The notes below the pieces were generated by a model. It ran no database searches. It saw nothing but the letters and a program-made list of their open reading frames with translations, and had not been told where the DNA came from. Below are positions 1 through 64,000 of a stretch of 64,000 nucleotides of DNA, piece after piece (the stretch's first letter is position 1; every line of letters starts with the position of its first letter). Made by a program: the position numbers and the translations under genes. The stretch comes from Sphingomonas sp. MA1305 (GTDB lineage Bacteria; Pseudomonadota; Alphaproteobacteria; Sphingomonadales; Sphingomonadaceae). The stretch covers positions 372,001-436,000 of the forward strand of contig NZ_RCVT01000002.1 in the NCBI RefSeq assembly GCF_016107325.1, written 5' to 3'.

Positions 1-2
1 TG

Positions 3-158
3 TCGCCACGCTGTCGCGAGATCCTCTACCTGCGCCGCATCGAGGGGCTGACCGCGAGTGAGATCGCGGCGCGGCTCGGCATTAGTCGTCAGATGGTCAA
101 CCGTTATGTTGCGCAGGCCGTCCGTCATTGCCTCGGTCGGATCGAGCCCGACGGGTGA
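3..158 (+). CDS. ECF-type RNA polymerase sigma factor, C-terminal end (partial)
   Basis: Only the last 51 codons lie in the window; the gene enters from the left edge. The translated segment is a sigma region 4 helix-turn-helix (LTASEIAARLGISRQMVNRY) preceded by the usual CREILYLRRIEG helix, which contacts the -35 element. It ends in TGA at 156-158. A FecR gene begins about 120 bp downstream and a HasR-like receptor follows, so this is very likely the FecI/HasI-type sigma factor that switches on this receptor locus when the receptor signals through FecR. Regions 2 and the start cannot be assessed because they lie outside the window. Confidence 0.85.
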   Translation, partial: SPRCREILYLRRIEGLTASEIAARLGISRQMVNRYVAQAVRHCLGRIEPDG

Positions 159-276
159 GTGCCCTCGGCCCGCGCCGCTGCGGTTTCCATTCGCCGGCGT
201 CGATCGTCCTCGATGATGGAGACGCGCGCCGAGGCGCAGCGACGGCGAACAAGGAGAGCGGCCGATCCGCGATAGA

Positions 277-1170
277 ATGAACGAGCAGGCGGCGCAATGG
301 CTGGCGGATCGCGAAACCGGCAGCTGGACAGCCGCGGACGCGGCGCGGCTGACGGCGTGGCGCAGCGCCGATCCGCGCCACGACCGCGCCTTCGCGCGTG
401 CCGAGCGTCTCTGGCACGCGCTCGACGGCACGATGATCGCGCCACCCGCGATGCCGCGCCGGCGTATCGCCACGCCGCGGCGGATCGGCGCGACGGTCGC
501 CGCCGCGCTCGTGGTTGTGATGGCGGTCGCGGCGGACCTGCCGCTTCGCTGGCGCGCCGATGCGATGACGGCGACGGGCGAGATCCGCCGCGTCCCCCTG
601 CCCGACGGCTCAGTCGCGACGCTCGACACCGCCTCGGCGATCGCGATCGCGGCGGATGGCCGCACCATCCGGCTGCTGCGCGGCGCGGCGGCCTTCCAGG
701 TCGCGGCGCGGCACGGCCAGGCATTCCGCGTCGATGCCGGCGCGGGACGCAGCGTCGCGCTGGGCACGCGTTTCCTCGTCGCGCGCACGGCGGCCGGCGC
801 GCGTGTGATCGTTACCGAACATCGCGTCGCCGTCGCAATTGCCGGCCACCAGGTGGTGCTGAGCGCGGGCGAGGCGGTGGACTATGACGGCGAAGGCCTC
901 GGCCCGCCCCGCCCTGTCGCGATCGCCGATGTCGAGGCGTGGACGCATCGCCGCCTGCGCGTGGTCGACCGGCCGCTGGGCGAGGTGGTGGCGACGATCG
1001 CACGCTATCATCGCGGCTATCTCGGCATCGCCGGGTCGGCGCTCGCACGGCGGCGGATCAGCGGCACGTTCGATATCGGCGATCCGCTGCGCGCGATCGA
1101 CCTGATCGAGCGGACTTTAGCGATACGGTCGATCCGACTGACATCGCACGTCATTATCCTCCACGCCTGA
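277..1170 (+). CDS. FecR-family anti-sigma factor / sigma regulator (HasS-like)
   Basis: This 297-residue protein has the FecR layout. A short cytoplasmic N-terminal sigma-binding segment carries the motif AAQWLADRETGSW and an ADPRHDRAFARAERLW helix. One membrane span follows at about residues 68-88, then the periplasmic FecR domain (GEIRRVPLPDGSVATLDTAS onward, about 98-190) and a C-terminal part that binds the receptor signalling domain. It lies between an ECF sigma gene and a receptor with an STN domain, so it should relay receptor occupancy to the sigma factor. The ATG at 277 is used. A purine-rich AAGGAGAG at 251-258 is rather far upstream, so the start is not certain. Confidence 0.88.
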   Translation: MNEQAAQWLADRETGSWTAADAARLTAWRSADPRHDRAFARAERLWHALDGTMIAPPAMPRRRIATPRRIGATVAAALVVVMAVAADLPLRWRADAMTATGEIRRVPLPDGSVATLDTASAIAIAADGRTIRLLRGAAAFQVAARHGQAFRVDAGAGRSVALGTRFLVARTAAGARVIVTEHRVAVAIAGHQVVLSAGEAVDYDGEGLGPPRPVAIADVEAWTHRRLRVVDRPLGEVVATIARYHRGYLGIAGSALARRRISGTFDIGDPLRAIDLIERTLAIRSIRLTSHVIILHA

Positions 1171-1291
1171 TCGCCGCGGCAAAAAAGTCAGCGCTGCGGG
1201 TTTCCAGCCGCGATCCTCGACCGTCCAGCGTTATTGAGGACGCCTCGCATTAGCGTCGCGTCCGGGGGTAACAGCTGGGGGAGTGTGAGAC

Positions 1292-3934
1292 GTGACGACC
1301 TATCACCGCCGGGGGGCGGATCATCGCAGAACGGGGCCGACGCGGCTGATGCTGCTCGCCACCGCCGCAGCCATATGGGCAGCACCCGCCGCGCGCGCGC
1401 AGACGGCGAGCTATCACATACCCGCCGGCTCGCTCGCCGAGGCGATCAACACGCTCGCCGAGCAGAGTGGTGCGCAGATCGTCTACGACGGCGCGCTCGC
1501 CAGCGGTCAGCATGCACAGGCGCTCGACGGCCGATTCGATGCCGCGGACGCCCTGTCGCGCCTACTCGCCGGATCGGGCCTGACCTATCGCCGCACCGGC
1601 GACCGCAGCTTCACGCTCGAACGTCTGCCGCAGACCGGCGACGACGGCGTCCAGCTCGGCGCACTCCGCGTCGAGGCGCGCGCAGGCACCGGCGGCGATG
1701 CGCAGACCGCGGCGCCACGGCAGGCCGGTGATCGTGCCGCCGCCGATCGCCCCTATCGGAGCCCCGGTGCGAGCGATTACATCAGCCGCGAGCAGATCGC
1801 GCGCGTGCCGGTGACCTCGACCGGCGACCTGTTCAAGCTGGCGGCCGGCGTGATCTCCAGCGGCAATCGCAACGGCGATTCGGTCGACATCAACATCCGC
1901 GGCATGCAGGGCTATAGCCGCGTCGCCATGCTGGTCGACGGTGCGCCGTCGGACAGTTCGGATTATCGCGGTTACAACGGCAGCCGCAGCCGCCTGTCGG
2001 TCGAACCCGCGTTCCTCGCCGGAATCGCGATCGACAAGGGACCGAGCGGCGGCCCGGGCGGCGCGGGCTATAGCGCCGGCGCGGTCGATGCCCGCACGCT
2101 GACCGCGCTCGACGTGCTGCGGCCGGGGCGGACGTTCGGCATCCGCTGGCAGGCGAGCCTGGGCGACAATGCAGCGGCCCCGCCACCCCCGCCCGAAGGC
2201 TGGAAGACCTATTCGCGCGAGGAGACGCCCGACGACTGGCACGAACATCATCCCGGCACGACCGACCGGCCCGGCTTCCTGACCAGCCGCCGCTTCCAGG
2301 GCAATGTCGTCGCCGCCTGGGCGAACGAACGGTTCGAGCTGCTCGCCGGCTACGCGCACACTGCCAACGGCAATTATTTTTCCGGCCGGCACGCCAACGG
2401 CTATGACCGTGTGGTCGGCGAAGAGGGCTATCCCCCGCATTATGCCGATGCCGCCTATGCGCCGGGCTATCAGGTCTACAACACCTCGCGCTACGCAGAT
2501 TCGGTGCTGCTCAAGGCCGGCGCGACCGTCGGCGCGCATGCGCTCAAGCTCAGCTACATGCTGTATGACAGCCGCTTCGGCGAGCATGACTCGGAATCGG
2601 TGATGCCCAACGCCGCACCCGATTATCCGGTGATGCCAACCGAACAGCCGCCGATGACGATCCACAGCGATACGGTCACCGCCCGCTATACGCTCGCGCC
2701 CGCCAATGGCGCGGTCAACCTCCACCTCGATCTCTGGTCCGTCGCCAAGAAGGAGCGGTTCTGGAACGACGAGAAGGCGGGTCTCTTCTCCGACGATCCG
2801 ATCCCGCAATATTTCCGGCAGCACAATATCGGCGGTGCCCTGTACAACGACTGGCATGCCGCAGGGGGCTGGGGCGACCTCCGCGTCCGCGCCGGGCTGA
2901 GCTATGCCGAAGAGCGCGGTCGCAACGACCCCGTCGAATGCGACGGCACCCGGATCGCAGAGACCAAGAACGCCCCCTTCTGTCATGCGCGCACGAGCTT
3001 CTTCAATCCGGAAGGCGAGCGCGACATCTTCAGCGTCTATGCGCAGACCGTCTATACGCCGGTGCGCTGGCTGATCTTCAACGGCGACCTGCGCTACGAC
3101 ACCTACCACGTCGCGGCGGTCGATCCGCGCAACGACCGCGACGGCCGCCGCCTCAACCCGAAGGCAGCGATCACGCTCGAACCGGTCACCGGCGTGCAGC
3201 TGTTCGCGCAGCAGGCCTATGGCTGGCGGCCGCCGAGCCTGCGCGAGATGACGATGACCTTCAACGTCACGCCCAATCCCGATCTCAGGCCCGAACGCGT
3301 CGACAATCGCGAATATGGCATCAACCTGCTGCGCGACACGCTGTTCGGCCGGCCGATCAGCCTGCGTGCGAAACTAAGCTATTTTGACAATCAGACGCGC
3401 GATTACGTCATCCGCATCCGCCCGCGTCGCGGCGCCAAGACCTGGTCGAACATCGACGAGGCGCGGCATCGCGGCTGGGACGCGAGCGTCAAGATCGATG
3501 CCGGCCGCGTATTCGGCGACCTCGCCTATATGCGCTATGACGAGATCCTCTATTGCCAGACGCCGGACAGCTGCAAAGCGGACGTCAACCGCTTCGCCGG
3601 GCTGCCGACGGACTATCAGGCGAATTACGTACCGCCGCGCGACAATGGCAGCGTCACGATCGGCGGGCGCCTGCTCCACGAGCGGGCGCTGACGATCGGC
3701 GCCCGCGCCGATTTCAACGGCGCGATCTTTTTCGAAACGGGCGAGAATGGCGCACGGCAGACGCAGCCGCAGACGATCTGGTCGAGCTTCGTCAACTGGC
3801 GGAAGAACGACCGGCTCGATCTGAACCTCAGCGGCGAGAATCTGACCGACGAATATTATTACGACCCGATGATCGTCGGCCGAGTGCCGTCGCCCGGCCG
3901 GACGATCAAGGCGACGGTCACGCTCCACCTGTGA
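1292..3934 (+). CDS. TonB-dependent receptor with STN signalling domain, HasR/heme-receptor-like
   Basis: Outer-membrane TonB-dependent transporter of 880 residues, starting at GTG with GGGGAG just upstream. A signal peptide (about 18-37, ending AARAQT) is followed by a secretin/TonB short N-terminal (STN) domain at about 40-110, typical of receptors that signal to FecR. The plug follows (NIRGMQGYSRVAMLVDGAPS, then IDKGPSGGPGGAGYSAGAVD) and then the 22-strand barrel. The plug wording RGMQ...VAMLVDGA with a GGAGAxxGAVDxRTL-like loop is what I associate with the hemoglobin/heme (HasR) subfamily, so heme or a heme protein is the favoured ligand. That is inference; a siderophore is the alternative. 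Upstream are sigma and FecR, and 19 bp downstream is a TonB paralogue, as in has operons. Confidence 0.85.
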   Translation: MTTYHRRGADHRRTGPTRLMLLATAAAIWAAPAARAQTASYHIPAGSLAEAINTLAEQSGAQIVYDGALASGQHAQALDGRFDAADALSRLLAGSGLTYRRTGDRSFTLERLPQTGDDGVQLGALRVEARAGTGGDAQTAAPRQAGDRAAADRPYRSPGASDYISREQIARVPVTSTGDLFKLAAGVISSGNRNGDSVDINIRGMQGYSRVAMLVDGAPSDSSDYRGYNGSRSRLSVEPAFLAGIAIDKGPSGGPGGAGYSAGAVDARTLTALDVLRPGRTFGIRWQASLGDNAAAPPPPPEGWKTYSREETPDDWHEHHPGTTDRPGFLTSRRFQGNVVAAWANERFELLAGYAHTANGNYFSGRHANGYDRVVGEEGYPPHYADAAYAPGYQVYNTSRYADSVLLKAGATVGAHALKLSYMLYDSRFGEHDSESVMPNAAPDYPVMPTEQPPMTIHSDTVTARYTLAPANGAVNLHLDLWSVAKKERFWNDEKAGLFSDDPIPQYFRQHNIGGALYNDWHAAGGWGDLRVRAGLSYAEERGRNDPVECDGTRIAETKNAPFCHARTSFFNPEGERDIFSVYAQTVYTPVRWLIFNGDLRYDTYHVAAVDPRNDRDGRRLNPKAAITLEPVTGVQLFAQQAYGWRPPSLREMTMTFNVTPNPDLRPERVDNREYGINLLRDTLFGRPISLRAKLSYFDNQTRDYVIRIRPRRGAKTWSNIDEARHRGWDASVKIDAGRVFGDLAYMRYDEILYCQTPDSCKADVNRFAGLPTDYQANYVPPRDNGSVTIGGRLLHERALTIGARADFNGAIFFETGENGARQTQPQTIWSSFVNWRKNDRLDLNLSGENLTDEYYYDPMIVGRVPSPGRTIKATVTLHL

Positions 3935-3953
3935 CGCTGGCCTTCGCTTTCGC

Positions 3954-4697
3954 ATGGGCGCGGCGGTGAGCGGGATGCGTTCCGTTACGCGCCGCCCGGC
4001 GCGGTACAGCGATCGGCCCGCTGGGTGGCGCGCGCGCGGTGTCGGGCTCGCCGGCACCGCGATGCTGGCCGGCTGCGGCGCGATGGCTGCGCTGCTCGAC
4101 TGGCATGGCACGCCGCCGGCACCGCCCCCCGCGCCGGCACCATTGGTGATCGGCCTCGTCGCACCCGCCTCCCCGCCGGAGGTCACGCCGCGTGCCCATA
4201 AGGCGCCGGCACCGGTCGACCATCATCGCACCGCCGCGGCACCACCACCGGATTCGCCGCCGCCGCCAAGTCCGACCCTGCCTGCCATCGCCGCCGCCGC
4301 AGCGTCCGCGTCGCCCGTTGCGGCGGAGGCCGAGCCGCTGCCGCCGTCGCCGGATGCCGCGCCGGACACGATCGCCGCCCCGCCCGCACCGCAACTCGCC
4401 GGTCATGGCCCCGACACCTGGGAGGCGCAGATCATGGCGCGGCTGCAAAGGGTGCGCCGCTACCCCGAAGCGGCGCGGCGGGCGGGGCAGCAGGGCGAGG
4501 TCGTGCTGCGCTTCCGCCTGACCCGCGACGGCCATGTCCATGCGGCGGCGATCGTCCGCGGCTCGGGCTGCGCGGCACTCGACCGCGCCGCCGAGGAGAC
4601 GCTAGCGCGCGCCGATCCGCTGCCGCCGATCCCGCCGGACCGGCCCGATGCGATCACTTTGACCGTCGCGATCCAGTTTGCGGTGCGCAGCCGCTGA
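3954..4697 (+). CDS. TonB-family energy transducer, dedicated paralogue (HasB-like)
   Basis: This 247-residue protein has a TonB plan. A basic N-terminus leads into one hydrophobic stretch (about 28-48). A long Pro/Ala-rich linker that would span the periplasm follows (about 52-150). The C-terminal TonB domain starts near 155, with YPEAARRAGQQGEVVLRFRL, the GSGCAALDRAAEETL helix and a final IQFAVRSR strand. It lies 19 bp behind the receptor and probably energises it, as HasB does for HasR. One oddity is the sequence L-A-G-C at residues 38-41 inside the hydrophobic segment, which resembles a lipobox; whether it is processed is unknown. A start at 3975 (MRSV) would also fit. Confidence 0.85.
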   Translation: MGAAVSGMRSVTRRPARYSDRPAGWRARGVGLAGTAMLAGCGAMAALLDWHGTPPAPPPAPAPLVIGLVAPASPPEVTPRAHKAPAPVDHHRTAAAPPPDSPPPPSPTLPAIAAAAASASPVAAEAEPLPPSPDAAPDTIAAPPAPQLAGHGPDTWEAQIMARLQRVRRYPEAARRAGQQGEVVLRFRLTRDGHVHAAAIVRGSGCAALDRAAEETLARADPLPPIPPDRPDAITLTVAIQFAVRSR

Positions 4698-5048
4698 CCC
4701 GACGCAAAGGATCGCCGCACCGGTGCGGAACCTGGACCTCACGCAGCACCTCTCTCCCGATGACCCTCGGTTCACAAGCGCCCGAAAACGCCAGCGATCG
4801 CCTTACTCCAGCGCCAATGCATCGTGTCCGCTCGACAATCGCAGACGATCGCCGGCCCCTAGCCGCCGTTGCTATGATCGATCCCTGTTCTCGAATTTCT
4901 GCCCCACGCCGGGCGTTGCCGTGCTGCAACAGTCGCCGAGAAAGCGGTTACATGATCGTGGCATCGATTGTCGCCAGTCCGTTGCGGCCATAAAAAGGGA
5001 TCAGGGCGTCGGACGAACCGCGCCTTTGGGTGATCTCGGGAGAGGATA
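4698..5048. other. 351-bp gap between TonB gene and next receptor
   Basis: No convincing gene was found here. A perfect 14-bp palindrome, CCGCACCGGTGCGG, lies at 4715-4728, 18 bp after the tonB stop. It could form a weak hairpin or be a protein-binding site. The rest presumably holds the promoter and leader of the receptor gene at 5049, but no clear -35/-10 pair could be assigned. Confidence 0.5.
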
Positions 5049-7607
5049 GTGTTGTCCATTTCGCGTCGCAGCCTTCGGGTTGCGCTTCTGCTCGGCGCTG
5101 CCGCGCTGCCCCTGGCTCCGGCCGCAGCCCAGACGGTGGCGAACGACACGCCCCCGGCGACCGGCCAGACCGATCCGAACACCGCCCCCGCGCAGAGCAA
5201 CGAGGATCTCGGCGACATCGTCGTCACCGGCACGACCTCGCGCGATCGGCCGCTGATCAGCGCGTCCGCCGACATCACTTATGCCAATCGTGACGCGATC
5301 GACCGTCGCGCGCCGCGCTCGACCGCGGACATGCTCGAGCTGGTCCCCGGTATCTTCGTCGAGGGTACCGCCGGCCAGGTCTCGAACAATTACTCGGTCC
5401 GTGGCCTGCAGGGCGGCGGCCAGCGCTTCATCCAGCTCGAAGAGGACGGCATGCCGATCCTCTACGGTGGCGGCGGCGCCGACTTCTTCTTCGATCAGGA
5501 TCTGACCATCGACCGGCTCGAAGCGGTCAAGGGCGGATCGTCGGGTGTGTTGACGGTCAACGGCGCCGGCGCGACGATCAACTTCATCTCCAAACGGCCG
5601 AACTTCGACCACGCCGAGGGCCAGGCGCGCGTCACCGCATACAATTACGGCATGAAGCGCGGCGACTTCTATTATTCCGCGCCGATCAGCGACAAGCTGG
5701 CGTTCAACGTCGGCGGCTACATCCAGTCGAGCCCGGGTGTCCGCGACAATCCCTTCGACTATGCCGGCTGGCGCCTGAAGGGCATGCTGGAATACAAGTT
5801 CGACGGTGGCGGCTTCATCCGCCTGTCGGCCAAGGGTGGCGACGTCGAGAACGCCTATTACGCCGACCAGCCGTACAGCTTCACCAACAACAAGCCCGGC
5901 GGCATCCCCGGCCTCGACACGCAGTTCGGCAATGTCGGCGGCGACGCCTTCTCGAACATCGCGGTGCCGGTTTCGACCTTCGCCCACCCCAGCGGCTTCC
6001 GCGAATTCCGCTATCGCGACGGCATCAAGGCGAAGACGGCGCAAATCCGGCTCGACGTCGAAAAGCCGGTGTCGGACACGATCGATCTGTTCGCCCACGC
6101 CCGCTATCTGAAGTATTCGTACGACTTCAATGGTCTGTTCCCCGGCTCGGGTACGGGCAATGCGGGGCTGACCAGCGCGGTCAACTATCTGACGCCGGGC
6201 GCGACCTCGCCGATCAACGATCTGCTGACGGCCGGCGCGGCCGCCTATCCGACCGCAGCGCGGTTCGGCATCCAGAATCTGCGCACCGGCGTGGTGCTCG
6301 GCGCCAACCAGACCGCGGCCCTCAATGCGCTGAACGGCAACGGCTTTCTGCAGCGCACGACGCTCAACCACGACTATATCGACGGCCGCGACCTCGGCAT
6401 CAACGCCGGTGGCCGCTGGGAGATCGACACCGGCGGCATCAAAAATTCGCTGACCGCCGGCGTCATGTACTATAACGTCAAGCGGTCGCAGGATCAGTCG
6501 GCGACCGCCAGCGTCGTCAACGACGTCAAGACCAACAGCGACATCTACGATATCGTCGCGCTCAACGCGAACAACCAGGTGGTCGGCGTGCTGTCCGACA
6601 ATGGCCTGGTGTCCTATGGCGACTGGGGTGCGGGCATCCGCGAGCGGCTCGACAGCACCGTCTCGCTCTATGCCAATGACGAATTCGCGATCGGCGACCT
6701 GCGCATCGACGGCGGCGTTCGGTGGGAGAGCGACAAGGCGACGGCGCGCGACGGCAATGCGCTGGCCACCAACCAGGCGGTGCAGCCCGGCGTGGTCGGT
6801 GTCGTCCGCAATGTCGGTTCGAGCTTCGACGGCACCTTCACCGAAACCAAGCGACTGCGCCAGAAGGCGGCGTACACGATTGGCGCCAACTATCTGTTCA
6901 CACCGAACTTCTCGATCTACGCCCGCTACGCCAACGGTTTCCAGACCAACACCACCGATCCGATCACCACGATCGAGCTGTACGAGGCGGGCGTCCGCTA
7001 TCAATACGGCAAGCTGTTCTCCGGATCGGCGACGGTGTTCCGCACCAACTTCCGCAACCAGAACTATAATTTCTCCGACCCGAACAATCCGTCGCAGCAG
7101 GTCAATCTGAACGCCAATTTGCGCACGATCGGTGTCGAACTCGATTTTGTGGTCCGGCCGATCGATTGGTTCGCCGTCGATTTCCAGGGTGTTTTCCAAG
7201 ACCCGAAGCTGCTCAACCTGCAGCTCAACGGCGTCGACGCGGGATCGCAATATGAGGGCAACCGACCGGAACGCACGCCGGCACAGCTGTTCACGATCAG
7301 CCCGACCGTGCAGCTGCCCCACGGCCTCGGCGAGGTCTACGGCCGCTACAAATATATCGGCAAGATCTACGCCGATAACGGCAACGGCATCGCCCTGCCG
7401 AGCTATGGCGTGACCGGCGTCGGCGTCAATTTCAACGTCAGCGATCGGGTCCAGCTGAACCTGAACGCCGACAATATCTTCGACGTCGTCGGACTGACCG
7501 AAGGCAACCCGCGCCAGGGCCAGACGCAGGCGGTGACCAACGGCTATTTCTACGCCCGCGGCATCGTCGGCGCGACCTATGGCGGTTCGCTGACGTTCAA
7601 ATTCTGA
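5049..7607 (+). CDS. TonB-dependent receptor (no STN domain)
   Basis: Outer-membrane receptor of 852 residues, starting at GTG (MLSISRRSLR) with GGGAGAGGA upstream. The signal peptide ends near APAAAQT (about 27). A TonB-box-like DIVVTGT segment lies near residue 58. The plug contains STADMLELVPGIFVEGTAGQ, YSVRGLQGGGQRFIQLEEDG and the LEAVKGGSSGV...ATINFISKRP motif, followed by a long barrel ending in LTFKF with the expected terminal Phe. With no STN domain it cannot signal to a FecR directly, so it is a pure transporter. It is followed by a terminator and a secreted glycosidase-like gene, which suggests an oligosaccharide ligand. The substrate is not readable from sequence. Confidence 0.88.
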   Translation: MLSISRRSLRVALLLGAAALPLAPAAAQTVANDTPPATGQTDPNTAPAQSNEDLGDIVVTGTTSRDRPLISASADITYANRDAIDRRAPRSTADMLELVPGIFVEGTAGQVSNNYSVRGLQGGGQRFIQLEEDGMPILYGGGGADFFFDQDLTIDRLEAVKGGSSGVLTVNGAGATINFISKRPNFDHAEGQARVTAYNYGMKRGDFYYSAPISDKLAFNVGGYIQSSPGVRDNPFDYAGWRLKGMLEYKFDGGGFIRLSAKGGDVENAYYADQPYSFTNNKPGGIPGLDTQFGNVGGDAFSNIAVPVSTFAHPSGFREFRYRDGIKAKTAQIRLDVEKPVSDTIDLFAHARYLKYSYDFNGLFPGSGTGNAGLTSAVNYLTPGATSPINDLLTAGAAAYPTAARFGIQNLRTGVVLGANQTAALNALNGNGFLQRTTLNHDYIDGRDLGINAGGRWEIDTGGIKNSLTAGVMYYNVKRSQDQSATASVVNDVKTNSDIYDIVALNANNQVVGVLSDNGLVSYGDWGAGIRERLDSTVSLYANDEFAIGDLRIDGGVRWESDKATARDGNALATNQAVQPGVVGVVRNVGSSFDGTFTETKRLRQKAAYTIGANYLFTPNFSIYARYANGFQTNTTDPITTIELYEAGVRYQYGKLFSGSATVFRTNFRNQNYNFSDPNNPSQQVNLNANLRTIGVELDFVVRPIDWFAVDFQGVFQDPKLLNLQLNGVDAGSQYEGNRPERTPAQLFTISPTVQLPHGLGEVYGRYKYIGKIYADNGNGIALPSYGVTGVGVNFNVSDRVQLNLNADNIFDVVGLTEGNPRQGQTQAVTNGYFYARGIVGATYGGSLTFKF

Positions 7608-7645
7608 TCGGCGACGATTGCGTTGCGAGCCTTGGCTTGCCCTGT

Positions 7646-7683
7646 GAGGCGCGGCGGCTATCCAGCTTGCCGCGCCTCTGTTT
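7646..7683 (+). terminator. Rho-independent terminator behind the receptor gene
   Basis: A perfect 10-bp stem, GAGGCGCGGC at 7646-7655 and GCCGCGCCTC at 7669-7678, encloses a 13-nt loop and is followed by TGTTT. It lies 38 bp after the receptor stop and 17 bp before the start of the glycosidase-like gene, so readthrough into that gene is probably limited. Confidence 0.75.
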
Positions 7684-7699
7684 CGTCGGGAGAATGGCA

Positions 7700-9748
7700 A
7701 TGACGCGGATCGTGATGACGCTGCTCGCCGGGGCGGCGATGGCGGCGGGCCTGGCGGCACAGGGACAGCGGCCGCAGCACGGCGACGTGCCTGAGCTCGC
7801 CTATCAGGTCACTGAAGGACAGAATCTCAACGCCTTCGTGCGCGACGGTGAAGTGGCCGCACATCTGTTGCTGCGCAACGGCATCGACCCGCGCATCCTG
7901 ATCGCTTTCCCGGCCGGCAATAGCGGCGTCGGCTTGTGGTTCGAATCGCTCCCTCGCCCCGCGACGTGGACGCTCGACGCGGCTCCGCGACCGATCACGC
8001 TGCAGGACGACAAGGGCCGCCCGCTGCACGGCATCATGACCGAGACGACCATCACGGTGCCGCGCCTGGCGTTCAAGCAGGCGGTGCTTTCCAACGTCCG
8101 CTTCCTGCGCGACTATCAGTCGGTCGGCCATTTCCCGCCCGAGGTGGCGACCCGGCCGCAGGTGGCTGCCGACCGGATCGTCTGGCGGCGCGACCGGCTC
8201 GACGGCGCGCCCGGCTATCGGCTCGAACTGCGCGTGATCGAGGGGCGTCTCTCGGCATCCGGCATTGAAGCGGGTGCGGGCGGTAGAATACGGATCGCGA
8301 TCGTCGCGGCGACGGGCGAGACGCCGCTCCACGGCATCCCGCTCGACCAGCTGCTCGACGCACGCGCGGCGAACGACGCAGGCGCCCGGAACGCGTTGCG
8401 CTTCCTCAGCTATCAGGAAAAATTCAACGCCGGGTCGTGGCGTTTCAACACCTATTTCGGCCGCGACACGTTGATGTCGCTGCGCTTGCTGATGCCGGCG
8501 TTGCGCCCACCGGCGATCGAGGCCGGGCTAGGTGCCGTCCTCGCGCGTCTCGGGCCGCAAGGCGACGTCGCTCATGAGGAGGGGATCGGCGAGTTCGCCG
8601 TGGTCGAACATCGCAAGGACGGCCGTGGCGGCGACGGGGCCACGCTGGACTATGGCATGGTCGACGACGATTACATGCTGGCGCCGGTCGCTGCGCCCTA
8701 TCTGCTCGGCGACCCGGCCGCCGCACGCCGCTTCCTGGCCCGGCCGATCGCCAGCGTAGCGCATCCCGGCGCTTCCGAAAGCGCGGGTGCCGGCCTGGTG
8801 CGCAACCTGCGCTTCGTGGTGGCGCAGGCCCAACGCTTTGCCGCCGCGCCGCGGGCGACCAACCTCGTCGGCATCGACGATGGCCGCCTGACCGGTGAAT
8901 GGCGCGACAGCGAAGAAGGGCTGGGGCGAGGCAAATATGCCTATGACGTCAATGCCGTTTTGGTGCCGGCTGCGCTGGAGGCAGGGGCACGGCTGCTCGC
9001 CGCCGGGCTGCTCGATCCGTATCTGAGCCGAGCCGATCGCCAGGCATTGGCCACCGCCGGAACCATGGCGGCGACCTGGCGGGCAAAGGCACCGGATCTG
9101 TTCCGCATGTCATTGCCGGCCGCCGAGGCCGGGCCGCTGATCCGCCGCTATGCTGCCAGCGTCGGGGTCCCCGCCGAGCCCGCCCTCGCAGCATTGGGCA
9201 CGGCGCCGCTGACTTATCATGCCATCGCCCTCGATGCGCAGGGACGGCCGGTGCCGATCATCAATTCCGACGAGGGATTTGCGTTGCTGTTCGGCACCCC
9301 CGACCCGGCCGCGCTCGGCACCTACGTCACCGCGTTGATGCGGCCGTTTCCCGCCGGCCTGATGACCGACGTCGGCCTGCTCGTTGCCAATGCCGCGCTC
9401 GCCCCAGCGGAGGTGCAAGCGCGCTTCACCCCGGCCGCCTATCACGGCGCGGTTGTCTGGTCCTGGCAGCAGGCGCTTTTCGCCGCAGGGCTGCAAAAGC
9501 AGCTCGCGCGAAGCGACCTGCCGCCGACGACGCGGCGGACGCTGCTCGCGGCACAGGCGACGCTGTGGCGCGCGATCGAGGCGACGAGGGCGACGCAGAG
9601 TTCCGAGCTTTGGTCCTGGACCTATCAGGGCGGGCGCTATCGGGTCGTGCCGTTCGGGGCGGGCAAGCTGGATGTCGACGAGTCCAATGCCGCGCAATTG
9701 TGGAGCACCGTCTATCTCGCGGTGCAGCCGCCCCGCTCGCGGCGCTGA
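7700..9748 (+). CDS. Secreted six-hairpin glycosidase-like protein (glycogen-debranching-enzyme fold)
   Basis: Predicted exported protein of about 682 residues. The ATG at 7700 is preferred over 7694 because GGGAG at 7688-7692 is then correctly spaced. The N-terminal signal peptide is MTRIVMTLLAGAAMAAGLAA. The central stretch WRFNTYFGRDTLMSLRLL recalls the GRDT loop of (alpha/alpha)6 amylo-glucosidase and debranching enzymes. Acidic motifs that may be catalytic follow: HEEGIGEFA, then LDYGMVDDDYML, and later GEWRDSEEGLGRGKYAYDVN. Near the C-terminus WSWQQALFAAGL and SSELWSWTY fit helical barrel repeats. A glycoside hydrolase acting on an oligosaccharide delivered near the cell surface is the best guess. 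The exact CAZy family and bond are not known to me. Confidence 0.65.
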   Translation: MTRIVMTLLAGAAMAAGLAAQGQRPQHGDVPELAYQVTEGQNLNAFVRDGEVAAHLLLRNGIDPRILIAFPAGNSGVGLWFESLPRPATWTLDAAPRPITLQDDKGRPLHGIMTETTITVPRLAFKQAVLSNVRFLRDYQSVGHFPPEVATRPQVAADRIVWRRDRLDGAPGYRLELRVIEGRLSASGIEAGAGGRIRIAIVAATGETPLHGIPLDQLLDARAANDAGARNALRFLSYQEKFNAGSWRFNTYFGRDTLMSLRLLMPALRPPAIEAGLGAVLARLGPQGDVAHEEGIGEFAVVEHRKDGRGGDGATLDYGMVDDDYMLAPVAAPYLLGDPAAARRFLARPIASVAHPGASESAGAGLVRNLRFVVAQAQRFAAAPRATNLVGIDDGRLTGEWRDSEEGLGRGKYAYDVNAVLVPAALEAGARLLAAGLLDPYLSRADRQALATAGTMAATWRAKAPDLFRMSLPAAEAGPLIRRYAASVGVPAEPALAALGTAPLTYHAIALDAQGRPVPIINSDEGFALLFGTPDPAALGTYVTALMRPFPAGLMTDVGLLVANAALAPAEVQARFTPAAYHGAVVWSWQQALFAAGLQKQLARSDLPPTTRRTLLAAQATLWRAIEATRATQSSELWSWTYQGGRYRVVPFGAGKLDVDESNAAQLWSTVYLAVQPPRSRR

Positions 9749-9801
9749 TCAGCGCGTCCGGCGATCGCGCCTGATGCCACTCGCACCGCGATCAGCTTCG
9801 G

Positions 9802-10479
9802 CTAGGACGTCCCGAGCTGCAGGAAGGCGGTGACGGTCAGCCGCCCGTGCGCGGGATCGGCGCTCAACAGCGTATCGGGGGCGATGGCTCCGCTGTGCAG
9901 CATCGCGCTCCGGTACACGACCGCGCGATTGTAATCGCCGGAGACGCCATCTATCCGTTCGAACAGCGGCGTGTCACCGGCGATATAGGCCTGCGCCGGC
10001 GGTGTCGCCGCGATCTCCCGCGCCAGCCGCTCGCTATAATGGGGCCCGCGCGACGCATCGATCGTTTCGAAACCCGTGCTGCGATGCCGAAAGAAAGCGG
10101 TGCCGTCGCCGCCTGCCGGACTGAGATAGTGGACTAGCGCGATCCGGTCCGCGTCAAGCGCGTCGACATGCGGAATGCGCTGCGGGATGGTCAGCGCATC
10201 CGCCGATGTGGTGACGATCGCGAAGCTCGCGTCGATCAGCGCAATACCACCGCCGGCGCCGAATACCTCACGCAATACCAAGGTCAGCGCCGGGCGAACG
10301 CGCGCGAAATAATCCGCCGGCAACGGCGCGCGCAGGCCGGGGTAATGGTGGCGCCCGGGTTCGAAACGCGCGGTGACCGCAACGTCGCGAAGGGCATCGG
10401 GATCGGGGTGGAAGCCGTCGACGATCGCGATCGGCTGCTGCTCGACACCGACCCGCCGGGCGCTGATCCGCGCGGTCAT
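9802..10479 (-). CDS. DUF6445 family protein, 2-oxoglutarate/Fe(II) dioxygenase-like
   Basis: A 225-residue cytosolic protein whose ATG overlaps the stop of the halogenase gene (ATGA), so the two are translationally coupled. It resembles DUF6445 proteins that accompany tryptophan-halogenase-like genes near TonB receptors in sphingomonads and caulobacters. Residues consistent with a 2-oxoglutarate/Fe(II) oxygenase core are visible: H104-x-D106 (RIPHVDAL), a distal H195 (AMLHSG) and R213 (HGRLTVTAFLQ), in the right order. Substrate and reaction are unknown. The gene converges on the glycosidase-like gene at 9748 with 53 bp between the stops. Confidence 0.72.
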   Translation of the reverse strand: MTARISARRVGVEQQPIAIVDGFHPDPDALRDVAVTARFEPGRHHYPGLRAPLPADYFARVRPALTLVLREVFGAGGGIALIDASFAIVTTSADALTIPQRIPHVDALDADRIALVHYLSPAGGDGTAFFRHRSTGFETIDASRGPHYSERLAREIAATPPAQAYIAGDTPLFERIDGVSGDYNRAVVYRSAMLHSGAIAPDTLLSADPAHGRLTVTAFLQLGTS

Positions 10480-11996
10480 ACCGTCCCGCCGATCAGGGCG
10501 GCGAGCGCGGCGTCATGCTTGGGCAAGGTCGGTGCGGCACGGGCGATCAAGTCGGCAATCTGTCGCACCTGTGCGCAATTGGTCGCCGCGTCGATCGTAT
10601 CGGCGAGCGGATTATAGTCGTCTGCGCCGATCCCCTGCCCGTCGAGCACCGCCAGCCAGCTCGCCTCGCGGAAAAGATCGTCGCTGCCGACCATCAACCG
10701 GCCGGCCCGGCGGTAATGATCGATCCGCATCGCCAGGCTTTCCGGTATCGCCATCGCGCGCGCCGCCCGCCACAGCGGTTCGTCGCGCGTTGTCGCCCGA
10801 TAATGGAGGATCAGGAAGTCCTTGATATTGTCCATATCGGCCGCGAGCAGCGCATCGTAACGCGCCGCCAAGGCCGGATCCATGTCGCGGTCCGGGAATA
10901 GTGTCAGCAGCTTGGCGATACCGCTCTGGATCAGATGGATGCTGGTCGATTCGAGCGGCTCGAGGAAACCCGAGGACAGGCCGATCGCGACGACGTTGCC
11001 GATCCAGCTGCGCCGGCGCCGCCCGGCGAGGAAACGCAGGAAGCGCGGTTCGGCCATGGCTTCACCATCCAGACGCGCGAGCAGCGTCGCCGCCGCCTCG
11101 TCGTCGGACAGGTGCGCGCTGGCATAGACATAGCCGTTGCCGGTACGATGTTGGAGCGGGATGCGCCATTGCCAGCCGGCCGCACAGGCGGTGGAACGGG
11201 TATAGGGCGTGGTTTCCGCGACGCGCGCGCACGGCACCGCCACCGCGCGGTCACAGGGTAGCCAGTGCGACCAGTCCTCATAGCCGGCCCGCATCGCCCC
11301 CTCGATCAGCAGCGCCCGAAATCCAGAGCAGTCGATGAACAGGTCGCCATCGAGCCGCTCGCCCCGCTCGGTGACGAGCGCGGCGACATGGCCGGTCTGT
11401 CCATCGCGCTCGACATGGTCGAGCTTGCCCTCCACGCGTCGCACCCCCGCCGCTTCGGCAAGGTCGCGGAGGTGGCGGGCATAGAGGCCGGCATCGAAGT
11501 GATAGGCATAGCCCAGGGTAGACAGGATCGACCGCGGATCGGCGACCGGCTTGGCGAAGCGGTTGTCTGCCGCCAGCTGTTGCGCCAGCGAAAAGGCGGC
11601 CAGAGGCCTGTCGAGCCCATCCTGTCGGGCCTTCAACCAGCGCTGGTGAAAGGCGACGCCGGGAAGCGGTACGCCATAATGGCCGAACGGATGGAAGTAG
11701 CGGTGTCCCGGCCCGCGCCAGTCGACGAATTCGATACCCAGCTTGAAGGTCGCCTTGGTGGCGCGGAGAAAGGCCGCCTCGTCCAGCCCGATCAGCTCGT
11801 TGAACCAATGGATCGTCGGGATCGTCGCCTCGCCGACGCCGACGGTGCCGATCTCATCCGATTCCAGCAGGGTGATCGCGACCCGGCGGCCAAAGCTGCG
11901 CGACAGCGCCGCGGCGGTCATCCATCCCGCGGTGCCGCCGCCCAGCACCACGACCCGCGCGACGCGACGCGCCCCTGCTTGCTCCGTCTCTGGCAT
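10476..11996 (-). CDS. Tryptophan 7-halogenase family flavoprotein
   Basis: A 506-residue FADH2-dependent halogenase-family enzyme. It has the Rossmann motif GGGTAGW (19-25), a GVGEAT segment (53-58), a lysine in ATFK (K85) at the place of the catalytic lysine of PrnA/RebH, and the diagnostic WxWxIP motif as WQWRIP (275-280). Later come GFLEPLESTSIHLIQSG (FAD/chloride region) and NIKDFLILHY. The ATG at 11996 was chosen because the upstream in-frame extension has no conserved sequence. Enzymes of this type beside TonB receptors are a sphingomonad habit; most have untested substrates, so tryptophan itself is not assured. A flavin reductase partner is not seen nearby. The downstream DUF6445 gene is co-transcribed. 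Confidence 0.85.
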   Translation of the reverse strand: MPETEQAGARRVARVVVLGGGTAGWMTAAALSRSFGRRVAITLLESDEIGTVGVGEATIPTIHWFNELIGLDEAAFLRATKATFKLGIEFVDWRGPGHRYFHPFGHYGVPLPGVAFHQRWLKARQDGLDRPLAAFSLAQQLAADNRFAKPVADPRSILSTLGYAYHFDAGLYARHLRDLAEAAGVRRVEGKLDHVERDGQTGHVAALVTERGERLDGDLFIDCSGFRALLIEGAMRAGYEDWSHWLPCDRAVAVPCARVAETTPYTRSTACAAGWQWRIPLQHRTGNGYVYASAHLSDDEAAATLLARLDGEAMAEPRFLRFLAGRRRRSWIGNVVAIGLSSGFLEPLESTSIHLIQSGIAKLLTLFPDRDMDPALAARYDALLAADMDNIKDFLILHYRATTRDEPLWRAARAMAIPESLAMRIDHYRRAGRLMVGSDDLFREASWLAVLDGQGIGADDYNPLADTIDAATNCAQVRQIADLIARAAPTLPKHDAALAALIGGTV

Positions 11997-12274
11997 CGAT
12001 CCGCGTGTAGCGACAGCACCGCCTGCTGACGAGGGCCGATCGGGGTCGCGCGCGGCCGCAACACGCCGACGATCGCCCGAGCGGTACGTATTGGAACCGA
12101 TCGAAGTCATCCCGACGTGCTTGAACAGCGCAATGATCCCGTCCGCTGCGGCGGTCGGAATGCCAAACCGGGCCAGGGGCGCCGTGGTCGCTCCGCCACC
12201 CGTGGGCGACACGTCCGGATCGCTCACCGGCCAGTCGCCGCCGAGGGACTTAGCGAGCTTGCTACGCTCGTAAT

Positions 12275-12672
12275 TTGCGGATCTACATCCTGCTGCGCAG
12301 GGAGGGCTGGCCGGTGAACCACAAGCGGGGCTACCGGCCGTATCGAGACGATGGATCGAGCTTCGGCTCGGCGTCCTCGTCGCAAGGTCAGCGCGGCGAA
12401 CCGCGAACGCCAGCCTGCAGCCTCGCCCCCCGACGAGATGTGGCCGATAGCTGCGGGCGTTGACGGTGGTCGACGCGTTCACCCACGAGGCGCTGGCGAT
12501 CGACGTCGATCAGGCAATTCGCGGCAAACAGGTCGCCTCGGCGGTGACGCGCAGCGCGTCGGTGCGTGGGGGGCCGAAGGCCATTCGGTTCGACAACGTT
12601 CCGGAGTTCATCTCGAACGTGCTTGACCGGTGGGCGTACGAGAACGGCCTCACGCGGTGCTTGGCTGGCTGA
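12275..12672 (+). pseudogene. IS3-family transposase (OrfB) remnant, frameshifted
   Basis: Three consecutive pieces of an IS3-type OrfB integrase are found in three different frames. They are RIYILLRREGWPVNHKR (12275 onward), ARRPRRKVSAANRERQPAA with PDEMW (about 12360-12445), and LTVVDAFTHEALAIDVDQ followed by RFDNVPEFISNVLDRWAYENG (12460-12660). The middle D-D-E core is recognisable (VDAFT, then FDNVPEF), but at least two frameshifts break it. Both ends are missing: the first part with the HTH OrfA and the C-terminal end are absent. It marks an old insertion between the halogenase operon and the GH127/GH29 genes and cannot be active. Confidence 0.85.
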
Positions 12673-12720
12673 CGCCAGCCGAATATCCTGCATCCTTCGG
12701 AGTTAACCGAAGGATGCAGG
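12663..12720. repeat. Two adjacent perfect inverted repeats (hairpins) at the transposase scar
   Basis: The first hairpin is GGCTGGC (12663-12669), TGAC loop, GCCAGCC (12674-12680). The second is CCTGCATCCTTCGG (12687-12700), AGTTAA loop, CCGAAGGATGCAGG (12707-12720), a perfect 14-bp stem. They begin inside the last codons of the transposase remnant and end it. They may be a terminator, a target for a further insertion, or the palindromic end of another element. Confidence 0.8.
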
Positions 12721-13296
12721 CCAGAAGCTCGCATCGTGCCAGATGAGAAACCGGGGGGACCGTCAGATACCGATCGATCTCTGCTCGCAGCTGGATGAAA
12801 GACTGGGTCACGTCAGGGTATTCGACCATCGATCCGGACAATACCGCTACCGTTCATGCGGCTCGTGATGAGCGGAAAGCCGCGGTAGTTGCGCGCGATT
12901 GCGCAGCGATCGACCGATGAGCGGCGCAACACCGATGGCGTCGCAACAGCGGCCCGCGTGTGGGTCGTGGCGCACACTGGGAAGTGCCTTCGAACGCTAA
13001 GGTGGGAAAGCCGGATAGAAGCTGGTCGGACACGCAGAAGGCGGCGCAGAGCGCGGATTTGAGGTTACACCGTTGGGAAGGCCGGACAAGCCCTTCCGCG
13101 TTGAAGCTGCCAGCGGCAAATCGTGCAACACGCGCCGGCGTTGAGGCAAAATATTTTCTAGCGGGGCCTGCTCTTTACTATCAACCGCTTGCTGGATGCA
13201 CTGCAATCAGCGGCTGTGATCCACAGCGCGGTCCGCGTTGACGGTCCTATTCGGACTGCTAGCTATGGAGCGATATCGACCGTCCGGGGCCCTGCC
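12721..13296. other. 576-bp region without a recognisable gene
   Basis: Short open frames on both strands give no recognisable protein family and have weak starts. This appears to be the remainder of the insertion scar plus the promoter region of the GH127 gene. A locally AT-rich stretch around 13145-13185 (AAAATATTTTCTAG, then TTTACTATCAA) is the likeliest promoter-bearing part, but no box pair could be assigned with confidence. Confidence 0.45.
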
Positions 13297-15297
13297 ATGA
13301 TGACTGAATCCAGCCGCCCGCGTCCGTCGCGTCGCCGCATATTGGCTGGCGTGGGACAGGCTGCTCTGGTGACGGGGCCTGCCACCCTGCTGCCGCGTTC
13401 AGTCAGCGCCGTTGTACCACCCGCGCCAGGCGAAAGTAGCATCACCGTCGCCAAGACGCGCCCGTTCGACCTCGCCGATGTGACACTTGCCGACAGCCCC
13501 TTCCTGCACGCGCAACGCCTGACCGAGGCCTATATCCTCGGTCTCGATCCCGACCGGCTGCTGCACAATTTCCGCGTAAACGCGGGATTGCCGCCGCGCG
13601 CGCCCGCCTATGGCGGATGGGAGAGCGAGCCCGAATGGGCGGACATCAACTGCCACGGCCACACGCTGGGCCATTATCTGTCAGCCTGCGCGCTCGCCTA
13701 TCGCTCGACGCGCGACTCGCGGTTCCGCGCGCGCATCGAGCATGTCGCGGCCGAGCTCGCAGCGTGCCAGGCGGCGTCGGGCAGCGGACTGGTCTGCGCC
13801 TTCCCCAAGGGGCCTGCGCTGGTCGCGGCGCATCTGCGCGGCGAGCCAATCACCGGCGTGCCCTGGTACACGCTGCACAAAGTCTTTGCGGGGCTGCGCG
13901 ATTCTGCCGCGCTTGCCGACAGCGAGACGTCGCGCGCGGTGCTGCTGCGGCTGGCCGACTGGGCGGTGGTGGCGACGCGCCCGCTCAACGACACGCAGTT
14001 CGAGACGATGCTCGAGACAGAGCATGGCGGCATGAACGAGGTGTTAGCCGACCTCTATGCGATGACCGGCAAGCCCGACTATCGCACCGTCGCCGAACGC
14101 TTTTCGCATAAAGCGATCCTGACGCCGCTAGCGCAGGAGCGCGATCATCTCGACGGTCTGCACGCCAACACGCAAATCCCGAAGATCGTCGGCTTCCAGC
14201 GCGTCGCCGAGGTGACGGGAGACGAACGCTACCACAATGCGGCGCGCTTCTTCTGGCGCACGGTGGTGCTCACCCGCTCGTTCGCTCCGGGCGGGCACGG
14301 CGACAACGAGCATTTCTTCCCCGTCGCCGATTTTGGCGCGCACGTCTTCTCGGCCAAGGGATCGGAGACGTGCTGTCAGCACAACATGCTCAAGCTCACC
14401 CGCGCGCTATTCCTCCAGGACCCGCGCCCGGAATATGCCGATTATTACGAGCGCACGCTGTTCAACGGCATCCTTGCCTCGCAGGACCCGGACAGCGGCA
14501 TGGCGACGTATTTTCAAGGCGCGCGCCCCGGCTACATGAAGCTGTACCACACGCCCGACCGCTCCTTCTGGTGCTGCACCGGCACGGGCATGGAGAACCA
14601 CGTCAAATATCGCGACTCGATCTACTTCCACGACGACGACGCGCTGACGGTGAACCTGTTCTTGCCCTCCTCGGTGGCGTGGCGCGCCAAGGGTGCGGTG
14701 CTGACGCAGACGACCAATTTCCCCGACGAGCCCTCCACCACGCTGCGCTGGACGCTGCGTGAACCCACCGCGCTGACGCTGCGGCTGCGCCATCCGGGCT
14801 GGAGCCGCACCGCCCGCGTGCTGGTCAATGGCGAGGAGACGGTGCGCTCGTCCAAACCAGGCCGCTATCTGGAGGTGGCGCGCACCTGGCGCACGGGCGA
14901 TCGCGTCGAGCTGCGGATGGAGATGCACGCCGCAGTGAACCGCTCCCCCGCCGCGCCCGAGATCGTCGCCTTCACCTACGGCCCGCTGGTGCTGGCGGGT
15001 GCGCTGGGTCGCGAGGGGCTGGCGCCCGGCGCGGACATCGTGGTGAGCGAGCGCAAATACGGCGTCTACAACGATGCGCCGATCGCCGTGCCGACGCTCG
15101 CGGGCGATCCCGCCACCGTGGCCGAACGGCTGCGCCCCGGCGACCGCCCGTTGGAGTTCACGCTCGCCGCGACCGACGGCCGTCCGGTCCGGCTGGTCCC
15201 CTATCACCGCATCGCGCACGAGCGCTATGCCACCTATTGGCCCCTGGCACCCGCGGTGGCGTGGGGGCACGACCGCGGCGAGGGATCTGCTGGGTAG
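13297..15297 (+). CDS. GH127 beta-L-arabinofuranosidase (DUF1680 type), exported
   Basis: A 666-residue glycosidase. The N-terminus has a twin-arginine-like signal (SRRRILAGVGQAALV), so export, possibly by Tat, is likely. The GH127 zinc/thiol catalytic set is visible by motif: E338 in GDNEHF (acid/base equivalent), E357 and C359 in SETCCQHNMLKLTR, and C426-C427 in FWCCTGTGMEN. C426 corresponds to the nucleophilic cysteine and the others to zinc ligands in the Bifidobacterium enzyme HypBA1. The expected activity is removal of terminal beta-L-arabinofuranose from plant glycoproteins or side chains. A GH29 gene follows 69 bp later on the same strand. ATG 13297 or 13300 begins the protein; the longer in-frame extension lacks conserved sequence. 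Confidence 0.88.
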   Translation: MMTESSRPRPSRRRILAGVGQAALVTGPATLLPRSVSAVVPPAPGESSITVAKTRPFDLADVTLADSPFLHAQRLTEAYILGLDPDRLLHNFRVNAGLPPRAPAYGGWESEPEWADINCHGHTLGHYLSACALAYRSTRDSRFRARIEHVAAELAACQAASGSGLVCAFPKGPALVAAHLRGEPITGVPWYTLHKVFAGLRDSAALADSETSRAVLLRLADWAVVATRPLNDTQFETMLETEHGGMNEVLADLYAMTGKPDYRTVAERFSHKAILTPLAQERDHLDGLHANTQIPKIVGFQRVAEVTGDERYHNAARFFWRTVVLTRSFAPGGHGDNEHFFPVADFGAHVFSAKGSETCCQHNMLKLTRALFLQDPRPEYADYYERTLFNGILASQDPDSGMATYFQGARPGYMKLYHTPDRSFWCCTGTGMENHVKYRDSIYFHDDDALTVNLFLPSSVAWRAKGAVLTQTTNFPDEPSTTLRWTLREPTALTLRLRHPGWSRTARVLVNGEETVRSSKPGRYLEVARTWRTGDRVELRMEMHAAVNRSPAAPEIVAFTYGPLVLAGALGREGLAPGADIVVSERKYGVYNDAPIAVPTLAGDPATVAERLRPGDRPLEFTLAATDGRPVRLVPYHRIAHERYATYWPLAPAVAWGHDRGEGSAG

Positions 15298-15366
15298 GCG
15301 TCTGGAGGCCGCATCCCGGTCGCTGCTGTTATTCTCGCCCTGATGCTTAGACTGAGAGGAGACGAT

Positions 15367-16992
15367 ATGGACGTTGATCGCCGGTCGTTGCTGGCCTCCC
15401 TTGGGGGTGTCGCCGGATCTTCGCTCATGCCGCGTCCGCTCCACGCAGCACGGCGGTTGGCCTTTGAGCCGAACTGGCCGTCGCTGATCGCCGGTTATCA
15501 AGCGCCGGACTGGTTCCGCGATGCCAAGTTCGGCATCTGGGCCCATTGGTCCGCGCAATGCGTGCCCGAGCAAGGCGACTGGTATGCACGCGAGATGTAT
15601 CTTCAGGGCTCGCGTGCCTATCGGCATCATGTCGCGCAGTACGGCCACCCCTCGCAGGTCGGCTTCATGGAAATGTATCCGCGCTGGACGGCACAGCGCT
15701 GGGATCCGGCCCGGCTGCTCGATCTCTACCAACGGGCCGGCGCGCGCTATTTCATGGCGCTCGCCAACCATCACGACAATTTCGACAGCTACGCCTCCAC
15801 CTATCATCCGTGGAACAGCACGCGCATCGGGCCCAAGCGCGACATCGTCGGTGAATGGAGCCGGCTGGCGCGGCAGCGGGGACTGCGCTTCGGCGTGTCC
15901 AACCACTCCGCGCATAGCTGGCACTGGCTCCAGCCGGCCTATGGCTATGATCCGGAAGGGCCGCTTGCCGGGCGCCGCTACGATGCGGCCTGGCTGACCA
16001 AGGCGCAGGGCCGCGGCACGTGGTGGGATGGGCTGGATCCCCAGCAGCTCTATGCCGGCCCGACCATGAAGATGCCGGACGGCATCCGCTCAATCGCCGC
16101 GGCCAACGACTGGCACGAAAAGAACGACCGGGTCTGGAACGAGAACCCGCCCGCCGCCAATTCGAGCTTCACGCGCAACTGGTTCCTGCGCTGCCGGGAG
16201 CTGATCGACCGTTATCGGCCGGACATGCTGTATTTCGACAATTTCGCGCTGCCACTGGGGCAGGCCGGCCTCGACATCACCGCGCATTTCTACAACCAGT
16301 CGATTGGCTGGCACGGCCGTAACGACGCGGTGGTGACCGCCAAGGGCACCCCGGCCGACCGGCGGCCGGGCATTGTCGACGATGTCGAGCGCGGGGTGCA
16401 TGATGGCATTCAGCCTTATCCGTTCCAGACCGACACGTGCCTGGGCCAATGGCACTACGACCGCAGCGTCTACGAGGGGAACGGCTACAAGACGCCGGCG
16501 AAGGTGATCCATACGCTGTGCGACGTGGCGGCCAAGAACGGCAATCTGATGCTGTCCGTTCCCATGCGCGGCGACGGTACGATCGACGACAAGGAAGAGG
16601 CGATCGTGGAGGCGATCGGCGTGTGGATGGGGCGATATGGCGCGGCCATCTACGGCACGCGTCCCTGGCATCTGTTCGGCGAGGGGCCGACCAAGGCGAG
16701 CGGCGGCGACTTCAACGAGGGCGGACGGAACTCGCCTTTTACCGCCAGAGACATACGTTATGTCCGCAAGGGCGATGCGGTCCATGCCCTGGTGCTCGGC
16801 TGGCCCGAGGACGGCGTCGTGCGGCTGCCCGCGCTCGCGAGCCGCGGCACGGTGACGCGCGTGACGATCCCGAACGACGCCGCGCCGCTCGTCTTCCGAC
16901 GCACCGCCGACGCGCTGGAGGTCGAGCTGCCGGCCGCGCTGCGCAACGCGATCGGCGTGGCATTGGTCGTCAACGGGGCGGGGTTGGCTTAG
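15367..16992 (+). CDS. GH29 alpha-L-fucosidase, exported
   Basis: A 541-residue protein with a Tat-like N-terminus (MDVDRRSLLASLGGVAGSS) and GH29 motifs: WFRDAKFGIWAHW near 49-61, NHHDNFDSY (134-142), and LYFDNF with D291 at the place of the catalytic nucleophile (usually WFDG). The C-terminal region carries a small beta domain (about 450-541). The start at 15367 has AGAGGAG nine bases upstream; an earlier ATG at 15343 lacks this. It lies 69 bp after GH127, so the pair is probably one operon acting on arabinosylated and fucosylated plant polymers. Substrate linkage is inferred from family only. Confidence 0.85.
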   Translation: MDVDRRSLLASLGGVAGSSLMPRPLHAARRLAFEPNWPSLIAGYQAPDWFRDAKFGIWAHWSAQCVPEQGDWYAREMYLQGSRAYRHHVAQYGHPSQVGFMEMYPRWTAQRWDPARLLDLYQRAGARYFMALANHHDNFDSYASTYHPWNSTRIGPKRDIVGEWSRLARQRGLRFGVSNHSAHSWHWLQPAYGYDPEGPLAGRRYDAAWLTKAQGRGTWWDGLDPQQLYAGPTMKMPDGIRSIAAANDWHEKNDRVWNENPPAANSSFTRNWFLRCRELIDRYRPDMLYFDNFALPLGQAGLDITAHFYNQSIGWHGRNDAVVTAKGTPADRRPGIVDDVERGVHDGIQPYPFQTDTCLGQWHYDRSVYEGNGYKTPAKVIHTLCDVAAKNGNLMLSVPMRGDGTIDDKEEAIVEAIGVWMGRYGAAIYGTRPWHLFGEGPTKASGGDFNEGGRNSPFTARDIRYVRKGDAVHALVLGWPEDGVVRLPALASRGTVTRVTIPNDAAPLVFRRTADALEVELPAALRNAIGVALVVNGAGLA

Positions 16993-17142
16993 CCGCCTTC
17001 CCGCAGCGACTATTCCGCATGAGGTCGCGCGGTGACTGTCGCGATTCACCCGTCGTCAGGTCGACGAAGCCAGCGCGGTGAACGTCGCCTTCCCGCAACT
17101 TGCGTCATTAGGCAGCATTTGCCGTTCATTACATGGCGCCAA

Positions 17143-18075
17143 TCAGATAGGCACGTTGTGGGGATCGACGCTGGTAAAACCATACGTCCGGTAGCGGCTT
17201 TGCACGGTACGGCCGGTGACGCTAATCTCCGTATACCCTTCCGGCGTGCCAAGAAATGACCCACGCCAATCGGCACCCGCAACGGCCCCCGTCGTGATGA
17301 AGGAAATGCCGTTCAGCTCGATCCGCTCGTAGCTGTGGCTATGTGCCTGCAATACCGCCAGCACGTCATGTCCTTGGAAAAGGCGAAGTATCTCGCGGCC
17401 ATTGACCGCATACGTCCAATTATGCGGCGTATCGAGCCAAGATGCCGGTTCATAGCATTGCAGCGCCGACAGGATCGGGATGTGCGCGACGGCGATGATC
17501 CGTCTGTCCTTGGGTTGCGCCGCCAGGTCGGCGCGCAGCCACGCGAGCTGTTCGGCATCGACGCGCCCCTCATAGCTCCGGTCTGTGGTCAGGCCGACCG
17601 TGTCGAGCACGACGAAATGCACGCCCTTGTGGTCGAAGGCGTAGTAGCGTGGGCCGAAGCGCTCGATATAGAATTGCTTGCCATAGTCCGCCGCGGTGGG
17701 GTCGATCCCGCTCTTTGGAAAGACGCCGAGGCAGTCGTGGTTGCCAAGAACGTGATACACTTTCTTGCGAAGGTGGGCCCGCTCGGTGCGCTGATAGAGG
17801 TCCATCAGCATCGTCGCGCGCCCGCGTCCGGTTTCGAGCGCGTCCTCGATATGGTCACCGCCCTGGATGACGAAATCGCAGTCCGAAGCCGAGACCTGCT
17901 CAAAGCACATCGCACAGGCCCGTGCGGCATCGAGTTCGGGTCGGATATGGCAGTCTCCCATGAAGACAAAGCTGAATGCCTGATCCCGCCGCGACGGTGT
18001 GCCGGGCGCCACGGACCCGGCGGCCGGCATGAGAGGTGCGCCCACCGCGAGCGCCAGGAGTGTACGACGATCCAT
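17143..18075 (-). CDS. Exported metallophosphoesterase (calcineurin-like)
   Basis: A 310-residue protein with an N-terminal export signal beginning MDRRTLLALAVGAP. The dinuclear-metal motifs of the calcineurin-like family are complete: GDCH (D41, H43), GGDH (D74), GNHD (N112, H113), AVAHIPI and QAHSHSYER. It should hydrolyse a phosphate mono- or diester in the periplasm or at the surface. It is the last gene of a minus-strand unit sigma-FecR-receptor-phosphoesterase, although a hairpin separates it from the receptor. A receptor plus phosphatase pairing suggests capture of a phosphorylated nutrient. The substrate is unknown. Confidence 0.82.
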   Translation of the reverse strand: MDRRTLLALAVGAPLMPAAGSVAPGTPSRRDQAFSFVFMGDCHIRPELDAARACAMCFEQVSASDCDFVIQGGDHIEDALETGRGRATMLMDLYQRTERAHLRKKVYHVLGNHDCLGVFPKSGIDPTAADYGKQFYIERFGPRYYAFDHKGVHFVVLDTVGLTTDRSYEGRVDAEQLAWLRADLAAQPKDRRIIAVAHIPILSALQCYEPASWLDTPHNWTYAVNGREILRLFQGHDVLAVLQAHSHSYERIELNGISFITTGAVAGADWRGSFLGTPEGYTEISVTGRTVQSRYRTYGFTSVDPHNVPI

Positions 18076-18104
18076 ACCATACCTGTTGTGGAAGGGGCCG
18101 AAGC

Positions 18105-18130
18105 GGCGGGAAGGTGAGTGGCTTCCCGCC
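18105..18130 (-). terminator. Hairpin between receptor and phosphoesterase genes
   Basis: A perfect 9-bp inverted repeat, GGCGGGAAG (18105-18113) and CTTCCCGCC (18122-18130), with an 8-nt loop lies in the 63-bp gap after the receptor stop. There is no clear U tract, so it may be an attenuator or an mRNA-stabilising element that sets lower phosphoesterase expression. Confidence 0.55.
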
Positions 18131-18138
18131 CCGTCACA

Positions 18139-20640
18139 TCAGAAGTGCGCGCGCGCCGTCACGAAAACCTGGCGTGGGGCCGCCGCCTGCAGGGTCGTGT
18201 ACGTACCACCGGGGTCGGAGGTCACAAACCCGGCTGTGCCGGTCGAGGCGATGTAATGCGCATCGAACAGGTTGAGCACGTTGGCTTGAAGCTCGAACCT
18301 GCGGTTGATCCGGTAGCCAGCCGTCAGGTTGACGTTGACCGCGCCAGGCAGAATGGCGTCGTTGAGGTACGTATAGTATCGCCGGCTGCGATAATGCGCC
18401 GAGACACCGCCCCATAATGTCCCGTCGTCGTAATTCAGTTCGGCATTGCCGACATTCTTCGGCGACGCCACAACCTGCTTGCCCTTGGTCGCGACGACGG
18501 CGCCGCCGAGTGGCTGGACGTTGTCGTCATAGGTCGCATCATTATAGGCCCAGCTGCCGTACGCCGACCAGGTTGAGCTGATCCGCCAGTTCGCCGCGGC
18601 CTCGACGCCGCGTGACGAGACGCTGCCGACGTTCTGCAACACGTTCTGGTTGCCGACGATTGTCGCGCTGATCGACGAGGCGAGAAGGCGATTGGTGAAC
18701 TTGACGTAATAGCCGGTCAGCGACAGCTGCAACGCGCGGTCGTGGAAGCGATAGCCGGCTTCGAACGTGTTGGTCATCTCGGGCTTCAGGCTGCCGCGGA
18801 TGTAATTGAAACCGGCCTGCGAGCTGCTCGAGAACGGCCCGGCCGACGTCGAGGCGACGAACGCCGCCATATTTCGGGTATAGTCACCGAAGAATTCGTT
18901 GTGCGCGTCCATCGTGTAGAGGCCGCCCAAAGTCGGCAGGAACCAGTTTTCGGCTTTGATCGATCCGTCGATCGGCTTGCGACTGACGATGCTGTGCGCG
19001 GTGTTCGTGGAGGAAACGCCCTTGATGCCGGCGTTGAGACGAAGCTGGTCGGTAGCCTGCCACGTGTCGCTGATGTCGAGTTGCACGGTGTCGGTGCGGT
19101 ATTGGTTCGAATAGGTCGTCTGAAACGGATTGGTGTAAAAGTGCTGGAAGTTGCGCGGGGCCACGCCAGCTTGGAGGCCATAGAGGTAGTTCGCCTGGTC
19201 GAAGGCGTTATGCTCGTACCACAGGCCACCTGTGATCTGGTGAGTTCTCGCCCGCAGCGTCAGGCGCGAAATGACGCCTTTGCGATCGATGGAATATCGA
19301 TTGGCCGACACCGAGAGGGGAGAGCCGCCGAACGCCGCTGGGGTCGGGTCGTAGGGGTCGGCATACGTACCGATGCCCTTGTCGAGATGGATATAGCCGG
19401 TCGTGAAGCCGCTAATGTTGGGCGAGAGCTCGTAGGCGAGCTTCTCATAGCCAAGCAGGTCGCGCCGTACTCCGCCACCCTGGTAGACGCTGTCGTCGGC
19501 ACTCACATAGGGCGCAGGCGGCGTCCCGCCATTCTGCGTCAGCGTCGCCAATTGTTCGGCAAGCGCGAAGGTCGGAATATTGTCGAACTGCCAACCATAG
19601 ACCCGCAGTTTTGCGAGCGAGGTGTCGAGATAATCGTCCTCGCGTCGATCGATGAGGTCGATGAAGGTAGTGGATGTCACGCCTTCACCGATCGTCTGGA
19701 TATATTTGGCGTTGACCTGGTCTTGGACCTGCTTGCCCCAGCCTTTCCACTTCCCTTGTCGATCGTGCGCGTAAGACAGCGCGAGCCGACCGCCCCACGG
19801 AAGGTCGCCGGTGTTGACGCGCACGAATCCTCGCCACGAATCAGCGCTGCCGTAACTTCCTTCGAGATCGACACCGAATCGTGTAGCCGGATCGATCGAG
19901 GTGAAGTCGACGGTGCCGCCGATATTGCTGGTCGACGCCGTCCCCAATGCGCCACTGCCCTGCGCGAGCGTCGCGGTACCATTGTTTTCGGTCAGCAGCG
20001 CCCGGTTGATCGAAAGACCGTTGTTGTTGCGATATTGCATATTGCCGAGCGGAACGCCGTCCAGCGTATATCCCATCTGATCGGTCAGGAAGCCGCGGAT
20101 CGACAGCTGCGTCGCCGCCTCATAGGTCCCGCGCGCGTCCGACGAATCGAAATTCACGCCGGGTAACCGTCCGAGCGCGCGCAGCGGCGAGGCGCCGGGG
20201 GTCAGCTTTTTCATCGCCCGAGGCGACACGCTTTGCACCTGGCGCGACTGTCCCTGCCCCAGCACGATGATATCCTGCGTCGCGGCACTCGCCGCGTCAT
20301 TTGGTGCCTCGACGGGCGCGACTTTCAGCGAGATCATCGAAGGCGTCTGCTCGGCGATCACCAACCCCTGCCCCGCGATCAGTCGGCGCAGCGCCTCCTC
20401 GCGGCTGAACATCCCGCGCAAGGCCGTAACCCGGCGCGTGGCGACCGCGTCATAGGGGAAGACGACATGGACGCCGGCCTGCCGCGCGAACCTGTTCAGC
20501 GCGCTTGCGGTATCTGACGCCTTGATGTCGAACCGTATGCGTGCGGATGGCGATTGCGCCGTAGCGATCGAAGGCAACGCGATGGCGAACGCCGGCAACG
20601 CGACCGCGACGAGGGCCGTCGTCGTGAGAAACTTGAACAT
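18139..20640 (-). CDS. TonB-dependent receptor with STN signalling domain
   Basis: An 833-residue outer-membrane receptor. The signal peptide ends near SIATAQS. An STN domain follows (about 32-112: RIRFDIKASDTASALNRFARQAGVHV, then LRRLIAGQGLVI). A TonB-box-like DIIVLGQG is at about 125, and the plug has LPGVNFDSSDARGTYEAATQLSIRGF and LDGVPLGNM. The barrel ends in VTARAHF with the terminal Phe. The STN domain together with the upstream FecR and sigma genes shows a complete surface-signalling unit in which ligand binding induces the receptor's own transcription. The ligand is not deducible. The neighbouring metallophosphoesterase and the facing GH127/GH29 genes make a phosphorylated or glycan compound reasonable. 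Confidence 0.88.
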   Translation of the reverse strand: MFKFLTTTALVAVALPAFAIALPSIATAQSPSARIRFDIKASDTASALNRFARQAGVHVVFPYDAVATRRVTALRGMFSREEALRRLIAGQGLVIAEQTPSMISLKVAPVEAPNDAASAATQDIIVLGQGQSRQVQSVSPRAMKKLTPGASPLRALGRLPGVNFDSSDARGTYEAATQLSIRGFLTDQMGYTLDGVPLGNMQYRNNNGLSINRALLTENNGTATLAQGSGALGTASTSNIGGTVDFTSIDPATRFGVDLEGSYGSADSWRGFVRVNTGDLPWGGRLALSYAHDRQGKWKGWGKQVQDQVNAKYIQTIGEGVTSTTFIDLIDRREDDYLDTSLAKLRVYGWQFDNIPTFALAEQLATLTQNGGTPPAPYVSADDSVYQGGGVRRDLLGYEKLAYELSPNISGFTTGYIHLDKGIGTYADPYDPTPAAFGGSPLSVSANRYSIDRKGVISRLTLRARTHQITGGLWYEHNAFDQANYLYGLQAGVAPRNFQHFYTNPFQTTYSNQYRTDTVQLDISDTWQATDQLRLNAGIKGVSSTNTAHSIVSRKPIDGSIKAENWFLPTLGGLYTMDAHNEFFGDYTRNMAAFVASTSAGPFSSSSQAGFNYIRGSLKPEMTNTFEAGYRFHDRALQLSLTGYYVKFTNRLLASSISATIVGNQNVLQNVGSVSSRGVEAAANWRISSTWSAYGSWAYNDATYDDNVQPLGGAVVATKGKQVVASPKNVGNAELNYDDGTLWGGVSAHYRSRRYYTYLNDAILPGAVNVNLTAGYRINRRFELQANVLNLFDAHYIASTGTAGFVTSDPGGTYTTLQAAAPRQVFVTARAHF

Positions 20641-20719
20641 GGAAAATCCCCGCTTGGCACGAATGTCGATGCAGGGATGGATGGGCGCGGAAAAACCGCT
20701 ACCCGGTTTGCAAAAAAAC

Positions 20720-21667
20720 TCAGGCGCGGGTGAGAATGACCTCGCCGTTGCCGATCCGGGTGGCGCGCACGTTGAACGAGGTACGCAACGCCTGCAGGAA
20801 TTCCGCCGGGTCGGTCGTCGCGAACGTGCCGCCCAGTCGCAGCCGGGACAGAAGCGGATCGCCGATCACAATCTTGTTCGGCAGGTAGCGGTTCACTTCC
20901 GACAGGGCATAATCAAGGCTTTCCCCGTTCAGCACGAGCGTGTTGCGCTGCCAAGCGGTGACGCGGCCGAGGTCGTCGCCGTCATGCGAGCGGGTGCTGA
21001 CCATCCCGCCGTTGACGAACGCCGTGTCGCCGGCCCGCATGTGCAGATCGCCCTCACCCGATAGCCCCCCCTCGACTACCGCCAGCTCGCATCCCACGCC
21101 GCGCAGCCGCGCATTGTAGGTGCCTGGCAGCAGCTGGAACCGTCCGGCGGGTGTCATCAGCTGTGCCTGCCGATCCGCCGCCAAGGCGATCGCGATTTCG
21201 CCGCGGTCCAGCCAGAGCCGCATCGGCACGCCGTCTTTCCAGTAGATGCGGCTATCGGTGTTGAGATCGAGCGACACGCCCGCCGCCGCCGCCAGCGATT
21301 TGCGCTGCCCCACCGCAGTCGTCGCCATCTCGCGTGCCTGCGCACGATACGCCACGCCACCACCGACAGCGGCAATCGCGGCGACCGATGCGGCGATGCG
21401 AAGGACCTGACGGCGTGTGCGCGCGGTCGGTGCCGAAGAGATCGGATCGCCCCTCCCCGGCCGATCGCCGTCTGCGTGACGGAGCCGGTCCATATCCCGC
21501 CATGCTCCTGCCACCTCGGCGAAGGCGACAGCATGACGAATATCCGCCGCCCGCCACGCCTCGAACGCCGTCACGTCTGCAGACCCGGCATCGAGTGCAG
21601 CCAGCCAACAGGCGGCTTCGTCCGTCAGGTTAGCGTGATGCTGCGAAGATTCGAAGCGATCGGACAA
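20720..21667 (-). CDS. FecR-family anti-sigma factor / sigma regulator
   Basis: A 315-residue protein: N-terminal DEAACWLAALDAG and DIRHAVAFAEVAGAWRDMDRL (sigma-binding region), a membrane span near residues 88-108, and the FecR domain (GQRKSLAAAAGVSLDLNTDSR onward). The C-terminal part (SLDYALSEVNRYLPNKIVIGD, LGGTFATTDPAEFLQALR) resembles an STN fold. It begins at TTG, with GGAGGA four bases upstream, inside the 3' end of the sigma gene (43-bp overlap). That start is well supported and implies coupled translation with the sigma factor. It should hold the sigma inactive until the receptor at 18139 binds its ligand. Confidence 0.87.
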   Translation of the reverse strand: MSDRFESSQHHANLTDEAACWLAALDAGSADVTAFEAWRAADIRHAVAFAEVAGAWRDMDRLRHADGDRPGRGDPISSAPTARTRRQVLRIAASVAAIAAVGGGVAYRAQAREMATTAVGQRKSLAAAAGVSLDLNTDSRIYWKDGVPMRLWLDRGEIAIALAADRQAQLMTPAGRFQLLPGTYNARLRGVGCELAVVEGGLSGEGDLHMRAGDTAFVNGGMVSTRSHDGDDLGRVTAWQRNTLVLNGESLDYALSEVNRYLPNKIVIGDPLLSRLRLGGTFATTDPAEFLQALRTSFNVRATRIGNGEVILTRA

Positions 21668-22197
21668 ACTTCCTCCACGCAGCGCGCGTGATCGCGACGC
21701 GCCTTCGTTACGAGGGCCAGTCCTTTAGCGATATGCTTTTCGACGGTCGAGACGGAGAGTGACAGTGTCTCGGCGATCGCCGCGGGCGCCATGCCCTGGA
21801 CTTTGCGCATACGAAGGACCCGCGCGCATTGCGGCGGCAAGCCATCGATCAGCTGCAGGAGTTGCTGCATGTCCGATCGGCCTGATGAGACCGCAAAGGC
21901 GTCGGGTGCAGGATCCGCGACATCCAATGCCTCCAGCGACGCGAGCAGATCGATCCGTACGACGCTTGCCCGACGCAACCGCTCCAATGCCAGGTTGTGG
22001 ATGATCGCCAGGACAAAGGCGCGCGGGGTAGTGATCGCCCGATAGTCCGATGCGTTCAACACGCGGGCATAAGCTTCCTGGACCAGATCGTCCGCGTCGT
22101 CGCGCCCACAGAAATGCGCCGCTTTCGCTCGATAGGCCGCAGCGTGCGGCAACACATCCGCCACGAACCACCGATCGATGTCGCGAAGCCAACTCAC
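21625..22197 (-). CDS. ECF RNA polymerase sigma factor, FecI type
   Basis: A 190-residue sigma factor with region 2 (FCGRDDADDLVQEAYARVLN, then ITTPRAFVLAIIHNLALERLRR) and region 4 (GLPPQCARVLRMRKVQGMAPAAIAETLSLSVSTVEKHIAKGL). The GTG at 22197 is the first plausible start; the ATG one base upstream is out of frame and runs into a stop. The length and the FecR partner place it in the FecI group, which controls a single adjacent receptor. It heads the unit sigma-FecR-receptor-metallophosphoesterase on the minus strand. Confidence 0.9.
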   Translation of the reverse strand: MSWLRDIDRWFVADVLPHAAAYRAKAAHFCGRDDADDLVQEAYARVLNASDYRAITTPRAFVLAIIHNLALERLRRASVVRIDLLASLEALDVADPAPDAFAVSSGRSDMQQLLQLIDGLPPQCARVLRMRKVQGMAPAAIAETLSLSVSTVEKHIAKGLALVTKARRDHARCVEEVCPIASNLRSITLT

Positions 22198-22460
22198 ATC
22201 ACGCCCCCATGTTGGGGCCGCGCCTAATCGCGCTTTCTTACAACGATGGGACAGCTTGAGGCCGTCACCACTGACCGGCCGCTTTCGCTGCTAGCGTCGT
22301 GCAGCAGCTTCAACGAAGCGCCGCGATCCCCCTCGTACGAGTTCATCGACAGGACCCAAATGCAGTCGCTCGCCACGTGGTAGGGCGCTCCCCAAAGGGG
22401 GTCTTTCGTTCATCGCCAGCAGTGCGTCGTCTGAGTAAACCAGCGTTTGGATGCGGGCAG

Positions 22461-22667
22461 CTAATCCTTTCCAATCGTCAGAATGCCATCCAAGCCGTCG
22501 GCCTTGCCGACCATGCCGGGCACCTCATCCAGCTGGCGCAGGTCGGTGAAGCCGCCCCGATCTTCCCGGTAGCGTACAATCTCAAAGCCATGGCCCTTGA
22601 GCGCCGGTATGGCGTCGATTTCGTCAGCCGTAGCAATGTTGACATCGATGGCCTGCTGGCTGCTCAT
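22461..22667 (-). CDS. Small helix-hairpin-helix protein
   Basis: A 68-residue protein: residues 7-30 (IDVNIATADEIDAIPALKGHGFE) and 40-62 (FTDLRQLDEVPGM) form the double helix-hairpin-helix seen in ComEA/PsbU-like DNA-binding modules. There is no signal peptide. The ATG overlaps the stop of the upstream deaminase gene by 4 nt (ATGA), so the two are co-translated. The biological role is unknown; non-specific DNA binding is the family expectation. Confidence 0.75.
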   Translation of the reverse strand: MSSQQAIDVNIATADEIDAIPALKGHGFEIVRYREDRGGFTDLRQLDEVPGMVGKADGLDGILTIGKD

Positions 22668-23158
22668 AGGTTTGCCTGCTCCTCGCGAGGCAGTTCGGCG
22701 TCTGGGCCATAGTAGAGCTCTGCGCACTCGGCACGCAAACACCCGCCCTCGATGACGATATCGTCCCGATAGGCGTCGGCAATGAACGACAGCGTGTCGA
22801 TGTGCCTGGCCTCGAAATACATGCGATGAACGTCGTCGCGACCGGCACCGTACACTACGCGCCCGACCTTCGACCAGATCGACGCCATGGTGCACATGCC
22901 GCACGGCTGCAGCGTTGAGTAGAGCGTCGCTCCCCTCAGCTCCAGCTCGCCCAGGCTTTCGCAGGCGCGGCGGATCGCCATCATCTCGGCATGCGCGGTC
23001 GCGTCGGGCAGCTCATGCGTCTGGTTGCGCTCGGCGGAAATTTCCCGCCCCTCGAGCACGATGACGCTACCCAGCGGCGAAGTGGACGGGTCGGCCCCCT
23101 TTGCTCGGGCAATCTCTATCGCGCGCCGCATCCAGCGCTCATCCTCACTCTCGGCCAC
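22664..23158 (-). CDS. Cytidine/deoxycytidylate-type zinc deaminase
   Basis: A 164-residue member of the CMP/dCMP deaminase superfamily. The zinc-binding and catalytic motif is H56-A-E58 with P85-C-G-M-C89, and the SPLGSVIVLEGREISAERNQT opening matches guanine-deaminase/TadA-like proteins. TadA and guanine deaminase groups are closest in style, but the nucleobase substrate cannot be fixed. Translation starts at GTG. The gene is followed directly by a small HHH protein with which it overlaps. It diverges from the catalase gene, with about 200 bp between them. Confidence 0.75.
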   Translation of the reverse strand: MAESEDERWMRRAIEIARAKGADPSTSPLGSVIVLEGREISAERNQTHELPDATAHAEMMAIRRACESLGELELRGATLYSTLQPCGMCTMASIWSKVGRVVYGAGRDDVHRMYFEARHIDTLSFIADAYRDDIVIEGGCLRAECAELYYGPDAELPREEQANL

Positions 23159-23356
23159 GCCCTTCTCCTTGTCGGACGTGCAACCTGTGTCAGTCGCAAA
23201 GGATGCCTGTTCTGCGGCCGCCGTTGAAATTGTGCTGGTACCGTACTCGACCAGTCATCGATCCGACCGCGCTTTGATCAATCGTATTGATCCAGATCAT
23301 CTCCGCCCCCGACCGTCATGTTGGTTCGTTCTACCTCCATATCCCAGGGAGCTAAC

Positions 23357-25444
23357 ATGGCCGAGACAGTCTCACATACCGCCGGTTCGGGCGGCGAAAC
23401 GCATCAAACCGCCGGCGAAAACTATCCGGTGCTCACCACCAATCACGGCACGCCGATCGCCGACAACCAGAACCAGCTCAAGGCGGGGCCGCGTGGCCCA
23501 GTGCTGCTGGAAGACGAAATCTACCGTGAGAAGATCAACCACTTCGATCACGAGCGGATTCCTGAACGCATCGTCCACGCGCGCGGATCTGCCGCACACG
23601 GCTATTTCGAATGCACCGAGAGTCTGGCCGACATCACCGTCGCCGACCTGTTTCAGAAAAAGGGCCAGCGGACCGAGGTCTTCACCCGCTTCTCGACGGT
23701 CGCCGGGGGCGCGGGGTCGGTCGACACCCCGCGCGACGTGCGCGGCTTCGCGGTCAAATTCTATACCCGCCAGGGCAATTGGGACCTGGTCGGCAACAAC
23801 ATCCCCGTCTTCTTCATCCAGGATGCGATCAAATTCCCCGATCTGATCCATGCCGCCAAGATGGAGGCGGATCGCGGCTATCCGCAGGCAGCGACCGCGC
23901 ACGACACCTTCTGGGACTTCATCAGCCTGATGCCGGAATCGACCCACATGATCATGTGGGCGATGTCGGATCGCACATTGCCGCGGACCTTCGCCAATAT
24001 GGAGGGGTTTGGCGTCCATACCTTCCGCTTCATCAACGAGGAGGGCAAGAGCACCTTCGTCAAGTTCCACTGGAAGCCCAAGGCGGGCCTCGCTTCGACG
24101 ATCTGGGACGAGACGGTGAAAATCGCCGGTGCCGATCCCGATTTCCAGCGTCGCAACCTGTTCGAGAGCATCGACCGCGGTGACTTTCCGACGTGGGACC
24201 TGGGCGTCCAGTTGTTCGACCAGGAATTCGCCGACAGCCAGCCCTATGACGTGCTCGATGCAACCAAGATCATTCCTGAAGAGGTGCTGCCGGTCCGCAT
24301 CGTGGGGCGCATGGTACTCGACCGCTATCCCGACAATTTCTTCGCCGAAACCGAACAGGCGGCGTTCGTGCCGAGCCACGTCGTTCCGGGGATCGGCTTC
24401 AGCAACGATCCGCTGCTGCAGGGGCGGCTGTTCAGCTATACCGATACGCAGCTGTCTCGACTGGGCTCGGTCAATTTCCACCAGTTGCCGATCAATGCCG
24501 CCAAGGGCCGCGCCGCCGCGGCGGGCTGCCCGTTCATGAACCAGCAGCGCGACGGTCACATGCAAATGGCGGTGCCCAAGGGCCGCGCCAATTACGAGCC
24601 CAACAGCCTGGCGCAGGCGGGTGAGGAAGCCGGCGCGCGCGAGGACCCGGACGGCGGCTACACGACCTTCCCGTCGGGCGAGCAGGGCCAGAAGCTGCGC
24701 ATTCGCCCGGAGAGCTTCGCCGACCATTACAGCCAGGCGCGCTTGTTCTTCCGATCGATGGACCCGGCGGAACAGGCGCATATCGCCTCGGCGCTGGTAT
24801 TCGAGCTGAGCAAGGTCAGCCTGGAGCATATCCGCATCGCGATGATGGCCAATTTGCGCAACGTCGACGAGGATCTGGCGCAACGCGTCGCCGACGGTCT
24901 CGCCATGGACCTGCCACAGCCGTCGAAGACCGCCGCACCGGTGCTCGACATGGACATCTCGCCCGCGCTGCGGATCATCCGCGGTCCCCTGGAAAAGCAT
25001 ACGCTGCAGGGCCGCACGGTCGGCATTCTGATTGCCGAAGGAACGGACGCCGGCGAACTCAAGGCGGTTCAGGAAGCGGTAAAGGCCGCCGGCGGCACGC
25101 CGATGACGATCGCGCCCAAAGTCGGCAAGGTACCGCTGTCCGACGGCAGCACGATCGCCGCGGACGCGCAGCTGTTCGGCCAGCCATCGGTGACGGTCGA
25201 TGCCTGCGCCGTGATCCTGGCGGACGCCGCCTGCGCCAAGCTCGTCAAGGAAGGTGCCGCGGTGCAGTGGGTGATGGATGCCTTCGGGCACCTGAAGGCG
25301 ATCGGGCACAATGCGGCGGCCAAGCCGCTGCTCGACAAGGCCGGCGTCGAGCCTGATCCAGGGATTACCGATCTGTCCGGGTTCGTGGAGGCGGCCAAGA
25401 AGCGTTACTGGGACCGCGAGCCGAGCGTGCGCACGTTAGCATAA
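23357..25444 (+). CDS. katE: Large-subunit catalase HPII type (clade II)
   Basis: A 695-residue heme catalase converting hydrogen peroxide to water and oxygen. Catalytic residues are H74 ([12 protein letters not shown]), N147 ([11 protein letters not shown]) and the proximal heme Y361 ([14 protein letters not shown]). The catalase core is followed by the flavodoxin/DJ-1-like C-terminal domain (about 553-690, [17 protein letters not shown]) that defines clade II. The ATG at 23357 follows an AGGGA element. Relative to E. coli HPII, the residue that would be His392, linked covalently to the tyrosine, is V338, so that His-Tyr bond should be absent. A perfect hairpin terminator follows. It probably acts in stationary-phase or general stress defence. 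Confidence 0.93.
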
Positions 25445-25451
25445 ACGCTGT

Positions 25452-25482
25452 GGTGGCTGGCCAGGGCGTCTGGCCAGCCACC
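25452..25482. terminator. Bidirectional terminator between katE and MFS gene
   Basis: A perfect 13-bp stem, GGTGGCTGGCCAG (25452-25464) and CTGGCCAGCCACC (25470-25482), with a GGCGT loop starts 8 bp after the catalase stop. It lies between convergent genes and could end transcription from both sides, although no U tract is obvious. Confidence 0.75.
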
Positions 25483-25556
25483 GTGACCCATTTCCGGCCA
25501 TTCAACTGGATCACGGTGGAGCCCAAAAGCAGATGCCTGCTCCTCTCGTGCTGGGC

Positions 25557-26729
25557 CTAGCTCGGCGATGGTAGCGGGCTCGGCTTCGAAGGGGTGCGCG
25601 TGACGAGCAACAGCACAAGAAGCCCTGCGGCGGATGTGCTTGCGCCGGCAAGCGCCACGGCGGGGTAGCCGAAGCCCGCGGCAATGACGCCGCCACCAAG
25701 CGCCGCGCCAATGGCATTGCCGAGATTGAACGCCCCGATGTTCACCGCCGAGGCGAGGTTCGGCGCTTCGGCAGCAGCGGACATGACCCGCACCTGCAAC
25801 GGCGGCACCAGTGCAAAGCTCGCCGTGCCCCACAGGAAGATCAGCACCGCGCTCGGGCCGGCATGCGGCATCAGCACGGCAAAGGCGACCAGGATGGTCG
25901 ACAGCGACGCGAGCGTCACGATCAACGTACGATCGACGGACCGATCGGCAAAGCGCCCGCCGAGCCAATTGCCGGCGGTCAGTCCCAAACCATAGGTCAC
26001 CAGCATCGCGGTAACGAAGCCCAGCGAGGCCTGCGTCACCTCCCGCAGGATCGGCACGATATAGGTGAAAACGGTGAACATCGCGCTCGATCCGACGACC
26101 GTGAGGCCCAATGCTGCCAGCACGGGGCCACGGGTCAGTACGCGCAATTCCGCCAGCGCACTCTCTCCACTCGTCGCGGGCAGCGGCGGCAAGGTCAGCC
26201 GTAGCGATGCCATCATCGCGACGCCCAGCGCCGCAATACCCCAGAAGGAGGCACGCCAGCCAAGATGTTCGCCGGCCCAGGTCGCCACGGGCACTCCCAC
26301 GACATTGGCGATCGTCAGCCCCATGAACATCGCCGCCACCGCGCTGGCGCGCCTCTCGGGCGCGACCAGACTGGCGGCCACGACCGAACCGACACCGAAG
26401 AAGGCGCCATGGTTGAACGCGGTCAGGACCCGCGCGGCGAGCAGGATGGCATAGCTGTTCGATATCGCCGCCAGCAGGTTGCCCGCCGTGAAGATAGCGG
26501 CCAATCCGATCAGCAATGTGCGCCGCGGCACGCGCCCGGTGGTCAGCGTCATCACCGGTGCGCCGATCAGAACGCCCAAGGCGTAGGCGCTGATGAGCAG
26601 CCCCGCGGCCGGGATCGAGACGTGAAGGTCATGTGCAATTACCGGCAGCAGCCCCATGGGGGCGAACTCGGTCACGCCGATGCCGAACGCGCCGATGGCC
26701 AGGGCCAGCAAGCCTGGGTTGATCTTCAT
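25557..26729 (-). CDS. MFS transporter, DHA1 family (AraJ/YdhP-like exporter)
   Basis: A 390-residue inner-membrane protein with about 12 hydrophobic segments. It has the family opening ALAIGAFGIGVTEFAPMGLLPVIA, the motif-A-like loop GAPVMTLTTGRVPRRTLLIG between TM2 and TM3, and TM4/5 motif AFNHGAFFGVGSVVAASLV. This subgroup covers drug, sugar or purine exporters. The ATG at 26729 sits 10 bp downstream of the aldo/keto reductase stop, so the two form an operon on the minus strand. The LysR gene at 27860 diverges from them and probably controls them. Confidence 0.85.
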   Translation of the reverse strand: MKINPGLLALAIGAFGIGVTEFAPMGLLPVIAHDLHVSIPAAGLLISAYALGVLIGAPVMTLTTGRVPRRTLLIGLAAIFTAGNLLAAISNSYAILLAARVLTAFNHGAFFGVGSVVAASLVAPERRASAVAAMFMGLTIANVVGVPVATWAGEHLGWRASFWGIAALGVAMMASLRLTLPPLPATSGESALAELRVLTRGPVLAALGLTVVGSSAMFTVFTYIVPILREVTQASLGFVTAMLVTYGLGLTAGNWLGGRFADRSVDRTLIVTLASLSTILVAFAVLMPHAGPSAVLIFLWGTASFALVPPLQVRVMSAAAEAPNLASAVNIGAFNLGNAIGAALGGGVIAAGFGYPAVALAGASTSAAGLLVLLLVTRTPSKPSPLPSPS

Positions 26730-26739
26730 CTCTGGATCC

Positions 26740-27774
26740 TCACACAAGAGCCGGCGCGAGGCGGGCGAAGCCCTCCTGCTGGCGGTAGGGCGTATGGGGA
26801 TAGGGCGGCAGCACGGCGCTGGCCTCGTCCAGCGCCGCAATCTGTTCCCTCGTCAGCGCCCAGCCCACTGCACCCAGGTTCTGACGAAGCTGCTCCTCGT
26901 TCCGCGCGCCGATGATGACGGACGACACGGTTGGCCGTCGCAGTAGCCAATTGATCGCAACCTGCGGCAGGGTTTTGCCCGTCTCTGCGGCGACGACCTC
27001 CAGCGCATCGATGACGCGATACAGGTGCTCGGGCGCGACGGGAGGGGCAAATTGCTCAGTCTCGTGCAGGCGGCTGGATTCTGGCAACGGACGATCTCGG
27101 CCGATCTTGCCGGTCAGCCTACCCCAGCCAAGCGGGCTCCACACCAGCGCACCGATACCCTGGTCCGCTGCAAGAGGCATCAGGTCGGCCTCATAGGCGC
27201 GGCCGATCAGCGAATAATAGACTTGATGCGCAACGAGGCGCGGCCAGCCGTGTCGATCGGCAAGGCCTTGTGCCTTCATCAACTGCCAGCCCGGATAGTT
27301 GGAAACGCCGGCATAGCGGACCTTGCCCGACGCGATCAGCGCGGCCAGCGTTTCCATCACCTCTTCGGTCGGCGTCGCGGCATCGAAGGCGTGGAGCTGC
27401 AAGAGGTCGATACGATCGGTGGCCAGCCGGCGCAGCGCGGCATCCACGGCGCGGATCAGCCGAGAGCGCGACGCGCCCCAATCCTGCGGTCCGTCCCCCA
27501 TCGGCAAGCCCGTCTTCGTGGAGATCAACACCTCGTCCCGCCGACCGCGGATCGCCTGCCCCAGGATCTCCTCGGAAGCGCCGGCGGAATAAACATCCGC
27601 CGTGTCGAACAGGGTGACACCCGCTTCGAGGCAGATGTCGATCAGCCGTCGTGCCTCGGCGGAGTCGCTCTGACCCCAGGCGCTGAACAGCGGCCCCTTG
27701 CCGCCGAATGTGCCCGTCCCGAAGCTGAGCGCGGGCACGCGAAGGCCCGAGCGGCCGAGTTGCCGATACTCCAT
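26740..27774 (-). CDS. Aldo/keto reductase
   Basis: A 344-residue NADPH-dependent oxidoreductase. The catalytic tetrad is intact: D57 (TLFDTADVYS), Y62, K87 (ISTKTGL) and H128 (LLQLHAFD). The barrel and phosphate-binding end (SSVIIGARNEEQLRQNLGAVGW) is complete. The length suits the Tas/YajO-like group that reduces aldehydes. It is the first gene of a two-gene operon with an MFS exporter and faces a divergent LysR regulator 86 bp away. This suggests a regulated detoxification unit: reduce a carbonyl and export the product. The inducer is unknown. Confidence 0.9.
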   Translation of the reverse strand: MEYRQLGRSGLRVPALSFGTGTFGGKGPLFSAWGQSDSAEARRLIDICLEAGVTLFDTADVYSAGASEEILGQAIRGRRDEVLISTKTGLPMGDGPQDWGASRSRLIRAVDAALRRLATDRIDLLQLHAFDAATPTEEVMETLAALIASGKVRYAGVSNYPGWQLMKAQGLADRHGWPRLVAHQVYYSLIGRAYEADLMPLAADQGIGALVWSPLGWGRLTGKIGRDRPLPESSRLHETEQFAPPVAPEHLYRVIDALEVVAAETGKTLPQVAINWLLRRPTVSSVIIGARNEEQLRQNLGAVGWALTREQIAALDEASAVLPPYPHTPYRQQEGFARLAPALV

Positions 27775-27859
27775 GTCTCATCCCTTATGCTGTCGTGGCG
27801 CATAGATGGACGCTCGCAGCGGGTCATAATAGGACGTGCACGAGCAGAGGATCTTTGCC

Positions 27860-28765
27860 ATGAACGCAAAGTTGACGGGCGGCACCGATCGCGCACGTGC
27901 ACTGGCGCTATTCGCGACCGTGGTGGAGCAGCGAAGCTTTTCGGCTGCCGGGCGCGTGCTCGACATGAGCCCATCGGCAGTGGCCCGCGCTGTCGACAGG
28001 ATCGAGGCCCGCCTTGGCGTGCGCCTGCTGCTGCGCTCGACCCGCGCGCTGTCGCTGACCGCCGAGGGGCAAAGCTACCTTCAGGCGGCGCGGCGTATCC
28101 TTGCCGACCTTGACGATGCAGAGCAGCTGATCGCCGATCAGGGTGCGCCGCGCGGCAGGCTGCGCGTTAGCGCCGCATTGTCGCACGGGCGACTCTGCGT
28201 CGTGCCGCTGCTCGGCCGTTTCGTGGAGCTGTACCCCGACATCGTCGTCGACATCGCCCTGTCCGACACGCTGGTCGACCTTGCGGCGGGCCAGGCTGAT
28301 GTGGCGGTGCGCTTCGGTCCGCTTCCCGACAGCGCGCTGACCGCGCGCAAGTTGGGCGAAACCCGTCGCGTGATCATCGCATCGCCAGCCTATCTCGCGC
28401 GGCATGGCGTGCCGGAGGAGCCGGAGGACTTGCTCCGGCACAATTGCCTGAACTTCAACTTCCGCCGCGCCGAGCCGGTCTGGCCGTTCCAACGCAACGG
28501 TGACGACTTCAGCCTGTCTGTACGCGGAAGCATCGAGGCCAATAACGGCGAGACATTGGCACAGCTTGCCACGGCCGGCGTCGGCATTGCCCGGGTGGGC
28601 GCGTTCAGCGCCGCTCACGAGGTGACGACAGGCGCGCTCGTGCCTCTTCTCGAAAGCTTCAATCCCGGCGACGTCGAGCAGATCCATGCGGTCTTCGTCG
28701 GTGGCAGCAACGTGCCCGCCCGAGTGCGGGTATTTGTGGACTTTCTGGCGCGCAATCTGCGTTAA
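27860..28765 (+). CDS. LysR-family transcriptional regulator
   Basis: A 301-residue regulator. The N-terminal winged HTH (ARALALFATVVEQRSFSAAGRVLDMSPSAVARAVDRIEARLG, about 11-53) is followed by a LysR substrate-binding domain (about 90-298, LRVSAALSHGRLCVVPLLGRF). The ATG at 27860 was chosen over the GTG at 27836 because the HTH spacing then fits the family. It is divergent from the aldo/keto reductase-MFS operon across an 85-bp gap, the classic arrangement for autoregulation and control of the neighbour. The effector is not known. Confidence 0.88.
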   Translation: MNAKLTGGTDRARALALFATVVEQRSFSAAGRVLDMSPSAVARAVDRIEARLGVRLLLRSTRALSLTAEGQSYLQAARRILADLDDAEQLIADQGAPRGRLRVSAALSHGRLCVVPLLGRFVELYPDIVVDIALSDTLVDLAAGQADVAVRFGPLPDSALTARKLGETRRVIIASPAYLARHGVPEEPEDLLRHNCLNFNFRRAEPVWPFQRNGDDFSLSVRGSIEANNGETLAQLATAGVGIARVGAFSAAHEVTTGALVPLLESFNPGDVEQIHAVFVGGSNVPARVRVFVDFLARNLR

Positions 28766-29218
28766 GATCCAATCACGGCCATTCGAGGCTGCTAGATCGT
28801 TCCCCTCCGCTGTTACAGCTTCGACACCTCACCTTGCGGGTCTGCTACGATACCCGCGATCCAGATCGTGTGAATGTCTTCGGCCCGACGAGCGCCGCTT
28901 TTTGGTGTTTCCTCTGAACGATCGTACCGGTCTATATGCTGTGGCTATCGCACGAATTGGCCCCCCAACTCGCTGACGCGACATTGGGGTTGGCCAACGG
29001 ATATGCCTTGCTCGTTCACTAGCTTTGCTGGCGCGCGGGAATGCCCGCAATTGGGCAACACCGTCCACCTTCTATGACCAAATGTGGCCCTTAGCGGCTG
29101 CTCCGCCCTTCCGTCATGACGACTCGGAAGCGTTCGCTCAGCGTGTTCTGCTCAGCTCCTCCCCCCTGCCGCCCGTTCATCTTGTAATCGGCAGCCATCT
29201 CTATTTCGGCGCCATTCG
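28766..29218. other. 453-bp gap without a recognisable gene
   Basis: Small open frames here carry no recognisable family. A 6-bp inverted repeat, GCGGGT (28836-28841) and ACCCGC (28852-28857), with a 10-nt loop lies 71 bp after the LysR stop and may end its transcript. Nothing else could be supported. Confidence 0.45.
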
Positions 29219-30298
29219 TCAGGATGCCACGATTTCTGCTCGCCTATCGATTTCCGGCATCGAATAGCCAAGCGTCGGAGCCACACGCCGGACGAGCAAC
29301 TCCCAATCGCTGCGCGCGGCAACATATGCTTTCGCGCCGTTCGGCGACGTCGCGATCTCCGCCTCCGCAAGGATTCTGGTCGCAGCATTATAGCTCTGGC
29401 GGAACTGCCAGGCTTCCGCAGAAGGATCATTGCGGGCGCTGCCAGTCGGAAAATGAGAGTCGAGGGTTTCTAGCAGCAATCGAGCGCCGCGGCGGATCGC
29501 CGCGACAGGCGCAGAAGCTGAGACGGCGCCATAGCGGTCCTGATCGAGCGCGGTGTCGATCAGCGTCATCGCGTCAAGGAGAACAAAGCTGAACCTGGAC
29601 ACCGCATACAGCGGCTGTTCGAAGCGAAAGTAGAAGAGCAGGGGATAGAAGTGATGCGCCTCCTTGGTCGCCGCGAGCGACCGGGCGAGATTGCCGAGCT
29701 CGCTGGTCGCGTCACCTGCCTTGCCTCGGGGCATAAGCCTGACCAGCATCACCGCCGCGTCACCCGTGCCGTCGCTCATCAGGTCGATCGCGAGCGCCAG
29801 CGCGTTGCGCTCGCGAAGAGCCGAATAGACTTGAACCAGATAACTGAGCACCAGCGACAGCACCGACGTGCCGATCAGCGAATTGAGCAGAAAAAATAGC
29901 CGTGCGCCCGTTGTATGGGGCGAATAGTCGCCGCCGCCGACGATCGATAGGCTATTGCCCGCTACGAGGAGCGCGGTGGCGAAGTCAGTGGAGGATGCGC
30001 CGCTAGACGGGCGGATGGCGGTGCCGAGCTCGGGCCGAATGATCAGCGCGGCACCGAGCACCAAACCGATCGCCCAGAAGCCGATCAGCGAGACGACGAT
30101 GAGCGAACCGGCAAACGTGAGAACAGTGCTGTCGCGCCTGCCGGCCAGCTTGGAGACGCCGCGAAGCAGCGCCCATATTCCGCGGTTCCAGTGCGGCGCG
30201 AGCAGTCCGGTGCCGGCGCGGGCGTATAAGACGGTCAGGAAGACGTCGGCGAGAAACAGTAGCATCAGCGCCGCTCCGACACCCTGTCCTACGGTCAT
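29219..30298 (-). CDS. Two-TM potassium-channel-like membrane protein with altered pore motif
   Basis: A 359-residue membrane protein. Hydrophobic segments lie near 5-27, 60-88, 108-118 (pore helix-like) and 130-155. After the pore helix the sequence reads LSIVGGGDYSPHTTGARLFFLLNSLIGT, which matches the position of the K+-channel filter TxGYGDxxP but has GGGD in place of GYGD. The last 200 residues are soluble (LSYLVQVYSALRERNALALAIDLMS onward) and resemble the tails of bacterial channel-family proteins. Function as a true potassium channel is uncertain. It is the last gene of the minus-strand stress cassette, with GAGGAG six bases before its ATG. Confidence 0.7.
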   Translation of the reverse strand: MTVGQGVGAALMLLFLADVFLTVLYARAGTGLLAPHWNRGIWALLRGVSKLAGRRDSTVLTFAGSLIVVSLIGFWAIGLVLGAALIIRPELGTAIRPSSGASSTDFATALLVAGNSLSIVGGGDYSPHTTGARLFFLLNSLIGTSVLSLVLSYLVQVYSALRERNALALAIDLMSDGTGDAAVMLVRLMPRGKAGDATSELGNLARSLAATKEAHHFYPLLFYFRFEQPLYAVSRFSFVLLDAMTLIDTALDQDRYGAVSASAPVAAIRRGARLLLETLDSHFPTGSARNDPSAEAWQFRQSYNAATRILAEAEIATSPNGAKAYVAARSDWELLVRRVAPTLGYSMPEIDRRAEIVAS

Positions 30299-30382
30299 GT
30301 TCGGCTCCTCGTCTCAAGCTTCCGGTCGCCGACCGCCCGGCCGACGATACGCGTGGCGCCAGCAGGTTGGTGGCCGATCGGG

Positions 30383-30600
30383 TTACAGCGCGGGAAGCCG
30401 GCGCGGATTGGCGTCGCGCGCAAACGCCGCGCCGATCCGGGCGAGGTCGTTCCGGTCATCCCCACATCCATGCCCCGACGAAGCGCCACCACCGCAGACG
30501 ACCGGTGCGCCTCGTCGATATACCAGCTGCCCCGGCCGACGACCGAGACCCTATGCGCGCCAGTACCGAAAGGGCGCCTTCCACCCCTCGCGGCGACCAC
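30383..30600 (-). pseudogene. Aldo/keto reductase remnant with large internal deletion
   Basis: About 50 codons of an aldo/keto reductase N-terminus remain (RVSVVGRGSWYIDEAHRSS, then ALRRGMDVGMT, from 30600 to about 30451). They are joined out of frame to the family's C-terminal end (NDLARIGAAFARDA, ending RRLPAL and TAA at 30383-30385). The expected next motif after GMT (HIDTAEMYG with the catalytic Asp and Tyr) and all the barrel between are gone, probably 200 or more residues. It lies between the PfpI gene and the channel gene on the same strand, so it was once a member of this operon. Confidence 0.75.
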
Positions 30601-30622
30601 GCCGACATCAATCGGCCGACCG

Positions 30623-31183
30623 CTACGCGTGGCCGGACCGCGCCCGGCCGAACAGCGCGATCATCTCGCGATTGAACGCCGGAATGTCGTCCGGCTTGCG
30701 GCTGGTGACCAGATTGCCGTCCACTACCACCGGCTCGTCCACCCATTGTGCGCCCGCGTTTTCGACGTCGGTCTGGAGCGACGGCCAGGATGCGAGCCGC
30801 CGGCCGCGCAATCTGCCGGTTTCGATGAGCGTCCAGGGTCCGTGACAAATGGAAGCGACCGGTTTGCCGGCATCGATATAGGCCTGGGCGAAGACGACGG
30901 CGTCCTCGTTCATCCGCAACGTGTCGGGATTGATGACGCCGCCGGGCAGCAGGATCGCGTCGAAGGCGTCAGGACTAGCCTCGGCCAGCGGCAGGTCGAC
31001 GGGGAAGGTATCGCCCCAATCCGTCAACTGCCACGCCTTGACCTGATCGGTGTTCGGCGACACGAGCCGGGTGTCAGCGCCGGCCGCGTCGAGCGCCTTG
31101 CGCGGTTCGGTCATCTCGACCTGTTCGAAGCCATCCGTCACCAGGATCGCGACCTTCATGCCCTTCAGCGTGTCGTCCGGCAT
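30623..31183 (-). CDS. DJ-1/PfpI family protein (type 1 glutamine amidotransferase-like)
   Basis: A 186-residue protein of the PfpI group. The nucleophile-elbow cysteine is in VASICHGPW, after the acidic residue and LLPGGVINPDTLR loop expected for PfpI/YhbO-like enzymes. The opening is VAILVTDGFEQVEMTEPRKAL. Such proteins act in protein or DNA deglycation and stress survival, although the reaction is debated. The ATG at 31183 follows AGGAGA with good spacing. It lies in a minus-strand cassette of stress genes, 45 bp after the monooxygenase-like gene. Confidence 0.88.
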   Translation of the reverse strand: MPDDTLKGMKVAILVTDGFEQVEMTEPRKALDAAGADTRLVSPNTDQVKAWQLTDWGDTFPVDLPLAEASPDAFDAILLPGGVINPDTLRMNEDAVVFAQAYIDAGKPVASICHGPWTLIETGRLRGRRLASWPSLQTDVENAGAQWVDEPVVVDGNLVTSRKPDDIPAFNREMIALFGRARSGHA

Positions 31184-31228
31184 TTTCCATCTCCTATGAT
31201 TAGGTTACGCGGCGGCGGGGACGTGCGC

Positions 31229-31537
31229 TTAGGTCGGCGCCTTCTCCGCGACGACATCGAGCTCTTCGATGCTGGGCGTTTCGAAAAGCACGCCTGTATT
31301 CTCAGTCAGCGCGGTCGCGACCGCACCCGACAGGTGGGCCTGGCGCCCGTCATCGTCAGGAAAGGCATCGAAAATCCCGAACGACGAGGGACCGAACTGA
31401 AGACCGAACCACCTGACTGTCTTAGGCTCCCCGTCGACGATCGACTGGCCCCGGTTCAGAAAGTCGCGAACCTCATCCTCCCTGCCGGGCAATGCTTCGA
31501 GGCGAACCAGAAGTGCCCTGCTGACCTGCGTCGCCAT
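31229..31537 (-). CDS. Antibiotic-biosynthesis-monooxygenase-like (ABM) small protein
   Basis: A 102-residue dimeric alpha+beta-barrel-type protein. The pattern LLVRLEALPGREDEVRDFLNRG, then TVRWFGLQFGPSSFGIFDAF, and a final ELDVVAEK strand, is that of putative ABM-domain enzymes with no assigned substrate. The ATG at 31537 is supported by GGAGA seven bases upstream; the in-frame ATG at 31558 is not. It sits inside the alcohol dehydrogenase/PfpI cassette and is probably co-transcribed. Confidence 0.75.
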   Translation of the reverse strand: MATQVSRALLVRLEALPGREDEVRDFLNRGQSIVDGEPKTVRWFGLQFGPSSFGIFDAFPDDDGRQAHLSGAVATALTENTGVLFETPSIEELDVVAEKAPT

Positions 31538-31590
31538 TGTGAGTCTCCGTTGTTTCACCGGTATCGTGAAGACATTGGCCCGCGGCGGCC

Positions 31591-32754
31591 CTAGGGCGCG
31601 AACACCGCGCGCAGGCAGCCGTCCTCCTTGTGCTTGAACATGTGATAGCCGGTCGGGCTTTCCTCGAGCGAGAAGCGGTGCGTAGCCAGCGCCGCGGGCT
31701 TCAGTTCGCCGCGTTGCGCATGTTCGAGCAGCCGCGGGACATAGGCCTGGCCGTGTTGCTGCGCGGTGCGCACGGTCACCCCCTTGTTCATCAGCAGCCC
31801 GAGCGGAAACTTATCCATCAGCCCGTAAACACCGAGGATTGACAACGTGCCGCCCTTGCGCACGGCGAGCATCGCCTGGCGCAACGCCGTGCCGCGGTCC
31901 GTTTCCATATACAGCGCCTGTTTCACCCGGTCATAGGCGCCCTGAAGTCCGGTGCCCGCCGCCTCCATGCCAACGGCATCGATGCACGCGTCAGGGCCGC
32001 GCCCGCCGGTCAATTCCTTCAACGCATCGACCGCGTCCACTTTGGTGAAGTCGATCGGGATCGCGCCGAAGGACTCAGCCTTGGCGAGCCGTTCGGGATA
32101 TTGGTCGATGGCGATCACGCGTTCGGCGCCGAGGATCATCGCGCTCTGCTGCGCCATCAGGCCGACGCCGCCGCAGCCCCAGACCGCGATCACGTCGCCG
32201 CGCTGGATGTTGCAGAAGTCCGCGCCCATGAACCCCGTCGGAGCGGCGTCCGAAATGAACAGCGCGTCCTCGTCGGCCAAGCCATCGGGCACGAGGAAGC
32301 AGTCGGTATCGGCGAAGGGCACGCGGACATATTCGGCGTGGCTGCCCGCATAGCCGCCAAAGGCGTGCGAATAGGCGTAGATGCCCGCCGTCGGATAGCC
32401 GAGCAGAGGCTCCTGCAGCTCCGGCTTGGGATGGCTGGTGTCGCACAGCGAATAGAGGTCGTGCGCGCAATACCAGCACTGCCCGCAGGCGATGAACGAG
32501 GGGGCGACGACGCGATCGCCGCGCTGCACCCTGGTCACGTCGCGCCCAACATCGACGATCTCGCCCATGAACTCGTGCCCGAGGACGTCGCCCTCGCGCA
32601 TCGTCGGGATCAGGCCGTCGATGAGATGCAGGTCCGACCCGCAGGTGGTGGTCAGGCGGACCTTGAGGATCACGTCCTTCGGGTTGAGGATTTCGGGGTC
32701 GGCCACCGTCTCGACCCGCAGATCATTGATGCCGTTCCAGCAGAGTGCGCGCAT
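31591..32754 (-). CDS. Zinc-dependent alcohol dehydrogenase, formaldehyde-dehydrogenase-like
   Basis: A 387-residue medium-chain dehydrogenase. Catalytic zinc ligands are C38 (TTCGSDLH) and H60-E61 (LGHEFMGE). The structural zinc cluster is C90, C93, C96 and C104. The coenzyme loop is VWGCGGVGLMA and the C-terminal part GCLRAVFAP. The length and inserts (DSDLH-type start, long GYPTAGIYAYSHAFGGYAGSHAEYVR) match the glutathione-independent formaldehyde dehydrogenase-like group. The true substrate is untested. A paralogue of nearly the same design lies 1.1 kb upstream in the same unit. AGGAG precedes the ATG. Confidence 0.88.
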   Translation of the reverse strand: MRALCWNGINDLRVETVADPEILNPKDVILKVRLTTTCGSDLHLIDGLIPTMREGDVLGHEFMGEIVDVGRDVTRVQRGDRVVAPSFIACGQCWYCAHDLYSLCDTSHPKPELQEPLLGYPTAGIYAYSHAFGGYAGSHAEYVRVPFADTDCFLVPDGLADEDALFISDAAPTGFMGADFCNIQRGDVIAVWGCGGVGLMAQQSAMILGAERVIAIDQYPERLAKAESFGAIPIDFTKVDAVDALKELTGGRGPDACIDAVGMEAAGTGLQGAYDRVKQALYMETDRGTALRQAMLAVRKGGTLSILGVYGLMDKFPLGLLMNKGVTVRTAQQHGQAYVPRLLEHAQRGELKPAALATHRFSLEESPTGYHMFKHKEDGCLRAVFAP

Positions 32755-32765
32755 CGGCCTGGCTC

Positions 32766-33281
32766 CTAGCGGTCGGTGCCGCCGCGGCGGGCGGCGGGCT
32801 GGGGTTCGGTGGTCGGAATCTCGCCGGTCAGGGCGAGCGCGCGAAACTTGTAGAGCGCCTTGCGCACGATCTCGGCGGGAGCGATGTGGAAGAGCTTGCC
32901 GATCGCCGCTCCGACGGCCCCGCCGGGAGGATCGAAGTGCACGTCCAGGTGGAGCTCGGTGCCGCGGTCGCCCGGTGCCGGCCGGAAGACCAGCGATCCG
33001 ATATTCGGCATGTCAGCGCCATTCACGGCAGACCATCGAATATCGCTCGAGTTCGGGTCGGCGACCTTGGTCTGCCACCGATACTCGCCGCCTGCCGGCC
33101 CGCGCGCGACCCAGTCGGCCGTGCGATCGTCGAGCGGGGTCACGTCGGCGAAATGCGTCCAGATGCGAGATTGTGTAGCGGGATCGAGCCAGAGCGGGCG
33201 GAGCTCGTCGGCGGGTCTGCCGATCGTCACCGCCGCACGGGCGGAACCGTCGAGTTCCGCTTCTGCGGCGGGGGCGCTCAT
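32766..33281 (-). CDS. SRPBCC/START-type protein (polyketide cyclase/dehydrase-like)
   Basis: A 171-residue soluble protein of the SRPBCC fold. Typical features are the N-terminal strand ARAAVTIGRPADELRPLWLD, the middle strands ADWVARGPAGGEYRWQTKV and IRWSAVNG, and the long C-terminal helix PAEIVRKALYKFRALALTGEIP. The same wording occurs in proteins encoded beside zinc alcohol dehydrogenases in sphingomonads. The ligand is unknown. Its ATG overlaps the stop of the upstream membrane-protein gene (ATGA), so translation is coupled. The tail is Pro/Arg-rich and probably disordered. Confidence 0.78.
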   Translation of the reverse strand: MSAPAAEAELDGSARAAVTIGRPADELRPLWLDPATQSRIWTHFADVTPLDDRTADWVARGPAGGEYRWQTKVADPNSSDIRWSAVNGADMPNIGSLVFRPAPGDRGTELHLDVHFDPPGGAVGAAIGKLFHIAPAEIVRKALYKFRALALTGEIPTTEPQPAARRGGTDR

Positions 33282-33865
33282 GACGCGACCACCGGCAGCG
33301 CGGCTGCGACCGTGCCTTCGGCGCGATAATCGGGTGGAATGTCGAAGTCCTTGCGCGCGAGACCGCGCGACGCCTGAGCGCCTCGCGGCAGGCCCGACCG
33401 ATCGAAATAATCGCGCGCGCTGCCCGACGAGCGACGGTGCGCGGCCTTTACGCCGGTATACGCAGCCACGTCGAGCAAGGTGATGCCGAGGACCAGGGCG
33501 GTGGCGATCGCGGCATTGTGGCGCTTGGGGTTGTCACGCCCCAGCGCCGTGGCGAGCGTCGCGAGGTCGAGCGCATCGCCGCCGATGCGCGCGCCCAGCC
33601 CGATTGGCTTGTCGACCGACAGCGTGGGCACCGCGCTCGCCAGTTCGCGCGCGCCATAGGCGCGGATCAGCCCCTCCTTGCCCTCGAGGCCGAGGGTGCG
33701 GGCAAGCCGCCCCGGTGCCACCAGCTCGGTGACGCCGAGCCCGATGGAGAACCAGCCCAGCGCGCGAGACAGACGGTCGGCGCCGCTCAAGGAGCTCGGC
33801 CCCTTGCGCTCGACGCGAGGGTCGCCCTCGGACCGGGCGACGCCGGTGATGTTGGTGAGTGACAT
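33278..33865 (-). CDS. Membrane protein of unknown function in the alcohol dehydrogenase cassette
   Basis: A 195-residue protein with hydrophobic stretches near 34-55 (ALGWFSIGLGVTELVAPGRLA), 72-84 and 112-140 (AAIATALVLGITLLDVAAYTG). A basic, Pro-containing tail follows. I do not recognise a named family; similar proteins accompany SRPBCC and zinc alcohol dehydrogenase genes, which suggests a shared process at the membrane. Its stop overlaps the start of the SRPBCC gene, and 12 bp separate it from the upstream dehydrogenase. Function unknown. Confidence 0.75.
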   Translation of the reverse strand: MSLTNITGVARSEGDPRVERKGPSSLSGADRLSRALGWFSIGLGVTELVAPGRLARTLGLEGKEGLIRAYGARELASAVPTLSVDKPIGLGARIGGDALDLATLATALGRDNPKRHNAAIATALVLGITLLDVAAYTGVKAAHRRSSGSARDYFDRSGLPRGAQASRGLARKDFDIPPDYRAEGTVAAALPVVAS

Positions 33866-33877
33866 GGCAAGCGTCCT

Positions 33878-35053
33878 TCAGGGCTGGAGCATGACCTTGA
33901 TGCAGCCATCCGCCTTGTCGCGGAACGTCGCATACATCTCGGGACCTTTGGACAGGTCGACCTTGTGGGTGATCACGAACGAGGGATCGATCTGCCCGTC
34001 CTCGATCCGGCGCAGCAGATCGCCGGTCCAGCGGGGCACGTGCGCCTGCGCCATGCGGAAGGTCAGGCCCTTGTTCATCGCCTGTCCCATCGGGATCTTG
34101 TCGACCAGGCCCAGATAGACGCCGATGATCGAGATGACGCCGCCGGGCCGGCAGACATAGATCATCTCGCGCAGCACGTGCGGCCGGTCGTTCTCCGCCA
34201 TCAGCATCTGCTTGGCGCGGTCGAGCACCGTATCGGGCTGGCCGAAATTGACGTGGCTTTCGGTGCCGACCGCGTCGATGCACTTGTGCGGCCCCTTGCC
34301 GGCGGTCAGCTCGTTGAGCCGCTCGACGACGCTCTCCTCCTCAAAGTTGATCGTGATCGCCCCGGCCGCAGCCGCCATCGACAGGCGTTCGGGCAGATGA
34401 TCGATCGCCACCACCTGTTCGGCGCCAAGCAGGATCGCCGAGCGGATCGCCATCTGGCCCACCGGGCCGCAGCCCCAGATCGCGACCGTGTCGCCGGGCT
34501 GGATATCGGCCTGTACCGCGGCCTGCCAGCCGGTCGGCAAGATGTCCGACAGGAACAGCAGCTTCTCGTCCTCGATCCCGCCGGGCACCTTGATATGGGT
34601 CGTGTCGGCGAAGGGCACGCGCAGATATTCGGCCTGTCCGCCGGGATAGCCGCCGGTCAGATGGGTGTAGCCGAACAGCCCGGCGGTGGCATGGCCGAAC
34701 GCCTTGTCGCCCAGCTCCTTCTTGCGGTTGGTGCGCTCGCACACCGAGAAGTTGCCGCGGCGGCACTGGTCGCACTCGCCGCACTGGATGGTGAAGGGGA
34801 TGACGACCCGGTCGCCCTTCTTCAGGCTGCCCTTGGCGTCGCTGCCAACCTCGACCACCTCGCCCATGGTCTCGTGCCCCATGATGTCGCCGGGCAGCAT
34901 CGCGGGAACGAGGTTATGGAAAAGGTGGAGATCTGAACCACATATCGCGCAGCTGGTAACCTTGATTATGGCGTCGCGGGGATGCTCGATCACAGGGTCG
35001 GACACCGTGTCGTATCGGATGTCCTCCTTGCCGTGCCAGACTAAGGCTTTCAT
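33878..35053 (-). CDS. Zinc-dependent alcohol dehydrogenase (paralogue), first gene of the cassette
   Basis: A 391-residue medium-chain dehydrogenase. Catalytic zinc residues are C38 (CAICGSDLH) and H60-E61. The structural cluster is C91, C94, C97 and C105 (CGECDQCRRGNFSVC). The coenzyme loop is AIWGCGPVGQMA. The sequence design parallels the dehydrogenase at 31591, so the two arose by duplication. The ATG at 35053 fits the family start MKALVWHG; the longer upstream frame lacks similarity. It is divergent from the PAS-LuxR gene across about 137 bp carrying two palindromes. That regulator may control the cassette. Confidence 0.88.
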   Translation of the reverse strand: MKALVWHGKEDIRYDTVSDPVIEHPRDAIIKVTSCAICGSDLHLFHNLVPAMLPGDIMGHETMGEVVEVGSDAKGSLKKGDRVVIPFTIQCGECDQCRRGNFSVCERTNRKKELGDKAFGHATAGLFGYTHLTGGYPGGQAEYLRVPFADTTHIKVPGGIEDEKLLFLSDILPTGWQAAVQADIQPGDTVAIWGCGPVGQMAIRSAILLGAEQVVAIDHLPERLSMAAAAGAITINFEEESVVERLNELTAGKGPHKCIDAVGTESHVNFGQPDTVLDRAKQMLMAENDRPHVLREMIYVCRPGGVISIIGVYLGLVDKIPMGQAMNKGLTFRMAQAHVPRWTGDLLRRIEDGQIDPSFVITHKVDLSKGPEMYATFRDKADGCIKVMLQP

Positions 35054-35117
35054 GCCGGTCTCCTTGAAGGGATGCCGTCGAACTGCCGCATGGCTCGGTT
35101 CATCCCCATACGGACGA

Positions 35118-35127
35118 TCCCTAGGGA
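35118..35127. promoter_or_regulatory. Palindrome TCCCTAGGGA in the divergent intergenic region
   Basis: A perfect 10-bp palindrome lies midway between the dehydrogenase cassette (minus) and the PAS-LuxR gene (plus). Its half-sites TCCCTA and TAGGGA recur as an inverted repeat at 37453-37467 in front of the Crp/Fnr gene. It may be an operator; the binding protein is unknown. Confidence 0.5.
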
Positions 35128-35148
35128 ACCTTACCCAGCCGAAAGAGC

Positions 35149-35166
35149 TTGCCGGCACGCCGGCAA
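35149..35166. promoter_or_regulatory. Inverted repeat directly before the PAS-LuxR start
   Basis: TTGCCGGC, spacer AC, GCCGGCAA: a perfect 8+8 inverted repeat. A further TGCCGGCA lies at 35181-35188 next to the ATG. It is well placed to be an operator for autoregulation, or to form an RNA hairpin that hides the ribosome site of the gene. The in-frame TTG at 35149 falls inside it, which argues against that codon as the start. Confidence 0.55.
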
Positions 35167-35190
35167 ATCACCTGCGGGAGTGCCGGCAAG

Positions 35191-37455
35191 ATGCCGCAAG
35201 ATCGGCTGTCTAACGAAATCGCACTCGAATCAGCGATCTTGCGAGAGGTCGAGCGAGCGCTACGGGACGAGCGCCTGCTGCTCGCCTCGGTCCTCGAGAA
35301 TCTCCCGCTTGGCATCGGCGTCTATGACGCCGACGGCAATGTCACCCTCTCCAACCGATGCCTTCGGGCTTATGGGCATCTCGACCGCCTGCCGTCGCGC
35401 CAGCCGGCTGAAGCCCGCCGATGGCGCGCTTACGACGCCGATGGCCGGCCGGTACAGCCTGGCGACTACCCAGGCTCGCGCGCGCTGCGTGGGGAGCGCG
35501 TGATGCCCGGCACCGACTTCCTCTACGATCCCGGTAATGCGCCGGAACGCTGGATGCGGATCAGCGCCGTACCCTTCCATCGCGAGAACGCCGACCATGC
35601 AGAGGCGATCGTGGTGGTGCAGGATGTCGATGATTTGAAGCGCGCCGGCGAGGAGATCGAGGTGGCAGCCGCGAAACTCGCGAGCCAGTCCCGCTTCGTG
35701 GAAGCGACACTGTCCTCCATCCCGGATTATGTCTACGCCTTCGATGCCGAGCGGAGGTTCGTCTATGCCAACCCGGTCATGCTGGGCCTGTTCGGCCTTA
35801 CCAGTGCCGAAATGTTGGGGCGGACCTTCGCCGATCTCGATTATCCGACCGCCCTGGCAGCCCACCTCAACGATCAAATCGACCGGATCTTCAGGGACGC
35901 CGTGACGATCGAAGACGAGGTATTCTACGAGAGCCCCACCGGTCACGCTGCCTATTTCAGCTATCTGTGGGGACCGGTCCGCAACGAGGAGGGCACCGTC
36001 GAACTCGTCGTCGGCGTATCGCGCGACACCAGCGAGCGGCGCGCCTTCGAGGAGAAGGTCAAGCGCAACGAGGCGCGGTTGCGGGCCGCCACCGAGCTGG
36101 CGGACTTGGGGATCTACGCTTGGGATCCCGTCACCGGAGCGCTCGACTGGGATGACCGCTTACGCGCGATGTGGGGCCTTCCGCCTGGCTCGCCGGTCGA
36201 CACGGCGGTGTACGAGAATGGAATCCATCCCGAAGACCTGCCGCGGGTGCGCGATGCGATCGCCGCTTGCGTCGACCCGGCGGGCGATGGTCGCTATTCG
36301 ATCGAATATCGGGTGATCGGACGCGACGACGGCGTCCTGCGCCACATCGCCACCTTCGGCCGCACCACATTCGAGCACGGCCGCCCCACAGCCTTCATCG
36401 GCGCGGCTGTCGACGTGTCCAAGCAGCGGCGGAACGAGGCCGCCGTGCGGGCGAGCGAGGCGCAGTTCCGCGGGTTCGCGGAGAACAGCAGCAACCTGCT
36501 GTGGATCGTCGATCCCGCCGCAGGCCAGATCGTCTATCGCAGCGCCGCCTTCGAGCGCATATGGGGTATCCCCTGTGACGAGGCGCCGACCACGGTTGAG
36601 GCATGGATGGAAAATGTCCACGCTGACGATCGATCCGCCGTTGCCCGGGCGATGGAAACGGTCACGGCCGGCGAGGTCGTACAACATGAGTATCGCATTG
36701 TCAGGCCGAGGGATGGCGGGGTGCGGTGGCTACGCGACACGAGTTTCCCGATCCGGGATGACGACGGTGCGATCATGCGCATCGGCGGCATCGCCGAGAA
36801 TTTGACGCAGGAGGATAGCCGGCAGGTCTATATCATCAGCGCCAGGGCATCGGAGGCGCGTCGCCTGGCCCGGTTGGTACGAACGATCGACTATCAGGCC
36901 CGCCTCTTCGACAGCGCGGACGCCTTTCTCGACATCGCTCCGGTTTTGGCGCCCGGTTGCGTTCTGGTCGACCTTCGCAAAGCGCGGGAGGACGGCCTTA
37001 CTGTTCCGCGCGAACTCAAGGCGAGGTCGATCGCATTGCCGGCCGTTGCGCTGGACGAACCGGAGGCTGGTGCAGAAGCAGCGGTCGCCGCGATGAAGGC
37101 CGGGGCGATCGACTACGTCCTGTGCGAAAAGGAGGAGGTGCTGCGAGAGACGTTGGCCACGGCCCTGGCGGAGTGCCACGCGACAACAGGGTCGTCGTCG
37201 CGGGACGAAGCAGTCAATGCCCAAATCGGACGATTGACGCCACGCGAGCGTGAGGTGCTCGTCGGATTGATCGACGGCGGGACGAACAAGGTCATTGCGC
37301 AAACGCTCGGCATCAGTCCGCGGACCGTCGAACTGCATCGTGCACAGGTGATGAGCAAGCTGGGAGCAGGCAGCCTCACCGAACTCGGCCAGATCGCGCT
37401 CGCCGCCGGGCTGTCGTCGTCAAAGGCGGCGGGGAAGGCCCGGAAGCCTACCTAG
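35191..37455 (+). CDS. Multi-PAS protein fused to degenerate receiver and LuxR-type DNA-binding domain
   Basis: A 754-residue regulator with no histidine kinase part. Four PAS domains are visible at about 28-145 (PLGIGVYDADGNVTLSNR), 165-285 (IPDYVYAFDAERRFVYAN), 295-415 (LGIYAWDPVTGALDWDD) and 420-535 (NLLWIVDPAAGQIVYRS). A FixJ-like receiver (about 538-660) keeps the phosphosite-like Asp (VLVDLRKAREDG) but lacks the N-terminal acidic pair, which reads IISARASEA. A LuxR HTH follows (about 675-740, LTPREREVLVGLIDGGTNKVIAQTLGISPRTVELHR). It looks like a one-component sensor-regulator. The ATG at 35191 has GGGAG ten bases upstream. The divergent dehydrogenase cassette and the following Crp/Fnr gene are candidate targets. 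Confidence 0.85.
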   Translation: MPQDRLSNEIALESAILREVERALRDERLLLASVLENLPLGIGVYDADGNVTLSNRCLRAYGHLDRLPSRQPAEARRWRAYDADGRPVQPGDYPGSRALRGERVMPGTDFLYDPGNAPERWMRISAVPFHRENADHAEAIVVVQDVDDLKRAGEEIEVAAAKLASQSRFVEATLSSIPDYVYAFDAERRFVYANPVMLGLFGLTSAEMLGRTFADLDYPTALAAHLNDQIDRIFRDAVTIEDEVFYESPTGHAAYFSYLWGPVRNEEGTVELVVGVSRDTSERRAFEEKVKRNEARLRAATELADLGIYAWDPVTGALDWDDRLRAMWGLPPGSPVDTAVYENGIHPEDLPRVRDAIAACVDPAGDGRYSIEYRVIGRDDGVLRHIATFGRTTFEHGRPTAFIGAAVDVSKQRRNEAAVRASEAQFRGFAENSSNLLWIVDPAAGQIVYRSAAFERIWGIPCDEAPTTVEAWMENVHADDRSAVARAMETVTAGEVVQHEYRIVRPRDGGVRWLRDTSFPIRDDDGAIMRIGGIAENLTQEDSRQVYIISARASEARRLARLVRTIDYQARLFDSADAFLDIAPVLAPGCVLVDLRKAREDGLTVPRELKARSIALPAVALDEPEAGAEAAVAAMKAGAIDYVLCEKEEVLRETLATALAECHATTGSSSRDEAVNAQIGRLTPREREVLVGLIDGGTNKVIAQTLGISPRTVELHRAQVMSKLGAGSLTELGQIALAAGLSSSKAAGKARKPT

Positions 37456-37467
37456 GGACTATCCCTA
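37453..37467. promoter_or_regulatory. Inverted repeat TAGGGA-CTA-TCCCTA before the Crp/Fnr gene
   Basis: A perfect 6+6 inverted repeat with a 3-nt spacer begins at the stop codon of the PAS-LuxR gene and lies 54 bp before the Crp/Fnr start. It uses the same half-site as the palindrome at 35118-35127, so both may bind the same regulator. Confidence 0.5.
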
Positions 37468-37521
37468 TGCCGCCGTCGCCCGCGGCGCACGAGCATAGCC
37501 TCACCTAAATGGAGTGACGCT

Positions 37522-38286
37522 ATGACACATCTCCAGACCGAAACTCCGCTCACCGGCGCGTTCAACCGGGCAGCCCTTCGCACCAAGAAATTGAGCAGGG
37601 CTCGAGATGAGGATGTCTCGAATCTGATCATCAGGGCCTTTTCTCGCTATGACATCGGCAATCGGTACGATGTGTCGAATATTGTCAATCACGTGACCCA
37701 CATCCATGAGGTTGAGACCAAGCACCCGTTTCCGGCACGTCCGTCCTCCAGAACCGCGCACGTCCTTGTCACTGGATGGGGCTTCCGGTCGCAGATCTTG
37801 CGGAACGGGGCGAGACAGATAACCGATGTGATCATCCCAGGAGATTTTTGCGTCATCGCCGACCTGGAGCGAGAGACCTCATCCTATGTCGAAGCCTGTG
37901 GTCCGGCTCGCGTTGCCGCGCTGGACACGGACGCGATGTCGGATCGCTCTCGCAGTCTGGTCGAGCATGCGCGGCGGGCGCAGCAAGGTGAAGTGCTATT
38001 TCGCCTCCGCGCCCGCCTGGTCAGCCTTGGGCGCCGCAATGCGCGGGAGCGCCTGGCCTATCTGGTGGCCGAAACGCACGCACGTCTCGGGGCTATGGGG
38101 CTCACGCAGAACGATACGTTCGATTGGCCGTTCACGCAGGAACAGCTCGGCGATATGCTCGGTCTGACGCCCGTCCATATCAATCGGGTGCTGGGCCGGC
38201 TGCGTGACGAAGGCCTGCTCGTCGTAAGAGGCCGCCAGATAGTGATCCTCGATCTGGCCAATCTGCATCGGGTCGGAGAATTTTGA
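37522..38286 (+). CDS. Crp/Fnr-family transcriptional regulator
   Basis: A 254-residue regulator. A cyclic-nucleotide-binding-like beta barrel spans about 60-150 (HVLVTGWGFRSQILRNGARQITDVIIPGDF). A dimer helix is followed by the Crp-type HTH (about 200-235, FDWPFTQEQLGDMLGLTPVHINRVLGRLRDEG). There is no N-terminal cysteine cluster as in oxygen-sensing Fnr. The ATG has GGAG eight bases upstream. It lies just behind the PAS-LuxR gene and may be under its control. The signal is unknown. Confidence 0.87.
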   Translation: MTHLQTETPLTGAFNRAALRTKKLSRARDEDVSNLIIRAFSRYDIGNRYDVSNIVNHVTHIHEVETKHPFPARPSSRTAHVLVTGWGFRSQILRNGARQITDVIIPGDFCVIADLERETSSYVEACGPARVAALDTDAMSDRSRSLVEHARRAQQGEVLFRLRARLVSLGRRNARERLAYLVAETHARLGAMGLTQNDTFDWPFTQEQLGDMLGLTPVHINRVLGRLRDEGLLVVRGRQIVILDLANLHRVGEF

Positions 38287-38430
38287 GCCTCCAGCCTTCC
38301 GAGCGGCGGTCCTTCGTTCACACACCCTAAAGGCCGATCCTACTTTTCTTTCCATCATCGGTTTACCCCACCGGCGCGATCTCAACTGCTCACGTCAGTG
38401 TGATGGAGACGGGTGGTGGGCCAATCTTCG

Positions 38431-38628
38431 ATGGATCCTGCCTTTCTTGAAGTTCGTCCTTGGAACGAGGGTCGATTGGCCGGTGCCAAACGCGCCCTGA
38501 AACAACAGCAGGTCTGAGCCATTCGCTTGTGGCTCGACCAGCATAGGCGTTTGCGCGATCGAACCCTGTTCAACTTCGCCATCGACAGCAAGCTACGCGG
38601 CTGTGACGTGGTCAGGACGCGGATTGGG
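38431..38628 (+). pseudogene. Tyrosine-recombinase/integrase N-terminal fragment with in-frame stop
   Basis: Translation from ATG 38431 gives a site-specific-integrase N-terminus: LEVRPWNEGRLAGAKRALKQ, then AIRLWLDQHRRLRDRTLFNFAIDSKLRGCDVV. The IDSKLRGCDVV block is a hallmark of a small integrase family common in sphingomonads. TGA at 38515-38517 replaces the usual Trp codon (V-W-A-I), and similarity ends near 38628, so the catalytic R...HxxR...Y part is missing. The flanks (38287-38430 and 38629-38865) show no other gene. Confidence 0.8.
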
Positions 38629-38865
38629 GAAGCAGCAGACGGTGCGTTCCAGCGATGTTTTGGCGGCTTTTGGCTGTTATGCAGCCTTTGACGTGTATTT
38701 CTGCATAGCACGAATTGCCTCCTGCCCGAAGACTGAACCATTCTCGGATAAGGTCGACCCGTGTCTCCGACTATCATCGGATACGCCTTCCGCTTGGCCC
38801 TAAATGGCAAAAAGTCATCGCCGGTATCCAGCGGACGTGAGGTCAACCCGGCGAGGCCCGGCATG

Positions 38866-39759
38866 CTAGATGCGCTCGCTGGCCATCCGATGCCTCAGCA
38901 TGTCAACGAACATTCTAGTCCGGACCGGCATGGCGGCGTTCTCCAGCCACAAGGCGTGAACCGGAATGGGGGGCGGTTCATGATCGGGGAGCAGAACCTC
39001 CAGCAGGCCCTGGTCGATCTCCGATCGGACCTGCCAGAGCGGTGCCAGACCCACGCCGGCACCCTGGAGGACGGCGGCATTGGCACCGGCGGCATCGTTG
39101 CAGCGGAAGCGTCCCTTGACGGCGACCTTCGTCACCGCAGCCCCCTCCGTCACGGGCCAGCTATCTCCCTCCGGTCCGAACGTCCGCACCACGCAGCTAT
39201 GCTCTCGAAGGTCGGCCGGCGTCGATGGGCGGCCATGGCGCGCGAGGTACTGCGGTGCCGCGACCACTACGCGCCTGAGTTTGCCGAGCAGGCGCGACTT
39301 CAGCGACGAGGAGGCGGGTTCGCCGATCCGCACGACGACGTCTAGCCTGTGTTCGATCAGGTTCATCAGGGCGTCGGACAGGATCAGATCGACCTCCACG
39401 CCGGGATACCGGTCGACGAAGGCGGTCGTCGTGGGAACCACATAACGTGGAGCGAACTGGACCGAGGCGCCCACCCGGAACAGACCGGCGATCTCCGACG
39501 CGCCGCGCATCACATCGCTTCTGGCCTCATCGATCTCACGCAAAGCGATCCGGATGCGTTCGTAGAAGGCCGTCCCGGCCGGTGTCGGCTGGAGCCGGCG
39601 GGTCGTCCGGTGGACCAGCTTCGCGCCTATCTCCGCTTCAAGACCGATCAGCGATCGGCTTACGGTCTGAAGCGAGCAATCGAGTCGGCGCGCCGCGGCG
39701 GTGAGGCTGCCCGCCTCGATGATCGCGACGAACGTGCGATAGTGCTCGAGTCCCGCCAT
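38866..39759 (-). CDS. LysR-family transcriptional regulator
   Basis: A 297-residue LysR protein: winged HTH at about 1-60 (LEHYRTFVAIIEAGSLTAAARRLDCSLQTVSRSLIGLEAEIG), a linker helix, and a substrate-binding domain at about 90-290 (LFRVGASVQFAPRYVVPTTTAFVDRYPGV). It is divergent from the MFS gene at 39860 (100-bp gap) and is the probable controller of that transporter. It lies between two decayed integrase genes, so it may be cargo of a lost genomic island. Confidence 0.87.
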   Translation of the reverse strand: MAGLEHYRTFVAIIEAGSLTAAARRLDCSLQTVSRSLIGLEAEIGAKLVHRTTRRLQPTPAGTAFYERIRIALREIDEARSDVMRGASEIAGLFRVGASVQFAPRYVVPTTTAFVDRYPGVEVDLILSDALMNLIEHRLDVVVRIGEPASSSLKSRLLGKLRRVVVAAPQYLARHGRPSTPADLREHSCVVRTFGPEGDSWPVTEGAAVTKVAVKGRFRCNDAAGANAAVLQGAGVGLAPLWQVRSEIDQGLLEVLLPDHEPPPIPVHALWLENAAMPVRTRMFVDMLRHRMASERI

Positions 39760-39859
39760 TCTCAGCGTGTCCGTGATTCTGCTTCCCGTTCATCTCCCAT
39801 TATCGCCATCCACGATCAAGATAATGTGCTGCCCTCTGATGTTAGACGGAGGAACGGCG

Positions 39860-41092
39860 TTGAGAACTGGAGCTGCTCGCGAACCCGGATCTGCCAGCCA
39901 AGGCGCCGGGTCGCCGCCAACCGCGCTCTTCGCGCTGGCGGTCGGCGTCGTGGTGCTGGCGCTCTACGCCTCGCAGCCCCTGGTCGGGATCATCGGACCT
40001 GAGCTTGGTCTGTCGCCCGTCACGTCCGGCCTCGCCACCACGTTGACGCTGCTCGGCTACGCGACGGGCCTGTTTCTGCTGGTCCCGCTGACCGATCTCG
40101 TTGAAAACCGACAGCTCATCCTTACGACGCTCGCCGCCAATGTCTGTGCTCTGCTGATGCTGGCGGCGGCGCCGACGGCGGCTGCCTTCCTGATCGCGTC
40201 CTTCCTCGTCGGACTGTCGACGAGCGCGATCCAGATGCTCGTGCCGGTCGCTGCATCGCTGAGTTCCGAAAGCAGCCGAGGACGGACAGTCGGCAACGTG
40301 ATGAGCGGCCTGATGCTCGGCATCCTCTTCTCACGCCCACTCGCCAGCCTCGTAACGGAGGCCGCCGGCTGGCGGTCGCTCTATACCGCCCTGGGTGTCG
40401 CCGTCGCCGCACTGGCGCTCGGGCTTGCCCGCTTTATTCCAAGAATACGGCCCAACGGCCAAACGGGCTATCCGCAACTGATCGGATCGCTGGGATCAAT
40501 CCTCCGGGAGGAGCCGACACTCAGGCAGCGCGCGGCGACGCAGGCCATGTGCATGGGCGCCTTCGGCGTGTTCTGGACGGCTATCGCGCTCCGCCTCGCC
40601 CAGCCGCCGATCGCACTGGGCCAGACCGGGATCGCTCTTTTCGCCTTGGCGGGCGCCGCCGGGGCGATCATCTCTCCGATCGCCGGGCGCGCCGGGGATC
40701 GGGGCGCGACGCGGCCCGCGACAATGCTGGCTCATGCCGCGGTCGCCACCGCCATGATCCTCGCTTATTTCGGAGGTGAGGTTTTCGCGGGCAGCCGGGA
40801 CACGTCGCTCGCGTTCCTTCTGAGCGCGGCGATCGTCCTCGATCTTGGCGTCATCGCTGACCAAACGCTTGGACGACGTGCGATCAATCTCATTCGGCCT
40901 GAGGCACGCGGCCGGATCAACGGCCTCTTCACCGGTCTGTTCTTCCTCGGCGGTGCCGCCGGATCCGCCCTGTCGGGCGTTGTCTGGAGTGCCTGGGGCT
41001 GGCGCGGCGTCTGCGCGACGGGGCTGGCGTTCGGGATCGGCGCGATCGTCATCTTCCTGACGAGACGTCGTGTTTTCAAGGCTGGATCATGA
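39860..41092 (+). CDS. MFS transporter
   Basis: A 410-residue inner-membrane transporter with about 12 hydrophobic segments (ALFALAVGVVVLALYASQPLVGIIG is TM1). It has an MFS loop LTDLVENRQLILTTLAANV after TM2 and a second-half loop SPIAGRAGDRGATRPATMLAH. The TTG at 39860 is favoured because GGAGG at 39848-39852 lies seven bases before it; the in-frame ATG at 39839 lacks one. The plan suggests a YnfM-like or drug-exporting group. Substrate unknown. It is paired with a divergent LysR gene within the integrase-flanked region. Confidence 0.85.
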   Translation: MRTGAAREPGSASQGAGSPPTALFALAVGVVVLALYASQPLVGIIGPELGLSPVTSGLATTLTLLGYATGLFLLVPLTDLVENRQLILTTLAANVCALLMLAAAPTAAAFLIASFLVGLSTSAIQMLVPVAASLSSESSRGRTVGNVMSGLMLGILFSRPLASLVTEAAGWRSLYTALGVAVAALALGLARFIPRIRPNGQTGYPQLIGSLGSILREEPTLRQRAATQAMCMGAFGVFWTAIALRLAQPPIALGQTGIALFALAGAAGAIISPIAGRAGDRGATRPATMLAHAAVATAMILAYFGGEVFAGSRDTSLAFLLSAAIVLDLGVIADQTLGRRAINLIRPEARGRINGLFTGLFFLGGAAGSALSGVVWSAWGWRGVCATGLAFGIGAIVIFLTRRRVFKAGS

Positions 41093-41199
41093 GCAGTTCG
41101 GGCGTTCGGAACGGAGTGTGACAGCCGGTCTGTCTCTACACCGTTCGCAACCATGCGCGCACAGCCTGTACGTCGGCGCAGGCCATGTTCGCGGCAGCA

Positions 41200-41773
41200 G
41201 CATCAAAATGATGCGCCTCGCAACGCCAATGCCGCCCTTCGTCCTGCCGCCACGTCCTTTCCGCTTCGCTGCCGAACGACCCGCGGCGATGTCGGCCTGA
41301 AGGTTTTCAATGTCGCGGCGCGTCAGGCCGGCGACCAGCCGATGACCGATGATCGGCGGACGTGAGTATCGATGCGGCTTCGGTCCATCTTCAGCGTCGT
41401 CGCTTCGATCGGGCGCCGGCTGCAGCCGAGGATGCGGCACGCCGCCGCTTCCGTCAGATGCCGTCGCATACGTCCGAGACGGTCATGCCCGCGCGAGCTG
41501 CGTGCCGGTCCTCGGACGGATCTTCCCCGTCGGCGACCGCCGCGAGTTTCCGGCGGGCGATGTCTCGCGCCCCGTCCCGCGCCAGAGCCCCGTATTGCCC
41601 CAGCACCAGCCGACGGGGCGGCCCTCCGGGTTGCGGTACTGGATCAGGAAGCTCTTCGTGCCGGACGGCTTCACGCGAACGCCGAAGCCTTTCAACTCGC
41701 TGTCCCAGGCGAACACGTCAGCCTTATCGCTCGGCTTCAGCGCGTCGACGACGCGCTTGGTGATCTTGGCCAT
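41200..41773 (-). pseudogene. P4-type tyrosine integrase remnant (DUF4102 arm-binding end), frameshifted
   Basis: From ATG 41773, preceded by GAGGAG, the strand encodes the arm-binding domain of a P4-like integrase: AKITKRVVDALKPSDKADVF, then ELKGFGVRVKPSGTKSFLIQ and YRNPEGR. After a frameshift comes GARDIARRKLAAVADGEDPS. In a further frame follows the core-binding part, IIGHRLVAGLTRRDIENLQA, then GKGRGGRTKGGIG-like sequence to about 41200. At least two frameshifts and stops break it, and the catalytic domain is absent. It lies about 210 bp from a tRNA-Gly 3' half, as expected for an integrase beside its att site. Confidence 0.82.
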
Positions 41774-41985
41774 GCTCAACTCCTCAAATTTCTCGATGTC
41801 CTGCTCGTTCTCCGATCTGCTTCCCCGGCGGTCGGGGAAACTTGGGGGAAGCAGAAGGGCGGAAATCGGCGGGTCGGCGCAGGAGATGGAGGGGATGGTC
41901 TGCGTCCAGATTATCCTTGTCGTGGAAGGGGCTTAGCGGGTCGTAACGTGCAAATGGAAACCTTGGCGAAAAGTGCCCGGTGTCT

Positions 41986-42030
41986 TTGCCAAGCTGGGGG
42001 TCGAGGGATCGAATCCCTTCGCCCGCTCCA
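41986..42030 (+). other. 3' half of tRNA-Gly(GCC), island attachment-site remnant
   Basis: The segment begins with the anticodon loop TTGCCAA (GCC at 41988-41990) and continues with anticodon-stem half GCTGG, variable loop GGGTC and T stem GAGGG/CCCTT around loop ATCGAAT. It ends with acceptor half CGCCCGC and TCCA, with CCA encoded (end 42030). The 5' half needed for a tRNA is not preserved: the bases before the loop do not pair with GCTGG, and only a loose resemblance (GCGGG at 41936) is seen. It is best read as the att duplication left by an integrase-driven element rather than a working tRNA gene. Confidence 0.75.
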
Positions 42031-42240
42031 GTCTTCCACACAATGTGATGCGATCGGCGGTCCTGCGGGGTCGCCTTTCCGCCTACGTTCGTGACGCCGG
42101 GCAGACGGCATCACGCCGATGCAGGTCGTCCGTGTCCGGCGGCGGACGGCCGCCCGCGAAATAGCGGACCCGCAGGTTCAGCACGGTTCTGCGACGACGG
42201 TTCGGCCGCCGCCTCGCTGCGCTGCTTAGATGCCGCCCGT

Positions 42241-43137
42241 CTAGGTGGTCGTCGGCTCCTCGGCCGGGGCAGCCGCCGCGGGCGCGGTCGCTGCCGGTGG
42301 CGTCACGGCCGGTGCGGCGGGGACGCTGAGGGCCGTGGTCTCGATCCGGTCGAGCGCCTGGCGCGCGCCGATATAGCGGTCCGCCGCGGCGAGCCAATTG
42401 CCGGCGTGGCGAGCGCCGGGCAGGCGCAGCACCTCGGCCCGCGCCGCCTCGACCTGCCCCGCATCAAGGAAGTGGCGCGCGCGCGACAGTCGCTCGACCG
42501 GCCGCGACGACGGCGTGTCGGCGCGGCGCAGCACGATCAGACCGCCCAGTTCCTGGCGCAGGCTGGTCCACCAGTCGCCGCCGCTGACCGTCTGGATGTC
42601 GGGCGCGATCGCCTCCAGCCCCTGGCGCAGGCTTTCCAGCGTCGCCGACTGGCGGCCGGCGGCGATCACGTCGGCGACCGCCTTGGGTTGGGTCGCGCCA
42701 AAGCGGTTGCGCAATTGCTCCTCGAGATAGCCGAGCGGCGTGCCGCGATCGAGCGCGCGGCGCGCCGCCGCGACGACCAGCAGCCCCTCGGCGCGGGTCG
42801 CCTGCGTGCCCGCCGCCGCGGCATCGGCACCGATCGTCGCGGTGCGCGTCTCGAGCGCCGCAAGCTGCGCCGCCAGCGCCGCCTCACGCGTGGCGAGCAC
42901 CGTCGCATCGGGCGCCTCGCCATTGGCATTGAGCGGCTGCGCCGGCGAGAAGCCGGTCGGCTCGACCGGGGTCGGCGAGGGCGCTGCGGCAGGCGTGCCG
43001 TGCAGCCAGCTGATCCGCTTCATCGCCAATGCCGTCAGTCCGACGCCCGCGACAAAGGCCAACAGGGTCAGGACGATGATCAGACCGGCTCGTGGGGCGC
43101 GCGGGCGCGTCGCGACGATCGGTTCAAATTCGCTCAT
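42241..43137 (-). CDS. Mitofilin/HemX-like inner-membrane protein behind hemCD
   Basis: A 298-residue protein: a short cytoplasmic N-terminus, one membrane span near 18-40 (AGLIIVLTLLAFVAGVGLTALAM), a Pro/Ala linker, a helical periplasmic segment (about 80-125) and a C-terminal helical part (about 130-265, ARRALDRGTPLGYLEEQLRNRFG). Ala/Pro repeats close it. The order hemC-hemD-this gene is shared with alphaproteobacteria, where the third gene encodes a mitofilin (Mic60)-like or HemX-like protein. A role in membrane architecture or tetrapyrrole synthesis is proposed only by family. ATG overlaps hemD (ATGA). Confidence 0.75.
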   Translation of the reverse strand: MSEFEPIVATRPRAPRAGLIIVLTLLAFVAGVGLTALAMKRISWLHGTPAAAPSPTPVEPTGFSPAQPLNANGEAPDATVLATREAALAAQLAALETRTATIGADAAAAGTQATRAEGLLVVAAARRALDRGTPLGYLEEQLRNRFGATQPKAVADVIAAGRQSATLESLRQGLEAIAPDIQTVSGGDWWTSLRQELGGLIVLRRADTPSSRPVERLSRARHFLDAGQVEAARAEVLRLPGARHAGNWLAAADRYIGARQALDRIETTALSVPAAPAVTPPAATAPAAAAPAEEPTTT

Positions 43138-43817
43138 GGCCCTTTATCCCCGCCCGGTCCGGCACGGTCAATCGCCTGCGCAAGAACACACAGTTTCCCG
43201 TCGTCGGGCACGGCGCTCGCCGCCGCCCTCCCCCACCCCGCGCCGGCGGCGGCGAGCACGGCCGGGCTGATCGCGGCGAGCGCGACGGCGCCGCGTCGGG
43301 CCGGCGGGATCAAGGCGGCGACCCGAGACGCGGCGCGGGCGGAATGGAGCAGCACGACGGCGCCATCCGCGGCGGCGGCGAAGGCGCGGGCGTCGACCGG
43401 CACCGCATCACTGGCATAGACGACGATCGTCGGGCATCCCGTCGTGACATGATCGCGGCCGGCGAGGTGCAGCGGCCGGATCAGCCCGCCGGCCCGGCCC
43501 GCCGCGAGCGCCGCGACCGCATCCCCCTCCCCCATCGCCGCGACGCGCAGCCCCGCCGCGCGCGCCGCCGCCGCGCTCGCCGGGCCGACCGCGATCACCG
43601 GCAGGGCGGCGAGGCGCGCGAGACCGGGACCGGCGTGGCGGATCGCCTGCGCGCTGGTCACCAGCAGCGAATCGAAGTCCGCGGGGTCCGGCGGCAGCCA
43701 GCCGACCGGCGCGACCGCGAACAGCGGCCAGCCCTGCGCCTCCACGCCCAGCGTGCGCAGTCGCGCGACGGTCGCCGCATTGCCGGGCTCGGGCCGCACG
43801 ACCAGGGCGCGCGTCAT
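43134..43817 (-). CDS. hemD: Uroporphyrinogen-III synthase
   Basis: A 227-residue enzyme that cyclises hydroxymethylbilane with ring-D inversion. Family hallmarks are weak, as usual for HemD, but present: ALVVRPEPGNAATVARLRTLGVEA at the start, FDSLLVTSAQAIRHAG, LPVIAVGPASAAAARAAG and VVLLHSARAASRVAALI. It is coupled to hemC upstream (ATG at 43817 overlaps the hemC stop) and overlaps the mitofilin-like gene downstream. Position and motif order give the assignment more weight than single residues. Confidence 0.85.
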   Translation of the reverse strand: MTRALVVRPEPGNAATVARLRTLGVEAQGWPLFAVAPVGWLPPDPADFDSLLVTSAQAIRHAGPGLARLAALPVIAVGPASAAAARAAGLRVAAMGEGDAVAALAAGRAGGLIRPLHLAGRDHVTTGCPTIVVYASDAVPVDARAFAAAADGAVVLLHSARAASRVAALIPPARRGAVALAAISPAVLAAAGAGWGRAAASAVPDDGKLCVLAQAIDRAGPGGDKGP

Positions 43818-44728
43818 CCGCCGAACAGCCGCCGCACCGCCGCGGGCGCCCGCGCGAGCAGATCGGTGGCGAGCGCCCGCGCCACCGCCTCGCCATCCGG
43901 CCCCTCCGCGCTGCCCTCGACATGGGCGCTGCCATCCTCGGCGAGCAGCTCGGCACGCAGGCTGAGCGTCTCGCCCGACACCGCGGCGAGCGCCGCCACC
44001 GGCGAATGGCAGTCCGCCTGCAGCGCCGCGAGCAGGGCGCGTTCCGCACGCACGCAGCGGCTGGTCAGCGGGTCGTCGATCGCCGCCACCCAGCCATGCG
44101 CCCGCGCATCGTCGGCGCGCACCTCGATACCGACGGCGCCCTGCGCCGGCGCGGGCAGCATGTCGCCGGTCGGGATCGCCGCCCCGACCGCGTCGCGGCC
44201 GAGCCGATCGAGCCCGGCGGCGGCGAGCAGGGTGGCGTCCGCCTCGCCCGCCGCCAGCTTGGCGAGCCGCGTGTCGACGTTGCCGCGGAACAGCACGATG
44301 CGCAGATCCGGCCGCAACCGCCGCAGTTGCGCGCCGCGGCGCGGGCTGCTGGTGCCGACCACCGCCCCCTGCGGCAGCGCGGCGACGGTGGCGGCGCCGA
44401 TCAGCCGGTCGCGCACGTCGGCGCGCGGCAGCATCGCGGCAATGGCGATCGCCGCCGGACGGATCGTCTCGACATCCTTCATCGAATGGACGGCGGCGTC
44501 GATCTCGCCGGCAAGCAGCGCCCGGTCGAGCTCCTTGGTCCATAGCGCCTTGCCGCCAATTTCTGCCAGCGCGCGATCCTGCACGCGATCGCCGGTGGTG
44601 CGGATCACGACCAGCTCGACCGTATCGACCGGCCAGCCGTGCGCCGCGCACAGCGCATCGCGCACCATGTTCGCCTGGGTCAGCGCCAGCGGCGATCCGC
44701 GCGTGCCGAGCTTGAAGGGGACGGTCAT
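43814..44728 (-). CDS. hemC: Hydroxymethylbilane synthase (porphobilinogen deaminase)
   Basis: A 304-residue cytosolic enzyme joining four porphobilinogen units. Hallmarks are LGTRGSPLALTQA (7-19), HSMKD with the catalytic D85, SSPRRGAQLRRLRPDL, RGNVDTRLAKL and the dipyrromethane-attaching C240 (LQADCHSPVAAL). The ATG at 44728 gives the normal length; the upstream in-frame extension comes from a repeat region. It heads the minus-strand hemC-hemD-mitofilin operon and diverges from tsaD. Confidence 0.95.
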   Translation of the reverse strand: MTVPFKLGTRGSPLALTQANMVRDALCAAHGWPVDTVELVVIRTTGDRVQDRALAEIGGKALWTKELDRALLAGEIDAAVHSMKDVETIRPAAIAIAAMLPRADVRDRLIGAATVAALPQGAVVGTSSPRRGAQLRRLRPDLRIVLFRGNVDTRLAKLAAGEADATLLAAAGLDRLGRDAVGAAIPTGDMLPAPAQGAVGIEVRADDARAHGWVAAIDDPLTSRCVRAERALLAALQADCHSPVAALAAVSGETLSLRAELLAEDGSAHVEGSAEGPDGEAVARALATDLLARAPAAVRRLFGG

Positions 44729-44744
44729 CGATACTCCACCCACA

Positions 44745-44822
44745 CCCTTCCCACGGCCTCCGGCCGCGGGCCCCTTCCCTCGCCCGGCGGGAGAGGGAGG
44801 GAGCGGCGAAGCCGCGGAAGGG
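44745..44822. repeat. REP-like compound palindrome between hemC and tsaD
   Basis: Outer arms CCCTTCC (44745-44751) and GGAAGGG (44816-44822) enclose smaller hairpins: GGCC-TCC-GGCC on the left, CCCTC...GAGGG in the centre and GCGGC-GAA-GCCGC on the right (44803-44815). The pattern is that of repetitive extragenic palindromes seen many times in sphingomonad genomes. It lies in the leader region of hemC, between divergent genes. Confidence 0.7.
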
Positions 44823-44906
44823 TGAGGGCAGTCCAATTCCGATGCCGTCCATGGCCGATATCCGCCCCCTTCGACAACCTTCCTCAACCCGTTTAGAGGG
44901 AGCGCC

Positions 44907-45935
44907 ATGTCCGCGCCCGTCATCCTCGGCCTCGAATCCTCCTGCGACGAAACCGCCGCGGCGCTGGTCACCGGCGACCGGCAGGTGCTGGCACACCGGC
45001 TCGCCGGGCAGGAGGCGCATCATGCCCCGTTCGGCGGCGTCGTGCCGGAGATCGCGGCGCGCGCCCATGTCGAGGCGCTGGAGCCGCTGATCGCGGCGGC
45101 GCTCGCCGACGCGGGCCTCCGCCTCGACCAGGTCGACGCGATCGCCGCCACCGCCGGGCCGGGGCTGATCGGCGGAGTGATGGTCGGCCTCGTCACCGGC
45201 AAGGCGATCGCGCATGCGGTCGGCAAGCCGCTGATCGCGGTCAATCATCTCGAAGGTCACGCACTCAGCCCGCGCCTGTCCGATCCCGACCTTGCCTTTC
45301 CCTATCTGCTGCTGCTCGTCTCCGGCGGCCATTGCCAGCTGCTGCTGGTCGAGGGGGTCGGCCGCTATCGCCGGCTGGCGACGACGATCGACGATGCCGC
45401 GGGCGAGGCGTTCGACAAGACCGCCAAGCTGCTCGGCCTCGGCTTTCCCGGTGGCCCGGCGGTGGAACGTGCCGCCGCGCAGGGGCGGCCGATCGTACCG
45501 CTGCCGCGACCGTTAAGCGGTTCGAAAGAGCCGCATTTTTCCTTCGCCGGGCTGAAGAGCGCGGTGGCGCGTGCGGTCGGTCAGCACGCGCCGGAGGATA
45601 TCGCCGCCTCGTTCCAGGCCGCCGTCGTCGATTGCCTGATCGACCGCACCACGCGCGGCATCGCCGGGATCGAGGCGACCGCGCTGGTCGTCGCCGGCGG
45701 CGTCGCGGCGAACGGCGCCGTGCGCGGCGCGTTACAGGAACTGGCGGACGCGCACCACCTGCGCTTCGTCGCGCCGCCGCTCTGGCTGTGCACCGACAAT
45801 GCGGCGATGATCGCCTGGGCCGGGGCGGAGCGGTTCGCCACCGGGTTGACCGATCCGCTCGACACGCCGGCGCGGGCGCGCTGGCCGCTCGATCCGACCG
45901 CGGAGGCGGTGCGCGGGGCAGGAGTGAAGGCATGA
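44907..45935 (+). CDS. tsaD: tRNA N6-adenosine threonylcarbamoyltransferase
   Basis: A 342-residue enzyme of the t6A pathway that transfers threonylcarbamoyl to A37 of ANN-decoding tRNAs with TsaB/TsaE. Signature elements are [14 protein letters not shown] at the start, the metal-binding NHLEGH (about 111-116), [30 protein letters not shown] and [10 protein letters not shown]. The length is typical. It diverges from hemC and overlaps gpsA by 4 nt, starting the long plus-strand housekeeping chain. Confidence 0.96.
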
Positions 45936-46909
45936 AGATCGGCGTGATCGGGGGCGGCGCCTGGGGCACCGCGCTGGCGCAGGTGGCGGCGCACCGTGGC
46001 GAGCCGGTGCTGCTCTGGGCGCGCGAGCCGGAGGTGGTGGCGGGGATCAACGCCAACCATGAGAACGGCCTGTTCCTGGCGGGCGTGCCGCTGTCGCCGG
46101 CGATCCGTGCGACCGGCAGCCTCGGCGATCTCGCCGGGGTCGACGCGTTGCTGGTCGTCGCGCCGGCGCAGCACGTCCGCAGCGTCCTGGCCGAGACGGC
46201 GGTCGGCACCACGCCGCTGGTGCTGTGCGCCAAGGGGATCGAGGCGGGGACGCGGATGCTGGTCGGCGAGGTCGCGCGCGCCGTCCACCCGCAGGCGCCG
46301 GTTGCCGTCCTGTCCGGCCCGACCTTCGCGCATGAGGTTGCGGCCGGCCTGCCGACCGCGGTGACGCTGGCGGTGCGCGACGCGGCACTGGGCGAGGCGC
46401 TCGCCGCCCGCCTCGCCGCGCCGCACTTCCGCCCCTATGCCAGCGACGACGTGATCGGCGCGGAGATCGGCGGCGCGGTCAAGAACGTGCTCGCCATCGC
46501 CTGCGGCGTCGTCGAAGGCGCCGGCCTCGGCCAGAACGCCCGTGCGGCGCTGATCGCGCGCGGTTTCGCCGAGATGACGCGCTTCGGCCTGGCGCGCGGC
46601 GCGCGGGCGGAGACGCTCGCCGGCCTGTCGGGGCTGGGCGACCTGGTGCTGACCTGTTCGTCGACCAGCAGCCGCAACTTTTCGCTCGGCGTCGGGCTCG
46701 GTCGCGGCCGGGCGGCGGCGGACCTGCTCGCCGACCGTCGCACCGTCGCGGAAGGCGCCTTCACCGCGCCGGTGCTGCGCGAGGCCGCGGCGATCGCCGG
46801 GGTCGAGATGCCGGTGACCGACGCGGTGTGCCGCCTGCTCGCCGGCGAGCCGGTCGACGGCGTGATCGGCGCGCTGCTTGCCCGACCGCTCCGGCGCGAG
46901 GGCGAATGA
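45932..46909 (+). CDS. gpsA: Glycerol-3-phosphate dehydrogenase [NAD(P)+]
   Basis: A 325-residue cytosolic enzyme that makes sn-glycerol-3-phosphate for phospholipids. Features are the nucleotide loop [15 protein letters not shown], substrate/catalytic segment [32 protein letters not shown] with the catalytic Lys, and the C-terminal [19 protein letters not shown]. The ATG overlaps the tsaD stop, and its own TGA overlaps the maf start, so translation is coupled along the chain. Confidence 0.95.
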
Positions 46910-47499
46910 GCCTGCTGCTGCTCGCCTCGCAGAGCGCGTCGCGGCGCGCGATGCTGACCGCCGCGGGCGTGCCGTTCGACGCGACCGTGGCCGGCGTCGA
47001 CGAGGAGGCCATCAAGGCGGCGATGGCCGGCGCCCGGCCACGCGACCTTGCCGATGCGCTCGCCGAGCTGAAGGCGGTCAAGGTGTCGACGCGCGCGCCC
47101 GAGCGGCTGGTGCTGGGCAGCGACAGCGTCGTCGCGCTCGCCGACGGCAGCCTGCTCGACAAGCCGGAGAGCCGCGACCAGGCCGCCGAGCATCTGGCGC
47201 GGATGAGCGGCAGCGTGCACCATCTGTGGAGCGCGGCGGTGATCGCCGAGGCTGGTCGCCCGGTATGGCGCCATGTCGAGGCGGCCAGGATGCACGTCCG
47301 CCCGCTCTCCCCTGCCTTTATCGACCGCTATCTCGACCAGGAATGGCCGGCGATCGGCGGCTGCGTCGGCTGCTACCGGATCGAGGGGCCGGGCGTGCAG
47401 CTGTTTACGCGGATCGAGGGCAGCCAGTTCACCGTGCTCGGCCTGCCGCTGCTTAACGTCCTCGACTATTTGCGCGTGCGCGGGGTGATGCCGGCGTGA
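46906..47499 (+). CDS. Maf-family nucleoside triphosphate pyrophosphatase
   Basis: A 197-residue house-cleaning NTP pyrophosphatase. Maf motifs are [18 protein letters not shown] (3-20), a VDE segment, [14 protein letters not shown] with the metal Asp, and the C-terminal [33 protein letters not shown]. The paralogue type (YhdE- or YceF-like) was not resolved. The start overlaps gpsA by 4 nt and the stop overlaps a small membrane-protein gene (GTGA). Confidence 0.92.
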
Positions 47500-47846
47500 G
47501 CGGCGAGCGCGGTGCGGCGATCGTCCTGGCGATTTTGGCGGGACTCGGCCTGCCGGTCGGCGGCCTTGCGCTGTTCATCAGCCCGATGCTGTTCGATGCG
47601 CCGGCGGCGGGAGGCTGGCCGGTCAATCTGTTATTCGCCGGCTGTGTCGCGTGGGTGCCGTGCTTCCTTGTCGCGCTGATCCTCGCCATCGCCGCCGCGA
47701 CCGGCAAGCGGGCGACCGCGCGCCACCTGCTGCTGCGCCTGGCCCTCGTCGCCCTGTTGCTGCCGATCGTGCTGATCGGCAGCGGTTACGTCGCCGTCCA
47801 GACCGTGTGCGGCGGCCAGTTCGCCTGCAAGGGAGCCGCCGGATGA
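47496..47846 (+). CDS. Small membrane protein between maf and aroE
   Basis: A 116-residue protein of unknown function with three likely membrane spans: about 8-30 (AIVLAILAGLGLPVGGLALFI), 43-68 and 78-103 (RLALVALLLPIVLIGSGYVAV). The C-terminus has two cysteines (TVCGGQFACKG) and may face the periplasm. It starts at GTG overlapping the maf stop, and its own stop overlaps the aroE ATG. No family was recognised. Its conserved-looking coupling argues for a real gene. Confidence 0.75.
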   Translation: MSGERGAAIVLAILAGLGLPVGGLALFISPMLFDAPAAGGWPVNLLFAGCVAWVPCFLVALILAIAAATGKRATARHLLLRLALVALLLPIVLIGSGYVAVQTVCGGQFACKGAAG

Positions 47847-48655
47847 CCATCTATGCCGAAGTGATCGGCGACCCGATCGCGCAATCCAAATCGCCGATCA
47901 TCCATGGCTTCTGGCTTGATGCGCTCGGCATCGACGCCGAATACCGCCGCACCCTCGTCTCCGCCGACGATCTGCCCGGCTATTTCGCCAGCCGCCGCGC
48001 CGACCCGGACTGGCGCGGGTGCAACATCACCATGCCGCACAAGATCGCCGCGCTCGATCACGTCGAGGATCGCGGCGACGTGCGCCATACGATCGGCGCG
48101 ATCAACACCGTGGTGCGGGCGGAGGACGGCACGCCGATCGGCACCAACACCGATGCCGGCGGCTTCTATGCGCCGCTCGCCGGCTTCGACCTTTCCGGCA
48201 AACCGGTGACGGTGGTGGGGGCGGGCGGTGCAGCGCGGGCGGTGCTGTTCGCGCTGGCGCGGATGAACGTTGGCCCGGTGACGCTGATGAACCGCAACGT
48301 GCTGAAGGGCGGCGCGCTGCTCGCCGCCTTCGGCCTCAAGGGACAGGCCAGGCCCCTCGCCCAGCCGCTTGCCCCCGACACCGGGCTGTTGGTCAATGCC
48401 AGCACGCTCGGCATGGCGGGCCAGCCGCCGCTCGAGCTCGACCTGTCGCCGCTCGGCGAGCAGGCGATCGTCTACGACATCGTCTATGCGCCGCTCGAGA
48501 CGCCGCTGCTCGCCGCCGCCAATGCGCGCGGGCTGGAGACGGTCGACGGGCTGGAAATGCTGGTCGGCCAGGCGGCGCTGGCGTTCGAACTGTTCTTCGG
48601 CGTCGCACCGCCCCGCGACCGCGACGACGACGTGCGCGACCTGCTGATCGCATGA
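47843..48655 (+). CDS. aroE: Shikimate dehydrogenase
   Basis: A 270-residue NADP-dependent enzyme reducing 3-dehydroshikimate. Motifs are [17 protein letters not shown] (9-25), NITMPHK with the catalytic Lys, [11 protein letters not shown], the dinucleotide loop [15 protein letters not shown], and [14 protein letters not shown]. The length is standard. It sits between the small membrane-protein gene and coaE with 4-nt overlaps on both sides. Confidence 0.95.
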
Positions 48656-49251
48656 GGCCGGTCCTGCTCGGGCTGACGGGATCGATCGGCATGGGCAAAT
48701 CGACGGTGGCCGCCATGTTCGCCGAGCAAGGCGTGCCGGTGTTCGACGCCGACGCGGCGGTCCACCGCCTGCAGGCGAAGGGCGGATCGGTGGTCGCTGC
48801 GATCGAATCGGCCTTTCCGGGGACCACCGATGCGAACGGCGTCGATCGCCAGGCGCTCGGCCGCGCCGTGCTGGGGGATGATGCGGCGATGAAACGGCTG
48901 GAGGCGATCGTCCATCCCGCCGTCGCCGCCGAGCGCGCCGCCTTCCTCGCCGCCCATGCCGACGCGCCGGTCGTGCTGCTCGACATTCCGCTGCTGTTCG
49001 AGACCGGGGGCGATGCAGGGGTCGATGCCGTGGCGGTGGTCAGCGCCGCCGCCGAGGTGCAGCGCACCCGCGTCCTCGCCCGTCCCGGCATGACCGCGGC
49101 GAAGCTCGACGCGATCCTCGCCCGCCAGCTTCCCGATGCCGACAAGCGCGCCCGCGCCGACTTCGTCATTCCCACCGACGTGCCGCTCGACCGGACCCGC
49201 GAGGCGGTTCGTCACGTCCTCGCTTGCGTGACGGCGCGCGCGGGCGGATAA
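48652..49251 (+). CDS. coaE: Dephospho-CoA kinase
   Basis: A 199-residue kinase for the last step of coenzyme A synthesis. The P-loop is [12 protein letters not shown] (8-19), followed by [15 protein letters not shown] and the lid/substrate stretch [12 protein letters not shown] and [27 protein letters not shown] and ADFVIPTD close the family pattern. It overlaps aroE by 4 nt and is followed 8 bp later by dnaQ, the usual alphaproteobacterial order. Confidence 0.95.
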
Positions 49252-49259
49252 CGTCTCGC

Positions 49260-49952
49260 ATGCGTGAAATCGTGTTCGACACCGAAACCACCGGCCTCAG
49301 CTTCGCCGGCGGCGACCGACTCGTCGAGATCGGCTGCGTCGAGTTGATCAACCGGGTCGAGACCGGCGTCACCTTCCACGCTTATTACCATCCCGAACGG
49401 GCGATGCCGGCGGAGGCGCAGGCGGTGCACGGCATCTCCGACGCCTTCCTCGCCGACAAGCCGCTGTTCGCCGCGGTGGTGCACGAGCTGCTCGACTTCA
49501 TCGGCGATTCGCCGCTGATCGCGCACAATGCCGGTTTCGACTTCTCCTTCATCAACGGCGAGCTCGGCCGCTGCGGCCGCGAGCTGGTCGCGATGCACCG
49601 GATGGTCGATACGCTGGCGATCGCGCGGCAGAAGCATCCCGGCGCCAAGCATACGCTGGACGCGCTCTGCTCGCGCTACGGCATCGACCGGTCGCATCGC
49701 GTGCTGCACGGCGCCCTGCTCGACGCGCAATTGCTCGCCCAGGTCTATGTCGAGCTGATGGGCGGGCGGCAGATCGGCCTCGGCCTGGTCAGCGACATCG
49801 CCGTCGCCACCGCCAGCCCGCTGGCGACGCGCCGGCCCAGCATCGTCCGGCCGCCGCGCAGCTTCCGTGCGCATGACGCGGAACTTGCCGCCCACGCAGC
49901 CTTTGTTGCTACCCTGGACAATCCGCTTTGGGAGGTCGGATCGCCCAACTGA
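49260..49952 (+). CDS. dnaQ: DNA polymerase III epsilon subunit (3'-5' proofreading exonuclease)
   Basis: A 230-residue DEDDh exonuclease that corrects replication errors. Exo I is FDTETTGL (D7, E9), Exo II is HNAGFDFSFINGEL, and Exo III is HRVLHGALLDAQLLAQVY. The C-terminus (about 185-230) is the expected polymerase-binding tail. The ATG at 49260 fits the family start MREIVFDTETTG. It ends the tsaD-to-dnaQ chain; an hpf gene follows 49 bp later. Confidence 0.95.
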   Translation: MREIVFDTETTGLSFAGGDRLVEIGCVELINRVETGVTFHAYYHPERAMPAEAQAVHGISDAFLADKPLFAAVVHELLDFIGDSPLIAHNAGFDFSFINGELGRCGRELVAMHRMVDTLAIARQKHPGAKHTLDALCSRYGIDRSHRVLHGALLDAQLLAQVYVELMGGRQIGLGLVSDIAVATASPLATRRPSIVRPPRSFRAHDAELAAHAAFVATLDNPLWEVGSPN

Positions 49953-50001
49953 CGATCACCCGGGTAAGGTCAACAGGCCCGCCCCAACCATGGAGAAGAC
50001 G

Positions 50002-50595
50002 ATGGATATCCGGATTTCTGGTCACCAGGTCGCGACCGGCGACGCGCTCAAGGATCATGTGAGCGACCGACTTCAGGGTATCGCCACCAAATATTTCAGT
50101 CGCGCCATCTCGTCCGAAGTGACGTTTGGCAAGGGGCCGCACGACGTCGGCTTCAAATGCGACATCGTCATGCACGTGACGCGCGGCCTGGTGCTGAAGG
50201 GCCGGCACGAGGCGCAGGATGCCCATCTCGCCTTCGACGGCGCCGCCGAGAAGATCGACAAGCAGCTGCGCCGCTATTCGCGCCGGCTGAAGGACCGCAA
50301 TGCCGGCGAGGTCGTCCAGCTGCAGGAGGACAGCGGCTATGACAACAACGCCGGCTATACGCTGTTCCAGGAACATGCCGAGGACGAGGCGGGCGAGGCG
50401 CCGCTGATCGTCGCCGAGACGCGCGTCGACATTCCCGACGCCAGCGTGTCGGACGCGGTGATGATGCTCGACCTGCGCAACACCGCCGCCCTGCTGTTCC
50501 GCAATGCCGGCACCGGCGCCTACAACATGGTCTATCGCCGCGGCGACGGCACGATCGGCTGGGTCGAACCGCAGCGGGTACAGGCCGGCAGCTGA
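50002..50595 (+). CDS. hpf: Ribosome hibernation promoting factor (long HPF/RaiA family)
   Basis: A 197-residue protein of the long HPF type. The N-terminal sigma-54-modulation/S30AE domain (about 1-100, MDIRISGHQVATGDALKDHV) binds the 30S decoding area. A linker and the C-terminal dimerisation domain follow (about 140-195, VSDAVMMLDLRNTAALLFRNAGTGAYNMVYRRGDGTIGWVEP). It would silence ribosomes in starvation. ATG 50002 is favoured over 49990 because GGAGAAG lies correctly upstream. A terminator and ptsN follow. Confidence 0.92.
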   Translation: MDIRISGHQVATGDALKDHVSDRLQGIATKYFSRAISSEVTFGKGPHDVGFKCDIVMHVTRGLVLKGRHEAQDAHLAFDGAAEKIDKQLRRYSRRLKDRNAGEVVQLQEDSGYDNNAGYTLFQEHAEDEAGEAPLIVAETRVDIPDASVSDAVMMLDLRNTAALLFRNAGTGAYNMVYRRGDGTIGWVEPQRVQAGS

Positions 50596-50604
50596 CCTTT
50601 CCCG

Positions 50605-50637
50605 CCCCCGCCGGACTCGCTAAGGGCCCGGCGGGGG
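50605..50637 (+). terminator. Terminator between hpf and ptsN
   Basis: A 10-bp perfect stem, CCCCCGCCGG (50605-50614) and CCGGCGGGGG (50628-50637), with a 13-nt loop lies ten bases after the hpf stop. The following CCCTTCGAGTTT has a few T residues, and ptsN starts 16 bp later. Confidence 0.7.
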
Positions 50638-50652
50638 CCCTTCGAGTTTCGC

Positions 50653-51117
50653 ATGACCGATTTCAGTGACCTGCTGCGGCCGGACGCCGTCTTCAAGGAC
50701 GTGGCCGTCGCCAATAAGAAGACGCTGTTCGCCCAGCTCGCCGCGGCCGCGGAGGCGCAGGGGATCGACGCGCGCCTCGTCGCCGAGCGGCTTGCCGCGC
50801 GCGAGAAGCTGGGCTCGACCGGCTTCGGCGGCGGCGTCGCCATCCCCCATGCGCGCCTGGACGGGCTCGATGCGGTCTCCGGCGTGTTCATGCGCCTTGC
50901 CCATCCGATCGAATTCGACGCGGTCGACGACCTGCCGGTCGACCTCGTCTTCCTGCTGCTGTCGCCGGTCGATGCCGGCGCGGAGCATCTGAAGGCGCTG
51001 GCGCGGGTGTCGCGGCGGCTGCGTGATCGCGCCTTTCTCGCCAAATTGCGCGGCGCCGGTTCGCCCGATGCGCTTTACGCGCTGTTCACCGCCGAACTCG
51101 CGCATGACGCCGCCTGA
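50653..51117 (+). CDS. ptsN: PTS IIA-like nitrogen-regulatory protein
   Basis: A 154-residue EIIA-Ntr protein of the nitrogen-related phosphotransfer system. The phosphorylation site His lies in GGGVAIPHARLDGLDAVSGVF. The domain begins with SDLLRPDAVFKDVAVANKKTLFAQL and ends with LRGAGSPDALYALFTAEL. It regulates potassium and nitrogen physiology rather than sugar uptake. It occurs behind hpf in many alphaproteobacteria. Its last 14 bp overlap the thioesterase gene. Confidence 0.92.
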   Translation: MTDFSDLLRPDAVFKDVAVANKKTLFAQLAAAAEAQGIDARLVAERLAAREKLGSTGFGGGVAIPHARLDGLDAVSGVFMRLAHPIEFDAVDDLPVDLVFLLLSPVDAGAEHLKALARVSRRLRDRAFLAKLRGAGSPDALYALFTAELAHDAA

Positions 51118-51577
51118 CGCGCCGGTCGCCGGCGAGGCGGAAACGGCGCATTTCCGCGCGCTCGAATCGCTCTATGCCGCCGCGCCGATCAACCGATTGT
51201 TCGATTCGCGGCTGGAGATCCCCGGCCCCGGCATCGCCCGCATCCACTTCACCCTCGACGAACGCCACTTCCACGCCGCCGGCGCGGTACACGGGACGAG
51301 CTATTTCAAGATGCTCGACGACGCCGCCTTCTACGCGTGCAACAGCCTGGTCAGCGATCGCTTCCTGCTGACCACCGCGTTCAACCTGCTGCTCACCCGG
51401 CCGCTGCGCAGCGGCCCGGTGGTCGCGGAGGGCCGCTGGATCAGCGGCAAGCGCCGCGTCTATGTCGGCGATGCGCGACTGGTCGATGCCGAGGGCGAGG
51501 AGGCGGCGCGCGGCACCGGCACCTTCATGCGCTCGCAGATCCCCTTGTCGGGCCTGCCCGGCTATCGCGCGGCATGA
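51104..51577 (+). CDS. PaaI-type hotdog thioesterase
   Basis: A 157-residue protein with a hotdog fold. Motifs are the GIARIHFTLDERHFHAAGAVHGTSYFKMLDDAAFYA segment (about 48-82), whose HAAGAVHG stretch is the typical active-site loop, and the strand LRSGPVVAEGRWISGKRRVYVGDARLV. It should hydrolyse a thioester, with acyl chain unknown. The start lies inside the 3' end of ptsN and the stop overlaps the DUF1491 gene, so all three are translated together. Confidence 0.85.
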   Translation: MTPPDAPVAGEAETAHFRALESLYAAAPINRLFDSRLEIPGPGIARIHFTLDERHFHAAGAVHGTSYFKMLDDAAFYACNSLVSDRFLLTTAFNLLLTRPLRSGPVVAEGRWISGKRRVYVGDARLVDAEGEEAARGTGTFMRSQIPLSGLPGYRAA

Positions 51578-51900
51578 CCGCGCGGCTGCCGACCCACCTC
51601 GTCGTCGGAGCGCTGCTGCGCCGGGTCAACGATGCGGGGGGCCTCGCGGTGGTGCGGGCGCGGGGCGAGGCGCAGGACGGCGGGCTGTTGATCGCGCTGG
51701 TCGACCGGGACGGCGCATCGCGGCTGCTGGAGCGCTCGCGCGACCTGAATGGGTCAGTGACACTGATAGATTCGACTCCATCCGGACCTATCGACGACTA
51801 TTGGCGGCGACGGCGCGAACGCGACCCCGATCTGTGGGTGATCGAACTGGATATCGCGCAAGCCGAACGGTTCGCCGCTGAAACGATCCTGAACGATTGA
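51574..51900 (+). CDS. DUF1491 family protein
   Basis: A 108-residue cytosolic protein of DUF1491, a family largely restricted to alphaproteobacteria. Matching features are the start LPTHLVVGALLRRVNDAGG, the central QDGGLLIALVDRDG, and the end YWRRRRERDPDLWVIELDIAQAERF. The function is unknown. The ATG overlaps the thioesterase stop by 4 nt. It is the last gene of the hpf/ptsN group. Confidence 0.85.
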   Translation: MTARLPTHLVVGALLRRVNDAGGLAVVRARGEAQDGGLLIALVDRDGASRLLERSRDLNGSVTLIDSTPSGPIDDYWRRRRERDPDLWVIELDIAQAERFAAETILND

Positions 51901-51984
51901 CGGTGACAGTCGTGTGACGCAACGCCCCGCGCACGTTGCAAGCGCGTTGTGCCGCGTCCGTGTGCGATACGGATCGGTGACGCA

Positions 51985-52044
51985 GTCGGGGGGAAGCCCG
52001 GACGATGCCAGTTCCTTCGGGAAGGACGCGTCGGGTCCGTGATC
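51985..52044 (+). other. Structured leader upstream of the SleB-type hydrolase gene
   Basis: In the 166-bp gap before 52067, several nested inverted repeats fall together. A short stem TCCTT-CGGG-AAGGA is at 52013-52026, enclosed by GACG...CGTC and GGAC...GTCC pairs. It could be a 5' leader fold. No known riboswitch was recognised. Confidence 0.35.
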
Positions 52045-52066
52045 TCACCGCATATTGACTAGTTGA

Positions 52067-52717
52067 ATGACCGTTCTTCAGCGCGCCGCCACCATCGCGG
52101 CGATGACTTTCTCTCTCGCCGGGCTGATCAGCACCAGTTCGCCCGGCCGCGCCTCCGACCTCGATCGCAAGGTCGTGACGGCCACCCAGACGGCGACTCC
52201 GTCTGACTCCAACACCCTCTCCCCCGTCATCGTTCCCGCTCCCAGCGCGCAGACCGCCGTCGTGCAGCCGCTCCCGCAGCAGGACGACCAGGACGACCAA
52301 GACGAATTCGACACGCTGGCCCAGGCCGTCGCCGCGCAGGACGCGGGCAAGGTCTCCGACGCACAGCGCTGCCTCGCCGGCGCCGTCTATTTCGAGGCCA
52401 AGGGCGAACCGCTCGCCGGCCAGCTCGCCGTCGCCAACGTCATCATCAACCGGTCGAAGTCGGGCCGCTTCCCCTCCGACGTCTGCGGCGTCGTCAAGCA
52501 ACGCGGCCAGTTCTCCTTCGTCCGCGGCGGCGCCATCCCGTCGATCGACGAGAGCCGCGCCACCTATCGCACCGCCCTGGCCGTCGCCAAGATCGCGCTC
52601 GACGCCGCCTGGGACAGCCCGGCCCCGCAGGCGCTGTACTTCAACACGCCGAACCGCCGCCCGGGCGGCAATGTCATCCGCATCGCGTCGATCGGCAACC
52701 ACGTCTTCTATCGCTGA
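52067..52717 (+). CDS. SleB-type cell-wall hydrolase, exported
   Basis: A 216-residue protein. A signal peptide-like start (MTVLQRAATIAAMTFSLAGLIS) and an acidic, Asp/Gln-rich linker (QQDDQDDQDEFD, about 68-85) are followed by the Hydrolase_2 domain (about 95-216, DAQRCLAGAVYFEAKGEPLAGQLAVANVIINR). The Glu in YFEAKGEP is the usual catalytic residue of this lytic transglycosylase-like family. It probably cuts peptidoglycan during growth. A CTTG-loop hairpin terminator follows. Confidence 0.88.
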   Translation: MTVLQRAATIAAMTFSLAGLISTSSPGRASDLDRKVVTATQTATPSDSNTLSPVIVPAPSAQTAVVQPLPQQDDQDDQDEFDTLAQAVAAQDAGKVSDAQRCLAGAVYFEAKGEPLAGQLAVANVIINRSKSGRFPSDVCGVVKQRGQFSFVRGGAIPSIDESRATYRTALAVAKIALDAAWDSPAPQALYFNTPNRRPGGNVIRIASIGNHVFYR

Positions 52718-52727
52718 TTTCGCGATC

Positions 52728-52741
52728 CGGGGCTTGCCCCG
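52728..52741 (+). terminator. Short GC hairpin after the cell-wall hydrolase gene
   Basis: CGGGG (52728-52732), loop CTTG, CCCCG (52737-52741), starting ten bases after the hydrolase stop. It is compact, and TTCGTGAAAT follows, so termination efficiency is uncertain. Confidence 0.6.
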
Positions 52742-52767
52742 TTCGTGAAATGTTCTAAACCGGGGTC

Positions 52768-53259
52768 ATGCTCGACATGGCCCCGGCTTCGTGTTTGGAC
52801 GGCGGCGATCCCGCGATCTGCGCCGCCGACGTGGCGCGCGGCGTGACGCGGATGCTGCTGCGCCACGACCTCGCCGCTATCCCCGAAGTGCCGCTCGACG
52901 GCGGCCGCCGCGCCGACCTGATGGCGCTCGACGCGCGTGGCCAGTTGGTCATCGTCGAGATCAAGGTGTCGCGGGCCGACCTGCTCGGCGACGGCAAATG
53001 GCCCGACTATCTGGCGCATTGCGACCGCTATTATTGGGCAGTGCCGGCCGGTTTCGACCTCGCGCCGCTCGACGGCGTCGCCTTCCTGCCGGAACGCACC
53101 GGTGTGATCGTCGCCGACCGCTACGATGCCGCGATCGTGCGCGAGGCGCATACCCATCCCCTGCCCGCGCATGTCCGCAAACGCTGCACCCTGTCGTTCG
53201 CGCGCCGCGCCGCCCGGCGGCTGACCGGTCTGATCGATCCAGACGCCTTCGCCGACTGA
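52768..53259 (+). CDS. mmcB: MmcB family DNA repair protein
   Basis: A 163-residue protein of the MmcB family, known from Caulobacter as part of the mitomycin C/DNA-damage response. The fold is nuclease-like (PD-(D/E)XK): RRADLMALDARGQLVIVEIKVSRADLLGD places Asp and E-x-K where the catalytic residues would be, with WPDYLAHCDRYYWAVPAGF following. Direct catalytic proof is lacking for the family. The gene stands alone between the SleB-type gene and convergent ribA. A 7-bp inverted repeat (TGACGGG at 53264 and CCCGTCA at 53299) follows and may be the terminator. Confidence 0.85.
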   Translation: MLDMAPASCLDGGDPAICAADVARGVTRMLLRHDLAAIPEVPLDGGRRADLMALDARGQLVIVEIKVSRADLLGDGKWPDYLAHCDRYYWAVPAGFDLAPLDGVAFLPERTGVIVADRYDAAIVREAHTHPLPAHVRKRCTLSFARRAARRLTGLIDPDAFAD

Positions 53260-53317
53260 TCCGTGACGGGGTGCTAGCGGCTCCCCTCCCCTGACCCTCC
53301 CGTCAGCGGAAGCGGGA

Positions 53318-54397
53318 TCAGAGCTGGTGCCCGGTGCGGTCGCGCTTCGTCGCCAGATAACGCTCGTTATGGGGATTGGGCGGCAGCTTGTGCGGCACGC
53401 GCTCGACCACCGTCATCCCCGCCGCCTCCAGCCCCGCCACCTTGGCCGGATTGTTGGTCAGCAGCCGCACCGAACGCTGCCCCAGCAGCTGCAGCATCCG
53501 CGCCGCCACGCCGAAGTCGCGCGCATCGACGGCGAAGCCCAGCCGCGTATTGGCATCGACCGTGTCGAAGCCCTGGTCCTGCAGCGCATAGGCGCGCAGC
53601 TTGTTGACCAGCCCGATCCCCCGCCCCTCCTGGCGCAGATAGAGCAGGATGCCCCAGCCGCTCGCCTGGATGGCACGGATCGCGGCGTGGAGCTGCGGCC
53701 CGCAATCGCACTTCAGGCTGCCGAGCACGTCGCCGGTCAGGCATTCGCTGTGCAGCCGCACCAGCGGCGGCCGGCCGTCGGGCTGGCCGATCAGCAGCGC
53801 GACATGCTCGTCGGCGCTTTCCGGCGAGCGGAAGGCGGCGATCTCCGCATCCTCCGCCCCCTCGACCGGCAGCCGTGCCCGCGTCGCCAGTGTCAGGCGG
53901 CGGGCATCCTCATGCGCATCGATATCCGCAGGGCTGATCGTCACCTCCGGATCGCCGCCGCCGACGAAAAAGGCCGGCAGCAACCCGGCGATCCGCGCCA
54001 GCCGCAGCGCCGCCGCAGCCGCGACCGGCCGGTCCAATGTCACCGTCCGCCACGGCCCCTTGAGCGGGGTCGCCAGGTCGAGGCTCGGGTCGGCCAGCGC
54101 CGTCGCGGCGGCGAAATCGAGCCACGGCGCGCGCTCGATCAGCACCGGCGCATCGGGATCGGCGGCCGCGAGCTGATTGGCGAGCTTCAGCGTCACCGCC
54201 CGGCCGGACGAGATCAGCACCCCCGCCCCGCCCGCCGGATCGAACGCCGCCAGCCGGTCGGCATCCGCCGTCTCGACCGCGAGCAGGGTCAGCCCGTCGA
54301 TCGCGATCGGCCAGCCCCGCCGCAACGCGTCGACCGCCCGCGCCGCGGCACGCGGATCGCTTGGACGTTGCGCGTCGTGGGGGTGCCGGTCGTTCAA
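53318..54397 (-). CDS. ribA: GTP cyclohydrolase II (RibA), long form with divergent N-terminal domain
   Basis: A 359-residue riboflavin-pathway enzyme. The C-terminal half (about 190-359) is RibA: zinc-binding C219, C230 and C232 ([18 protein letters not shown]), and RQEGRGIGL at 256-264 with the catalytic Arg/Glu. The N-terminal 150 residues have a RibB-like length but I see none of the DHBP-synthase metal motifs, so they are probably inactive. The likely start is TTG at 54397, overlapping the exonuclease stop (TTGA). Confidence 0.88.
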
Positions 54398-55176
54398 AAG
54401 GCGAACTCGGTCATGATCGGCACATGATCCGACGGCTTCAGCCAGCTGCGGCAATCCTCGAACACGGTATGGCCGATCGCTTGGCGCGCGACGTCGCCGG
54501 TCGCCCACATATGGTCGAGCCGGCGGCCGCGATCGTTCTTGGTCCAGTCGGGCGAGCGATAGCTCCACCAGGTGTGCAGCCGCGCCGGCGCCGGATAGAA
54601 ATGCCGGCCGAGGTCGACCCAGTCGTTCGATGCCTGCAGGCCGTCGAGCGCCGCCACCTCGATCGGCGTATGGCTGACCGTCTTGAGCAGCGCCTTGTGG
54701 CTCCAGACGTCGCTGGGCAGCGGCGCGATGTTGAAATCGCCAGTCAGGATCGTCGGGCAGGCAAGGCTGCGCGACCATTCGGTCATCCGCGCCAGGAAAT
54801 CGAGCTTCTGCCCGAACTTCGGATTGACCTCGCGGTCCGGCTCGTCGCCGCCGGCGGGGACGTAGACGTTCTCGAGCCGGACGCCGCCCGGCAGCCGGAT
54901 ACCGACGTGCCGCGCCTCCTGATTGGCCTGCCAGTCGAACCGGTCGTCCGCCTCGATCGGCATGCGGCTGACGATCGCGACGCCATGGTGCATCCGTTGG
55001 CCGTGGATCACGCGATGGACGTAGCCGAGTCGGTCGAACAGGTCGTGCGGGAAGTCGGCGTCGACGACCTTGGTTTCCTGCAGGCAGAGGACGTCGGGGG
55101 CCGCTTCGGTCAGGAACTGCTCGACGATGGCGGAGCGGAAGCGGACCGAGTTGATGTTCCAGGAGGCGATCTTCAC
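54394..55176 (-). CDS. xthA: Exonuclease III-type AP endonuclease
   Basis: A 260-residue base-excision repair enzyme. Exo III motifs are [12 protein letters not shown] (3-14, Asn), VLCLQETKV with the metal Glu, LTGDFNIAP (Asp/Asn), [23 protein letters not shown] and SDHVPIM with the catalytic Asp-His. It starts at GTG 55176. Its stop overlaps the ribA start. The length is slightly shorter than E. coli XthA (268) but complete. Confidence 0.93.
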
Positions 55177-55541
55177 GTCGCCGCATCTAGGCGGCGGGGG
55201 AAGGGGGAGCAAGGTGGCGGCGGGTTTCAACGATCGTCACTACGGCGGCAGCGCCCAAGTCCCGCTTCGGGCGCGTCACGAGCAAAGCCCGTGCCGTCGG
55301 ACGGGCAGGGCCCGCCGGCCGCGCGTTCGCGGCTTGCGCCATGATGGCGCATACTACGAACGCGAAAGGCCCCCGCTCCGGGGGCATGGAGCGAGGGCCG
55401 ACACAGCGTTCGTCACGCAGGGCGGGAAGTGGTCGGTACCGTTCGGGCAACAGGGGGAAAAATCCCGAACGCCCCACATCCGCGGGTGTCTGTTTAGGGC
55501 TGCAAACCTGTCGCTTGCATGAATGGAACCGGATATTTTGT
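55177..55541. other. 365-bp gap between lolA and xthA
   Basis: A minus-strand open frame fills much of this stretch, but it has no recognised motif and reads like low-complexity Arg/Pro sequence, so it is not called. The single clear element is the hairpin at 55370-55384. Otherwise the region presumably holds the xthA promoter. Confidence 0.45.
55370..55384 (-). terminator. Hairpin terminator on the lolA strand
   Basis: On the minus strand, CCCCCG, loop GAG, CGGGGG, followed by CCTTTCG: a compact 6-bp GC stem with three T bases after it. It lies about 160 bp downstream of lolA and ahead of xthA. Confidence 0.6.
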
Positions 55542-56153
55542 TCAGCTTCGCCCGCCGGTCTTCCGCGGGTCGTTCCAGCGGAACGTTCCGTCGCTCACCG
55601 GCACACCAAACTTCTGATTCGTCAGCCGAATCGTCGTGCGGTTGTTCTGACTGTCGATCATCACCCAGCCTTGCAGCATCAGTCCGGCCGGGCCGGCGGG
55701 ATCGCGCATGAAGATCAGGGTGATCCGGCCGATCTCCGGATGCTTGGGGTCGCTCGCCTCGACCGAGATGACCTGCGCGTTCGACGTCGCCGACAGCTTG
55801 GCCATCTTGGTGATGTCGCGGCTCGGGTCGAGCAGGATGCCGAGCGGTGTGTTGCGGATCGGGTAGCGCTGCACCTGGCCCACCGAATAGTCGATAAAGG
55901 TCAGCGCCCCGCCATCGGCGACGATCAGCAGCGGCACGCCCTTCTGATATTGGAAGCGCAGCTTGCCCGGCCGCTTCAGCGTGAAGGTGCCGGTCAGCAC
56001 CCGGCCGTTGCGGTCGGTCTGACTGAAATCGGCGGTCATGGTGGTGACCGCCTGGAGATGGCGCTGCACCGCGGCGAGGTCGCCGGTCGCCTGGGCGTGA
56101 ACGGCGACGGGCGCCGCCAGCGCGGCGGCGAGAGCGAAAGCGTGTCGGATCAT
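55542..56153 (-). CDS. lolA: Outer-membrane lipoprotein carrier protein
   Basis: A 203-residue periplasmic protein carrying lipoproteins from LolCDE to the outer membrane. A cleavable signal peptide (MIRHAFALAAALAAPVAVHA) is followed by the LolA fold: LQAVTTMTADFSQTDRNGRVLTGTF, KRPGKLRFQYQKG, VADGGALTFIDYSVGQVQRYPI. The order ftsK-lolA on the same strand is common in alphaproteobacteria and holds here, with 77 bp between them. Confidence 0.92.
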   Translation of the reverse strand: MIRHAFALAAALAAPVAVHAQATGDLAAVQRHLQAVTTMTADFSQTDRNGRVLTGTFTLKRPGKLRFQYQKGVPLLIVADGGALTFIDYSVGQVQRYPIRNTPLGILLDPSRDITKMAKLSATSNAQVISVEASDPKHPEIGRITLIFMRDPAGPAGLMLQGWVMIDSQNNRTTIRLTNQKFGVPVSDGTFRWNDPRKTGGRS

Positions 56154-56230
56154 GCGGGTCCTGGTGCCGGAAAAGCGTTGAATAGCCGCTTAACCGGCGA
56201 AGGGGGCGATGGCTCCCCCATTCCCGACCC

Positions 56231-58555
56231 TCAGATCGCGTGGCCTTCCGCGTCGCGGAGCACTTCGCGGCGGCCGACATGGTCGGGGCGGCCGACGATG
56301 CCGTCCTTCTCCATCCGCTCGATCAGCCGCGCGGCGGAATTATAGCCGATGCGCAGCTGGCGCTGCAGCCAGCTGGTCGACGCCTTCTGCGATTCGCAGA
56401 CCAGCTGGATCGCCTGGCGGTACTGCTGGTCCTCCGCCGAATCCTCGCCGATCGGCGCGCCTTCCAGCGTGTAGCTCTCCTCCGGCTCCTCGGTGACCGA
56501 GCTGATGTAATCGGGCTGGCCTTGCCCCCGCCAATGGTCGGCGACGCCGCGTACCTCGTCGTCGCTGACGAAGGGGCCGTGGACGCGGACGATGCCCTTG
56601 CCGCCCGGCATATAGAGCATGTCGCCGCGGCCGAGCAGCTGCTCCGCGCCCTGCTCGCCAAGGATGGTGCGCGAATCGATCTTGCTGGTGACGTGGAAGC
56701 TGATCCGCGTCGGCAAATTGGCCTTGATCACGCCGGTGATGACGTCGACCGACGGCCGCTGCGTCGCCATGATCAGATGGATGCCCGCCGCGCGCGCCTT
56801 CTGCGCGAGGCGCTGGATCAGGAACTCGACCTCCTTGCCCGCGGTCATCATCAGGTCGGCGAGCTCGTCGACGATGACGACGATCTGCGGCAGCGGCTCA
56901 TAGTCGAGCTGCTCTTCCTCATAGACCGGTTGGCCGGTGTCGGGGTGATAGCCGGTCTGCACGCGCCGGCCGAGCCGCTGGCCCTTGGCCTTCGCCGCGC
57001 GCACCTTGTCGTTGAAGCCGGCGAGGCTGCGCACGCCGACCGACGACATCTGGCGGTAGCGGTCCTCCATCGTCTCCACCGCCCATTTCAGCGCGCGCAC
57101 CGCCTTGGCAGGATCGGTGACGACGGGGGAGAGGAGGTGGGGAATGTCGTCATAGACGCTGAGCTCCAGCATCTTCGGATCGATCATGATCATTCGGCAC
57201 TGTTCCGGCGTCAGCCGGTAGAGCAGCGACATGATCATGCAGTTGAGGCCGACCGACTTGCCCGAGCCGGTGGTACCGGCGACCAGCAGGTGCGGCATCG
57301 GCGCGAGATCGGCGATGACCGGATCGCCGGCGATGTTCTTGCCGAGGATGATCGGCAGCTGCGCCGCCTGATCCTCGAACGTCTGGCTGCCGACCAGCTC
57401 GTGCAGCGAGACCATCTCGCGCTTCTGGTTGGGCAGCTCGATGCCGATCACGTTGCGCCCCGGGATCACCGCGACGCGCGCCGACACCGCCGACATGTTG
57501 CGCGCGATGTCGTCGGCCAGCGCGATGACGCGGCTCGCCTTGATGCCCGGCGCCGGCTCCAGCTCGTACATCGTCACGACCGGGCCGGGGCGCACTTCGG
57601 TGATCGCGCCCTGCACCTTGAAATCGTCGAGCACATTCTCGAGCAGCCGCGCGTTCCGCTCGAGCGACGCCTTGTCGATCGCCGCCTTGGGCGCGGGCGG
57701 GGAGGGGGTGAGCAGGTCGAGGCCCGGCAGCGTGTAGCTGTGATCGAGTGCGAGCTGCGTCTGTTGCGGCTTGGGCCGCGCCTGCGACGGCGCGACGGTT
57801 CGGTCGGCGATCACCGGGGCGGGGCGCGGATCGGGGGTGGCGAGCGCGCGCGGCTCGATCGCCTTGCGCTTCAGGTCGAGCGGTTCCTCCTCGTCCTCCG
57901 CATCATCGTCATAGGCGTCGAACGGCAGGTCGTCGGCGCCGTCGTCCGTCGATCGGCTGCGCCGCAGGCGGAAGCGCCGCTCGCCCAGTTCGATCTCCAG
58001 GCTCTTCGCCCAGACGATGATGCCCGCGACACCGGCGGCGAGGCCGATCGCGCGCGCCGCCCAGCGCTCGGCATTGGGCGCGCCGACGAAGCTCAGTCCC
58101 CATTCGGCGAGATGCTGGATGCCGAGGCCGACGACGCCGCCCCAGCCGGCGGGCAGCGCCAGCACCGCGGCGTCGGAGACGAAGGCGAGCGCCGCCGCCA
58201 TCAGCGCGACACCGATCACGGCGCCGCGCAGCATGCGCAGCCAGCGACCGGCCGGCTGGTCGCGCCACAACCGCATCGCGACGATCGGCCCGATCGGCAG
58301 CAGCAGCGCGATCGCCGGGCCGAACACCGTCAGCGCGAGGTCGGCGAACCATGCCCCCGGTGGCCCGGCGAGATTGCGGATCGGACTGCCCGAGGCGGTG
58401 TTGAGCGCGGCGTCGCCGGCATGGTAGCTGGCCAGCGCCAGCACCATCAGCGCGGTGGCCAGGAAGACGGCCAGCGCGGCGACCAGGGCGCCGCCCCGTA
58501 CTGCCCCAGCCTTCACCGTCTCACGCCACAAGCCTGGCTGCGCACGGCTCGCCAT
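56231..58555 (-). CDS. ftsK: DNA translocase FtsK
   Basis: A 774-residue septal DNA pump that resolves chromosome ends during division. The N-terminus has four likely membrane spans (about 20-45, 75-97, 109-135 and 167-185). An acidic linker follows (about 200-300, DAYDDDAEDEEEPLD). The motor then carries Walker A AGTTGSGKSVG near residue 430, IVVIVDELADLMM and MATQRPSVDVITGVIKANLP. The C-terminal gamma winged helix (about 712-770, ASTSWLQRQLRIGYNSAARLIERMEKDGIVG) reads KOPS sites. The start at 58555 gives a basic N-terminus as usual. It diverges from the ubiquinone hydroxylase gene. Confidence 0.95.
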   Translation of the reverse strand: MASRAQPGLWRETVKAGAVRGGALVAALAVFLATALMVLALASYHAGDAALNTASGSPIRNLAGPPGAWFADLALTVFGPAIALLLPIGPIVAMRLWRDQPAGRWLRMLRGAVIGVALMAAALAFVSDAAVLALPAGWGGVVGLGIQHLAEWGLSFVGAPNAERWAARAIGLAAGVAGIIVWAKSLEIELGERRFRLRRSRSTDDGADDLPFDAYDDDAEDEEEPLDLKRKAIEPRALATPDPRPAPVIADRTVAPSQARPKPQQTQLALDHSYTLPGLDLLTPSPPAPKAAIDKASLERNARLLENVLDDFKVQGAITEVRPGPVVTMYELEPAPGIKASRVIALADDIARNMSAVSARVAVIPGRNVIGIELPNQKREMVSLHELVGSQTFEDQAAQLPIILGKNIAGDPVIADLAPMPHLLVAGTTGSGKSVGLNCMIMSLLYRLTPEQCRMIMIDPKMLELSVYDDIPHLLSPVVTDPAKAVRALKWAVETMEDRYRQMSSVGVRSLAGFNDKVRAAKAKGQRLGRRVQTGYHPDTGQPVYEEEQLDYEPLPQIVVIVDELADLMMTAGKEVEFLIQRLAQKARAAGIHLIMATQRPSVDVITGVIKANLPTRISFHVTSKIDSRTILGEQGAEQLLGRGDMLYMPGGKGIVRVHGPFVSDDEVRGVADHWRGQGQPDYISSVTEEPEESYTLEGAPIGEDSAEDQQYRQAIQLVCESQKASTSWLQRQLRIGYNSAARLIERMEKDGIVGRPDHVGRREVLRDAEGHAI

Positions 58556-58720
58556 CGCCCCAAATCCCTTCGATGTCCGAGAATGTCCTGTGGAAAACCA
58601 TCGGACCAAAACGGGTACGGCGTCAAGGCGTAGGCGACGGACCGGGCCGCACCGTCGCCGCGGCACCCGCGTGGCGCCAAGCGCGTTGGCACCCGTGATG
58701 CGGACGCGTAGAGAGGCGGC

Positions 58721-59941
58721 ATGGACAAGCAAGCAGACGTCATCATCCTGGGCGGCGGTTTGGTCGGCGCGACACTGGCCCTCGCGCTCGACGCGCACGG
58801 GCTGACCAGCATCGTCGTCGACCCGGCCGATCCGGCGGTGACGCTCGCCCCCGGTTTCGATGGCCGCGCCTCCGCCGTCGCCAGCGCGAGCGGGCGGATG
58901 CTCGACGCGATCGGCATCGGCGCGTCGCTGGCGGGGCAGGGCTGTGCGATCCGCCAGATCCGCGTCAGCGACGGGCTGGCGCCGGGCAAGCTCGACTTCG
59001 TCCCCGATGCCGACGACGGCGCGCTCGGCACGATGTACGAGAACAAGCTGCTCCGCCGCGTCCTGTTCGAGGCGGCGAGTGCGGCGGCGGGCGTCGACTT
59101 GCGCATGCAGACCCGCGCCGTCGACGTGCGGCGCGAGCCGGCGCGCGTCACCGCGACCCTGTCCGACGGCAGCACGGTGACCGCGCCGCTGCTGGTCGCG
59201 GCGGAAGGGCGCCAGTCGCCGACGCGCGCGGCGGCGGGGATCACCGTCGCACGCTGGCACTACGACCATGCCGCGATCGTCGGCGCCTTCCACCACGAGC
59301 GCGACCATGACAGCGTCGCCTATGAGATCTTCTACCCCGCCGGCCCGTTCGCGCTGCTGCCGCTGCCCGACGACGCCATCGGCCACCGGTCCGCGATCGT
59401 CTGGTCGGTGCATGCCAAGGACGGCGCCGGGCTGGTCAAACTGTCCGACCGCGCCTTCCTCGCCGAGGCGGAGAAACGGATGGGCGGCTTCCTCGGCACG
59501 CTGTCCGATGCCAGCCCACGCGCCAGCTACCCGCTCGGCTTCCACCATGCCGCGCGCATCACCGCGGAGCGGCTGGTGCTGGTCGGCGACGCGGGCCACG
59601 GCATCCATCCGATCGCGGGGCAGGGGCTCAACCTCGGCTTCCGCGACGTCGCGACGCTGGCGGAGGTGCTGGTCGAGGGCAAACGGCTCGGGCTCGACCT
59701 CGGCGACGCCGCCCTGCTCGACCGCTACCAGCGCTGGCGCGGGCTCGACACCTTCATGGTCGCCGCCGCCACCGACACGCTGACGCGCCTGTTCGGCATC
59801 CCCGGCAAGGCGGCGAGCGCCATCCGCCGCTTCGGCATCAGCGCGGTCGACCGGCTGCCGCCGCTCAAGAACCGCTTCATGGCGGAAGCGCGCGGCGAAT
59901 CGGGCGATCTGCCCAAGCTGCTGCAGGGCCTGTCGATCTGA
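58721..59941 (+). CDS. UbiH/UbiF-family FAD-dependent hydroxylase
   Basis: A 406-residue aromatic hydroxylase of ubiquinone synthesis. The FAD-binding start is DVIILGGGLVGATLALAL (6-23). The mid GRQSPTR and the second FAD motif LVLVGDAGHGIHPIAGQGLNLGFRD (about 285-309) define the UbiH/F/I family, here nearest UbiH-type usage. It acts with membrane-bound ubiquinone intermediates. The position hydroxylated (C1, C5 or C6) cannot be fixed. It is divergent from ftsK and followed by a small membrane protein. Confidence 0.88.
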   Translation: MDKQADVIILGGGLVGATLALALDAHGLTSIVVDPADPAVTLAPGFDGRASAVASASGRMLDAIGIGASLAGQGCAIRQIRVSDGLAPGKLDFVPDADDGALGTMYENKLLRRVLFEAASAAAGVDLRMQTRAVDVRREPARVTATLSDGSTVTAPLLVAAEGRQSPTRAAAGITVARWHYDHAAIVGAFHHERDHDSVAYEIFYPAGPFALLPLPDDAIGHRSAIVWSVHAKDGAGLVKLSDRAFLAEAEKRMGGFLGTLSDASPRASYPLGFHHAARITAERLVLVGDAGHGIHPIAGQGLNLGFRDVATLAEVLVEGKRLGLDLGDAALLDRYQRWRGLDTFMVAAATDTLTRLFGIPGKAASAIRRFGISAVDRLPPLKNRFMAEARGESGDLPKLLQGLSI

Positions 59942-59945
59942 TCCG

Positions 59946-60206
59946 ATGATGTGGGTCGCGCTGCTCGCGATCCTGGCGGCATGGAGCGCCGCAATCGTCT
60001 GGGCCTTGTGGCGGGCGCGGTGGATCGGCGGCGCGGTGTCGGAACTGAGCGCGGCGGTGGTCATCATCCTGGTGGCGCGGTCTCTCGGGCCGCCGCAGCC
60101 GGTTGCTTATGGGTTGGCACTCGGCCTGTCGATCTTCCTCGCTGCCGTGATGACCATGATGGGAGTGATCGCCGCGATCATGCGGTGGCTGGCGTCGCGC
60201 GACTAG
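59946..60206 (+). CDS. Small hypothetical membrane protein
   Basis: An 86-residue protein of three hydrophobic spans: about 2-24 (MWVALLAILAAWSAAIVWALW), 31-50 (VSELSAAVVIILVARSLG) and 55-80 (AYGLALGLSIFLAAVMTMMGVIAAIM). No family was recognised. It resembles small multisubunit-antiporter-like proteins (MrpF/G style) only in composition. The ATG is four bases after the UbiH-family stop, so co-expression is probable. Function unknown. Confidence 0.6.
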   Translation: MMWVALLAILAAWSAAIVWALWRARWIGGAVSELSAAVVIILVARSLGPPQPVAYGLALGLSIFLAAVMTMMGVIAAIMRWLASRD

Positions 60207-60281
60207 CCGCCAGCACCAGCGGGAACAATCGTGATCCCCCGACCTTGCTGCGATGCAGCATCGGCAGCTAGGACAGCGTTC

Positions 60282-61493
60282 ATGACATTCCGCCAGACCG
60301 CCGCCGCGCATCCCGGCATCGTCCACCTCGCGCTGGCGGTCGGGGGGTTCGCGATCGGCACCACCGAATTCGCGGCAATGAGCCTCGAACCCGACCTCGC
60401 CCGCGGGCTGGGCGTCGATGCGCCGACCGCCGGCCACGTGATCAGTGCCTATGCGCTCGGCGTGGTGGTCGGGGCGCCGACCATCGCCGTGCTGTCCGCC
60501 AAGCTGCCGCGGCGGTGGCTGCTGGTCGCGCTGATGACGCTGTTCGCGATCGGCAACGGCCTGTCGGCGCTGGCGCCGACCTATGGCTGGATGCTGGCCT
60601 TCCGCTTTCTCGCCGGCCTGCCGCACGGCGCCTATTTCGGCATCGCCTCGCTGGTCGCCGCCTCGCTGGTGCCGCCGGCGCGACGGACGCAGGCGGTCGG
60701 GCGGATCATGCTGGGGCTGACCGTCGCCACCATCGTCGGCGTGCCGCTGGCGACCTGGCTCGGCCAGATCGCGAGCTGGCGCTGGGTGTTCGCGATCGTC
60801 GCCGGCCTCGCCCTGTTCACCGCCGCCCTGGTCGGCACGCTGGCGCCGCGCGACCGCGCCGCCGCCGACGCCAGCGCCTTGCGCGAACTCGGTGCGCTGC
60901 GCCGGCCGCAGGTCTGGCTGACGCTCGCCACCGGAGCGATCGGCTTCGGCGGCCTGTTCGCGGTCTACACCTATCTCGCCGCGACGTTGGTCGCGGTGAC
61001 CGGCGTGCCGCGCAGCACCGTGCCGCTGGTCCTTGCCGCCTTCGGGGTCGGCATGACGCTCGGCAATCTGGTCGTGCCGCGCTTCGCCGATCGCGCGCTG
61101 ATGCCGACCGCGGGCGTGTTGCTGGTCTGGTCGGCGGCGTGGCTGGCGCTGTTCCCGGTCGCCGCGCACCATCTGACCTTCGTCATCGTCGACGTGCTCG
61201 CGATCGGCTTCGGCGGGGCGCTCGCCACCGTGTTGCAGACGCGGCTGATGGATGTCGCCGGCGATGCGCAGGGCCTCGCCGCCGCGCTCAACCACAGCGC
61301 GTTCAACGTCGCCAATGCGCTTGGCCCCTGGCTTGGCGGCCTGGCCATCGCCGCCGGCTATGGCTGGACCGCGACCGGCTGGGTCGGCAGCAGCCTCGCG
61401 CTCGGCGGATTGCTGCTCTGGGCGCTGTCGCTGGCGCAGGCTGGTGGGTTGCGCTTGCGCGGCGAGCGGGAGGGGTTAGGCCAGCGGGCATGA
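60282..61493 (+). CDS. MFS transporter, DHA1-like
   Basis: A 403-residue inner-membrane transporter. TM1 reads LALAVGGFAIGTTEFAAMSL. The motif-A loop VVGAPTIAVLSAKLPRRWLLVAL and the TM4 motif RFLAGLPHGAYFGIASLVAASLV match the AraJ/YdhP-like group also seen at 25557. AGGACAG lies before the ATG. Its stop overlaps nhaA (ATGA). The substrate is unknown; efflux is likely. Confidence 0.87.
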   Translation: MTFRQTAAAHPGIVHLALAVGGFAIGTTEFAAMSLEPDLARGLGVDAPTAGHVISAYALGVVVGAPTIAVLSAKLPRRWLLVALMTLFAIGNGLSALAPTYGWMLAFRFLAGLPHGAYFGIASLVAASLVPPARRTQAVGRIMLGLTVATIVGVPLATWLGQIASWRWVFAIVAGLALFTAALVGTLAPRDRAAADASALRELGALRRPQVWLTLATGAIGFGGLFAVYTYLAATLVAVTGVPRSTVPLVLAAFGVGMTLGNLVVPRFADRALMPTAGVLLVWSAAWLALFPVAAHHLTFVIVDVLAIGFGGALATVLQTRLMDVAGDAQGLAAALNHSAFNVANALGPWLGGLAIAAGYGWTATGWVGSSLALGGLLLWALSLAQAGGLRLRGEREGLGQRA

Positions 61494-62689
61494 GCCTGCT
61501 GCCCCGACGCGCGCGATCGGCGCTGCGCACCTTCCTGTCCAGCGAGGCGGCGGGCGGCATCGTGCTGATCGCCGCGGCGCTGGTCGCACTGGTCGCCGCC
61601 AACACCGCCGCCACCGCCGGCGCCTATGATGCGCTGTTGCACCTCGAGACCGGTCCCGTGCTGTCGCCGGAACTCGGGCCGATGACGGTGCATCTGTGGA
61701 TCAACGACGGCCTGATGGCCCTGTTCTTCCTGCTCGTCGGGCTGGAGATCAAGCGCGAGCTGGTCGACGGCCGCCTCGCCAGCCCCGACGATCGCCGCCT
61801 GCCGTTCGTCGCCGCGAGCGCGGGCATGGTGGTGCCCGCCCTGGTCTTCCTCGCGGTGGCCGGCAGCGCGCGCGCCTTGCAGCCGGGATGGGCGATCCCC
61901 GCCGCGACCGACATCGCCTTCGCGATCGGCGTGCTCGCCCTGCTCGGCAAGCGCGTGCCGCCGCAGCTCAAGCTGCTGCTGGCGACGATCGCGATCGTCG
62001 ACGACATGGGCGCGGTGGCGATCATCGCGGTCGCCTATACCGAACAGATCCACGTCGTGGCGCTGGCGATCGCGGCGCTGCTGCTCGCCGGGCTGTACGT
62101 GCTCAACCGGCGAAGCGTCATGCGCCTGTGGCCCTATCTGCTGGGCTTTGCCGCACTGTGGCTGGCGATCCTCGTCTCCGGCATCCATGCGACGATCGCC
62201 GGCGTCGCCACCGCCGCGCTGATCCCGCTGAAGCCCTCGCCGGGCGCACCCGAGCACCACGACTCGCCGCTGCACCGGCTGGAACACGGCCTCGCGCCTT
62301 GGGTCGCCTTCGTGATCGTGCCGCTGTTCGGCTTCGCCAATGCCGGCGTGTCGCTGGCGGGGGTCAGTTTCGCGACGCTCGCCGAACCGCTGGTGCTCGG
62401 CATCGCGCTCGGCCTGTTCCTCGGCAAGCAGGCCGGGATCTTCGCCAGCCTGTGGGCCGCCGACCGGCTCGGCATCGCACGCCGGCCGCATGGCGTGTCA
62501 TGGCGTCAGCTCTATGGCATGGCGCTGGTCGCCGGGATCGGCTTCACCATGAGCCTGTTCATCGGCGGCCTCGCCTTCGCCGACCCGGCGCTGCTCGACC
62601 GGGTCAAGATCGGCGTGCTGGCCGGGTCGCTGCTGTCGGGGATCACGGGGCTGGCGATATTGGCACGGGCAGGTAGGCGCATGGCATGA
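61490..62689 (+). CDS. nhaA: Na+/H+ antiporter NhaA
   Basis: A 399-residue antiporter that exports sodium in exchange for protons. NhaA hallmarks are INDGLMALFFLLVGLEIKRE (about 70-89), PAATDIAFAIGVLALLGKRVP with the paired pore aspartates completed by AIVDDMGAVAII, and the TM10-12 motif GIGFTMSLFIGGLAF. Length is typical. It starts inside the MFS stop and its own stop overlaps the deacetylase gene, so the three are translationally linked. Confidence 0.95.
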   Translation: MSLLPRRARSALRTFLSSEAAGGIVLIAAALVALVAANTAATAGAYDALLHLETGPVLSPELGPMTVHLWINDGLMALFFLLVGLEIKRELVDGRLASPDDRRLPFVAASAGMVVPALVFLAVAGSARALQPGWAIPAATDIAFAIGVLALLGKRVPPQLKLLLATIAIVDDMGAVAIIAVAYTEQIHVVALAIAALLLAGLYVLNRRSVMRLWPYLLGFAALWLAILVSGIHATIAGVATAALIPLKPSPGAPEHHDSPLHRLEHGLAPWVAFVIVPLFGFANAGVSLAGVSFATLAEPLVLGIALGLFLGKQAGIFASLWAADRLGIARRPHGVSWRQLYGMALVAGIGFTMSLFIGGLAFADPALLDRVKIGVLAGSLLSGITGLAILARAGRRMA

Positions 62690-63690
62690 GAATCTTCTAC
62701 CATCCGGACCAGGCGACCCATGCGCCGGTTCACGAATTCCACAATGGCGCGCTGGCCCCGCATGCGGAGGTCGCCGGGCGCATCGCCCATATCCTCGCCG
62801 CGGTCGGTCCGACGGAACGGCCGACGGACGCGGGCATGGCGCCGATCCACGCCGTCCATCCGCCCGGCTATTGCGCGATGCTGCAGCAGGTGCCGCAGCT
62901 CTGGCGCGAGGCGGGGCGGCCGGGGGAGGCGATCCCCTATGCCTTCCCGGTGGCGCGTCGCCGGCCACTGAAGCTGATGCGGGTCGACGCGCTGCTCGGC
63001 GCGCATGCGATGGATACGGTGACGCCGATCACCGCGGAGGCATGGACCGCATCCTATTGGAGCAGCCAGGCGGCGATCGCGGCGACGCGGACGGTGCTGG
63101 CGGGGGAGGGGAGCGCCTTCGCGCTCTGCCGCCCGCCCGGCCACCATGCCGGCGCGGATTATTGCGGCGGCTATTGCTACCTCAACCATGCCGCGGTCGC
63201 GGCGCAGGCGGCGCGCGACGCGGGCGTGGCGCGCGTCGCGATCCTCGATATCGACTATCACCATGGCAACGGCACGCAGGAAATCTTCTGGGATCGCGGC
63301 GACGTCTTCTACGCCTCGCTGCACGCCGATCCGGCGACGGATTTCCCCTTCTACTGGGGCCATGCCGACGAGACGGGCGAGGGGGCAGGGCAGGGGACGA
63401 CGTTCAACCGGCCGTTGCCGCGCGGCACCGACGGCGACGACTTCCGGCGTGCGCAGGGCGAGGCACTCGCCAGGATCGCGCGCTTCGACCCCGGCCTGCT
63501 GGTCGTCAGCTTCGGTGCTGATACCTGGGAAGGCGATCCGATCTCCGCCTTCCGCGTCGCCACGCCGGATTATCGCCGGATCGCCGCGGACATCGCCGCG
63601 TTCGGCTGGCCGACGGCGATCATCATGGAGGGCGGTTATGCCGTCGACGCGCTCGGCGACAATGTCGCCGGCTTCCTTTCCGGTTTCTGA
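62686..63690 (+). CDS. Histone-deacetylase-family protein, acetylpolyamine amidohydrolase-like
   Basis: A 334-residue zinc hydrolase. HDAC family motifs are CRPPGHHAG (tandem catalytic His), GGYCYLNHAAVAAQA, the metal site DIDYHHGNGTQEIF (Asp, His), and the second metal Asp in VSFGADTWEGDPISAF, with GGYAVDALGDNV at the end. The spacing and loop length match bacterial acetylpolyamine or acetoin-type deacetylases, so removal of acetyl groups from polyamines is the best inference. ATG overlaps nhaA by 4 nt. Confidence 0.88.
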   Translation: MRIFYHPDQATHAPVHEFHNGALAPHAEVAGRIAHILAAVGPTERPTDAGMAPIHAVHPPGYCAMLQQVPQLWREAGRPGEAIPYAFPVARRRPLKLMRVDALLGAHAMDTVTPITAEAWTASYWSSQAAIAATRTVLAGEGSAFALCRPPGHHAGADYCGGYCYLNHAAVAAQAARDAGVARVAILDIDYHHGNGTQEIFWDRGDVFYASLHADPATDFPFYWGHADETGEGAGQGTTFNRPLPRGTDGDDFRRAQGEALARIARFDPGLLVVSFGADTWEGDPISAFRVATPDYRRIAADIAAFGWPTAIIMEGGYAVDALGDNVAGFLSGF

Positions 63691-64000
63691 CCTCCACCGC
63701 CAGGGCAGCGCGGCCTATCGCCGGCTGACGCTGGCGATGCTGTTCGCCGGCTTTTCGACCTTCTCGTTGCTCTATGCGGTGCAGCCGCTGCTGCCGCTGT
63801 TCGCGCGCGATTTCCGACTGAGTGCAGAGGGGGCGTCGCTCGCCGTGTCGCTGGCGACCGGGCCGCTGGCGATCGGCATATTGGGCGCGGGCATGCTCAG
63901 CGACCGGATCGGGCGACGGCCGATGATGGTGGCGGCGATGTTCGCCGCCGGCGCGCTGACCCTCGCCGCGGCGATCGTGCCGGGCTGGGGCGGGCTGCTG
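63662..64000 (+). CDS. MFS transporter, N-terminal part (runs off the window)
   Basis: ATG 63662 opens a frame that overlaps the last 29 bp of the deacetylase gene and continues past the right edge; 113 residues are visible. After a hydrophilic start (SPASFPVSDLHRQGSAAYRR) comes TM1 (LTLAMLFAGFSTFSLLYAVQ), the PLLPLFARDFRL loop, TM2 (ASLAVSLATGPLAIGILGAG) and the MFS motif SDRIGRRPMMVAAMF, which resembles YnfM-type exporters. The rest and the substrate are outside the data. Confidence 0.8.
   Translation, partial: MSPASFPVSDLHRQGSAAYRRLTLAMLFAGFSTFSLLYAVQPLLPLFARDFRLSAEGASLAVSLATGPLAIGILGAGMLSDRIGRRPMMVAAMFAAGALTLAAAIVPGWGGLL

Follow-up and report, generated by a model that had tools for sequence, protein, structure and literature searches.

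The segment at 41197-42079 of the window (the whole 64,000-nucleotide stretch of Sphingomonas sp. MA1305 DNA that was analysed) is very probably the worn far end of a tRNA-Gly island that has since decayed and been rearranged. On the sequence evidence, an island end at tRNA-Gly is well supported, because the segment holds a displaced tRNA fragment and a broken integrase gene, a sister copy is found in genome G239 of the same genus and the same layout recurs in genomes G008, G015 and G218. As a decayed and rearranged element, it is a known, ordinary kind of bacterial genome fossil. All parts named in the original prediction are present, namely an integrase N-terminal fragment with an in-frame TGA, a LysR/MFS pair, a frameshifted P4-type integrase and the 3′ half of tRNA-Gly(GCC). 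The proposed entry of an element at a tRNA gene stands insofar as a P4-type integrase element ended at the tRNA-Gly(GCC) fragment and decayed, but it does not extend to a whole island within 3.6 kb.

The tRNA-Gly fragment and the integrase remnant

The following features make up the island end and its chromosomal flank.

41198..41359, minus strand: integrase remnant, internal piece between the Arm and catalytic domains (85% over 54 aa to the G239 integrase)
41499..41618, minus strand: integrase remnant, second half of Arm-DNA-bind_3 in another frame (PF13356 positions 44-81, E 7e-6)
41621..41764, minus strand: integrase remnant, first half of Arm-DNA-bind_3 (PF13356 positions 1-40, E 1.1e-5)
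41986..42030, plus strand: displaced remnant of tRNA-Gly(GCC) covering nt 31-75 up to the 3′ end, 42 of 45 nt identical to the intact copy
42031..42079, plus strand: tail accompanying the tRNA fragment, containing an inverted repeat of terminator-like form, with similar tails elsewhere
42241..43137, minus strand: chromosomal flank, a core gene next to hemC, called hemX-like by position only (in 34 of 37 genus genomes)

The comparison with the intact gene that had been proposed as a check was made against the sole full-length tRNA-Gly(GCC) found in the MA1305 genome, where a search of the strain's own DNA returned 93% identity (E 5.5e-13). In agreement with the Islander criterion, the fragment reaches the 3′ end of the gene and lies outside any full tRNA gene. 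It is a fragment and not a gene, since ARAGORN found no tRNA over the whole window and Rfam gave no match over 36000-44000. A similar tail follows the intact tRNA-Gly of MA1305 and both copies in G239; the hairpin in the tail was judged by eye.

The P4-type (Arm-DNA-bind_3) integrase gene lies about 0.2 kb to the left of the fragment, is frameshifted and has lost its catalytic part. Its N-terminal Arm-DNA-bind_3 domain is present as two halves over two frames, and the whole-genome profile scan gave the same split with the second half at PF13356 positions 43-82. Both halves score just under the Pfam curated cut-off, a point against the island reading. The internal piece sits in another open frame, DNA homology to the G239 integrase gene ends at 41197, and the whole-genome scan found no PF00589 catalytic domain at this integrase. 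The gene is a remnant and does not encode a working enzyme.

Sister copy and comparable islands

The uninterrupted sister copy in G239 is identical at 765 of 901 alignment columns over 41197-42079 (85%), an alignment that takes in the integrase, the spacer, the tRNA fragment and the terminator-like tail. The G239 integrase is open over 426 aa, matches PF13356 (E 7.1e-17, 61.8 bits) and PF00589 (E 8e-11), and is followed by a tRNA fragment of nt 29-75 at 100% identity. IetA/IetS-like defence genes lie beside it, whereas none were found at the MA1305 locus. G008 has an open integrase of 404 aa; its tRNA fragment matches perfectly over 46 nt, shares the orientation of the intact tRNA and is separated from it by 28.4 kb. 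G015 carries two tRNA fragments, both accompanied by an integrase of their own, with reading frames open over 551 and 441 aa. In G218, the intact tRNA is followed 60 kb on by a 45-nt fragment (nt 31-75), the DUF72 gene and the hemX-like gene, and the integrase beside the fragment is likewise broken. The integrases of all four genomes read away from the fragment at a distance of about 0.2-0.3 kb, a layout that these P4-type islands share with the MA1305 locus; those of G239, G008 and G015 are open, unlike the MA1305 remnant.

An island of the same design is present in MA1305 itself at tRNA-Thr(GGT) (C3:523382-543889), with an integrase at the far end beside a direct repeat. In contrast to the tRNA-Gly end, its repeat is undamaged (58 bp, 100% identical, copies 20.4 kb apart) and its integrase is open and positive for both domains. 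Full-length tRNA-Gly(GCC) (97-100% identity over nt 1-75) occurs once each in 33 of 37 genus genomes, and the remaining four have partial or weaker matches. As for the suggested comparison of empty sites, insertion-free tRNA-Gly sites exist in the genus, for example in G021 and G001, where about 0.12 kb separates the tRNA from the start of the DUF72 gene. tRNA-Gly(GCC) is confirmed as a recurrent integration site in the large genus Sphingomonas. The literature matches for Sphingomonas genomic islands with a tRNA-Gly integrase concern, by their titles, other genera.

These comparisons also bear on whether the fragment is a decayed second native tRNA-Gly(GCC) gene with an integrase next to it by coincidence, which is extremely unlikely. 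The tail after the fragment does resemble that of the intact tRNA, as it would in a gene duplicate. However, of the 33 genus genomes in which a full-length copy is listed, none is listed with a second, and the start at tRNA nt 31 matches the displaced fragments of G008 (nt 30), G218 (nt 31), G239 (nt 29) and G015 (nt 26 and 29), each of which has an integrase about 0.2-0.3 kb away.

For a tRNA-Gly island, the likely history would begin with recombination between the attP of a P4-type island and the 3′ half of tRNA-Gly(GCC), from the anticodon loop to the 3′ end. Integration would have rebuilt the tRNA and left the displaced 3′ piece next to the integrase gene, at the far end of the inserted island. 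Later, the integrase would have been frameshifted and lost its catalytic part while the fragment gained substitutions, and at least one inversion together with relocation of the DUF72 gene would have set the fragment and the intact tRNA far apart and inverted. Both the integration and the order of the later events are inferred. The island end is still recognisable after breakage of the integrase and relocation of the tRNA; the gain is an improved annotation, and no new mechanism is shown.

The distant intact tRNA and its rearranged surroundings

The intact tRNA-Gly(GCC) lies at C3 575879-575953 on the minus strand, 161.8 kb from the plus-strand fragment and in opposite orientation to it. Because of this distance and inversion, the two copies are not the ends of one undisturbed element. 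Islander (PMC4383910), for instance, rejects pairs of tRNA and fragment in opposite orientation. The distance itself falls within the 2-200 kb range of that test, and much of the interval is core DNA. The integrase remnant adjoins the fragment, but on the side opposite to the intact tRNA, and the 161.8-kb interval contains the integrase of the tRNA-Thr island. With the Islander tRNA-gene islands (PMC4383910), the locus shares a tyrosine integrase, a displaced 3′ tRNA fragment and the anticodon-loop class of crossover; it differs from them in the inversion of fragment and tRNA, a non-functional integrase and an undefined second border. Standard island finders that require equal orientation would miss 41197-42079, and the pair, being inverted and 161.8 kb apart, fails the usual island test, which speaks against the island reading.

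In the genus, the DUF72 gene usually follows tRNA-Gly and lies between it and the hemX-like gene, whose product matches no Pfam or NCBIfam family. In MA1305 the DUF72 gene has been relocated and the fragment is followed by the hemX-like gene; in G218 and G015 the fragment is followed by DUF72. The usual arrangement is lost in 9 of the 22 genomes with the tRNA and the hemX-like gene on one contig. An island followed by a single inversion was rejected, as the position of DUF72 demands more, and no long inverted repeat was found at the breakpoints in the 354 kb of chromosome searched. The need for a rearrangement to explain these flanks is a further point against the island reading.

An alternative that needs no inversion, and that we consider improbable, is that the fragment represents an attP copy belonging to the element itself, which brought it into a secondary site outside any tRNA. 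In neither genome of the lineage (MA1305 and G239) is the fragment beside its usual neighbour DUF72, and the homology between the two loci gives out at one common point, about 49 nt beyond the end of the tRNA. Beyond that point the flanks differ, with the hemX-like gene here and a short-chain dehydrogenase and ferrochelatase gene 3′ of the G239 fragment, and within each genome the intact tRNA and the fragment have similar tails. On the other hand, only these two of the 250 genomes searched carry the internal integrase piece at this similarity, and the start at nt 31 equals that of G218, where the fragment is in its ordinary place. Given the rearrangements around tRNA-Gly in the genus, a displaced normal fragment is also not unusual. 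A related proposal, that this lineage leaves the fragment and its tail of about 49 nt off the native tRNA-DUF72 site, either by secondary-site integration or by att-promoted inversions near the origin, is improbable as well.

For a rearranged tRNA-Gly island, the second border was sought among tRNAs and self-repeats in C3:252001-606000. The intact tRNA, inverted and 86% identical over 87 columns, is the sole repeat of the fragment in that region. The other border and the original cargo are indefinable because the intact tRNA is so distant and inverted and DUF72 has moved; the predicted loss of most of the cargo is therefore not measurable. GC content is 0.63-0.68 at 28-42 kb and 0.73-0.76 at 42-48 kb. 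It was rejected as a marker of the island border, as a return to 0.68-0.70 at 50-58 kb and values up to 0.70-0.71 in other parts left of 28 kb blur the edge; this unclean border also weighs against the island reading.

The left recombinase fragment and the LysR/MFS pair

Three further features lie to the left of the island end.

38431..38631, plus strand: N-terminal remnant of a short tyrosine recombinase (~210 aa), 67 codons with one in-frame TGA
38866..39759, minus strand: LysR-family regulator, open frame (PF03466 E 6.1e-41, PF00126 E 6.8e-19)
39767..41092, plus strand: MFS transporter, open frame with an uncertain start codon (PF07690 E 1.1e-26)

When compared with full-length sequences in other genomes, the left fragment is 76-85% identical to the starts of the nine nearest, with the top value in the intact ORFs of G084 and G082. 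Neither Pfam nor NCBIfam has a model that matches its translation when the stop is read as X, and a 210-aa homolog from G084 (L162) matches PF00589 at E 4.6e-21. By sequence it is a different, short recombinase type, unlike the P4-type integrase. No tested evidence ties it to tRNA integration and no tRNA fragment lies near it, so the idea of an island bounded by two integrases was not borne out. For the same reason, a single small island filling the 3.6 kb and stripped of nearly all cargo except LysR/MFS is very unlikely, even though all parts lie inside 3.6 kb and the pair is of foreign affinity. In addition, C3:252001-414000 contains no tRNA or second fragment by ARAGORN and self-comparison. 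Most of the DNA at 22-38 kb has no counterpart beside hemX in eight compared genomes, and the foreign stretch therefore does not end at 38431.

The LysR/MFS pair starts about 0.1 kb past the integrase cut-off point and for this reason need not be cargo of the tRNA-Gly island, as had been proposed; it may have been brought either by that island or by a later insertion. Within 121 genus genomes the best MFS identity is 45%, and the pair was not seen in integrase-free relatives, the case that would have spoken against the prediction. A drug-specific annotation of the transporter was rejected, as every NCBIfam drug-efflux match is far below cut-off, and a PDB search gave two weak matches only. As its transporter is of the MFS fold family and its LysR regulator is divergent, the pair is probably a self-regulated, efflux-type transporter module, and it was probably gained laterally. 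The ten best-matching loci of other genera (Methylobacterium, Bradyrhizobium and others) have an MFS that is 61-66% identical, and in nine of these ten a divergent LysR adjoins it. The pairs of Methylobacterium, Bradyrhizobium, Telmatospirillum and Labrys have the same layout, with LysR proteins 57-61% identical.

The tRNA-Gly fragment and the integrase remnant

The interval 37400-43200 and the ORFs therein were inspected directly in the 4.04-Mb, 10-contig genome of Sphingomonas sp. MA1305 (G000), from which the window takes C3:372001-436000. Plasmid matches, among them a catalase gene at 85.7% identity in Sphingomonas hankookensis, likewise point to Sphingomonas as the probable genus. The features discussed are as follows.

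38431-38631, plus strand: start of a short recombinase
38866-39759, minus strand: LysR gene
39767-41092, plus strand: MFS gene
Left of 41986, minus strand: P4-type integrase remnant
41986-42030, plus strand: tRNA-Gly(GCC) fragment
42241-43137, minus strand: hemX-like gene
C3:575879-575953, strand opposite to the fragment: intact tRNA-Gly(GCC)
C3:542415-543710, minus strand: open P4-type integrase of the tRNA-Thr(GGT) island

The tRNA-Gly fragment, the broken integrase, the left recombinase start and the LysR/MFS pair named in the original prediction are all real. Its reading of them as a tRNA-gene island holds for the right-hand end, but not for a bounded island of 3.6 kb. Comparison with the 3' 45 bases of intact tRNA-Gly(GCC) showed that 41986-42030 corresponds to nucleotides 31-75, with 42 of 45 positions identical. 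Since the anticodon of the intact gene occupies nucleotides 33-35, the fragment starts at the anticodon loop, one crossover class named for tRNA-gene islands in PMC4383910. The similarity continues into the tail 3' of the fragment, to 42079: fragment and tail together align with the intact gene and its own tail at 86% over 87 columns. The intact gene as query found matches in 61/61 genomes searched; among the matches listed, 33 of 37 genus genomes carried one full-length copy each (97-100%) and none of the 37 carried two.

Profile searches placed PF13356 matches adjoining the fragment on the minus strand in two frames, and no PF13356 match without a frame break was found anywhere in the integrase remnant. 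An integrase piece from a third stretch (41198-41359), used as query, gave some match in 31/250 genus genomes, with a single close relative in the genus genome G239 (85% over 54 aa; next best 59-63%, in G218 and G183). The G239 gene is open, encoding 426 aa with both Arm and catalytic domains, and its alignment with the window (765/901 columns identical) runs across integrase, spacer, tRNA fragment and tail, ending at 41197 inside the integrase gene. On the basis of the split frames and this end point, the window integrase has been frameshifted more than once and truncated. Behind the G239 integrase (L277:16206-19825, G239:C76) lie genes for an AAA ATPase and a subtilase that resemble the anti-phage genes IetA and IetS; a 1552-aa ORF in this sister element had no match in Pfam or PADLOC.

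The left recombinase fragment and the LysR/MFS pair

Two integrases had been proposed as island borders. The left fragment covers the beginning of a short recombinase, of which a 210-aa homolog matches PF00589, and the 67-residue read of this fragment has matches in 21/61 genus genomes, G000 included. Because it is without the P4-type layout and no tRNA fragment was found near 38431-38631, it is not an island border.

The LysR/MFS pair is most simply read as an intact, foreign, self-contained module, and its MFS protein would act in efflux, judging from its family. MFS matches at E 1e-60 or better occurred in 38/121 genus genomes, G000 included, the best identity outside G000 being 45%. The named genome collection contained MFS relatives in 329 stretches, of which the best 80 were retained; the ten best, 61-66% identical, came from Methylobacterium, Bradyrhizobium, Telmatospirillum, Variovorax, Labrys, Ramlibacter and two MAGs. 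A divergent LysR (<=400 bp from the MFS gene, >30% identity) accompanied 28 of these best 80 of 329 and 9 of the first 10, with 57-61% identity in 8 of those 9; at the tenth top locus, LysR lay one base over the distance limit.

Elsewhere in the window, an MFS/aldo-keto reductase/LysR block (25557-28765) recurs at 75-90% identity in the comparison with seven other genus genomes, G029 excepted. Its location varies, and in G017 it lies ~1.4 kb from intact tRNA-Gly.

The ordinary tRNA-Gly site and its rearrangement

The usual order in many relatives is FtsK-LON-thioredoxin-(DnaE2-ImuB-ImuA)-tRNA-Gly-DUF72-hemX-hemC-tsaD-gpsA. Pfam confirmed the FtsK, LON, thioredoxin, polymerase, DUF72, hemC, tsaD and gpsA genes; "hemX-like" is a name by position alone. 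The DUF72 gene was present in 20/23 genus genomes searched, and in G021 and G001, island-free sites, it starts ~0.12 kb after tRNA-Gly. Most relatives have DUF72 beside tRNA-Gly or the hemX-like gene. In G000 the intact tRNA-Gly remains with its upstream genes at 576 kb, DUF72 lies at C3:454678-455472 (454.7 kb) next to what we take, going by translation, to be rsmG-parA-parB, and the hemX-like gene lies at 414 kb, inverted relative to both.

Among genus genomes with the tRNA and hemX-like genes on one contig, the usual arrangement was kept in 13/22 and lost in 9/22, including G000, indicating that rearrangement around this site is common. The likeliest account of the fragment's present place is therefore a normal island-end fragment displaced by rearrangement. 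G239, where the same integrase lineage has its tRNA-Gly fragment likewise away from DUF72, speaks against this account and would agree with integration at a secondary site, away from the native tRNA gene, though that reading is improbable. G034:C3 (L043, L133) has a separate break that parts DUF72 from the hemX-like gene; on its two sides lie portions of a sequence that corresponds to G000 C3:467-480 kb.

Similar layouts and other window features

The genus genome G218 has intact tRNA-Gly, 60 kb, a broken integrase, a 45-nt fragment, DUF72, the hemX-like gene, hemC, tsaD and gpsA. The gene upstream of its intact tRNA-Gly is presumably ImuA, for which no Pfam family was found. G008 has intact tRNA-Gly, 28.4 kb, an open 404-aa integrase and a perfect 46-nt fragment, and in G015 an integrase accompanies each of two tRNA-Gly fragments, the reading frames being open for 551 and 441 aa; the integrases of G008 and G015 were named by 25-31% identity to the G000 tRNA-Thr integrase, not by Pfam. 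A fragment in G006 at a contig edge is ambiguous.

The tRNA-Thr(GGT) island of G000 itself (C3:523382-543889, 20.4 kb, outside the window) has the same design as the tRNA-Gly island end but is undamaged, with a 58-bp perfect direct repeat.

The window also contains FecR/sigma factor/TonB-receptor clusters with tryptophan halogenase (277-12482 and 18139-22197), GH127 and alpha-L-fucosidase genes (13189-16992), and a DJ-1/PfpI gene with two zinc alcohol-dehydrogenase genes (30623-35158), part of the latter interval being 78.9% identical to a Sphingobium plasmid.
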